DNA from: an uncultured Flavobacteriales bacterium
GTDB lineage: Bacteria; Bacteroidota; Bacteroidia; Palsa-965
Direction: 5' to 3'
NCBI GenBank assembly: GCA_903873905.1
Contig: CAIQQJ010000052.1
Location: forward strand, 1 to 34,414
DNA length: 34,414 nucleotides
Positions 1 to 34,414 of the stretch are shown here, piece by piece. The notes below the pieces were generated by a model that made no database searches, had not been told where the DNA came from, and worked only from the letters and a program-made list of their open reading frames with translations. The position numbers were made by a program, and so were the translations under genes. Numbering within the stretch: position 1 is the first letter of the stretch; each line of letters starts with the position of its first letter.

Positions 1-44
1 ATGTTTGATTTGAATCGAATTACTTGACGAATGTTTTGGAAAGA

Positions 45-76
45 AAAAGCCGTTAGTATTAATACCAACGGCTTTT
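45..76 (-). terminator. Rho-independent terminator of the cytochrome c peroxidase gene
   Basis: A near-perfect palindrome with AAAAGCCGTT on one arm and AACGGCTTTT on the other lies 28 bases beyond the stop codon of the leftward peroxidase gene. On the minus strand the internal A/C mismatch becomes a G-U wobble pair, and the stem is followed by a T-rich run. The AAAA/TTTT ends mean it could also stop transcription arriving from the left. Confidence 0.8.
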
Positions 77-103
77 GTTTATGAATCCGGATTTTGTCAA
101 TGA

Positions 104-1147
104 TTAATTTAATGCTGTTTCTGGAACTTTTCCGGTAAGCGTGTTCAAGAAAGTGACAATGCTGTTAATTTCTTCAGGGGTTAAATCTTTATTCAATTCT
201 GCTTTTCCCATAATGCCAACGGCATCATTGAGTTTGGCTACACTTCCATCGTGAAAGTAAGGACCTGTTTTTTCAATGTTTCTTAATGAAGGTACTTTAA
301 ACATAAATGCTTCAGAAGGATTTTTGGTAAGTGCTGCTCTTCCAGAATCAACTTTGTTGCTCTTGGTCAAATCCCAATAGTTTCCGAAGAGATCAAACTT
401 CTGAAACATTTGTCCACCCAAAATTGAACCTGAATGGCACGTAGTGCAACCGGTTTTTACAAATAGAGCAAGTCCTATTTTTTCTTCAGCGGTCAAAGCG
501 TCTTTATTTCCATTCAAATAATCGTCAAATTTTGAAGGAGTAACCAATGTTCGTTCAAAGGCAGCAATCGACATTGTGATATTATTAAAGTTCAAAGGAT
601 TTTTTTCATTCGGAAAAGCCGCTGCAAACATTTTTGTATAGGTTTCATCTTTTTTCAATTTAGCTTCTAAGAATGCTTTATTTGGAATATGCATTTCAAC
701 TGGATTTAGTATTGGACCACCCGCTTGTTCTTCCACATCCTTTGCTCTACCGTCCCAGAACTGTGTGGTATGTAGGGCCGCATTAAGAACCGTTGGAGAA
801 TTTCTTCCTCCATTCAGTCCATCATCGCCTTTTGAAAAAGATAAATTATCCACACCGTAAGTTCCTAAGTTGTGACAGGAATTGCAACTTACATTTCCTT
901 TCATAGAAAGTTTTGTGTCATAATACAACATCTTTCCCAATGCTATTTTTTCAGGTGTAAGAGCATTGTTTGGATTTTCCATTTGCGCAGGCAAAGATTT
1001 GAATGAATTTTGCGCTGTTAGTTGAATGGAATCAACTTCATTGTTTGTAGTCTTTTCTGATTGGTTACTCTTTGTATCACAACTTGCGTAGGAAGCAACT
1101 GCAAAAAAAGCAATTCCAATCAAGGACAGTTTAGATAATTTGCTCAT
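104..1147 (-). CDS. Di-haem cytochrome c peroxidase (CCP/MauG family) lipoprotein
   Basis: A 347-residue protein of the bacterial cytochrome c peroxidase/MauG family, which reduces hydrogen peroxide with electrons from small redox carriers in the periplasm. Two c-type haem motifs are visible, CNSCH at residues 88-92 and CTTCH at 234-238, the spacing expected for the low- and high-potential haem domains. The N-terminus is a hydrophobic signal ending in YASC (Cys23), so it is probably a lipoprotein, although Tyr at -3 of the lipobox is unusual. Length is typical of the family. It is a single-gene unit: a TAATTTTG box lies 15 bases before the ATG and a strong terminator follows. A MauG-like oxidase on another substrate cannot be excluded, but nothing beside it suggests a maturation partner. 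Confidence 0.92.
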   Translation of the reverse strand: MSKLSKLSLIGIAFFAVASYASCDTKSNQSEKTTNNEVDSIQLTAQNSFKSLPAQMENPNNALTPEKIALGKMLYYDTKLSMKGNVSCNSCHNLGTYGVDNLSFSKGDDGLNGGRNSPTVLNAALHTTQFWDGRAKDVEEQAGGPILNPVEMHIPNKAFLEAKLKKDETYTKMFAAAFPNEKNPLNFNNITMSIAAFERTLVTPSKFDDYLNGNKDALTAEEKIGLALFVKTGCTTCHSGSILGGQMFQKFDLFGNYWDLTKSNKVDSGRAALTKNPSEAFMFKVPSLRNIEKTGPYFHDGSVAKLNDAVGIMGKAELNKDLTPEEINSIVTFLNTLTGKVPETALN

Positions 1148-1161
1148 AAATTATTTTTTTT

Positions 1162-1169
1162 CAAAATTA
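1162..1169 (-). promoter_or_regulatory. Bacteroidota -7 box for the cytochrome c peroxidase gene
   Basis: Read leftward this is TAATTTTG, an exact match to the TAnnTTTG -7 consensus, 15 bases upstream of the ATG. No clear TTG -33 element is visible at the usual distance. Confidence 0.55.
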
Positions 1170-1373
1170 GTTTATAAGCTAGGATTACTAGTAAACATTA
1201 ATCACCTAGTCCCATGCAAACCATCACACCAATTGTGGAAGCCTTTTTGTAAATGGACTGAATTATTAAAACTGCTGTTTGGATAATTGTCATCTGCGAA
1301 ATCATATGAATTGAAGGGACTGAAGGCTCACAGAATAGATGGAATACTTCGATTTATTTCTCTGAAGTTAAAG

Positions 1374-1381
1374 TATCTTTG
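1374..1381 (+). promoter_or_regulatory. Bacteroidota -7 box for sua5, implying a near-leaderless mRNA
   Basis: TATCTTTG matches TAnnTTTG exactly and lies only nine bases before the ATG at 1391. It supports choosing ATG 1391 over the in-frame TTG at 1379, which lies inside the box. No TTG -33 element is obvious. Confidence 0.6.
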
Positions 1382-1390
1382 CTCCCGAAA

Positions 1391-2350
1391 ATGCAAACTA
1401 TCACTGGTACCAATATTTCCAAAGCAGCAGATCTTCTTGTTAACGGAGAACTTGTTGCCATTCCAACAGAGACCGTTTATGGTCTCGCAGCAAATGCGCT
1501 CAATGCTGATGCTGTTCTAAAAATTTTCGAAACAAAAGGACGACCAACTTTCAATCCGCTCATTGTGCATGTGCATGATGTGAATGAATTTTCAAAATAC
1601 GCAAGTGAAGTTCCTGACTTGGTAAGAACACTCGCAGAAAAGTTTTCTCCCGGACCAATTACCTATGTACTTCCGAAAAAAAACAACATCCCTGACATTG
1701 TAACAGGTGGTGGAGAAACTGTGGCGCTTCGTGTCCCTGGTCATGCACTTACATTGAAATTACTTTCCCAATTGGATTTTCCTCTTGCAGCGCCAAGTGC
1801 CAATCCGTTTGGATACATTTCTCCTGTCGATGCGCGCCATGTGAAAGATCAACTCGATGGAAAAATTCCTTACATCCTTGACGGTGGTCAGTGCATGATT
1901 GGAATTGAATCGACTGTTGTTACCGTAATTGATGGAAAGGTTGTTGTTTATAGATTAGGCGGAGTTTCATTAGAGGATTTGGTTGATGTTGTTGGAGAAG
2001 TTGAATTGCGAATCAATAATTCTTCCAATCCAAATTCTCCGGGCCAATTGAAATCACATTATGCGCCAAGGATTCCATTGCGTTTTGGAAAGATGGACGC
2101 TTTGCTTGAAGAATTTTCCGGAAAGAAAAAAGCAATCTTATCGTTTACAAAAAATTATTCTGACGATTGTATTGCCAATCAGGTTCTTTCTTATGCTGGT
2201 GATTTGCATGAAGCGGCGAGAAATTTATTTACAGCATTACGCAAATTGGATAATTCGGAAGCGGAAATAATTTTAGCGGAAAAATTTCCTGAGCATGGTT
2301 TGGGATTGGCGATTAATGATCGATTGGAGAGAGCGGCTACTGAAAAATGA
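1391..2350 (+). CDS. sua5: L-threonylcarbamoyladenylate synthase (Sua5/YrdC family)
   Basis: A 319-residue Sua5-type enzyme that makes threonylcarbamoyl-adenylate from threonine, bicarbonate and ATP, the first step of the t6A37 modification of ANN-decoding tRNAs. The YrdC/TsaC domain fills about residues 5-200, with the hallmark IPTETVYGLAANA stretch and KGRPTFNPLIVHV nucleotide-binding segment. The region after about 210, beginning near SPGQLKSHYAP, is the extra C-terminal Sua5 domain absent from the short TsaC form. An in-frame TTG at 1379 would add four residues, but it overlaps the promoter box, so the ATG at 1391 is preferred. The gene diverges from the peroxidase gene and converges on the OmpA-like gene. 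No operon partner is seen. Confidence 0.94.
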   Translation: MQTITGTNISKAADLLVNGELVAIPTETVYGLAANALNADAVLKIFETKGRPTFNPLIVHVHDVNEFSKYASEVPDLVRTLAEKFSPGPITYVLPKKNNIPDIVTGGGETVALRVPGHALTLKLLSQLDFPLAAPSANPFGYISPVDARHVKDQLDGKIPYILDGGQCMIGIESTVVTVIDGKVVVYRLGGVSLEDLVDVVGEVELRINNSSNPNSPGQLKSHYAPRIPLRFGKMDALLEEFSGKKKAILSFTKNYSDDCIANQVLSYAGDLHEAARNLFTALRKLDNSEAEIILAEKFPEHGLGLAINDRLERAATEK

Positions 2351-2359
2351 TTTTTTACT

Positions 2360-2413
2360 GCGGAGGCGTAGAGTTTCCATTGAAATATTCTCTGCGCCCT
2401 TTGCGTCTCTGCT
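2360..2413. repeat. Inverted intergenic repeat with CGCAGAG/CGCAAAGG words
   Basis: Between two converging genes, the arm 2360-2373 (GCGGAGGCGTAGAG) pairs imperfectly with 2390-2404, which read leftward is GCAAAGGGCGCAGAG. The flank 2405-2413 continues the same word pattern. The words resemble the CGCAGAGACGCAAAGG low-complexity intergenic phrases I know from many environmental bacterial genomes. It may act as a bidirectional terminator, because no other terminator is seen between these genes. Confidence 0.5.
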
Positions 2414-2419
2414 GCAATT

Positions 2420-3505
2420 TTAGTTTGAAAAAATAAACTCCACTCTTCTGTTTTTATTTTTATCGCTACTAATGGGTTTTGTACTTCCAAATCCATTTGT
2501 GGAAATTCTTGCAGGATCAATTCCCTTTGAAACAAAATAAGCTTCAACTGATTTCGATCTTGCCTGCGAAAGTTTCAAGTTATGCTCTGCAGTTCCATCT
2601 GCATCCGTATGTCCGTCGATTTTCACCTTGAGATTCGGTTGATCTTTCATGGCGGAAATGATTTCATCGAGAATGGGGAATGATTCCTTTTTTAAAATGG
2701 ATTGATCGACTTCGAAATATATATTGTCGACGATAAGTTTTTTTCCTGCGACAATTTCCAAGGTGTCTTTTGGTTTTTCAACCGTGTTGTTAATGTCAAT
2801 TGGATCAATTCTTTCTTTTTCTACAAAAGGAACGAGTGAAACATCATCGAAATAATAATACGCATAAGGTAGACTTCCATCTTGCGCTGTACTCGTTTTT
2901 CCATTGGGCGTTTTTTTGTCACTCAAATAATTTCCTAATGTAAAATACTTTTCACCTCCAACAGCAGTATAGGATTCGTGAAAAACAATCCATTTACCTT
3001 CCATCCCTTTTTGATCGGTACTGTCAATGAAAATTTGAGGAATTAATTTCAAGGCTTGGTCGGTTTTTTTATTTTCAAACTTGTCCTTTGAAAAATAGAT
3101 TTCAATTTTATCAATGTTGACACCACAAAATTCAGCCAATGCAATTGAAATGGAAAAATCATATTTTTTGCCTGCCTCGAGCGGCGAAGAAAATTCTCCC
3201 ATGATGTATTCGCGATATTCCTTTTTCCCACCGTAAATAACAATTCCCGCCATCGCAAATCCGGAATGACTTTTTGGTTTGCCATATTGATTCCACAAAT
3301 AGTCGGAAGCGGTGCTGAAATAATCGGGCGAACCACTTGTGGGAGAAATCCAATTCTTCACATGATTTCCTTTGAGATTATCGGTTCCAGATCCGTTTCC
3401 TGAAATTTCGCCGTGGTCTTCAAATCCCGGATTCAAAACGAGATTCTGGGAATAGGAAAAAAATCCGCTGCAGAAAATGCAAAATGCGATAATGCCGACT
3501 TTCAT
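2420..3505 (-). CDS. OmpA-family outer-membrane/peptidoglycan-binding protein with jelly-roll-like N-terminal domain
   Basis: A 361-residue exported protein. Residues 1-20 are a signal peptide ending at YSQ. Residues about 21-215 start with NLVLNPGFED and include NWISPTSGSPDYF, a pattern found in Bacteroidota OmpA proteins whose front end resembles a carbohydrate-binding jelly roll. The C-terminal 110 residues are a clear OmpA/MotB domain: IYFEVDQSIL, then VKIDGHTDADGT, then LSQARSKSVEAYF, and NRRVEFIF at the end. The Asp and Arg that bind diaminopimelate are present. The protein likely links the outer membrane to the cell wall. It has no integral beta-barrel and no operon partner. The ligand of the N-terminal domain is unknown. 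Confidence 0.88.
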   Translation of the reverse strand: MKVGIIAFCIFCSGFFSYSQNLVLNPGFEDHGEISGNGSGTDNLKGNHVKNWISPTSGSPDYFSTASDYLWNQYGKPKSHSGFAMAGIVIYGGKKEYREYIMGEFSSPLEAGKKYDFSISIALAEFCGVNIDKIEIYFSKDKFENKKTDQALKLIPQIFIDSTDQKGMEGKWIVFHESYTAVGGEKYFTLGNYLSDKKTPNGKTSTAQDGSLPYAYYYFDDVSLVPFVEKERIDPIDINNTVEKPKDTLEIVAGKKLIVDNIYFEVDQSILKKESFPILDEIISAMKDQPNLKVKIDGHTDADGTAEHNLKLSQARSKSVEAYFVSKGIDPARISTNGFGSTKPISSDKNKNRRVEFIFSN

Positions 3506-3570
3506 ATTTAAAACTACTTATTTCTATTGTATAACGGTTTTTTGAATAATAGATACTTTTTTATAAATGG

Positions 3571-3771
3571 GGTATCAGGTATCAGGTATTTGGTATTTGT
3601 TTTTTGCGTGAGGGATTGCAGTGGAATGCCCACAGTCCTAACATTTCTGTTGGGACGAGGACTTGGAACGGAAAGCCTGACCCCCAACATTTCTGTTGGG
3701 GGACACGCCCATATTATTTGAGCGAATCAGAACATAAATCATATTATACTTGATACCAGATACCCGATACC
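3571..3771. repeat. Composite palindromic repeat: GGTATC-word arms enclosing two TTTC-loop hairpins
   Basis: The 335-base gap 3506-3840 has no convincing gene; two short open frames there are by-products of the repeats. The left arm 3571-3590 contains GGTATCAGGTATCAGG and the right arm 3752-3771 contains its approximate reverse complement, GATACCAGATACCCGATACC. Between them lie two hairpins with the same core: 3635-3656 (GTCCTAACA-TTTC-TGTTGGGAC, one G-T wobble) and 3681-3702 (CCCCCAACA-TTTC-TGTTGGGGG, perfect nine-base stem). It looks like a REP-type intergenic element, not coding DNA. Confidence 0.7.
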
Positions 3772-3798
3772 TTCTACCATTTCCCCACAAGAAAATCT

Positions 3799-3806
3799 TA
3801 CTTTTA
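3799..3806 (+). promoter_or_regulatory. Probable -7 box for accC
   Basis: TACTTTTA differs from the TAnnTTTG consensus only in the final base and is followed by CACCC, as at many Bacteroidota start sites. It would give a leader of roughly 28 bases before the ATG at 3841. Confidence 0.35.
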
Positions 3807-3840
3807 CACCCATCATTCTCCCAATTCAGAAACAAGAATT

Positions 3841-5331
3841 ATGAAAAAAATATTAGTAGCTAATCGTGGTGAAATTGCTTTGCGTGTGATGCGTTCCTGT
3901 CGTGAAATGGGAATTGCAACGGTTGCCGTTTATTCAGAAGCCGATCGTAATGCACTTTTTGTTCGTTATGCCGATGAGGCGGTTTGTATTGGGCCACCAC
4001 CTTCCAATAAATCCTATCTCGATCAGAAAAAAATAATTGAGGTTGCAAAAAAATTAGGTGTTGATGGTATTCATCCTGGCTACGGATTTCTTTCTGAAAA
4101 TTCAGAATTTTCTGCGGCTGTTTCAAAAGCAGGAATCACTTTCATTGGACCTTCGCCAGAAGCAATGGAAATGATGGGTGATAAACTTTCTGCAAAAGCT
4201 GCGGCAAAAAAATATAAAATCCCAATGGTGCCTGGATCAGAAGGCGCGATTGAAGATGTCACTGAAGGAAAAAAAGTTGCATTGGCTACAGGTTTTCCAT
4301 TACTGATAAAGGCGAGTGCAGGTGGTGGCGGAAAAGGAATGCGCGTTGTGGAGAAGATTGAGGATTTTGAGGAGCAAATGAAAATGGCGGTGAGTGAAGC
4401 AACTTCCGCTTTTGGAAATGGTGCGGTTTTCATTGAGAAATATGTTACTGCTCCAAGACATATTGAAATTCAAGTTTTGGCGGACAATCATGGAAATATT
4501 GTTTTTCTTTTCGAACGAGAATGTTCCATTCAACGTCGACATCAGAAAGTGATTGAAGAAGCGCCTTCGAGTGTGTTGACTCCTGAAATTCGTGAGCGTA
4601 TGGGTAAATGTGCGGTTGATGTGGCACGTGCATGCAATTATTCCGGAGCAGGAACAGTTGAATTTCTTCTCGACGAAAACAAGGATTTTTATTTTCTCGA
4701 GATGAATACGCGTTTGCAAGTGGAGCATCCCGTAACCGAAATGATTTCAGGAATTGATTTGGTGAAAGAACAAATAAAGGTGGCGCGAAATGAAAAACTG
4801 TCATTCACACAATCCGATTTGAAAATAAACGGACATTCCATGGAAGTGCGTGTGTATGCTGAAGATCCACGAAATAATTTCCTGCCGGATATTGGCAAAT
4901 TGGTGACCTATCGTCGTCCGCAAGGAACGGGCGTGCGTGTGGATGATGGATTTGAAGAAGGCATGGACATTCCGATTTATTACGATCCGATGATTGCGAA
5001 GTTGGTGACTTGGGGAAAGGATAGGGAAGAGGCGATCAAAAGAATGGTTCGTGCAATTGATGAATATCAAATCAGTGGTGTGGAAACAACGCTTACTTTC
5101 TGCCGATTTGTCCTAGAACATGAGGCGTTTGTATCTGGGAATTTCGACACAAACTTCATCAACAAATATTTTAAGCCTGAAATGTTGGACGTTTATGATG
5201 AACAGGAGGCCGGAATCGCATCCATTATTGGTTCGGCATGGATGAATGCACAGAAGCAAAAGACAGGGAAATTGATTGAAACAGGTGGGGACGCTTCGGC
5301 ATGGAAAACGAACAGGACAAGGCATGATTAA
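3841..5331 (+). CDS. accC: Biotin carboxylase subunit of acetyl/propionyl-CoA carboxylase
   Basis: A 496-residue biotin carboxylase, the ATP-grasp enzyme that carboxylates the biotin of the carrier protein in acyl-CoA carboxylases. The N-terminal domain opens with KKILVANRGEIALRVMRSCRE and contains GIHPGYGFLSEN. The glycine-rich ATP loop SAGGGGKGMR is near residue 160, the catalytic EMNTRLQVEHPVTE segment near 288-301, and the C-terminal domain includes VRVYAEDP. It runs about 45 residues past the usual bacterial AccC, ending in a low-complexity tail; this longer form is common in Bacteroidota. No carrier protein (accB) or carboxyltransferase gene adjoins it, so the acyl-CoA substrate cannot be decided here. 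Confidence 0.95.
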   Translation: MKKILVANRGEIALRVMRSCREMGIATVAVYSEADRNALFVRYADEAVCIGPPPSNKSYLDQKKIIEVAKKLGVDGIHPGYGFLSENSEFSAAVSKAGITFIGPSPEAMEMMGDKLSAKAAAKKYKIPMVPGSEGAIEDVTEGKKVALATGFPLLIKASAGGGGKGMRVVEKIEDFEEQMKMAVSEATSAFGNGAVFIEKYVTAPRHIEIQVLADNHGNIVFLFERECSIQRRHQKVIEEAPSSVLTPEIRERMGKCAVDVARACNYSGAGTVEFLLDENKDFYFLEMNTRLQVEHPVTEMISGIDLVKEQIKVARNEKLSFTQSDLKINGHSMEVRVYAEDPRNNFLPDIGKLVTYRRPQGTGVRVDDGFEEGMDIPIYYDPMIAKLVTWGKDREEAIKRMVRAIDEYQISGVETTLTFCRFVLEHEAFVSGNFDTNFINKYFKPEMLDVYDEQEAGIASIIGSAWMNAQKQKTGKLIETGGDASAWKTNRTRHD

Positions 5332-5467
5332 AATGGGTTCATAAGATGTTTATTGAATTGAACTTTCCTTTGTTAACAATAATTCACGGTCATTCCTGTA
5401 ACAAAGACCATGACAAGGGCGTTATGACACTAGTAATTGGCACAAGATTTGAACTAATCATAATGTC

Positions 5468-6076
5468 ATGAAAACGCTGCTCTCCCTATTCAGTTTCATT
5501 CTCGTCGTTTCGGCGGCTAATGCTCAGGCTTTGGTTGTTGGTGAAGTTGCTACCTATCCAAAAGATATGGTGACTTATTCTTTGGATGGAAATGGTGATA
5601 CCATGGCCAGCATTCAGAATTACACCTGTACTATCGTTGCTCAAAAATCGTTTTCATCTGCAGCCGAAAAAGCGAAATGGGATCGTTTGAAAAGAGATGT
5701 GAAAGTAGCTTATCCGTATGCCGTGCTCGCGAAAATGAAGTTGACCGAAATGGATGCTCAGCTAGCTTTGGTAAAAGGCGAAAATGCGAGAAAAGATTTT
5801 ACAACAAAATGCGAGAAGGAATTGACCAGTCAGTTTTCAAATGATATGCGTAACCTGACTTTTACACAGGGAAAAATTCTTTTCAAATTGATGGATCGCG
5901 AAACAGGTTCAACCACTTATCAAATCATCAAGGAACGTCGTGGATCATTCTCGGCCTTCATGTGGCAAGGTGTTGCAACAATTTTTGGAAATAACCTCAA
6001 GCAAGATTACGATCCATACGGTGATGATGCAAATATTGAAGCTGTAGTGCAGTTGATTGAATTGGGTGTTATTTAA
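5468..6076 (+). CDS. DUF4294 domain-containing exported protein
   Basis: A 202-residue protein with a signal peptide (residues 1-19, ending ANA). The rest fits the Bacteroidota-specific DUF4294 family: a short beta-rich start, then a helical segment with WDRLKRDVKVAYPYAVLAK, then GKILFKLMDRETGSTTYQIIKE and a C-terminal RGSFSAFMWQGVATIFG with a closing KQDYDPYGDD. I know no function for the family. It probably acts in the periplasm. The gene stands alone, with no consensus promoter visible in the 136 bases upstream, and a long repeat hairpin begins immediately at its stop codon. Confidence 0.82.
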   Translation: MKTLLSLFSFILVVSAANAQALVVGEVATYPKDMVTYSLDGNGDTMASIQNYTCTIVAQKSFSSAAEKAKWDRLKRDVKVAYPYAVLAKMKLTEMDAQLALVKGENARKDFTTKCEKELTSQFSNDMRNLTFTQGKILFKLMDRETGSTTYQIIKERRGSFSAFMWQGVATIFGNNLKQDYDPYGDDANIEAVVQLIELGVI

Positions 6077-6077
6077 G

Positions 6078-6275
6078 TTGAAAAGTTGGAAGATTGGAAA
6101 GTTGAAAAGTTTTTTTCAATCGAAGTTCTTAAGTTTTTTTTTCGGAACCTTCCAACCTTCCAACTTTTCAACCTTTCAACCTTTCAACTTTCCAACTTTC
6201 CAACCTTCAAACCTTCCAACTTTTCAACCTTTCAACTTTTCAACTTTTCAACTTTCCAACTTTCCAACTTTCCAA
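6078..6275. repeat. Tandem 8-base repeat array (CYTTYCAA, 16 units) with a 4-unit inverted arm
   Basis: From 6148 to 6275 there are 16 uninterrupted 8-base units of the form CTTTCCAA, CCTTCCAA, CTTTTCAA or CCTTTCAA. At 6078-6109 four units occur in the opposite orientation (TTGAAAAG, TTGGAAGA, TTGGAAAG, TTGAAAAG), followed by a run of T. The two parts can fold into a long hairpin. It lies between converging genes, starting at one stop codon and ending just before the other, so it may terminate both transcripts. The unit length is not a multiple of three, and open frames through it are artefacts. Confidence 0.85.
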
Positions 6276-6279
6276 CTTG

Positions 6280-6792
6280 TCATTTCCTAATTCTCCCACC
6301 TCTGTAGAAATACTTGTGGTAATATGGTTCATCCAAATCATCAATCATTACGCCTCCATGAACCGAAGCGTGCGCGAATTTGTTGTGGCCTAAATAAATT
6401 GCCACGTGGGAAACCCTTCCTTTCTTGATTTTGAAAAATAGGATATCACCTTCTTTTAATTCTGCTCTTGGAATGGTATCGCATTCGGCGAATAAAGTTG
6501 TTGAACTTCCTGAAATTTCCATGCAATAAACCTGGCGATACATTTCACTCACAAAATCAGAACAATCAATTCCTTTTTTTGTTTTACCCGCATATAAATA
6601 ACGCGTTCCAATCCAATCGAAAACTGTTAGGTAAAGTTGTGTTGTAACTGCGGAATCTGGATTGAGTCCGTAGTGATGATAAAACAAATGGAGGTTGTCG
6701 GGAAATGAATCTGTTCGTTCACGCTGACTTGGTTCTTGAGCGGAAAGGACAAATGGAAAAGTTAGAAGGGCAATGAAAATTAGCTTACACAT
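6280..6792 (-). CDS. Secreted NlpC/P60-family cysteine peptidase (cell-wall hydrolase)
   Basis: A 170-residue NlpC/P60 protein, a family that cleaves peptide stems in peptidoglycan. I place the start at the ATG at 6792, because it is directly followed by a signal peptide (CKLIFIALLTFPFVLSAQ); the longer open frame starting at 6885 would bury this signal. The catalytic Cys77 is in GIDCSDFVSEMY, the catalytic His129 in VSHVAIYLGH, and the third polar residue is probably His141 in FAHAS. There is no SH3 or LysM binding domain, so it is a compact single-domain enzyme. Its ATG overlaps the stop of the upstream methyltransferase gene by eight bases (ATGTGTAA), suggesting translational coupling. Confidence 0.88.
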   Translation of the reverse strand: MCKLIFIALLTFPFVLSAQEPSQRERTDSFPDNLHLFYHHYGLNPDSAVTTQLYLTVFDWIGTRYLYAGKTKKGIDCSDFVSEMYRQVYCMEISGSSTTLFAECDTIPRAELKEGDILFFKIKKGRVSHVAIYLGHNKFAHASVHGGVMIDDLDEPYYHKYFYRGGRIRK

Positions 6793-7426
6793 GATTTGAG
6801 ATTTTATCTCTCCGGTGTAGATTGATAAATAATTCTCTTCCAGCCCTTGGTGCAATGGAGTTAGTTGCTGGTTCGAATTTATCAAACGAAAAATAGGGAC
6901 TTAAAATTGCGCGATATATTTTTTCATTACCGCCAAAAGGCGGACCAGAAGTTTCCGGATCAATGCCCAATTTCGGATCATTAAAAAGCAAACCCACTAA
7001 TTTTCCCTTGGGAGCAAGCAATTCAAACATTTTTTCCGCATAACGAATTCTCATGATTGGATTGATGGCACAGAAAAATGTTTGTTCAAGAATCAAATCA
7101 AAGTTTTTCTCGCTCAATTCAAAAAAATCGGAACAGATCAAATGATCTTTTGGAAAACCTGGAACTCGTGTGGCAAATTCATCCAATGCTTTCTTTGCAA
7201 AATCCACAACGTATACATTTCTGAAACCTTTTGCATTTAGATATTCCGCTTCATAAGCATTGCCACATCCAGGAATGAGAATCTTCAAATATTTATCCTC
7301 ATTACTATCAAGACCGTCAATATATTCTTTTAGCGGAGTGGAAGGCGAACCCATATCCCAACCCGTTTCACCTTTTTGCCAACGTTCATTCCAAAAATCT
7401 TTTCCGAATTTATTTGAGTTATTCAT
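6785..7426 (-). CDS. TPMT-family SAM-dependent methyltransferase
   Basis: A 213-residue class I methyltransferase of the thiopurine S-methyltransferase-like (TPMT) family. Family marks are the N-terminal DFWNERWQKGETGWD, the SAM-binding loop ILIPGCGNAYEAEYL, the acidic motif YVVDFAKKAL, and LILEQTFFCAINP. Members methylate thiols, selenium or tellurium compounds, or halides; the natural substrate here cannot be told from sequence. It is cytoplasmic, with no signal peptide. It is the first gene of a two-gene unit with the NlpC/P60 gene, although I see no functional link between the two products. A perfect TAACTTTG box ends five bases before the ATG, implying a leaderless or almost leaderless mRNA. 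Confidence 0.88.
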   Translation of the reverse strand: MNNSNKFGKDFWNERWQKGETGWDMGSPSTPLKEYIDGLDSNEDKYLKILIPGCGNAYEAEYLNAKGFRNVYVVDFAKKALDEFATRVPGFPKDHLICSDFFELSEKNFDLILEQTFFCAINPIMRIRYAEKMFELLAPKGKLVGLLFNDPKLGIDPETSGPPFGGNEKIYRAILSPYFSFDKFEPATNSIAPRAGRELFINLHRRDKISNHV

Positions 7427-7431
7427 TGCAC

Positions 7432-7439
7432 CAAAGTTA
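7432..7439 (-). promoter_or_regulatory. -7 box of the methyltransferase/NlpC unit
   Basis: Read leftward this is TAACTTTG, an exact TAnnTTTG match, with only GTGCA between it and the ATG. Transcription would begin at or next to the start codon. No -33 TTG is evident. Confidence 0.55.
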
Positions 7440-7442
7440 GTG

Positions 7443-7526
7443 GTAATTGGTGATTAGTTTGGATTGAATGAGCGTTTCAATTATGCTTTAACAGTACCTC
7501 TCTTAATCCCCTAATCACCAAATTAC
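7443..7526. repeat. Inverted repeat of GTAATTGGTGATTAG words
   Basis: The arm 7443-7457 (GTAATTGGTGATTAG) is matched by 7511-7526 (CTAATCACCAAATTAC), its reverse complement apart from one extra base. TTAATCCC recurs beside the right arm. The element fills the gap between the diverging methyltransferase and prmA genes. Its word style resembles the other low-complexity inverted elements at 2360, 3571 and 6078. Confidence 0.6.
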
Positions 7527-7607
7527 TTAATCCCACAATTTTGTTAAAAAGAACATCTTCCCTTATGGAGAACGAAAGAATTTTGCCCTTAAACTTACAT
7601 TCCCGCT

Positions 7608-8438
7608 ATGGATTATATCGAAGTCGAAGTAAAAGTGAATCCGAAACAACCAGGAAGTGATTTGCTCATTTCTGAATTGGCTGAAAATGGATTTGAAAGT
7701 TTTGTTGAAACGGATGGCGGATTTCTCGCTTACATTCCTTCAAAAATATTTTCCGATTCCTTGCTTTCTCCTGTGAAAGAATTCACTTCTGACTTAGGTA
7801 AAGCTGATTTTTCAAAAAAAACAATTAAGGGACAGAACTGGAATGCTGAATGGGAAAAAAGTTACGAGCCCATTTTAGTTTCCAATAAACTTTCGATTCG
7901 CGCTCCATTTCATGATGCGATTGATGGAATAGAGATTGATTTAATCATTCAACCACAGCAGTCCTTTGGCACCGGTCACCATCCCACAACTCGACTGATG
8001 GCTGAAAAGTTATTAACAATGACGCTCCACGAGCGTTATGTACTTGACATGGGATGCGGAACAGGTGTATTGGCTATTCTTGCCGCTAAACTTGGAGCTG
8101 CTGCAGTTCTTGGCATTGATATTGAAACCAATGCAGTTGAGAACGCTCGAGAAAATGTGCAGCGTAATAATGTTGTTAATGTTACGATAGAAGAAGGTAA
8201 AGATGATCAAATCGGAGAGCGTAAATTTGAAATCGTTCTCGCGAACATCAATAAAAATGTTTTGATGCAGGCGATGCCAGTTTATGCGAATGCAATGAAA
8301 ACGGAAGGTGAATTATTAATCAGTGGATTTTTTCTTACTGATGTTTCTGAATTGAAAATGATTGCAGAAGAAAACGGATTGAAATATAAATCCACAGCGA
8401 CGGATGGAGAATGGGCATTAATCCATTTTACAAAATAA
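7608..8438 (+). CDS. prmA: Ribosomal protein L11 methyltransferase
   Basis: A 276-residue PrmA, which trimethylates ribosomal protein L11. An N-terminal substrate-recognition domain (about residues 1-60, DYIEVEVKVNP) is joined by a linker to the methyltransferase domain. The family signature QSFGTGHHPTTRLM is near residue 123, the SAM loop VLDMGCGTGVLAILAAKLGA near 145-165, GIDIETNAVENARENV follows, and LANINKNVL is the NPPY-equivalent motif. Length is close to that of known PrmA proteins. It is first of a probable three-gene operon: ten bases separate it from the next gene. The upstream repeat leaves no perfect promoter box; TAAACTTA at about 7589 is only a weak candidate. Confidence 0.95.
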   Translation: MDYIEVEVKVNPKQPGSDLLISELAENGFESFVETDGGFLAYIPSKIFSDSLLSPVKEFTSDLGKADFSKKTIKGQNWNAEWEKSYEPILVSNKLSIRAPFHDAIDGIEIDLIIQPQQSFGTGHHPTTRLMAEKLLTMTLHERYVLDMGCGTGVLAILAAKLGAAAVLGIDIETNAVENARENVQRNNVVNVTIEEGKDDQIGERKFEIVLANINKNVLMQAMPVYANAMKTEGELLISGFFLTDVSELKMIAEENGLKYKSTATDGEWALIHFTK

Positions 8439-8448
8439 ATATTGATGT

Positions 8449-11400
8449 ATGAAAAATAGTTTCCGCATTTGGTTGCTTGTGTTGTTTGTGATAACGGGTT
8501 TCACATTGAAAATCGGAGCACAGGTAATGCCGAAAAGTTTTGATGAAGATCCCGTGAAATTCATTGCTGAATTGCGCGATTTTTTTGAAAGTTATGAGGG
8601 TAAGGATGGAAAAGAATTCATTGACAAATTCAATGAGAAATATTGGATTACCAACCATGTGAGTCAGGATGTGAAAGATGCGATGTACAAGAATTGCAAT
8701 CAGATGGTGAAGAAAAAGTTTCGACCAAAACCGGAATATTATTCTTACCTCAATACAATCATGTCTATTGCCGATAAGAATGTTTCTGGTGTTACTTTTC
8801 TCGAATGGCAAACGTGTTTTACCACAATTGGAAATGGCAGATTGAATAAACCATTTTCCGATTTCATTGAAATGTCAGAACATCTTTTTGGTGAAAATAA
8901 ATTTTTCAAAACCGCTTCTGGTGAATGGTCTGTCATTGGAGGAACTTGGAAATTTTCCTGTGATAGTGTTTCTTCAGTGAGATTTACCAATGTCACACTT
9001 CACGGTGTTGCAAAAAATGACAGTACCAATATTTTTAATACAAGTGGATTGTATTTCCCTTCATCTGGCATGTGGGTAGGGCAGGGTGGACGTGTGTATT
9101 GGACGCGTGCGGGAATGAAAGAATCAGAAGTGTTTGCCGATTTGAGGAAATATTCTTTTTCTGTAAAAGGATTTTCAATTGTTGCTGACTCCGTTACGTT
9201 CACCAACCAAATTTATTTCAAGGATAAACCCTTGCAGGGAAAATTGTCCGAAAAATTAATTGCTGATGCGCAAATGGCTTCCGCTTCTTATCCGCGATTT
9301 GAATCGTATAGCAGTCGTTATCAAATCAAGTCCATGTATCCGAATGTGGATTATGAAGGTGGATTTACACAAGTGGGTGCGAAGTTCATTGGGTCGGGAA
9401 CAAAAGACAATCAGGCATTTTTTATTTTCAAACGAAATGGAAAAAATTTCCTGCAAGTTACTTCTCCAAGTTTTTCCATCACGAAAGATAAAATTACAAG
9501 TCAAAATGCTGCAGTGAAATTTTCACTTGATGCTGATTCAATTGTACATCCTTCCATCGAATTCAAATATTTCATTGATAGTTCTCGTGTTGTAATTTAT
9601 CGTCCTGAAGAAGGTGCATCACAAGCTCCATTTTATGATTCTTTCCACAAAGTGAATATGTATGTGGAACAGATGACTTGGAAAACAAATGAGCCAACAA
9701 TTATTCTGAACACCGTAATCGGTTCGGCATTGGGAACGGCATCCTTTCCGTCTTCTGATTATTACCGTCAATATTTGTATGACAGATTGCAAGGAATGGA
9801 TATGGTCCATCCATTAATCAAGCTTCGGAATTTTGTTCGTGATGCCAATGGAGGAATAAGAACATTCACGGCAATTGATTTGGCTCGTTACTGGAAAGTT
9901 GCAGTTGAACAACTTCGTCCGACAATTATGGATCTTTCCAATCAGGGTTTTTTGTATTTCGATCCGAAGACAGATATGATCACTTATCTCGACAAATGCG
10001 ATACCTACATTGCAGCACGTGCGGGTAAGAAAGATTATGATAACATTGAGTTCGATTCAAAGGTTGTTCCTGGAAGTGCGAATGCAAAAATTAATTTGTT
10101 GAATTACGACATGACGCTTTTTGGTGTGAATGAAGTTGCCTTGAGTGATTCTCAAAATGTAACCGTGTTTCCGAAAAGTGATATGATCATTTTAAAAAAG
10201 GATAGAAATTTCACTTTCGAAGGTTCCATTATGGCGGGACGTTTTGATTATTACGGAAAACTTTTTGCATTCGATTACAGCACATTTAAATTAAGTCTGA
10301 ACAATGTGGATTCTGTTCGAATTTGGATTGATACAGATCAACGTGACCCAAAAGATCCGAAAGGAAGTTTTGTTCAGATGAAAGTAAAAAGTGTAATTGA
10401 AAATTTGAATGGTGAATTGAAAATCGACGATCCTTCTAATAAATCAGGAACCCAAAGTAAAAAGTATCCGCAATATCCAATTTTCATTAGTGCAAAACCT
10501 TCCTTTGTATATTATGATAAACCTGGAATCCAAAAAGGTGTTTACAATCGCGATAAATTTTATTTCAAACTTGATCCGTTTACAATTGACAGTTTAGATA
10601 ATTTTCAAAATACAGCATTGCAATTTGGTGGAATATTTCAGTCATCAGGAATTTTTCCTGAAATACGAGATACGCTTCGACTCATGCCAGATAAGTCTTT
10701 AGGATTTGTTCGACAAGCGCCACCTGGTGGTTATTCTTTATATGGTGGAAAAGCAAAATTCACCAATGAAATGCGATTGAGCAATAAAGGTTTGCGTGGT
10801 GATGGACAGATAGACTACATAACTTCCACAAGCATTTCAAAGGATTTTATTTTCTATCCCGATTCCATGAATGGTGTTGCTCAAAGTTTTATTATTCGTG
10901 AACAACAGGTCAGTGGAAAAACCGAATATCCTCAGGTAACAGGCTCCACCATTTACATTCACTGGATGCCGAAAAGGGATTTCATGAATGCAACGAATAG
11001 AGATTCAGTTTTTACTGTTTTCAAAGGATTAGCAACAGCAAAAGGAACTTTGACACTTTCGCCAAAAAATCTTCTGGAAAATGGAATTCTACATTTTTTG
11101 GATGCTGATTTGGATTCGCGAAAAATGGTTTTGAAACATCATATTGCCGACGCCGATACTGCTGATTTCAGTTTGAAAGCGATTGCGGCGTCTGGCCTTG
11201 CATTCGCAACCAACAACGTAAATGCACACGTTGATTTCGAAAAACGAGAAGGCGATTTTAAAGCAAATGGAAAAGGTTCAATTGTGAAATTTCCAGTTAA
11301 TCAGTATATCTGTTACATGGAAAATTTCAAATGGTTTATGGATAAAAGTGCAATTGAATTAGGTGGAGCAGCAAAACCAAAACCAGGAATGGACAAACTA

Positions 11401-13008
11401 GATTTGGAAGGACCCGAATTTATTTCTGTTCATCCAAAACAGGATTCCTTGCGATTCCGTGCACCTAAAGCGAAATTTGATTATCGAAATTTCATCATTT
11501 ACGCTTTGGAAGTAAAAGAAATTAATGTGGCTGATGCGCAAATTGTTCCGGATAGCGGAAACATTACCATTCAGAAAAATGCTTTCATGGAAACATTGAC
11601 AAACGCAAAAATCAATGCGAATACGGTTACAAAATATCACCATTTGTTCAATTGTGTCGTTGATATTTATTCACGTCACAGTTATAGTGCTTCTGGCGAT
11701 TACGCTTATGTCGATGAATTGAAAAAAGAACAACTCATCCATTTTGCAAAGGTTGCACCAGATACTTCCTTTCAAACCTATGCTGAGGGAACAATTGCTG
11801 ATTCTTCTCGATTCTATTTGAGTCCCGCTTTTGATTTTCGGGGAACAGTCATTCTTGCTGCTACCAATCCATATCTTGTCTTTGACGGAGCAACTTCCTT
11901 GAATCATGATTGTGCGATCGGAAAAAGCAAACTTCATTTTAAAGGATTGATTAATCCAAGTGAAATTTACATTCCGGTAGAATCATCGCCTGTAAATGAT
12001 AAGGGCGAACCCATAACTTCCGGTTTGGTAAGCACCGTTTCCGCCGATTCCGTTCACATTTATGGATCATTCCTCTCTCCAAAATTGGGAAGAACAGATG
12101 TCAATGTGGTAACGGCAGATGGATTTTTGTTTTTCGATAAAGCTTCACGAGAATATCGGATTTCGAATAAGGAAAAATTGGTTGAACGTTCCCTTCCTGG
12201 AAATTTTGTGAGCTTGAGTACTAAGACCTGTACCGTTTATGGTGAAGGAAAAATGGCACTTGGGGCCAATCTTGGAAAAGTTTACATGAATCCGATCGGA
12301 AATGCGACCCACAATACGGTCAATCATTCCAGTTATTTTGATTTGGTAATTGGACTCGATTTCTTCATGAGCAGTAAGGCAATGGGTGTTTTGGTGGAAG
12401 ATATCAATGCCTCCACAAGTTTGGCTGGAACCGATCCTGGTCGCCAAACATTCCAACGTTCATTGAACGAAATGGTCGGAAAAGACAAGGCCGATAAGTT
12501 GGTTTCTCAGTTAACCTTATATGGTTCCTACAAAAAGTTTCCAGACGAGTTGAACTACACTTTCTTCTTCACAGATGTTAAAATGAACTGGAACCAGAAG
12601 ACTAAATCCTATATTTCTGATGGGAAAATAGGTTTAGGTAATGTTGGTAAAGAGCAGATTAACAAGTACATAACTGGCACAATCATGCTTGAAAGAAAGA
12701 GGAGTGGTGATGTTCTAACCATCTACTTTGAGCTGGATAACAGTAAATGGTATACCTTTAGTTATTCAAACGGGGTCATGCTTTGTTATTCGTCCAACGA
12801 AAAGTTCGTGACAATAATCAAGGAAATGAAAGATGATGACAAATCTGCTCCTGATGATTACAACAAAGAACGCCTAGGAGAAAACAAAGCCAGGTACAAA
12901 TTTACTGCTGGAAGTCCCAACGAAAGGAGTCTTATGCTGAAAAAGCTTAAGCGAGCTGGAGAAGGGGAAGATGGTGGTGATAGTCCTGATAATCCACAAG
13001 GAAATTAA
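8449..13008 (+). CDS. Very large exported protein of unknown function (1519 residues)
   Basis: I do not recognise a characterised family. The N-terminus is a signal peptide (about residues 1-24, ending KIGAQ). The rest is rich in Ser, Asp, Phe, Tyr and Lys and reads as many short alternating beta-strand segments, with recurring patterns such as YYGKLFAFDYSTFKLSLNN and LRGDGQIDYITS. The C-terminal 40 residues are charged and disordered-looking (ends GEGEDGGDSPDNPQ). No TPR, OmpA, TonB plug or T9SS sorting domain is visible. The layered beta-repeat look recalls AsmA/TamB or LptD-like periplasmic proteins, but that is only an impression. It sits ten bases after prmA, and its stop overlaps the plsY start (TAATG), so it is probably co-expressed with a phospholipid-synthesis enzyme. 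Confidence 0.8.
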   Translation: MKNSFRIWLLVLFVITGFTLKIGAQVMPKSFDEDPVKFIAELRDFFESYEGKDGKEFIDKFNEKYWITNHVSQDVKDAMYKNCNQMVKKKFRPKPEYYSYLNTIMSIADKNVSGVTFLEWQTCFTTIGNGRLNKPFSDFIEMSEHLFGENKFFKTASGEWSVIGGTWKFSCDSVSSVRFTNVTLHGVAKNDSTNIFNTSGLYFPSSGMWVGQGGRVYWTRAGMKESEVFADLRKYSFSVKGFSIVADSVTFTNQIYFKDKPLQGKLSEKLIADAQMASASYPRFESYSSRYQIKSMYPNVDYEGGFTQVGAKFIGSGTKDNQAFFIFKRNGKNFLQVTSPSFSITKDKITSQNAAVKFSLDADSIVHPSIEFKYFIDSSRVVIYRPEEGASQAPFYDSFHKVNMYVEQMTWKTNEPTIILNTVIGSALGTASFPSSDYYRQYLYDRLQGMDMVHPLIKLRNFVRDANGGIRTFTAIDLARYWKVAVEQLRPTIMDLSNQGFLYFDPKTDMITYLDKCDTYIAARAGKKDYDNIEFDSKVVPGSANAKINLLNYDMTLFGVNEVALSDSQNVTVFPKSDMIILKKDRNFTFEGSIMAGRFDYYGKLFAFDYSTFKLSLNNVDSVRIWIDTDQRDPKDPKGSFVQMKVKSVIENLNGELKIDDPSNKSGTQSKKYPQYPIFISAKPSFVYYDKPGIQKGVYNRDKFYFKLDPFTIDSLDNFQNTALQFGGIFQSSGIFPEIRDTLRLMPDKSLGFVRQAPPGGYSLYGGKAKFTNEMRLSNKGLRGDGQIDYITSTSISKDFIFYPDSMNGVAQSFIIREQQVSGKTEYPQVTGSTIYIHWMPKRDFMNATNRDSVFTVFKGLATAKGTLTLSPKNLLENGILHFLDADLDSRKMVLKHHIADADTADFSLKAIAASGLAFATNNVNAHVDFEKREGDFKANGKGSIVKFPVNQYICYMENFKWFMDKSAIELGGAAKPKPGMDKLDLEGPEFISVHPKQDSLRFRAPKAKFDYRNFIIYALEVKEINVADAQIVPDSGNITIQKNAFMETLTNAKINANTVTKYHHLFNCVVDIYSRHSYSASGDYAYVDELKKEQLIHFAKVAPDTSFQTYAEGTIADSSRFYLSPAFDFRGTVILAATNPYLVFDGATSLNHDCAIGKSKLHFKGLINPSEIYIPVESSPVNDKGEPITSGLVSTVSADSVHIYGSFLSPKLGRTDVNVVTADGFLFFDKASREYRISNKEKLVERSLPGNFVSLSTKTCTVYGEGKMALGANLGKVYMNPIGNATHNTVNHSSYFDLVIGLDFFMSSKAMGVLVEDINASTSLAGTDPGRQTFQRSLNEMVGKDKADKLVSQLTLYGSYKKFPDELNYTFFFTDVKMNWNQKTKSYISDGKIGLGNVGKEQINKYITGTIMLERKRSGDVLTIYFELDNSKWYTFSYSNGVMLCYSSNEKFVTIIKEMKDDDKSAPDDYNKERLGENKARYKFTAGSPNERSLMLKKLKRAGEGEDGGDSPDNPQGN

Positions 13009-13667
13009 TGACGACAAACGCTATTCTTGCCTTAATGATTGCCTATCTGATTGGATCAATTCCATCGGCTCTTTGGATTGGCAAATTATTTTACAAAATC
13101 GATATTCGAGAACATGGAAGTGGAAATTCCGGTGCTACGAATACATTTCGTGTGTTGGGTAAAAAGGCTGGTATACCAGTACTTCTTCTTGATGTTTTCA
13201 AAGGTTGGGCAGCAGTAATGATGGCCGTTTTTGTTACGGAAGCTCCACAACACTCACAGGATTTTGTCAATATTGAGATTGTCCTTGGAGTTGCTGCTGT
13301 TGTCGGACATATTTTCCCTTTATGGGCAACTTTCCGTGGAGGAAAAGGAATTGCAACTTTGTTTGGAGTTGTGCTTGCGGTGCATCCTTATGCTTGTCTC
13401 ATTTGTGCGGGTATATTTCTCTTGGTTTTCCTAGCAACGCATTACGTTTCCTTGGGCTCAATTTCGGCAGGAATTTCATTTCCAATCACTGTGATTTTCG
13501 TTTATGGGCGTGAAATTGTACCGTCAATGGTTGTCTTTTCTTGTCTTGTTGCCATTCTTATTCTCATCACACACCAGAAAAATATTGAGCGTTTACTTCG
13601 CCGTGAAGAATCGAAAATGTTCTTGGTGAAAAAGAAGAAAGAATCGAACGAAGAAGCTATTGGTTAG
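13008..13667 (+). CDS. plsY: Glycerol-3-phosphate acyltransferase PlsY
   Basis: A 219-residue integral inner-membrane enzyme that transfers an acyl group from acyl-phosphate to glycerol 3-phosphate, giving lysophosphatidic acid, the first step of phospholipid synthesis. All three PlsY motifs are present: GSIPSALWIGK near residue 17, GSGNSGATNTFRVLGKKAG near 37-55 followed by DVFKG, and GHIFPLWATFRGGKGIAT near 100-117. Several hydrophobic segments fit the multi-pass topology. The tail after about residue 195 is lysine- and glutamate-rich. The ATG shares its A with the stop codon of the 1519-residue gene, so translation is very likely coupled. Confidence 0.95.
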   Translation: MTTNAILALMIAYLIGSIPSALWIGKLFYKIDIREHGSGNSGATNTFRVLGKKAGIPVLLLDVFKGWAAVMMAVFVTEAPQHSQDFVNIEIVLGVAAVVGHIFPLWATFRGGKGIATLFGVVLAVHPYACLICAGIFLLVFLATHYVSLGSISAGISFPITVIFVYGREIVPSMVVFSCLVAILILITHQKNIERLLRREESKMFLVKKKKESNEEAIG

Positions 13668-13799
13668 TTTTTACCAAAGAATTCCCCAAATATTCCAAAA
13701 ATCTTCTGTTTTCACAGTTCGGGATAACCGAAAGGAGTAATTCGATATTAACTTTCTATTGTGGAAATCACGCTGTTTCTGCATCTACCCTATAAGGCT

Positions 13800-13807
13800 T
13801 AACTTTG
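13800..13807 (+). promoter_or_regulatory. -7 box upstream of the giant TPR/PD40 gene
   Basis: TAACTTTG is an exact TAnnTTTG match in the 230-base gap after plsY, with TTTCTG about 20 bases further upstream as a partial -33 element. The transcript would carry a leader of about 85 bases before the ATG at 13898. Confidence 0.5.
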
Positions 13808-13897
13808 TAGTTTGGCGGATAATCTATCGGTTGTTGATCAACACTTGAAAAGACAAGCCCTTACAGGCTAAACTAGCGTTTGCGCGCTAAGCTCAAT

Positions 13898-15406
13898 ATG
13901 CGCATAAGGGAATTATTTTTGTTTATTATTATTGCTTCGGCGGTATTGTTCACGCCATGTCATTTGCGAGCCCAAACGCAGACTACAGATCAAATAATAA
14001 AAGATGCGAATACGAAGTTTGATGACGAAGATTATGCAGCGGCAATGCCTTTGTATTCTCAACTTCTTGCCAACGATAGAAATAATCCGAATTATAATTA
14101 TCGTTATGGCGTTTGTGTTTTGTATGCCAGTTCTGAAAAAGAAAAAGGTCTAGAATATCTTCAGAAAGCTTCGAAGAGTGCGGGTGTGGATGCTGATGTT
14201 TGGTTTTATTTGGGAAAAGCTTATCATTTGAATTACCAATTTGAACAAGCGATAACTTGCTACAATAAATTCAAGAGTTTAGGTGGTGCGAAAAAAGCAA
14301 CCAAATATCAAGTAGATAATCAAATTGCCATGTGCAAAACAGGAAGGAAATTGCTGAAGGCAATTACTGATATCACTGTTATTGAAAAGGCTGAATTAAA
14401 TGAAGCAGATTTTTTCCGTCATTATGATTTGAGTGGTTCTGGTTATAGCGGACAACTTTTGGTAAAACCAGATGAATTTAAAACAGCACTTGATAAAAAG
14501 AAAAAAGAGCAATCCATTATTTTTCTATCTGGTGAAAAGAACGAATTATTTTTTGCTTCCTATGGTGAAGATGAATCGCAAGGGAAAGATATTTATGTAG
14601 TTCGAAAACTGCCGAATGGTAATTGGGGAAAACCTGAGAATGTTGGTTATCCGATCAACACGGAGTTTGATGAAGATTATCCATTCATGCATCCAAATGG
14701 AAAAGTTTTGTATTTCTCATCCAAAGGTCATAACAGTATGGGTGGTTATGATATTTTTCGTTCTGAATTAAATGAGGAAACCAATACGTGGCAGAAACCC
14801 GTCAATTTGGATTTTGCGATCAATTCTCCTGATGATGATATCATGTTCGTTAGTGATCTTGATGAAAAAACGGCATGGTTTGCATCTTCCAGAAATAGTC
14901 CTGAAGGGAAAATGACTGTTTATCATGTTGTGATAGAACGCAAGCCGGTAAATAATTGTTTGATAACAGGAATATTTACTCCAATAAAGGGAGATCAGAA
15001 TCGTGCCGCGAAAATTACTGTGAAGAACTCTGAAACAAATGAGCCGATTGGAGTTTACAATAGTAATGAGGCAACGGGATCTTATTTTATCAATCTGCCT
15101 AACAATGGTGGAAAATATTCCTTCACAATAGATCATACTGGAATTGCAACGCAAACAAATGATGTAATTGTTCCGACTCAATATCAAATTAAAGCCCTGA
15201 ATCAGCAAATTGGGTATGAAGAAATTAATAAAGATTCGAAATTATTTATTCGGACAGATTATGCAACGGATACATCGATGCTTGATCCTTCATTCCTGAA
15301 AGACAAAGCCAAACTTGATATCAATAATGAACCAGTTGCCACGCAAATCACCGACATGGGGGCATTCTTCTGGAACGATTCCCAAAGCTGGAACTACAGA
15401 TTCTAG
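13898..15406 (+). CDS. TPR-PD40-regulatory-domain envelope protein, 5' part of a frameshifted giant gene (PorE-like)
   Basis: 502 residues from the ATG at 13898; an in-frame TTG at 13880 gives six more but sits in front of the signal peptide (RIRELFLFIIIASAVLF, cleavage near LRAQ). Residues about 33-150 are TPR-like helices (ANTKFDDEDYAAAMPLYSQL). Residues about 200-350 are a PD40-type propeller (DIYVVRKLPNGNWGKPENVG, HPNGKVLYFSSKGHNSMGGY). Residues about 350-440 form a carboxypeptidase-regulatory-like beta domain. This is the order seen in the T9SS protein PorE, but the C-terminal OmpA domain is missing. After MG at 15356-15361 the frame runs into nonsense and stops, while the next frame continues sensibly; see the G5 site. 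It most likely belongs with the downstream frame as one protein. Confidence 0.85.
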   Translation: MRIRELFLFIIIASAVLFTPCHLRAQTQTTDQIIKDANTKFDDEDYAAAMPLYSQLLANDRNNPNYNYRYGVCVLYASSEKEKGLEYLQKASKSAGVDADVWFYLGKAYHLNYQFEQAITCYNKFKSLGGAKKATKYQVDNQIAMCKTGRKLLKAITDITVIEKAELNEADFFRHYDLSGSGYSGQLLVKPDEFKTALDKKKKEQSIIFLSGEKNELFFASYGEDESQGKDIYVVRKLPNGNWGKPENVGYPINTEFDEDYPFMHPNGKVLYFSSKGHNSMGGYDIFRSELNEETNTWQKPVNLDFAINSPDDDIMFVSDLDEKTAWFASSRNSPEGKMTVYHVVIERKPVNNCLITGIFTPIKGDQNRAAKITVKNSETNEPIGVYNSNEATGSYFINLPNNGGKYSFTIDHTGIATQTNDVIVPTQYQIKALNQQIGYEEINKDSKLFIRTDYATDTSMLDPSFLKDKAKLDINNEPVATQITDMGAFFWNDSQSWNYRF

Positions 15407-18400
15407 CGATTCCAATGAGGATGACTCAACGACTACTGATAGCTCAACAGGAGTTCCTTCTTCTCATACAGGAGTAAGCAACGAAGAGTTGGTAAAGACT
15501 GCGAATGACGATGCCATTGCCACACAATCGGAAGCAACGGATCTTGATGCTCAAAAAGATCGTGCTTTTAATTATGCTTCTCAATTAAATGAGCAGGCAA
15601 AATCAAAAACACAGGAAGCAGCTCAAGCAAAAAATACGGCCGATGTATTACCTGAAGGTCCCGATAAAAAAGCGGCAGAACAAAAAGCGGCAGATTTAAT
15701 TGCAGCGGCAAATGCTTTGCAATCTCAAGTTGCGGCCTCTACTTCAATGGCACAGGCTTTAGAGGCAGATGCAAAAAACAAACAACAAGAAGCTGATAAG
15801 GCAAAGCAGTATGCAACGAGTTTAGATAAAGCTGTTAAGTCAAAAGATTCTAAAGCACTTGATGATGCACTCGCAAAACAACTTGAATTACAGGCCATGT
15901 CGGATACGCGACCTGAAAGTGAATCGACAGCGAAAAATTTACAAATAGAGGCTGATAAAAAAGATGCCGAATTAGAAAAGGCAAAAACTTCTTCTCAAGA
16001 TATGAAAGAAGAAATTGCCCAGAATCAACAGCGCATTGGACAATTAAAAGCAGAGGAAGCAAAAGAAAAAGATCCTGAATTAAAGAAAGGTATTGAAGCA
16101 CAGATTGAGGGAATCAATGAGGATATTGCCGATGACGAAAAACTCCTTGTTGCTGATCAGAAAAAAGTTGAACTCCTACAAAATCAATCCAACGATTTAA
16201 ATAATCAGGCGAAGGCTGCGAATGATGTCATTGTGCAATCGAAAAACCCTGCCGTTTCTTCCACTCCGATTTCAATTGAAAATAAAAATGCACTTAGTAA
16301 GGATGCAATAGCATATCAACAAACCTCCACTGAAATAGGAACTTCAAAAGTTTATGCTCCAGTAACGGGTACACAAACAGCAGGTGTTCAAACTACTGAC
16401 ACACAAACAACAGGAACACAAACAGCAGGTGTTCAGACAACTGACACACAAACAACAGGAACACAAACTTCGGTTACACAGACAACGGACACACAAATAC
16501 CTGGAAATGATTCTACGAATACTGTTGTTGCGGATGAAAATCCTGATTCAGCATATTCAGACGCGTTGCAAAAAGCGGATACAATTAGTGATCCAATTGC
16601 CCGTGAAAAAGCAAAGGGTGAAGTTTATTCCAATTGGGCTTCAAATATTGATGATCAAATAAATGAAAAGAAACAGGAGATCGCAGGAACAAAGGATAAA
16701 ACAAAGAAAGCGGAGTTGAATGCTGATCTTAAAAAATTGCAGGCTTCATCCGAACAGAAAAAACAGGATTCGAAAAACAGCGTTGCTGCAGCAAATAAAG
16801 CGGAGAAAGATAAAATTGCCCAGCAAGGAACGCAGCAAGTCGCTTTACCTGATGATCAATTTGTAAAACAAATTTCCGCTGCAGATCAGAATCCTTCGGT
16901 AGTGGAAAAGGAAAATAAAAAGGCGCAAGTTTATTCTGACTGGGCCGATGCACTCGATTCAACGGCTGTTGTGAAAGAAAACAACCTTACTAAGATCAAA
17001 AACAAGACGCAACAAGAAAAAGCAAAACAGGAAATAGCAGCAATTCGTGCTGATGCCGAATCGAAGCGAAATCTTTCTGATGAAGCCAAAACAAAAGCTA
17101 CGGAGGCAGAAACAGCTTCTCAAACCACAGGAACACAATCCAATCCTACGGAGGTTCATTATGATAGTCCCGAAGCAAATTCTGCATTACAGGAACAAAA
17201 ACAATTAGTTGATCAAGCAAACCAGAACAGGCAGAACAAGGATTCACTTTCTAATTTGGCTTCAACTAAAGAGGGTGATGAAAAGAACCAATTGTTGAAA
17301 GCGGCAACTGAACAGCAGCGACAAGCTTGGGAAAAAGATGCACAAGCCTCCGCTAAAATGGGTGATGCGAATAAACTTCAATTTGAAAAAAATAATAATC
17401 AATTGAATGGATTTGATGCAGCAGCTGTTAATAGCAATGATCCTTCCGTTTCAACAGCCTCGCTTCTTTCTGATGAATCGAAAAAACTATTTGAAAAGGC
17501 AAAGCAAGATCGTGCAACTGCTGTAGCTTCCGATAATAATTATATCAAGAATGAAGCACTGCAAAGTGCTGAAGAAAACGAGAAAAAAGCATTACAAAAA
17601 CAACAAGATGCAATTACACTTTATAAGAAGAGTGGAATTCAGCCTATTGCTGTTACACAAACAACAGATACAAAAACATCAGGTACACAAACAGCGGGAA
17701 CACAGACAGCCGGTACACAAACTACAGATACACAAACAGCAGGAACTCAAACTACAGATACACAAACAACAGGAACACATCCTACAGATACACAAACTAC
17801 AGGCACACAAACAGCAGGAACTCAAACTACAGATACACAAACTACAGGCGCACAAACTACAGGAACTCAAACCACGGATACACAGACAGCAGGCACACAA
17901 ACCACAGATACACAAACTACTGGCACGCAATCCACGAATACACAAACTACAGGAACACAAACTACAGGAACACAAACTACAGGAACACAAACTACAGGAA
18001 CACAAACTACAGGTACACAAACTACAGGAACACAAACTACAGGAACACAAACCACGGATACGCAGACTACAGGAACGCAATCCACGAATACACAAACTAC
18101 AGGAACACAAACCACAAATACTGCCATGCAGGAAATTGTTGATCCTACAAGTGGTCAACCTTTCACTTCTAATCAGTTAAATCAAATTAGATCAAGTGAT
18201 CCTTTCAAGAATTATACTGCTGCAAATCTTGACGCAGTTAATTCTGAAAATAATTCTGCTAATCTAAAACTACAAGCTGATAGTTTTCAATTAAGTGCTA
18301 ATTCAAATGTCGCGAAAGCTCAAGATATTGCTTTACAAGCTGCAGATGAAAAAGATCAAACGAAGAAGAAAGAATTGATTGCGGAATCAAAAAAATACAA

Positions 18401-20240
18401 TTCCATGGCGAAAAATGACATGGGTTCCCGTGATTCCTTAGAAGAATTGGTTGATGTTGAATTGATGAATGCAAATGCAAATCATAACAAAGCGAATTTG
18501 GCATTACAAGGACTTGACCAACCAGCAATTAACAATATTAAAATTGTTGCAAAAGCAGATCAAACGAATTCGGGAGATGTTGCACGTACAGGAACACAAA
18601 CAGCGGACACGCAAACTACAGGATCTCAAACAGCAGGAACGCAAACCACGGACACTCAAACTACAGGTACGCAAACTACAGGAACTCAAACAGCGGACAC
18701 GCAAACTACAGGTGCGCAAACAGCGGGTGCACAAACTTCAGGAACACAAACAGCAGACACACAAACTACAGGTGCGCAAACTACCGGAACTCAAACAGCA
18801 GACACACAAACTACAGGTGCGCAAACTACCGGAACTCAAACAGCAGACACACAAACTACAGGAACACAAACCAAAGCTCACAATACGAATACTTCTTCTG
18901 TTTCTAGTCGGCTTTCTCCTGGTGAACAATTTGCTATTGTCCCTAAAACAAGTTCAACACCTATTACCGTCATAAAAATAAATCCTTCATTGCCAGAAGG
19001 GCTGGTTTACAAAGTGCAAATTGGAGCTTTCAGAAATCCAATCTCTTCTGAAATTTACAAAGGCATTGCTCCTGTATGTGCAGAAACAACTGCTTCCGGA
19101 TTGACTCGTTATACAGCAGGACTCTTTAAGGAATTTGCAAATGCTGATGCTGCTAAAGTTGAAATTCGCGGAATGGGATATCCTGATGCATTTGTTGTTG
19201 CTTTCTATAACGGAAAAAGAATATCAATTGATGAAGCAAGACGTTTAAAGGGAGACTCCGGAATGCACCCAATTACAGAGACGCATCCTGAAAATGGAAC
19301 GCAAACAAGTGATACCCAAACAACGGGAACTCAAACAACGGACGCGCAAACCACAAACAATCCTGATAAAGGAAATCAATCCTATCAAGGAAATACAACT
19401 GGGCAGGATGTGAAACAAGTAAAAGGATTATTCTTCACTGTACAAATCGGAGTGTATAAGAATCAAGTTAGCAATTCAAAATTGAAGAATCTACCAGAAA
19501 TTGTAAATGAAAAAACAGCAAATGGATTCATTAGATATTCTTCTGGAAAATATTGCAGTGTTGATGCAGCTGTTGTGGCAAAAGACAAGGCAGTTTCAAA
19601 AGGAATAACTGACGCATTTGTTACGGCTTATTATAATGGAAAGCGAATAACCCCTGCTGAAGCTCAATCCTTAATTGAAACAGGTGTTTCACCTTGTGCT
19701 GATGGGCAAAAACAAACTTCAAACAACAGCAGCCAAACAAGCAATAGTCAAACTAGTGGTAGTCAAGGAACACAACCTTCGAATAATGGCAGTCAAACTA
19801 GCAGTAGTCAAAGAACACAACCTTCGAATAATGGCAGTCCAGCTAGTAGTCAAGGAACACAGCCATCGAATAGTGGCAGTCAAACTAGCAATAACGGTGA
19901 GCAGGGTACGCAAAACTCTTCTACCTCAACCTTAAGTACAAAAGCTCCTGTGCCTGAAACAGGTTTGGTATTTAGTGTACAAATCGGTGCTTTCCGTGAG
20001 GAAGTTCCTGTTGAAATTGCAAATCAATTCCTGCAACTTTCGAGCAAGGGCGTGAAAAATTATCTTGATGGAGGAACTGGACTTACTGTATATCAGGTTG
20101 GTGTTTGTGTTACCAAGGAAGAAGCGGAGGCATTGCGAGCTGAAGCAGTTGCAAAAGGAATTACGGATGCATTCATAGTTGCGTTTAAGGATGGTAAGAA
20201 AATTACCATGGAAGAAGCCATGCAGTTGTTGGGACAATAA
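15315..20240 (+). CDS. Giant helical/TQTTG-repeat protein with three SPOR domains, 3' part of the frameshifted gene
   Basis: The open frame has 1641 codons from the first Met at 15315, but the true start is doubtful: the first residues are not sensible and there is no signal peptide. Reading from GHSSGTIPKAG at 15360 as a continuation of the upstream frame gives one protein of about 2,113 residues. Alanine/lysine/glutamine-rich, coiled-coil-like segments lie at about 15480-16240, 16540-17130, 17160-17640 and 18130-18570. TQTTG-type pentapeptide arrays lie between them. Three Bacteroidota-type SPOR domains close the protein (about 18999-19260, 19425-19680 and 19962-20237), each with VQIGAF or VQIGVY at the start and DAF(V/I)V or DAFVT plus GK(R/K)I near the end. 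SPOR domains bind denuded peptidoglycan, so the protein must be exported; the upstream frame supplies the signal. Confidence 0.82.
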   Translation: MISIMNQLPRKSPTWGHSSGTIPKAGTTDSSDSNEDDSTTTDSSTGVPSSHTGVSNEELVKTANDDAIATQSEATDLDAQKDRAFNYASQLNEQAKSKTQEAAQAKNTADVLPEGPDKKAAEQKAADLIAAANALQSQVAASTSMAQALEADAKNKQQEADKAKQYATSLDKAVKSKDSKALDDALAKQLELQAMSDTRPESESTAKNLQIEADKKDAELEKAKTSSQDMKEEIAQNQQRIGQLKAEEAKEKDPELKKGIEAQIEGINEDIADDEKLLVADQKKVELLQNQSNDLNNQAKAANDVIVQSKNPAVSSTPISIENKNALSKDAIAYQQTSTEIGTSKVYAPVTGTQTAGVQTTDTQTTGTQTAGVQTTDTQTTGTQTSVTQTTDTQIPGNDSTNTVVADENPDSAYSDALQKADTISDPIAREKAKGEVYSNWASNIDDQINEKKQEIAGTKDKTKKAELNADLKKLQASSEQKKQDSKNSVAAANKAEKDKIAQQGTQQVALPDDQFVKQISAADQNPSVVEKENKKAQVYSDWADALDSTAVVKENNLTKIKNKTQQEKAKQEIAAIRADAESKRNLSDEAKTKATEAETASQTTGTQSNPTEVHYDSPEANSALQEQKQLVDQANQNRQNKDSLSNLASTKEGDEKNQLLKAATEQQRQAWEKDAQASAKMGDANKLQFEKNNNQLNGFDAAAVNSNDPSVSTASLLSDESKKLFEKAKQDRATAVASDNNYIKNEALQSAEENEKKALQKQQDAITLYKKSGIQPIAVTQTTDTKTSGTQTAGTQTAGTQTTDTQTAGTQTTDTQTTGTHPTDTQTTGTQTAGTQTTDTQTTGAQTTGTQTTDTQTAGTQTTDTQTTGTQSTNTQTTGTQTTGTQTTGTQTTGTQTTGTQTTGTQTTGTQTTDTQTTGTQSTNTQTTGTQTTNTAMQEIVDPTSGQPFTSNQLNQIRSSDPFKNYTAANLDAVNSENNSANLKLQADSFQLSANSNVAKAQDIALQAADEKDQTKKKELIAESKKYNSMAKNDMGSRDSLEELVDVELMNANANHNKANLALQGLDQPAINNIKIVAKADQTNSGDVARTGTQTADTQTTGSQTAGTQTTDTQTTGTQTTGTQTADTQTTGAQTAGAQTSGTQTADTQTTGAQTTGTQTADTQTTGAQTTGTQTADTQTTGTQTKAHNTNTSSVSSRLSPGEQFAIVPKTSSTPITVIKINPSLPEGLVYKVQIGAFRNPISSEIYKGIAPVCAETTASGLTRYTAGLFKEFANADAAKVEIRGMGYPDAFVVAFYNGKRISIDEARRLKGDSGMHPITETHPENGTQTSDTQTTGTQTTDAQTTNNPDKGNQSYQGNTTGQDVKQVKGLFFTVQIGVYKNQVSNSKLKNLPEIVNEKTANGFIRYSSGKYCSVDAAVVAKDKAVSKGITDAFVTAYYNGKRITPAEAQSLIETGVSPCADGQKQTSNNSSQTSNSQTSGSQGTQPSNNGSQTSSSQRTQPSNNGSPASSQGTQPSNSGSQTSNNGEQGTQNSSTSTLSTKAPVPETGLVFSVQIGAFREEVPVEIANQFLQLSSKGVKNYLDGGTGLTVYQVGVCVTKEEAEALRAEAVAKGITDAFIVAFKDGKKITMEEAMQLLGQ
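15358..15362 (+). other. G5 run: site of the apparent +1 frameshift
   Basis: Five G residues follow CAT. The upstream frame reads ATG-GGG-GCA and then loses sense. With four G it reads ATG-GGG-CAT-TCT and flows into the downstream frame (MG then HSSGTIPKAG). One extra base, real or a sequencing or assembly error, explains both the 92-base overlap of the two frames and the missing signal peptide of the second. Confidence 0.75.
16371..16505 (+). repeat. TQTTG-type array 1 (9 units of 15 bases)
   Basis: Nine in-frame 15-base units encode pentapeptides such as TQTAG, VQTTD and TQTTG. The array lies between the first and second helical segments of the giant protein. Confidence 0.9.
17655..18119 (+). 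repeat. TQTTG-type array 2 (31 units of 15 bases)
   Basis: Thirty-one consecutive 15-base units encode TQTTG, TQTTD, TQTAG, TQSTN and close variants. Seven consecutive units at 17940-18044 all encode TQTTG and are almost identical in DNA (ACACAAACTACAGGA, one with a final T). The purity of this core suggests recent slippage expansion. Other-frame and antisense open frames across it (HKLQE or CSLCS repeats) are artefacts. Confidence 0.93.
18594..18863 (+). repeat. TQTTG-type array 3 (18 units of 15 bases)
   Basis: Eighteen units, with a degenerate nineteenth (TQTKA), encode TQTAD, TQTTG and AQTTG. The last part alternates TQTAD-TQTTG-AQTTG, a 45-base higher-order repeat. It separates the fourth helical segment from the first SPOR domain. 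Confidence 0.9.
19299..19358 (+). repeat. TQTTG-type array 4 (4 units) between SPOR 1 and SPOR 2
   Basis: Four units encode TQTSD, TQTTG, TQTTD and AQTTN, linking the first and second SPOR domains. A related but more degenerate Ser/Asn/Gln-rich linker (TQPSNNGSQTSS pattern) at about 19720-19920 links SPOR 2 and SPOR 3. Confidence 0.8.
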
Positions 20241-20258
20241 GTTGATTTTATACTTTTG
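20229..20258 (+). promoter_or_regulatory. Promoter of clpS inside the end of the giant gene
   Basis: TTG (20229-20231), 19 bases, then TACTTTTG (20251-20258): a full match to the Bacteroidota TTG/TAnnTTTG promoter. The -33 part overlaps the last codons of the giant gene. The clpS ATG follows 17 bases after the -7 box. Confidence 0.7.
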
Positions 20259-20275
20259 TGTAAATATTTTACTCC

Positions 20276-20563
20276 ATGAGTTTTTTCTTTAATCATCAAA
20301 CTGAAACATTTACAGAAGTTCTCGTTGAAGAACAAATAGTTCCTTTAAAGGATCTTGTCATTTACAATGACGATTTCAATACGTTTCAGCACGTGATCAT
20401 ATCACTCTGCGATATTTGCGATCATGATCCGATTCAAGCTGAACAGTGTGCGCATATCATTCACAACAAAGGTAAATGTGGCGTCAAACGTGGTGCAATT
20501 GAAGATTTGAAATCAATGTGCCTTGCATTGTTAGATCGTGGTCTTTCTGCGAAAATTGAATAG
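20276..20563 (+). CDS. clpS: ATP-dependent Clp protease adaptor ClpS
   Basis: A 95-residue ClpS, the adaptor that captures N-degron substrates and delivers them to ClpA-type unfoldases. After a flexible N-terminus of about 25 residues comes LVIYNDDFNTFQHVI, in which N31, D32 and D33 match the residues that hold the substrate alpha-amino group. His63 in IIHNKGKCGVKRG matches the conserved pocket histidine, and the final helix EDLKSMCLALLDRGL is typical. Size agrees with the family. It is transcribed from its own promoter at the end of the giant gene, and no clp ATPase gene is nearby. Confidence 0.93.
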   Translation: MSFFFNHQTETFTEVLVEEQIVPLKDLVIYNDDFNTFQHVIISLCDICDHDPIQAEQCAHIIHNKGKCGVKRGAIEDLKSMCLALLDRGLSAKIE

Positions 20564-20635
20564 AATATTTTGTCCCCTTGTGACACACCCTTAGTTAATG
20601 TCCTTTCAAAATATTCAGGATTTAGTTCTGAAGTT

Positions 20636-20715
20636 TAAATTAATTCGCATCACAAAATAGTTAAAGTATCATTTATGATGTGAATTAATTTATATCCTAA
20701 AAAAATTTAATTCAC
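20636..20715 (+). other. Three-arm inverted repeat able to form alternative hairpins
   Basis: In the 283-base gap after clpS, arm 1 (20636-20652) is the reverse complement of arm 2 (20676-20692, TGATGTGAATTAATTTA) over 17 bases with one G-U. Arm 2 can also pair with arm 3 (20703-20715, AAATTTAATTCAC) over about 12 bases. The two hairpins exclude each other. No strong U-run follows either, so it is not a standard terminator. It lies upstream of the zinc-ribbon gene's promoter, so any effect would be on the clpS transcript or through DNA binding. Confidence 0.5.
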
Positions 20716-20786
20716 GTAGAACTTAGTTATATCAATACAGTAGCCGATTACAAACGGATAAAATTTATTTATGTAAAAAAATAATT

Positions 20787-20815
20787 TTGTAATTATCATA
20801 AATAATTTATTTTTG
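20787..20815 (+). promoter_or_regulatory. Promoter of the zinc-ribbon gene, with a second -7 box nested in its -33
   Basis: TTG (20787-20789), 18 bases, TATTTTTG (20808-20815) gives a canonical Bacteroidota promoter 31 bases before the ATG. The TTG is itself the end of another exact -7 match, TAATTTTG at 20782-20789, so two start sites about 26 bases apart are possible. The region is very A+T rich, so chance matches are not excluded. Confidence 0.5.
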
Positions 20816-20846
20816 GCTCTAATATTTATGTAACAAACGTTTAGAT

Positions 20847-21227
20847 ATGGAACGATTTTGTGTCGATTGCGGAGAATCTTTAAATGGAAGAGCAGATAAA
20901 AAATTCTGCTCAGATCAATGTAGAAATAGTCACAACAACAGGTTGAATAGTGACGATAATAATTTCATGCGAAACGTAAATAATATCCTTCGCAAAAATA
21001 GACGAATACTTGCCGATCTTACTCCAGACGGGAAAAGTACCTTGCACAAAGAGAAAATTTCAGAATTGGGTTTTCATTTTGGGTATTTCACACATACCTA
21101 TACTACTAGAAAAGGAACAACCTATTACTTCTGTTATGAATATGGTTATTTGCCAATTGGAAATGATTTTTTGACTATTGTTCAAAGGAAAAGGGCCCAA
21201 TCACTCGAGCGTGATGCTGTAGCTTGA
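20847..21227 (+). CDS. Small zinc-ribbon protein of unknown function
   Basis: A 126-residue cytoplasmic protein. The N-terminus has four cysteines in the pattern C-x2-C-x12-C-x3-C (Cys5, Cys8, Cys21, Cys25; ERFCVDCGE and FCSDQCRN), like the DUF2116 zinc ribbon. It is followed by an Asn/Arg-rich helix (NNILRKNRRILADL) and a C-terminal part rich in aromatics (GFHFGYFTHTYTT, YYFCYEYGYLPIG). I recognise this arrangement as a recurrent Bacteroidota hypothetical protein, without a known role. Nucleic-acid binding is plausible from the ribbon and basic helix but unproven. It is monocistronic, with gaps of more than 100 bases on both sides. Confidence 0.8.
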   Translation: MERFCVDCGESLNGRADKKFCSDQCRNSHNNRLNSDDNNFMRNVNNILRKNRRILADLTPDGKSTLHKEKISELGFHFGYFTHTYTTRKGTTYYFCYEYGYLPIGNDFLTIVQRKRAQSLERDAVA

Positions 21228-21338
21228 ATACAATTTCATTTGTTAAAAAGAAATAAACGTTTTTTCGTTAACAAAAAACACATTTACTGTAACATAATTG
21301 GGTACTTGTTTCGTTTCTTTGGTATATAAGTACTCCGT

Positions 21339-22331
21339 ATGCCAAGAATCTTCTATTTGCCAATTATTTCTTTCGCTTTTTTATTGACGGGAAATTCTCT
21401 TCCCGCTCAGGTTACAGCGAACGTTCGTCCTGATATTATTCAGGTGACAACGTTTAATGATACGGCTCTGCATAATATGGTGAAAACAAACCAGATTTAT
21501 GAAGCTGGTCTTGACACCTTACCTCAGATACTTTTCTGGAGACGAATCATGCATCTTACACCTGATTCTGGAATTGTAAGTCTTGCCAGCAACCGATTTA
21601 TTTATTGCCAGGTTTCAACATTATCTTGGGATAATCTAGGCACAGCAGGACAAGATGCTTATCGCGATAGCGTTCGAAAAAAATATGTACTTAACGATAG
21701 TGCTTCAGTCTTATTTACAAAAGGGAAAAATGATTTTTATGACGCATCTGCTGTAATCCCACAAATCGATCGTGCAATTCCGATTTTTGTTCAACAAGGT
21801 GTGGATCCATTTTTTGCTCAAGCCATTTTATTAATAGAAAGTCCAGGCAAAACATTGAAATCAAATGTTGGTGCAAATGGTGCTTTTCAATTGATGAAAA
21901 GTGTTGCCATACAAATGGGATTAAAGGTTAATAAAACTGTTGATGAACGAAAAGATTTTGAGAAAGCATCTTGGGCTGCAGCAAAATTATTGAGAACGGT
22001 TTGTATCCCTTATACAAGATCCATGTTGGAAAAGCGTGGAATTGCCTACAATGAAAATGATTTATGGTTCCGATTATTGGTATTACATGTTTATCATGCA
22101 GGCGCAGGAAATGTTGACAAGGCGCTTACCGTAATTGCTCCTTGCGATGGCGGAATGCAATTAATTGAAACTCTTTGGCAAACTAAGGCTGGCGCATTTG
22201 GAAAGTCTTCGCAGAGTTATTCCCAGTTAGCGATTTCTGCACTTCTTGATCTGGATGCTATTTATGGAATACATACAGAAACGGCGAGGATTACTAAAAC
22301 GCCACTTGAGAATCAGGAAAGTCCTCATTAA
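21339..22331 (+). CDS. Exported SLT-type lytic murein transglycosylase
   Basis: A 330-residue protein with a signal peptide (residues 1-24, ending LPAQ). Residues about 145-300 form a lysozyme-like SLT domain: the catalytic glutamate is Glu167 in AILLIESPGK, followed by GANGAFQLMKSVA (the usual GAxGLMQ region) and YHAGAGNVDKAL (the usual YNAG motif). Such enzymes cut the MurNAc-GlcNAc bond, forming 1,6-anhydro ends. Those denuded glycans are what SPOR domains bind, a possible but unproven link with the giant protein upstream. The N-terminal 140 residues have no recognised domain. There is no LysM. The gene is followed by a strong terminator. Confidence 0.87.
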   Translation: MPRIFYLPIISFAFLLTGNSLPAQVTANVRPDIIQVTTFNDTALHNMVKTNQIYEAGLDTLPQILFWRRIMHLTPDSGIVSLASNRFIYCQVSTLSWDNLGTAGQDAYRDSVRKKYVLNDSASVLFTKGKNDFYDASAVIPQIDRAIPIFVQQGVDPFFAQAILLIESPGKTLKSNVGANGAFQLMKSVAIQMGLKVNKTVDERKDFEKASWAAAKLLRTVCIPYTRSMLEKRGIAYNENDLWFRLLVLHVYHAGAGNVDKALTVIAPCDGGMQLIETLWQTKAGAFGKSSQSYSQLAISALLDLDAIYGIHTETARITKTPLENQESPH

Positions 22332-22350
22332 TTTGTGGTAAAATATTTGC

Positions 22351-22383
22351 AAAAGCCGATGATTAATATGCATCGGCTTTTTT
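22351..22383 (+). terminator. Rho-independent terminator of the lytic transglycosylase gene
   Basis: An 11-base stem, AAAAGCCGATG with CATCGGCTTTT, closes a nine-base loop and runs into a T tract, 19 bases after the stop codon. Its AAAAGCCG/CGGCTTTT base is the same as in the terminator at 45-76. Confidence 0.9.
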
Positions 22384-22404
22384 GCTTTAATCCCCTGAAA
22401 ACAA

Positions 22405-22412
22405 TATCTTTA
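22405..22412 (+). promoter_or_regulatory. Probable -7 box for the CotH/PorP pair
   Basis: TATCTTTA differs from TAnnTTTG only in the last base. It lies 23 bases before the ATG at 22436, just after the upstream terminator, where a new promoter is required. Confidence 0.35.
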
Positions 22413-22435
22413 TAATAATACCTTGACACTGAAAA

Positions 22436-24928
22436 ATGCTTAAATCATTTATACGGATTCCGATTGCGGTTATATCTCTACTGCTTTCTGTATTTCCTTC
22501 TCACGCTCAACTTGTAATCAACGAATATTCCTGTGCCAATATCAATAGCATTCCGGATAATTTTGCTGAATACAATGATTGGGTGGAATTATACAATGCC
22601 GGTTCATCAACAATTAGTTTGACTGGCTATTACATGAGTGATAAAGGAACTAACCCAAATCAATGGGCATTCCCTTCTGGTTCAGTTGCCTCACATGGTT
22701 TTATTAAAGTGGTTTGTTCAAAACGAAATGTTGTTAATGGATTGGAATATCACACCAGTTTCTCATTGACACAATGTAAGCCAGAAGAAATTATTTTGGC
22801 CGATGCAAGTGGAATTGTTGACTCAGTTGGTATTCGTAGAAATCAAGCAGGCCATTCTTGGGGAAGAACAACCGATGGAGCAACTACTTGGAGTGTTTTT
22901 CTTAATCCAACTTTTGGTTCTTCGAATGCAACAAGTACAGCTTATCAACCTTATGCAACGATGCCGAATTTCAGTTTGGCTGCAGGTTATTATCCAGGTA
23001 CACAAACACTCACGATTTCAACACCTGATCCGAATATTACTATTCATTATACTGTAAATGGTTACGAACCTGTAATAAGTGATCTTGTTTATGCAGCACC
23101 GATTTCCATTTCTTCAAGTCAGGTTGTTCGCGCAAAAGCATTCAGTAGCACTGCAACTATTCCTCCGAGTTTTATTCAGAATAGATCTTATTTCATAAGT
23201 GTTGCTGTACATACCATTGCAACCATTTCAATTTATGGAGACAATGTGATGGACTTAATGCTTGGTAACTGGAATGCATTTCCCGAAACAAGTTTGGAAT
23301 ATTTCGACAAAAGCGGTGTTCCAAGAACAAAAGTTAGCGGCAATACGAATAAGCACGGAAATGATTCTTGGGCTTATGATCAACGTGGAATTGATTTTAA
23401 ATCGGCGGATGAAGAAGGTTATGATTATGCATTGAACTGGAAACTTTTCACACGTACACCGCGCCATCATTTTAAGGATATTATTTTTAAGGCTGCAGCC
23501 AATGACAATTATCCCTTTGAAGCAGGCAGCGCACATATTCGTGATGCTTATTGTGAGACACTTTCGCAAGAAGCTCAATTGCATTTAGATGAACGTACCT
23601 ACGAACCTTGTGAAATGTATGTTAATGGTCTGTATTGGGGCGTATATGAAATCCGTGAAAAAGTGGATGACAATGATTTTACGAATTATTATTACAATCA
23701 AGATGTTCCCAATGTTCAAATGCTGAAAACCTGGGGAGCTACTTGGTCGGCTTATGGTGGTCCGCAAGCACAAACAGATTGGAATACAATTCAGAGTTAC
23801 ATTGTTTCTAACAACATGGCTGTCCCTGCGAATTTCACGCATGTTGATACCATTTATAATTGGAAAAGTCTTTGCGATTATGTTATTCTCAATTCTGTTT
23901 GTGTTACTTCCGATTGGCTGAATTGGAATACACAATGGTGGCGAGGTCTTGATCCAAATGGTGGAGCAAACCGTTGGCGATATACGCTTTGGGATAATGA
24001 TGCAACATTTGGACATTACATCAATTACACTGGAATTCCAGATACTTCTCCTACCGCTGATCCCTGCAATCCGGAAACACTTCTTGATCCAGGTGGACAA
24101 GGACATATTCCTGTTTTAAATGCATTAATGGCCAATCCTACTTTCAAACAATACTATGTAAATCGATATGCAGATTTATTGAATACATCTTTCAGTTGTG
24201 ATTCATTGATTGCATTACTTGATACAATGATTGGAACGATTGCACCTGATATGCCAGCACAATGTGCGCGTTGGAGTGGAAGTATGGCCACATGGCAAGC
24301 GAATGTTGCTACAATGCGTTCCTATATTCAAACGCGTTGTGTTGCATTACAAACAGGAATGATTGATTGTTATAATCTTACCGGACCATTCAATGTAACA
24401 TTGGAAGTTCAACCTGTTGGAGCAGGAACAATTAATTGCAATTCATTGCACCTCGATCAATTTCCATGGAGCGGCCAATATTATGGAGGCATTCCGATTA
24501 TTCTTCAAACTGCGCCAACGTCATCGATCTACACTTTTGATCATTGGGAAATGACAAGTGTTCCAACTCCTTCTTCAACGGTTGATAGTGTGAATATCAA
24601 TCTCACTGGACCTGATCATATCATTGCTGTTTATGTTACCAATGAAATTCTTTCCAACGTTTTTATTCCAACTGCATTTTCTCCCAATAATGATAACAAT
24701 AACGACATGCTTTTCATTCACGGATTAGATCCGAATCAAAATGCGGAAATTATTATTTTCAATCGTTGGGGACAACAGGTTTTTGAAACGAAAGATATGA
24801 GTCAAGGTTGGGACGGAAATAGTGGAGGCACTCCTTGTCCTTCTGGAGTATATGCATACATGCTCAAAGCAACTAATCCTGATGGTTCTAGTGAAATAAA
24901 GTCGGGTAACATTACACTGATGCGTTAA
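22436..24928 (+). CDS. Lamin-tail/CotH-kinase surface protein with type B T9SS sorting domain
   Basis: An 830-residue T9SS cargo protein. Domains in order: signal peptide (to SHAQ, about 25); lamin-tail domain (about 25-150, starting LVINEYSCAN with DWVELYNAG); a chitobiase/hexosaminidase C-terminal-like beta domain (about 180-245, ITIHYTVNGYEP); a CotH-like atypical kinase (about 255-600), with GNDSWAYDQRGIDFKS, VNGLYWGVYEIREKVDDNDF and WRYTLWDNDATFGHY as likely ATP/metal-binding segments; a beta-rich linker; and the gliding-motility-associated C-terminal (CHU_C, type B) domain at about 740-830 (IPTAFSPNNDNNNDMLFI, FNRWGQQVFE, GVYAYMLKA). CotH-type kinases phosphorylate surface proteins in other bacteria; the target here is unknown. 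The PorP/SprF gene follows after 21 bases, the usual pairing for type B cargo. Confidence 0.9.
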   Translation: MLKSFIRIPIAVISLLLSVFPSHAQLVINEYSCANINSIPDNFAEYNDWVELYNAGSSTISLTGYYMSDKGTNPNQWAFPSGSVASHGFIKVVCSKRNVVNGLEYHTSFSLTQCKPEEIILADASGIVDSVGIRRNQAGHSWGRTTDGATTWSVFLNPTFGSSNATSTAYQPYATMPNFSLAAGYYPGTQTLTISTPDPNITIHYTVNGYEPVISDLVYAAPISISSSQVVRAKAFSSTATIPPSFIQNRSYFISVAVHTIATISIYGDNVMDLMLGNWNAFPETSLEYFDKSGVPRTKVSGNTNKHGNDSWAYDQRGIDFKSADEEGYDYALNWKLFTRTPRHHFKDIIFKAAANDNYPFEAGSAHIRDAYCETLSQEAQLHLDERTYEPCEMYVNGLYWGVYEIREKVDDNDFTNYYYNQDVPNVQMLKTWGATWSAYGGPQAQTDWNTIQSYIVSNNMAVPANFTHVDTIYNWKSLCDYVILNSVCVTSDWLNWNTQWWRGLDPNGGANRWRYTLWDNDATFGHYINYTGIPDTSPTADPCNPETLLDPGGQGHIPVLNALMANPTFKQYYVNRYADLLNTSFSCDSLIALLDTMIGTIAPDMPAQCARWSGSMATWQANVATMRSYIQTRCVALQTGMIDCYNLTGPFNVTLEVQPVGAGTINCNSLHLDQFPWSGQYYGGIPIILQTAPTSSIYTFDHWEMTSVPTPSSTVDSVNINLTGPDHIIAVYVTNEILSNVFIPTAFSPNNDNNNDMLFIHGLDPNQNAEIIIFNRWGQQVFETKDMSQGWDGNSGGTPCPSGVYAYMLKATNPDGSSEIKSGNITLMR

Positions 24929-24949
24929 TTTTCGGAAGGGAAGATTGTT

Positions 24950-25978
24950 ATGAAACGTTTGTGTATTTATTTTGGATTGTTTTTTTTCTCTGCCACAACT
25001 GTTGTTGGACAGGATATTCATTTCTCGCAATTTCCTGAAACGCCCATGCATATTAATCCTGCTAACACAGGTTTGTTTGACGGATTATTTCGCGCCACTT
25101 TAAATTATAGAAATCAATGGGCAGCAATGGGTCATCCCTTTACAACCGCTGCAGCTGCGTTTGATATGCCCTTGATGTATGCAAAGAATAAAGCGTACAT
25201 GGGAGTTGGTGCTTTTCTTTATCGCGATCAAGCAGGTGATTCGAAATTCGGAACTTTTCAAGGATTGGTTTCCGTAAGTGGAATTGTTCCCTTGAATGAT
25301 TTCAATAAATTATCAGTTGGAATTCAAGGAGGCTATTCACAACGCTCTGCAACTACAGCTGATTTGCAATGGGAAAATCAATATGTGAATGGTGTGTATG
25401 ATCCGACTATTCTTCCCAATGAAAATAATTTGTTGACCTCATTTCCTTATGTGGATTTTTCTGCTGGAACTGCGTATCAATATCGCAACAGAGCACAAAG
25501 TATTACTGGGCAAGATGTGAATGAATTCAGTTTTGGCGCAAGTGTTTTTCATTTGAACAAGCCTGAACAAAAATTTCATCAGGGAGGAGGAGAGCGCATG
25601 GATATGCGTTTTGTAATTCACGGACAAGGACGAATAGATTTTTCAGGGACGCGATGGTCCTTGCGACCTTCCGCATATTACATGGCTCAAGGAAATGCAA
25701 ATGAAATTTTATTTGGAACAATGCTTCGTTACAGAATCAAAAATGGAACGAAGGTGACTAATTTTTTCAGTGAATCGGGAATTGGACTGGGTGTTCATTA
25801 TCGATTTAAAGATGCAATCATTCCTCAACTGTATTATGATCTCGGAGATATTTTCATTGGTGTTTCATATGATGTAAATATTTCAAAATATTCGGCAGCA
25901 TCTAAATCTCAAGGTGGATTTGAAGTTACCTTGCGCTATGCAAATCTGAATGGAGCTTTGTATAAAAACAAGAAATAA
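24950..25978 (+). CDS. PorP/SprF-family type IX secretion membrane protein
   Basis: A 342-residue outer-membrane beta-barrel protein of the PorP/SprF family. It has a signal peptide (residues 1-21, ending VVGQ) and the typical start DIHFSQFPETPMHINPANTG, then FRATLNYRNQWAAMG and PFTTAAAAFDMPLM. The C-terminus alternates polar and aromatic residues (FEVTLRYANL), as barrel proteins do. SprF-like proteins are needed for secretion or surface display of the type B cargo encoded next to them, so this one probably serves the CotH protein 21 bases upstream. No other T9SS core gene (porK/L/M/N, sov) is in the window. Confidence 0.92.
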   Translation: MKRLCIYFGLFFFSATTVVGQDIHFSQFPETPMHINPANTGLFDGLFRATLNYRNQWAAMGHPFTTAAAAFDMPLMYAKNKAYMGVGAFLYRDQAGDSKFGTFQGLVSVSGIVPLNDFNKLSVGIQGGYSQRSATTADLQWENQYVNGVYDPTILPNENNLLTSFPYVDFSAGTAYQYRNRAQSITGQDVNEFSFGASVFHLNKPEQKFHQGGGERMDMRFVIHGQGRIDFSGTRWSLRPSAYYMAQGNANEILFGTMLRYRIKNGTKVTNFFSESGIGLGVHYRFKDAIIPQLYYDLGDIFIGVSYDVNISKYSAASKSQGGFEVTLRYANLNGALYKNKK

Positions 25979-26000
25979 ATAATTATTATTTGGTGTGAAT

Positions 26001-26114
26001 ATGAAAAAGTGGTGGAAAGAATTTTACAAAAAATATCTAATACATTTTCCTGACGTTTGGCAATATCTTTTGCTGATCATCCTTGCAATCTTGGCTGCGA
26101 TATTTTATTTGTAG
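26001..26114 (+). CDS. Putative 37-residue single-pass membrane peptide
   Basis: An ATG frame 22 bases after the porP/sprF-like gene. The product begins with a basic/aromatic segment (KKWWKEFYKKYLIHF), followed by one hydrophobic helix (YLLLIILAILAAIFYL) that ends at the stop codon: an amphipathic start plus a membrane anchor. It could be the third gene of the CotH-PorP unit. No database family can be claimed from sight, and an open frame of this length may arise by chance, but its composition and position make a real gene plausible. Confidence 0.45.
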   Translation: MKKWWKEFYKKYLIHFPDVWQYLLLIILAILAAIFYL

Positions 26115-26178
26115 CTTTTCCTTAAATGTTAATGCTTCATAAATATTTGAATTTCTTTCATTCTGAATGCGCTTTTTA

Positions 26179-26186
26179 TACATTTG
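26179..26186 (+). promoter_or_regulatory. -7 box of the DUF2341/T9SS protein gene
   Basis: TACATTTG is an exact TAnnTTTG match, giving a leader of about 57 bases before the ATG at 26249. A -33 TTG at the right distance is not seen. Confidence 0.45.
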
Positions 26187-26230
26187 CCGCAAATTGAAGA
26201 AGGTATAACCCAACCAAAATCATCCTAATT

Positions 26231-26268
26231 AAAAACCCCAAATTCGCTATGATGAAAAACCCCAAATT
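26231..26268 (+). repeat. 14-base direct repeat flanking the start codon
   Basis: AAAAACCCCAAATT occurs at 26231-26244 and again at 26255-26268 with a period of 24 bases. The first copy is in the untranslated leader; the second encodes residues 3-6 of the protein. The ATGATG start lies between the copies. Confidence 0.8.
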
Positions 26269-28792
26269 AAAAAATGTTAGCAGTACAAAAAGAAGCTATC
26301 TATTCGCACTATTATTGAGTTTAAGCATAATGGTAAATAATGTTCATGCAACCTGCCTTCCAGCTTGGACTTACGAAGCCACCTTGACAATAACAACAGC
26401 ACCGGCTGTTTTACCATTGACAAACTATTGGGTAAGTTTTACCACCAATACGCAAGCATTAATCACTGCAGGTTATTTACAAGCAAATGGTAATGACCTT
26501 CGCTTTTCTGATAACAGTTGCACACCATTGCAATATTGGATTGAATCTGGTATCAATACAACTACCACACTCATCTGGATTCGCGTTCCTTCGATTACGT
26601 CAGCATCAACGCAAATAAAAATGTCGTACGGAAACTCGATAGCAGTGGCAGGTCAGACATTGCCTGCATATGTTAACAGTTATAACGTTATCAGCGGACC
26701 AGCTTGGGGTGGAAACCCTCCTACCTACACAGGCTTGGAAGCTGCAGCATTACTTTATGGTAGCAGTCCCAATGATTATTTGAGTTCTGTGAATGGCATT
26801 TCAAACCTTACCATTTCAAGAACAGCGAATGAGAGTATTTGGGGCATTTCTGGATGCACCGTTTATGCTGAAAAATTTAAAGTCAACACCACTTATAATT
26901 GTGGATCTTCAAATTGTGCTACCTCTGCATATGTCAATGATAATTGCTCTGGTACAAATTATGTATTTAACCTTCCCAATATCAATTTCAGAGTTACGCC
27001 TGAACCTACAATTTGTGCTGCTCCAATCGTTGGTCTTACAGTTTCTCCTTCAGCTACCGTATGTGCAGGAACTTCAGTTACATTAACTGGAACAGGCGCT
27101 TCAACCTACTCATGGTCTAATGGAGTTGTAAATGGTGTTCCATTCGTTCCTGCTTCTACAACCACTTACACTTTGACAGGAACGGACTTAAGTTCTTGCT
27201 CTGCAACAATTACACAGCTCATTACAGTGAATCCCTTGCCTACAGTAACTGCGAATACTACTGCAAGCGCTGTTTGTGCTGGAACATCGGTAACACTTAC
27301 TGGAGGTGGTGCAACAACTTATACATGGACAGGATTGGTAACAAATGGAGTTGGATTTATTCCTGTTTCAACTGCAACCTATACGGTTACAGGAACAAAT
27401 TCAAATGGTTGTACTAATACTGCAAGTGTTACTGTAACTGTAAATCCTTTGCCAACTGTTTCTGCAAATACAACAACTAGTGCTGTATGCGCAGGAAATT
27501 CTGTAACACTCACTGGCGGCGGTGCATCAACTTATGCATGGTCAGGTGGTGTAACGAATGCAGTTTCATTTGTGCCGGTTTCAACAACTACTTACACAGT
27601 TACAGGTACTGGCGCAAATAGTTGTACCAATACAGCAACGGTTACTGTAACTGTTAATCCATTACCTACAGTTACGGCAAATACAACAGCAACAGCAGTG
27701 TGTGCAGGTAATTCTGTAACACTTACGGGTGGCGGAGCCTCAACATACACATGGACAGGATTGGTAACAAATGGCGTTGGATTTATTCCTGCTTCTACTG
27801 CAACTTATACGGTTACTGGAACAAATGTGAATGGTTGTGTCAATACTGCCAGTGTAACAGTTAGTGTGAATCCATTACCTACAGTTACTGCGAATTCAAC
27901 TGCCAATGTTGTTTGTGCTGGGAATCCAGTAACACTTACAGGTGGAGGTGCTACATCTTATACATGGACAGGATTGGTAACTGATGGAGTAGGATTTGTT
28001 CCAGCGGCAAGTGCGACCTATACTGTTACAGGAACAGATGCGAATAGTTGTACCAACACTGCCACTATAACCATTAGTGTGAATCCTCTTCCAACTATTG
28101 TTGCATCGGCAAATGATTCATCAATTTGTCAGAATCAAAGTGCTGTATTATCTGCAATTGGTGGAAATACTTATTTGTGGAATCCAGGAAATATTGTTGG
28201 CGCAGTGACGACTGTCATTCCTGTTGCAACAACTACTTATTCTGTTACAGGAACTGATTTGAATGGATGCAACGGAACAGGTTTGGTGACTATTAATGTA
28301 AATCCGCTTCCAACAGTAACGGGAACAGCAGCTTCAAGCGTAGTTTGTTTGAATGATGCAGCAGTTGCATTGACTGGAACACCAATTGGTGGAGCTTGGA
28401 CAGGAACAGGAGTTTCGGCTTCAAATTTTGATCCTTCCGTTTCGGGATTAGGAACTTTTCAACTTGTATATTCTTATGGAGATGTGAATGGTTGCTCTTC
28501 TACAGCTACTGTTGGAATTACTGTAAATGCATGCACAGGAATTTTAGTTCAGTCATTAGAAAATGGGATAACAGTTTTCCCAAATCCGAACAACGGTAAA
28601 TTCATTTTGAACTCTCAAATCACAAATGGGGAAATTTTGATTTGTGATGTGCTCGGAGAAATAGTTTTTTCTTCCACAATTAGCAATCCAATATCAACAA
28701 TTGATCTTTCTGCAAAGGCTAATGGAATTTATTTCATAACTGTAAAAACAGATAAAGAATCATTCACACAAAAGATCGTGATTCAAAAATAA
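26249..28792 (+). CDS. DUF2341 adhesin-like protein with seven tandem modules and type A T9SS sorting domain
   Basis: An 847-residue exported protein. A long signal peptide (to VHA, about 34) is followed by a DUF2341 domain (about 35-140: NYWVSFTTNTQALITAG, RFSDNSCTPLQYWIES). After a linker come seven beta-sandwich-like modules of about 71 residues, each with a Cys pair (VCAGxSVTLTG and NxCTNTA) and ending NPLPT. They start near 27040; modules 2-5 at 27245-28096 are nearly identical and 213 bases long. The last 80 residues are a type A T9SS sorting domain (ITVFPNPNNGKFIL, LCD-like strand ILICDVLGEIVF, GIYFITVKT, FTQKIVIQK). It is probably a surface adhesin or matrix protein. A strong terminator follows. 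Confidence 0.87.
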   Translation: MMKNPKLKNVSSTKRSYLFALLLSLSIMVNNVHATCLPAWTYEATLTITTAPAVLPLTNYWVSFTTNTQALITAGYLQANGNDLRFSDNSCTPLQYWIESGINTTTTLIWIRVPSITSASTQIKMSYGNSIAVAGQTLPAYVNSYNVISGPAWGGNPPTYTGLEAAALLYGSSPNDYLSSVNGISNLTISRTANESIWGISGCTVYAEKFKVNTTYNCGSSNCATSAYVNDNCSGTNYVFNLPNINFRVTPEPTICAAPIVGLTVSPSATVCAGTSVTLTGTGASTYSWSNGVVNGVPFVPASTTTYTLTGTDLSSCSATITQLITVNPLPTVTANTTASAVCAGTSVTLTGGGATTYTWTGLVTNGVGFIPVSTATYTVTGTNSNGCTNTASVTVTVNPLPTVSANTTTSAVCAGNSVTLTGGGASTYAWSGGVTNAVSFVPVSTTTYTVTGTGANSCTNTATVTVTVNPLPTVTANTTATAVCAGNSVTLTGGGASTYTWTGLVTNGVGFIPASTATYTVTGTNVNGCVNTASVTVSVNPLPTVTANSTANVVCAGNPVTLTGGGATSYTWTGLVTDGVGFVPAASATYTVTGTDANSCTNTATITISVNPLPTIVASANDSSICQNQSAVLSAIGGNTYLWNPGNIVGAVTTVIPVATTTYSVTGTDLNGCNGTGLVTINVNPLPTVTGTAASSVVCLNDAAVALTGTPIGGAWTGTGVSASNFDPSVSGLGTFQLVYSYGDVNGCSSTATVGITVNACTGILVQSLENGITVFPNPNNGKFILNSQITNGEILICDVLGEIVFSSTISNPISTIDLSAKANGIYFITVKTDKESFTQKIVIQK
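27245..28096 (+). repeat. Four near-identical 213-base tandem coding repeats
   Basis: The units lie at 27245-27457, 27458-27670, 27671-27883 and 27884-28096, each encoding a 71-residue module. Units 1 and 3 share the stretch TWTGLVTNGVGFIP and the NGC ending; units 2 and 4 share ANSCTNTAT. This suggests duplication of a two-module block. Confidence 0.88.
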
Positions 28793-28814
28793 AAATTCAA
28801 AACCAGTTTTTTTG

Positions 28815-28848
28815 AGAAGTCTCCATTTTTGGAGACTTCTTTTTTTTG
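28815..28848 (+). terminator. Rho-independent terminator after the DUF2341 gene
   Basis: A perfect ten-base stem (AGAAGTCTCC with GGAGACTTCT), loop ATTTTT and a run of T, 22 bases past the stop codon. Confidence 0.92.
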
Positions 28849-28906
28849 TTCAATTTCACTTTGATTTTTCTTTTCCAAGAATCATATTTAGCGGTGATGC
28901 CAGTCA

Positions 28907-28937
28907 TTGAAGCTAGAATAATTATAAAATAACTTTG
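28907..28937 (+). promoter_or_regulatory. Promoter of the small heat-shock protein gene
   Basis: TTG (28907-28909), 20 bases, TAACTTTG (28930-28937), 20 bases before the ATG: a full Bacteroidota housekeeping promoter. No CIRCE-type inverted repeat is seen. Confidence 0.7.
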
Positions 28938-28957
28938 GTTTCATAAAAAGTGTCGTC

Positions 28958-29419
28958 ATGATTTTATTAATAAGAAGAAATGGAACCTATTTTCCGAAAT
29001 TGATGACAAATTTTTTGGATGATGGCAATCTATTGGGTGAAAAACAATTTGATTTAGATGGGGAGATGATTCCTGTTGATTGCCTTTCCAATGTGCCGCC
29101 TGCAAATATTACAGAAAAGGAAAAGAAATATTTGCTTGAACTGGCAGTTCCAGGACTTGATAAGAAAGATTTTAAAATAGAATTAGGTGATGAAGTTCTT
29201 TCTGTAAGCGTTAATAAAAAAACGAAATTGGAAAAAAAGAATGGAGGGATCTATCATAAGGAATTTTTATATGATAAATTTTGCCGTTCCTTTCGACTTC
29301 CAGAAAATGCTGATGTAGATAACCTTCAAGTATCTTATGAGAATGGTATTTTGAAAATAGAAATCCCCAAAAAGGAAATTGAAGTTTTAAAGTCAAAAAA
29401 AGAGATTGCACTTGCTTGA
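28958..29419 (+). CDS. Hsp20/alpha-crystallin family small heat-shock protein
   Basis: A 153-residue small heat-shock protein, an ATP-independent holdase that keeps unfolding proteins soluble. The alpha-crystallin domain spans about residues 45-140: VPPANITEKEKKYLLELAVP, then GLDKKDFKIEL, then FCRSFRLPENADVDNLQVSY and the hallmark NGILKIEIPK. The N-terminal arm is short, as in other Bacteroidota members, and the C-terminal tail lacks an obvious I-x-I motif after the IEIPK strand. It is preceded by a strong promoter and stands alone. Confidence 0.92.
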   Translation: MILLIRRNGTYFPKLMTNFLDDGNLLGEKQFDLDGEMIPVDCLSNVPPANITEKEKKYLLELAVPGLDKKDFKIELGDEVLSVSVNKKTKLEKKNGGIYHKEFLYDKFCRSFRLPENADVDNLQVSYENGILKIEIPKKEIEVLKSKKEIALA

Positions 29420-29786
29420 ATGGGTTCATTCTATTTTATTTAGATAGTTCACTTTTTATGTTTTTGTCGGAACATAAAGAATACATCTGTGTACGAAATG
29501 CATAGAGGAAAGGCGAACTCAATATGGAAACGAGGAAGTTTTAGCGAGAACTGATTTTCCAAATTATCTGAAAAACAAATTATTTATTTTCAAGGAGATC
29601 GTTTTCCGTAAACCATAAACCTGATTTCTATCAGGGATTCGGATGCTTATGGATATTGCTATTTTCTAGTGTTTACCAAAACTCATTTTATTGTATGTTC
29701 ATTGACCTTGTAGTTAAATTATTCTGAAATTAATTTTGGGTTGAATTAAGTGTGAGCATAAATAATGAGCACTAAAAATTTGAGCC
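29420..29786. other. 367-base intergenic region with promoter and a small hairpin
   Basis: No coding frame is credible here. The region holds a hairpin at 29620-29635 (CCTGAT-TTCT-ATCAGG), a block at 29671-29690 containing TTACCAAAACTCAT that recurs upstream of the paralogous gene at 31153, and the promoter at 29708-29738. I see nothing identifiable in the first 190 bases. Confidence 0.6.
29708..29738 (+). promoter_or_regulatory. Promoter of the first SPOR paralogue
   Basis: TTG (29708-29710), 20 bases, TAATTTTG (29731-29738), a full consensus match, 48 bases before the ATG. The -7 box and the preceding ATTCTGAAAT are similar to the sequence before the second paralogue. Confidence 0.65.
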
Positions 29787-30686
29787 ATGAAAAACTTGAA
29801 ATTTATAATTCTTGCAATTTCATGCTTGGTTTTTGTAAATGAAGCAAGCAGTAAATTATTTGAGAGAAAAGATATCCTCGAAATGAAAGGTATTGTTAAG
29901 CAAACAGGCAGCAGTGATTATTCCAGTGAATATGTTCTTGACAGCGCCTTGGTTACTATTTATAACGAAACCAGTATAACCACAACAGTTTTATTTTCTG
30001 ATGATAAAGGAAGGTGCAATTTGATATTGCCATTTGATAATAAATATACCGTCAGCGTTTCTAAAAATGGTTTCGTCACAAAAATCATATACATTGATAC
30101 AAGGGTTTCTAGAAAGACAAAGCAACATTTTGTTTTTCCATTTGACATTGATTTGTTTCAAAAAATTGAAGATGTTGATATTAGCAATTTGTTAAAAGAG
30201 CCAATTGCTTTTGTAAACTTCAATATTATAAAAAAGGATTTTGCCTATAACTATAATTATACAGATAGGATTAATGCACAGATACGAAAATTGTATACGG
30301 AATATTATCTTTCTTATAGTCCCATTAACTATTTGAAATCGGATTCAACGACTGCAATTACTGATCAAATACCTCCTGAAATAATTTCCGATCAAACGGT
30401 TATCGGTACAATTGACGCAAATGTCATTTATAAAATCCAGGTTATCGCAGTGATGTCGGGCCCATTACCTGAAAACCATCCTGTTTTTTCCAAATGCGGT
30501 GTGGTTGAGGTCTATTATAATGATGGGTTTTTCAAATACACTACGGGTGAATTTGGAGACTTTGCTACAGCTGAAAAAAGACTTATGGAATTAAGAGAGA
30601 TTGGTTTTTATGATGCGTTCATTGTCATTTCAAAAAATGAAATACAAGTACCTTATGAAGAAATTAATTTGTCACCAGCTCAATGA
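29787..30686 (+). CDS. Exported protein with regulatory-like beta domain and C-terminal SPOR domain (paralogue A)
   Basis: 299 residues. Residues 1-22 are a signal peptide (ends EASS). Residues about 30-110 form a carboxypeptidase-regulatory-like beta sandwich (MKGIVKQTGSS, LDSALVTIYNET, DDKGRCNLILPF, YTVSVSKNGFVTKIIYIDT). A middle region without a known domain follows (about 115-205). Residues about 212-285 are SPOR-like: VIYKIQVIAV, YYNDGFFKYTTGEFGDFATA, GFYDAFIVIS. The same SPOR subtype occurs three times in the giant protein. It probably binds denuded peptidoglycan in the periplasm. The next gene but one gap is its paralogue, with the same layout and length. Calling the SPOR domain rests on pattern reading, not a search. 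Confidence 0.75.
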   Translation: MKNLKFIILAISCLVFVNEASSKLFERKDILEMKGIVKQTGSSDYSSEYVLDSALVTIYNETSITTTVLFSDDKGRCNLILPFDNKYTVSVSKNGFVTKIIYIDTRVSRKTKQHFVFPFDIDLFQKIEDVDISNLLKEPIAFVNFNIIKKDFAYNYNYTDRINAQIRKLYTEYYLSYSPINYLKSDSTTAITDQIPPEIISDQTVIGTIDANVIYKIQVIAVMSGPLPENHPVFSKCGVVEVYYNDGFFKYTTGEFGDFATAEKRLMELREIGFYDAFIVISKNEIQVPYEEINLSPAQ

Positions 30687-31152
30687 TTTTGAAATTTGAA
30701 CTTGGGAAAAAGATTTAGGAATGTGATTTGTAATGTTGATTGTAATATATATAATGAATTGGTTTCTATTAAAAAATGAAATCTGGCTCGATTTTTATAA
30801 TGATGTGATAGCATAAAGAAGCTTAGGTATATATGGATTTCAAAAATAGGTATGTGAAAATGAGTTGAATTTTGGAAGTTGGATTGTCATTTTTGTATAG
30901 AAAGATATTATTCGAAATGCTTTTTTAAGTAAAGGCGATATTCCACAAAAGTAAAATACCTGGAATCCAATAATGTTTTTCAATTTGATTGTGAAGTTCA
31001 TCAAGTAGAATAAGACTTTCATTTCATATCTGTTGAAAGGTTACCAAAACTCATATTTCCAATTGTCATTTGCCCTAACTTTTATTTATTTCTGATATTA
31101 ATTTTGAAGCATAATTAATTTTTTAAATAAATCAATAATAAAAACAGTAGCC
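30687..31152. other. 466-base intergenic region between the two SPOR paralogues
   Basis: The region is very A+T rich. It contains a repeat of the TTACCAAAACTCAT block (31039-31058) and the -7 box at 31099-31106. A leftward 60-codon frame at 30840-31022 has no supporting feature. I see no terminator for the upstream gene and nothing else I can identify. Confidence 0.55.
31099..31106 (+). promoter_or_regulatory. -7 box of the second SPOR paralogue
   Basis: TAATTTTG, preceded by TTCTGATAT, matches the box of the first paralogue, but the nearest upstream TTG is 26 bases away, outside the usual spacing. The leader before the ATG at 31153 is about 40 bases. Confidence 0.5.
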
Positions 31153-32055
31153 ATGAAAACCTTGAAATTTTTAATTCTGATGGTTTCATGCTTGGCTTTT
31201 GAAACTGGAGCAAGCAGTAAGATTTCAGAAAGACAACATTGCCTCATAATGCAGGGTGTTGTGAAACAAGCAGGCAACGATGAATATTCCAGTGAATATA
31301 TTCTCGATAGTGCTGTGATTAGAGTTTTCAATGAAACAATGAAAACTAATGAAATTTTGTATTCGGATGAGTTTGGTAAATGCAATATTAATCTCCCCTT
31401 TAATAATCAGTTTTCTGTCAGCATATCAAAGATGGGATACCTGACAAAAATTATTAGCATTGACACAAGAGTTTTGGGAAACAAAACGAAACACTTTGAT
31501 TTCCCATTTCTTATTGATTTGTTTGAGAAGAAAGAAGCGTTGGATTTTTCCTATTTACTGAATGAACCTATAGCACTTGTGAATTTCAATTATGAAAAAA
31601 AGGAGTTCGTTTATCAATTTAATAATTCAGATAAAGTAAATGCTCAAATCAGGGACATTTCAAATGAATATTACAATTCACTCAATCAAATTGGCTTTTT
31701 GAGTTATGATTCAGCTTTGGAAATAACGGATCAAGTGCCTCCAGAAATTTTAACAGTTCAGCCGGTTATCCCAACAATTACAAATACAAACGTTGTTTAT
31801 AAAGTTCAAATTGTTGCTGTCGTCTTTGGCCCATTACCTGATAACAATTCTGTTTTTTTAAAATGTGGTAAAGCAGATGAAAGTTACTCTGATGGTTTAT
31901 ATAAGTATACTATTGGTGAGTTTCATGATTCTGTAACTGCTGAGCAAAAATTATTGGAAATGCAGAACAAAGGATATAGTGATGCCTTTATTGTCACCTT
32001 TAAAGACGGCAAGGAAATTCCAATTGTGAAAACGGAGCAAATTTTGGAACACTAA
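31153..32055 (+). CDS. Exported protein with regulatory-like beta domain and C-terminal SPOR domain (paralogue B)
   Basis: 300 residues, clearly homologous to paralogue A over its whole length: the same signal peptide pattern (MKTLKFLILMVSCLAF), GVVKQAGNDEYSSEYILDSA, VSISKMGYLTKIISIDTRV, DQVPPEIL, and a SPOR-like end (VVYKVQIVAVVFGPLPDN, DGLYKYTIGEF, GYSDAFIVTFKDGKEI). Its SPOR domain is closer to the giant protein's SPOR domains than paralogue A's, because it keeps the FKDGK-x-I ending. Middle and linker residues have diverged strongly, so the duplication is not recent. It is separated from the phosphatase gene by 59 bases, so the two may be co-transcribed. Confidence 0.77.
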   Translation: MKTLKFLILMVSCLAFETGASSKISERQHCLIMQGVVKQAGNDEYSSEYILDSAVIRVFNETMKTNEILYSDEFGKCNINLPFNNQFSVSISKMGYLTKIISIDTRVLGNKTKHFDFPFLIDLFEKKEALDFSYLLNEPIALVNFNYEKKEFVYQFNNSDKVNAQIRDISNEYYNSLNQIGFLSYDSALEITDQVPPEILTVQPVIPTITNTNVVYKVQIVAVVFGPLPDNNSVFLKCGKADESYSDGLYKYTIGEFHDSVTAEQKLLEMQNKGYSDAFIVTFKDGKEIPIVKTEQILEH

Positions 32056-32114
32056 TTTGAATAGAAATTGCTTGCGAAAATTTAGAATAGGCAAACACTC
32101 ATAATATTGGAGTT

Positions 32115-33461
32115 ATGAATACAACCCTAAAAATTCTTTTGCTTGAAGAAGATTCCAATAATGCCTCATTGATCAATGATGAGCTCGAAAAAGCAAATAT
32201 GAAATACGCATTAAATGTGTTGGAATCCAATGAGAATTTCTTAAATGAAATTCAAAATTTCAATCCCGACTTGATTATTTCTGATTTTTCTTCTATCAAT
32301 TTTTCATCTATGACGGAAAGAAAAAACTCATTTCAGGTTATGAAAGAAAACAACCATAAGGTTCCATTTATCCTTATTGCAACCGATGTGACATTGGAAT
32401 TTGCTATCGAGTGCAACAAGGCTGGTGCGGATAATTATATCTTAAAAGACAATCTAGATAAACTCCCTTCTATTATAGAAACATTATTCGATAGGAAAGA
32501 TGAACATGCAGACAGATCCCTTGTTGAGATGATACATAATAAACTAGTGAATGCTTATATCGAAATGGAGGAAAGGAACAAGGAAATAATGGATAATATC
32601 ATTTATGCAAGACACATTCAAGAAGCAATGTTACCTAATATAGAAATTCTAAGGAGACAATTTCCAGAATCATTTATTCTTTACCGTCCGAAAGATATTG
32701 TTAGCGGAGATTTTTATTGGTTTGAGGAATACCAATCTTCATTTGTAATTGTTGCGGCAGACTGCACAGGTCATGGTGTTTCGGGCGCATTGATTTCCAT
32801 GATGGGGCATTGTTTATTAAATACCATTGTTGCAGTAAGAGGCATAACTCGGCCTGCTGACATTATAAGGAGATTGAATAATGGCATTCGGCACTTTTTA
32901 AAACAAGACATGAACCAGAATTACAGTGGCGATGGAATGGATATTGCTGTGTGCACTATTGACAGGAAAAACGATTCACTTCAATTTGCCGGTGCTAACC
33001 GCTCGTTGTATTATATAGCAAATAATGATCTTGAATTGATAAGAGGAAACAAGTTTGGAATTGGAGGAAGACCTGATGACAGCATTATGGAATATACCAA
33101 CCACGAAATGTCTTACGTTCCAAATGGAATTATCTATCTTTCAACTGACGGTTTCGCTGATCAATTGGGTGGCGATCTTGATAAGCGACTTTCAACAAAA
33201 AGATTGCTCAATTGGCTTGGGTCATTATACCGAATGGATGCCGATAGTCAGTTGAATATTTTGAACGAATGGTTTGATGCCTGGAAAGGAGAAAATGAAC
33301 AGACCGATGATGTTTTGATGATTGGTTTACGATTGACCAATGATGAAACGAGAGATGTGAATTATGATGAAGAATTCAGTTTTGTATCTGCAGGTCGTAT
33401 ATCGGTCAAGTTGAAAAACAATCCTGCTTCAATTTATTTCCCGATGAAAAATGCAAATTGA
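32115..33461 (+). CDS. Receiver domain - SpoIIE-type (PP2C) serine phosphatase
   Basis: A 448-residue signalling protein. Residues 4-125 form a response-regulator receiver: acidic pocket in LLLEEDSNN, phospho-acceptor Asp57 in LIISDFSSINF, conserved Thr in ILIATD, and Lys in AGADNYILKDN. A short coiled linker (MEERNKEIMDNIIYARHIQEAMLP) leads to the SpoIIE/PP2C phosphatase domain (about 180-420), with metal-binding motifs RPKDIVSGDFYWF, AADCTGHGVSGALISMMG, YLSTDGFADQ and TDDVLMIGL. Phosphorylation of the receiver is expected to control dephosphorylation of a Ser/Thr target such as an anti-sigma-factor antagonist. No such target or histidine kinase is in the window. A second receiver gene converges on it 55 bases downstream. 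Confidence 0.92.
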   Translation: MNTTLKILLLEEDSNNASLINDELEKANMKYALNVLESNENFLNEIQNFNPDLIISDFSSINFSSMTERKNSFQVMKENNHKVPFILIATDVTLEFAIECNKAGADNYILKDNLDKLPSIIETLFDRKDEHADRSLVEMIHNKLVNAYIEMEERNKEIMDNIIYARHIQEAMLPNIEILRRQFPESFILYRPKDIVSGDFYWFEEYQSSFVIVAADCTGHGVSGALISMMGHCLLNTIVAVRGITRPADIIRRLNNGIRHFLKQDMNQNYSGDGMDIAVCTIDRKNDSLQFAGANRSLYYIANNDLELIRGNKFGIGGRPDDSIMEYTNHEMSYVPNGIIYLSTDGFADQLGGDLDKRLSTKRLLNWLGSLYRMDADSQLNILNEWFDAWKGENEQTDDVLMIGLRLTNDETRDVNYDEEFSFVSAGRISVKLKNNPASIYFPMKNAN

Positions 33462-33516
33462 TTGGCAAAACACTTTTATAAATTAAATTGAATTGAAAAT
33501 AGTATAAAAATTTACG

Positions 33517-34414
33517 TCAATCTTTTATCCTTTCAAGTTTCTTGAAATCAAGAATTCTAATTACTGCATTTTCACTTTCTATCAAACCTTCGTCACGGAA
33601 GTCTGCCAGATTTCGACTTATGGATTCTGGTGAAATGCCCGCGATGGCGGAAAGATTTTCACGATTTACATGTAGACTTTTTTCCATTTTCCCTCCTACC
33701 TGATAGGGCCGAAAAAGAAAAAGAAGTGTATCCGCCACTTTTTTCCTTGCTGAATTGTATGCAAGCTTTAATAATTTTTCCTCCGTTTCAATAATTTGGC
33801 TTGAAATGTATCGGATGAACTTGAGGGAGAATTCACGGTTGGAAGTTAAGAGCGAATAAAAATCTTGTTTTGGGACAAGAATAATTTCCGAATTCTCAAT
33901 GGCAGTTGCAGATTGTTTTTGAAGGCCATTATTATCCAAAACGGCAGCATATCCAAAAAATTCTCCTTGCTGATGAATACTTAATATATATTCTTTCCCA
34001 GATTCATTTGTTTTGAAAATCTTTATTTTCCCAGATTTAAGAAAATAGATGTTACTCGCTGTATCACCTTCGGAATAGATTGGATATTTGTTCTTGATTT
34101 GTTTTACCGTGCGTTGAAGTGCAAGGGAGGCAATTTCATTTAACGACAGCACATCATTCATGAATTCACTTAGACCTTGTTCTTTTTCCTCTATTTTACT
34201 TTTTGACAGTGCCCTTTTCCTTAGCTTATTTTCTGCAATTCGTAATAAGTCATCTCCTTCAAATGGTTTTGTGAGAAAATCATCGGCACCTAGGTCCATA
34301 GCTTTCCTGAAAACATCACGCTGCGAAATGGCTGTAAAAAAAACAAAGGGAATTTCGCTAAGCTCCGGAATGTTTTTCATTGCCCTTAAAACACCATAGC
34401 CATCAAGTTCTGGC
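33517..34414 (-). CDS. Receiver - CRP/FNR-type transcription regulator, N-terminus beyond the window
   Basis: A partial gene; its 5' end lies past the right edge. The Met at 34380 is internal: the frame stays open to the edge and reads PELDGYGVLRAM, the standard stretch just after the phospho-acceptor Asp of a receiver, followed by IPFVFFTA and GADDFLTKPF. So about the first 55 residues are missing. After a linker helix comes a cyclic-nucleotide-binding-like domain (YPIYSEGDTASNIYFLKSGK, GEFFGYAAVLDNN) and a C-terminal winged helix (NRENLSAIAGISPESISRNL). It is probably a phosphorylation-controlled DNA-binding regulator. It converges on the receiver-phosphatase gene. Confidence 0.88.
   Translation of the reverse strand, partial: PELDGYGVLRAMKNIPELSEIPFVFFTAISQRDVFRKAMDLGADDFLTKPFEGDDLLRIAENKLRKRALSKSKIEEKEQGLSEFMNDVLSLNEIASLALQRTVKQIKNKYPIYSEGDTASNIYFLKSGKIKIFKTNESGKEYILSIHQQGEFFGYAAVLDNNGLQKQSATAIENSEIILVPKQDFYSLLTSNREFSLKFIRYISSQIIETEEKLLKLAYNSARKKVADTLLFLFRPYQVGGKMEKSLHVNRENLSAIAGISPESISRNLADFRDEGLIESENAVIRILDFKKLERIKD

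Follow-up and report, generated by a model that had tools for sequence, protein, structure and literature searches.

A widespread Bacteroidia gene encoding a predicted TPR, PD40 and SPOR protein is very probably interrupted by a single frame change in one draft genome

The 34,414-nucleotide stretch analysed here (the window) is contig C52 of the 3.93 Mb draft genome G000, which consists of 181 contigs, and it carries two long open reading frames that overlap on the same strand. This raises the question of whether they represent two neighbouring genes, one gene read through a programmed shift, or one gene broken by a single base. The upstream frame runs on the plus strand from an ATG at 13898 to a TAG at 15404-15406, as seen in the ORF list and the sequence, and its product ends in about 14 out-of-frame residues before that stop. 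The downstream frame, also on the plus strand, comprises 1,641 open codons from 15315 to 20240; it is closed on its 5' side by a stop at 15297, and its candidate starts are TTG 15315 and next ATG 15327. The two frames are +1 out of register. A preliminary description had read them as one gene of about 2,113 codons split by one base in a run of five Gs; the 92-base overlap and the stop at 15406 on which it relied are both present in the sequence, and its codon total is arithmetically correct. The features of the locus are:

13008..13667, plus strand: plsY, a conserved upstream neighbour by which the locus is recognised (Pfam G3P_acyltransf, 1.1e-58)
13898..15406, plus strand: 5' part of the gene, with a putative signal peptide (by eye), TPR region, PD40 beta-propeller and CRD-like beta domain (ORF; Pfam; partial NCBIfam matches; 60-70% identity to congeners)
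15315..20240, plus strand: 3' part of what is very probably the same ancestral gene, with a coiled-coil/low-complexity region, three SPOR repeats and no signal peptide (ORF; Pfam SPOR, 6.9e-7; tblastn, collinear with the later portion of single orthologous ORFs)
15326..15406, plus strand: frame-change interval, a variable linker joining the CRD-like domain to the coiled coil (ends of orthologue matches; codon usage)
15358..15362, plus strand: G5 run, where the length change most likely occurred (sequence; codon usage)
16364..18871, plus strand: in-frame repeat tracts of the TQTTDTQTTG type within the 3' part, at about 16364-16497, 17654-18121 and 18587-18871 (sequence)
18987..19247, plus strand: SPOR repeat 1 (Pfam SPOR, 5.4e-6)
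19419..19673, plus strand: SPOR-like repeat 2 (no Pfam match; recognised by alignment with the corresponding second repeat in six relatives)
19953..20237, plus strand: SPOR repeat 3 (Pfam SPOR, 2.5e-5)

Comparison with related genomes by tblastn showed both halves aligning collinearly, across the joint and in adjacent frames, with single ORFs of congeners, indicating that the overlap of the two frames is not due to chance. The ORF of G003 matches at 67% over 488 aa and then at 41% over 745 aa, separated by a gap of 35 residues in the query. A clear best orthologue of the upstream half was identified in all six congeners and in every genome of the same family that was searched, each time as a long frame without internal stops, and the single ORFs from the same genus and family measure 2243 (G002), 2007 (G003), 2223 (G006), 2093 (G001), 2238 (G011) and 2086 aa (G008). 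Within the class, 130 of 295 sampled genomes carry the gene at E <= 1e-80, and the open frames of these orthologues range from 538 to 2606 aa, usually 1,700-2,600 codons, again without internal stops. Of the 130, G000 alone has a short frame (509 codons) whose end lies inside its contig. The shortest copies elsewhere (538-896 aa) proved on tracing to run to contig ends, the position of a further short copy, in G078, being assigned to a contig end by coordinates alone. Moreover, the protein of the congeneric locus L032 (Bacteroidia MAG.246) matches both halves, and this locus is syntenic with the window over the upstream neighbours including plsY, which also precedes the orthologue in five further genomes from other families. 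The comparison of the same locus in relatives proposed in the preliminary description thus returned one continuous ORF, whereas the arrangement that it named as contrary evidence, two separate orthologous genes of which the second has its own export signal, was absent in about 130 genomes. Judged from these alignments, the window very probably holds one conserved Bacteroidia gene with a single +1 frame change, broken only in this assembly among the relatives examined; the frame break is an ordinary one, specific to one genome.

The domain content of the two halves largely follows the preliminary description. TPR, PD40 and a beta domain had been placed upstream, and Pfam identified PD40 (7.8e-7), TPR and a weak CarboxypepD_reg (CRD-like) match there. 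The predicted model of the 5' part is weak (pLDDT 64.5), with helices at 30-128 and then strands as far as about residue 455, and its matches in the PDB are essentially to TPR only. In the 3' part SPOR was the sole domain found by Pfam, and its score of 30.0 bits (6.9e-7) lies above the gathering cut-off of 21, which places this half in the SPOR family (PF05036). Of the three SPOR domains that had been described, repeats 1 and 3 pass Pfam on their own, and the middle one is recognised only through alignment with orthologues. Between the same conserved blocks, the window gene and its orthologues (loci L037, L039, L042 and L043) have species-specific low-complexity tracts, TQTTDTQTTG in the window, NQNVDQHVTDNQNQ in G003, SNTNNSNT in G002 and HETVTSGTPPVDH in G011, so that the spacers turn over fast while the domains stay. 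Elsewhere in the window, two tandem paralogues (29787-30686 and 31153-32055) have a weak SPOR-like match below threshold at their end, and the first of them also a weak CarboxypepD_reg match. A 1519-aa protein encoded at 8449-13008, without a significant Pfam match, is syntenic and 68% identical in a congener.

The position of the frame change can be narrowed from two sides. The matches to congeneric ORFs quit frame 2 at 15325-15361 and restart in frame 3 at 15453-15474 (tblastn), and a model of codon usage derived from 261 long G000 ORFs placed the best switch at 15356-15372, with roughly 15330-15390 allowed within about 5 log units. The G5 at 15358-15362 is the sole run of at least four identical bases within 15291-15406, and G/C runs of exactly five are scarce in the genome, whose GC content is 38%, with 63 counted in 0.61 Mb. 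The linker itself is fast-evolving, conserved in neither sequence nor length and not alignable between species, and the base of the event is therefore not identifiable from relatives. Hence, of the one-base break in the G5 run originally proposed, the frame break is borne out by homology; the run is plausibly its site, although neither codon usage nor the variable linker fixes the exact base.

Could the shift be programmed? On this reading, the G run would induce a +1 frameshift or slippage during transcription, giving both a short secreted product and one of full length, and a P-site glycyl-tRNA on GGG could indeed re-pair after a +1 step within GGGGG, into a downstream half that remains open and constrained. 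However, every relative carries the gene in one frame, leaving nothing to programme, and the linkers of 19 out of 20 relatives lack a C or G run of at least four, the twentieth having two C5 runs; a G run of at least four occurs in none of the 20. The next codon in frame after the run is GCA, which is not a stop and not evidently a rare codon, a five-base run is short for slippage, and no stimulatory RNA fold was detected downstream of the run (z = -1.08, with 28 of 200 shuffles folding as well). Lacking a conserved frame change, slippery site or stimulatory structure, the locus does not group with programmed frameshift genes, and we regard this explanation as very unlikely; a recoding site peculiar to this lineage, producing a secreted short form together with a full-length form bound to peptidoglycan, seems slightly less likely again. 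It is still harder to believe in two genuine neighbours, an exported PD40 protein followed by a separate SPOR protein. The assembly does show two long frames, with TTG 15315 or ATG 15327 as possible starts of the second, but orthologous ORFs span both halves, all relatives examined (about 130 genomes) lack such an arrangement, and the second frame, despite the periplasmic function of SPOR domains, would begin with no signal peptide. An older pseudogene, the gene having been lost long ago in this lineage, is equally hard to credit. It would account for the frame break, but no second lesion is present in 4.9 kb, and relative rates are normal both at the beginning of the coiled coil and in the SPOR repeats. 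The identity of these regions to relatives equals that among intact relatives, and the terminal-branch ratio of SPOR to N-module computed from trees is 1.5 for the window, within the span of 1.2-2.0 of its closest intact relatives (G003 1.5, G002 1.2, G006 2.0), so the downstream half is not decaying, which argues against an old lesion.

Taken together, the absence of any two-gene relative, of G/C runs in 19 of 20 linkers and of an RNA fold, along with a 3' half that evolves no faster than in intact relatives, disfavours programming and suggests from sequence comparison that the break either arose very recently or is an artefact. From the assembly sequence and its relatives, our estimates give a consensus or assembly error in G000 about an even chance, and a genuine lesion that this strain acquired very recently a substantial one that falls somewhat short of even. 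This agrees with the initial ranking of an insertion error or a real lesion above a programmed shift, which fits the evidence from relatives. In 138.6 kb of G000 covered by homologues from G003 no other frameshift was found, nor was any found in the reverse comparison over 137.4 kb. A generally indel-rich assembly was rejected, since no second frameshift appeared by homology in about 139 kb, and the clean state of the compared remainder somewhat lowers the prior for error. Nevertheless, a sample of this size is compatible with a low rate of errors, reaching at most about two per 100 kb, so that a lone consensus error somewhere in 3.9 Mb would be quite possible. When frame switches were sought by codon usage, 0.61 Mb of G000 returned 13 candidates and 1.59 Mb of G003 returned 49, with no excess in the former, the scan being unspecific because natural gene overlaps dominate it. 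The strongest other candidate in G000, on contig C9, was rejected as a frameshift and comprises two adjacent glycosyltransferase genes. No paper on frameshift rates in MAGs was found in the literature.

Three SPOR repeats on a PD40/TPR protein differ from FtsN or DamX. In the libraries searched we found no name for the intact family, and in the literature no paper on PD40-SPOR proteins. The best named families are both far under their cut-offs: NCBIfam NF053607 (CHU_0125_OmpA) matches the PD40 region in part (E 6.2e-34, 117.5 bits against a cut-off of 620), and NF052230 (T9SS_PorE) matches positions 286-456 (E 3.7e-26), its 91.6 bits (87.3 in the genome search) against a cut-off of 600 leaving the protein outside T9SS PorE. 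Like the CHU_0125 family OmpA-like protein, the window protein has a PD40 region, but the OmpA end is missing. PorE consists of TPR, propeller, CRD and OmpA_C and has been proposed to connect the secretion system with peptidoglycan (PMC7192894). From its predicted domains the window protein resembles PorE (PG1058 of the P. gingivalis T9SS) in plan and is PorE-like in its N-terminal half, sharing the order TPR, beta-propeller and CRD ahead of a C-terminal end that is here predicted to bind peptidoglycan. In contrast to PorE, it has no OmpA domain and, by eye, no clear lipobox, and carries instead more than 1,000 residues of coiled-coil/low-complexity sequence together with three SPOR repeats. 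C-terminal SPOR repeats above the Pfam cut-off are shared with the peptidoglycan-binding proteins of PF05036, and SPOR domains of other bacteria bind denuded glycan strands (PMC6895207). Elsewhere in G000, two tandem PorE-like ORFs at C24:17290-21638 (L182 and L183) score 528 and 499 bits against the cut-off of 600, and by these scores they are likelier than the window gene to represent the T9SS PorE of this genome.

The intact protein would be an exported envelope protein in which TPR, a PD40 propeller and a CRD-like domain are followed by a long coiled coil and three C-terminal SPOR repeats, and it would tie an outer-membrane or periplasmic assembly to peptidoglycan through SPOR instead of OmpA domains, probably in the manner thought for PorE. 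For annotation, the two halves are best treated as one disrupted gene and not a small PD40 protein next to an unexported SPOR protein. If the lesion is real, only a secreted TPR-PD40-CRD stub of 502 residues would be made, without the peptidoglycan-binding end. The intact family, in turn, is widespread in the class, sits behind plsY wherever checked, and is a reasonable candidate for a tether between the outer membrane and peptidoglycan.

Follow-up and report, generated by a model that had tools for sequence, protein, structure and literature searches.

The stretch of DNA analysed here, 34,414 nucleotides from an uncultured Flavobacteriales bacterium and hereafter called the window, encodes a protein from a conserved Bacteroidia family that is apparently unnamed so far and has members of roughly 1,800-2,600 residues. 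What sets the family apart is its domain architecture, with three position-specific SPOR domains and their conserved contact residues, its great length and its lack of a lipobox. We give about an even chance to the reading that these proteins are soluble periplasmic tethers on amidase-processed cell wall, with a bias towards the septum. The first-pass annotation of the window had described a head of TPR, PD40-propeller and carboxypeptidase-regulatory-like (CRD) domains, a long spacer of helical and TQTTG repeat sequence and three SPOR domains. This layout was borne out, in two reading frames with a frameshift between them. The features are listed in Table 1.

Table 1. Features of the three-SPOR gene and its conserved neighbours, in window positions
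Feature	Position	Strand	Remarks
1,519-aa exported protein	8449..13008	+	conserved neighbour; no Pfam or NCBIfam match
plsY-type glycerol-3-phosphate acyltransferase	13008..13667	+	conserved neighbour
ORF A	13898..15406	+	signal-peptide-like N-terminus (ends ..RAQ) and protein head, to the stop of its own frame
TPR domain	13985..14362	+	sub-threshold Pfam TPR models; model helices 30-155; Z 17.0 to TPR structures
Short beta-propeller region	14372..14980	+	one PD40 repeat over the Pfam cut-off at 14651-14761; limits approximate
CRD region	14993..15262	+	CarboxypepD_reg below cut-off; model strands
ORF B	15315..20240	+	spacer and three SPOR domains
Frameshift zone	15315..15406	+	linker with little conservation where the two frames overlap; a single frame runs through in relatives
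Helical block 1	15471..16313	+	partly conserved across the family
TQTTG-type repeat array 1	16364..16497	+	tandem DNA repeat; absent from relatives
Further helical blocks	16536..17648	+	include two copies of a helical module (protein residues 871-970, 984-1071)
TQTTG-type repeat array 2	17654..18121	+	tandem DNA repeat
Last helical block of spacer	18132..18563	+	from the spacer analysis
TQTTG-type repeat array 3	18587..18871	+	tandem DNA repeat
SPOR domain 1	18993..19247	+	most conserved; Gln 27/27, Arg 27/27; Pfam 26.7 bits
SPOR domain 2	19419..19673	+	Gln 27/27, Arg/Lys 27/27; no Pfam match alone
SPOR domain 3	19956..20228	+	Gln 23/27; Arg position mostly Ile/Val; Pfam 24.7 bits
ClpS-like adaptor	20276..20563	+	conserved neighbour

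Gene layout and frame break

As assembled, the layout from head to SPOR domains is covered by no single ORF and spans two overlapping ORFs on the + strand in different frames, at 13880-15406 (first ATG at 13898) and 15315-20240. The head was searched in 59 genomes, namely the window's own genome and 58 relatives. At the fetched loci of the relatives, head through spacer formed one ORF, typically of 1,800-2,600 aa where it was uncut by a contig end, and the N-termini were of the signal-peptide-like type found in ORF A. Because the relatives are single unbroken ORFs, the comparison identifies the window pair as one gene with a local frameshift. When the window gene was compared with three relatives of the genus, pN (0.21-0.38) was far lower than pS (0.73-0.85) on either side of the break; this dN/dS test is rough because the synonymous sites are saturated. 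Whole-protein coordinates refer to the read-through protein of 2,113 residues, in which both ORFs are joined across the break.

We take the break to be either an error of sequencing or assembly or a mutation of recent date. With this frameshift in the window copy, the strain may not produce the anchored form. Programmed frameshifting was rejected, since uncut relatives with head and SPOR domains need no frame change and the shift sits in a variable linker. That the two ORFs are separate genes, one for a head-only protein like the paralogs without a wall domain and one for a spacer-SPOR protein, is extremely unlikely: the frames do differ as assembled and head-only paralogs exist, but the uncut relatives join head and SPOR in one ORF, except for two without the triple SPOR, and ORF B opens inside the linker with, as judged by eye, no signal peptide of its own.

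The triple SPOR tail

SPOR domains were counted in 38 proteins, comprising the window protein, 36 orthologs and one paralog from its own genome (L087). Eight ortholog ORFs ran off contig ends, showed no SPOR domain and were left out, which gave 29 uncut proteins, the window's included. Exactly three SPOR domains were present in 27 of the 29; the exceptions were one protein with a single SPOR domain (L082, genome G014) and one with none (L083, genome G020). The paralog carried one SPOR domain by Pfam. In the window protein, SPOR1 and SPOR3 each passed the PF05036 cut-off of 21 alone, and SPOR2 matched the family profile at 1e-32, a profile that was seeded with SPOR2 itself. A chance low-complexity match as the explanation of SPOR2 was ruled out by the family profile, the SPOR tree and the structural model. 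Judged from the sequences, the triple SPOR tail is a family trait, beyond chance. A tree of the 81 SPOR domains held three changes of position label, where the minimum is two, and a number as low was reached in none of 200 shuffles; support within the tree was modest and some SPOR3 branches were long. By this tree, SPOR1, SPOR2 and SPOR3 form position-specific groups.

According to the available part of PMC6895207, SPOR domains bind glycan only after amidases have stripped its peptides, and in RlpA the residue Q270 and its neighbours touch the glycan. The V-Q-x-G motif of the family SPOR domains corresponds to Q270 and these neighbours, and the glycan-contacting Gln was kept in every SPOR1 and SPOR2 and in most SPOR3 domains (Table 1). 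A basic residue on the next strand, which is Arg in all SPOR1, Arg or Lys in all SPOR2 and mostly Ile or Val in SPOR3 domains, is, from its position in the strand, the likely counterpart of RlpA R309. SPOR3 may do something else, given that most members have lost its basic residue and 4 of 27 its Gln.

The tail was modelled with AlphaFold2 from four sequences. The model had three separate domains with a common order of elements, a pTM of 0.29 and ten-residue means of pLDDT mostly between 50 and 90 in the domains and under 35 in the linkers; head and tail models together rest on four to five sequences, with a pTM of 0.39 for the head. All three SPOR domains were predicted as a beta-alpha-beta-beta-alpha-beta unit. 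Foldseek matched the tail model best to the CwlC SPOR domain (E 3.7e-3, probability 1.00). In a structural second look, CwlC, RlpA with denuded glycan, RlpA and DamX took ranks 1, 2, 3 and 5 (Z 5.7-7.9) and FtsN rank 9, the Z values over the ranks running from 7.9 to 4.8. The CwlC match had a Z of 7.9 over 73 residues at an rmsd of 2.5; the tool itself rates such Z values as middling. The structural matches aligned to SPOR3, and SPOR1 and SPOR2 showed an equal order of elements. The proposal of three SPOR folds as C-terminal wall binders is thus supported by Pfam, by the family profile and by comparison of the model with solved SPOR domains, and structure prediction, which had been suggested as a check, returned predicted SPOR folds in this region with CwlC, RlpA and DamX among the closest solved structures.

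With FtsN, DamX, DedD, RlpA and CwlC the window family shares a C-terminal SPOR fold with the conserved Gln and a low-complexity linker ahead of it. It differs from them in its three SPOR domains, its TPR-propeller-CRD head, its signal-peptide-like N-terminus and its spacer of 1,000-1,750 residues.

Further SPOR proteins were seen in the window and in its genome. Two tandem proteins of ~300 aa (29787-30686 and 31153-32055) end in a SPOR-like domain, which the family profile matches at 3e-10 and 1e-15, and the first of them also gave a weak CarboxypepD_reg match. Elsewhere in the genome (C178, L101:4163-6391) a 743-aa ORF carries three SPOR domains and no TPR-PD40 head, and the 474-aa ORF next to it carries one more SPOR domain.

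The spacer

In the read-through protein, 1,228 residues lie between the head and SPOR1. For the family, spacer length was judged by the start of SPOR1; a direct estimate failed in at least 5 of 27 rows (L060, L064, L066, L070, L072). The first residue of SPOR1 falls between 1457 and 2240 in each of the 27 three-SPOR proteins, which leaves ~1,000-1,750 residues between head and tail throughout. Fragments of the first helical block matched in 9-16 of the 38 proteins. TQT[TAS][GD] units numbered 47 in the window protein and 0 in the other 37; the low-complexity parts are thus unshared, other proteins having NTNNS, TTQPE or DNQNQ repeats. The length of the spacer looks kept and its sequence drifts, which is an observation rather than a selection test. 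As to the earlier suggestion that reach is set by repeat length, the spacer is always long across the family, but the TQTTG repeat was confined to this species in the set of proteins compared.

The head and its relation to CHU_0125

Each TPR model in the head was below threshold alone (best 24.2 bits, Pfam), and the TPR fold was clear in the head model (119 residues, rmsd 2.1 Å; Z in Table 1). PD40 scored 29.3 bits against a Pfam cut-off of 20.9. CarboxypepD_reg reached 17.4 bits against a cut-off of 32.3 and was backed by the domain order and by beta strands of the model, in which the strands beyond the TPR part were of lower confidence. The fold search of the head ranked TPR structures first, and its lists barely probed the propeller and CRD; they contained neither PorE nor other T9SS structures, which has no bearing either way. 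Searched against solved structures, the head sequence matched TPR proteins only, mostly designed ones, and its TPR part resembles peptide-binding TPRs, with matches to CHIP, SycD and PcrH. A motif scan found no lipobox at the signal end of the window protein; in the 37 other proteins it returned one chance upstream match (L063), one match in mature sequence (L070) and one possible lipobox (L079). ORF A, ORF B and the joined protein gave no match to an OmpA domain.

The best NCBIfam match of the head was CHU_0125 (NF053607), at 117.5 bits and far under the cut-off of 620. Both proteins have a TPR-PD40 head and are exported and wall-linked; the window protein differs in lacking an OmpA domain and in carrying a giant spacer and SPOR domains. 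The head belongs to a kind that serves in PorE and in CHU_0125 as an outer-membrane scaffold. The match would suit a general tether of the Pal or CHU_0125 kind, which joins wall and outer membrane along the whole cell and not specially at the septum, and so would the effect of deleting CHU_0125 in Cytophaga, after which, according to the accessible part of PMC5891637, cells are sensitive to harmful compounds and vesicle output is up about 6-fold. We consider such a general tether unlikely, since the window protein has neither OmpA domain nor lipobox and SPOR domains, as the available text of PMC6895207 has it, require peptide-free glycan and not bulk wall.

Relation to PorE

PorE is described, in the accessible part of PMC7192894, as an outer-membrane lipoprotein with a TPR domain (25-149), a propeller (167-435), a CRD (441-527) and an OmpA_C domain (534-668). 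The window family shares with it the TPR, propeller and CRD-like head in equal order and a C-terminal wall-binding part. It differs in having three SPOR domains in place of OmpA_C, and the window protein has about 2,100 residues against about 670, a propeller region of about 200 residues against 269, and no lipobox. Against the PorE model NF052230 the head scored 91.6 bits, where the cut-off is 600, and matched profile positions 286-456 only.

The first-pass annotation had seen the protein as a PorE whose OmpA anchor was replaced, a view that found no support: two tandem PorE-like OmpA proteins coexist with it in the genome, and the head tree separates the families. The pair (L088, C24) consists of TPR-PD40-OmpA proteins that match over the full PorE model at 527.5 and 498.8 bits and show no lipobox by motif scan; such a pair is frequent in the genus. 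A canonical PorE elsewhere in the genome had been named as a finding that would speak against the replacement idea, and the pair comes near to it, with full-length matches that both lie below the curated cut-off of 600. In a related genome (G057), a PorE over the cut-off (658.8 bits) and a long three-SPOR protein occur together.

The head tree, which was midpoint-rooted, contained 18 paralogs of the window's genome, of which nine carry OmpA, three SPOR and six neither of them, and ten of the 27 long three-SPOR heads. The long three-SPOR heads formed one clade (100/100) that joined three paralogs without a wall domain (99/97), apart from the PorE-like pair. From this grouping the long three-SPOR family is placed as an old separate paralog, a relative of PorE. 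The expectation that other TPR-PD40-SPOR architectures exist was confirmed by three more in the same genome, of 959 aa with three SPOR domains (C111, L089:3131-6007), 684 aa with one (C77) and 662 aa with one (C179). These share the head type and SPOR C-terminus of the window protein, but they have no giant spacer and form their own clade (100/99). As long and short SPOR proteins stand in separate clades, SPOR was probably joined to TPR-PD40 heads more than once. TPR-PD40-CRD heads thus occur with OmpA, with one SPOR domain, with three or with nothing, and therefore the head alone should not serve to call PorE.

Genomic neighbourhood and distribution

Neighbours were counted at the 36 ortholog loci, with loci short of flank dropped and only the window's own genes as queries. 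Upstream, plsY was found at 20 of 35 loci, the 1,519-aa protein at 18 of 35 and prmA at 14 of 27; clpS lay directly downstream at 19 of 27. No T9SS gene was found among the recurring neighbours with these queries. The conserved neighbours are housekeeping genes and name no pathway. Relatives of the 1,519-aa protein were present in 53 of the 59 genomes, most of them about 1,500 aa long and often adjoining prmA and plsY, which makes it a large conserved protein in its own right. The window also contains an intergenic 8-base tandem repeat, AACTTTCC, in about 16 copies (6146-6278). At 22436-28792 a CotH-kinase protein with a type B T9SS signal adjoins a PorP/SprF-like gene and is followed by a type A T9SS protein that has internal repeats of 213 bases.

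A SPOR1 profile match of at least 123 bits was obtained in 30 of the 59 genomes and, among 296 genomes taken phylum-wide, was as strong in only two, the window's own and G099. SprA was found in 56 of the 59 genomes, including all 30 with the family. Association tests treated genomes as independent, with relatedness uncontrolled, and three genomes whose copies run off contigs (G004, G010, G029) were dropped. The family occurred in 30 of 53 SprA-positive and 0 of 3 SprA-negative genomes (p 0.09). Where a PorE-like protein was present the count was 28 of 42, against 2 of 14 where it was absent (p 1.3e-3). For GldJ it was 30 of 47 where the match was strong and 0 of 9 elsewhere (p 4e-4), strong meaning an E below 1e-90, a line drawn after the gap in the list had been seen. 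PorE-like proteins thus coexist in 28 of the 30 family-positive genomes.

These counts do not establish the link to T9SS or gliding that was first suggested. The family is missing from 23 of 53 SprA-positive genomes and is not present wherever T9SS is; its restriction to strong-GldJ genomes favours a gliding-related role and is the best evidence for the gliding idea. Gliding tracks are described as consisting of GldJ, GldK and GldN, and the available part of that account names no SPOR protein (PMC12635249). An alternative wall anchor of a T9SS or gliding component, doing the job of PorE with SPOR in place of OmpA, would fit the head order common to PorE, the restriction to strong-GldJ genomes, SprA in every family-positive genome and the PorP/SprF-like gene 4.7 kb downstream in the window. 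Set against this are the coexisting PorE-like OmpA proteins, two of them in the window's own genome, the separation of the families in the head tree, the SprA-positive genomes without the protein, prmA, plsY and clpS as the recurring neighbours and the score far below the PorE cut-off, and we regard this anchor as quite unlikely.

Proposed function

A role as a wall-recruited chaperone or scaffold for exported cargo, in which the TPRs bind clients and spacer and SPOR domains just hold the head near wall growth, is very unlikely: the TPR part is like peptide-binding TPRs and sister paralogs lack any wall domain, so that the head works unanchored in kin, but TPR folds are common and uninformative on clients, and a spacer of 1,000+ residues would be unnecessary.

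The septum-biased periplasmic tether, which we hold at even chance, can be set out as follows. From known SPOR biochemistry, the triple SPOR tail would bind glycan strands stripped of peptides by amidases. As SPOR needs amidase-stripped glycan, the tail should mark amidase-processed, mostly septal wall, and as stripped wall is enriched at the septum, the tether would be enriched there, gathering in or close to places where cells divide or amidases act. The flexible helical and low-complexity spacer of 1,000-1,750 residues would let the head reach a partner far from the wall anchor, and we infer that this partner is most likely a protein that sits on the outer membrane's inner face. The outer membrane, or an envelope assembly, would thereby be held to newly processed wall, possibly for outer-membrane constriction or daughter-cell separation. 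Counted for this reading, along with the near-constant number of SPOR domains, their position-specific groups, the kept contact residues, the model matches, the late start of SPOR1 and the low pN, were an Amidase_3 protein with its own C-terminal SPOR domain in the same genome (C114; L102:222-1571) and the conserved place beside prmA, the 1,519-aa protein, plsY and clpS. Weighed against it were the residue losses of SPOR3, the restriction to strong-GldJ genomes, the small number of sequences behind the models, the housekeeping nature of the neighbours and the frameshift in the window copy.

A bolder form, possible but tentative, is a distinct kind of Bacteroidia division-site tether in which three non-equivalent SPOR domains read denuded glycan at high avidity. 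Its length-selected, hardly sequence-selected spacer would be the molecular line along which a PorE-type head is brought from the wall at the septum to the outer membrane or a gliding/T9SS track. In this way the splitting of the wall would be coupled to constriction of the outer membrane or to the turnover of tracks.

In the open literature, with subscription journals mostly outside the scope of the search, no account was found of a protein of such design or of the family, nor any experiment on one of its members. A SPOR protein of Cytophaga hutchinsonii has reportedly been shown at the E. coli septum. The terms 'SPOR domain' and 'type IX secretion' co-occurred there only in a paper that, by its listing, concerns type II secretion. 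Searches of the same literature for three, two, tandem or multiple SPOR domains yielded only PMC6895207 as relevant, where the phrase, in the part available, refers to many different SPOR domains.

A spacer of which the length but not the sequence is kept makes tether length a measurable question. Being conserved, 2,000 residues long and nearly invariant in its triple SPOR tail, the protein may offer a handle on the link that these bacteria make between wall splitting and the outer membrane.
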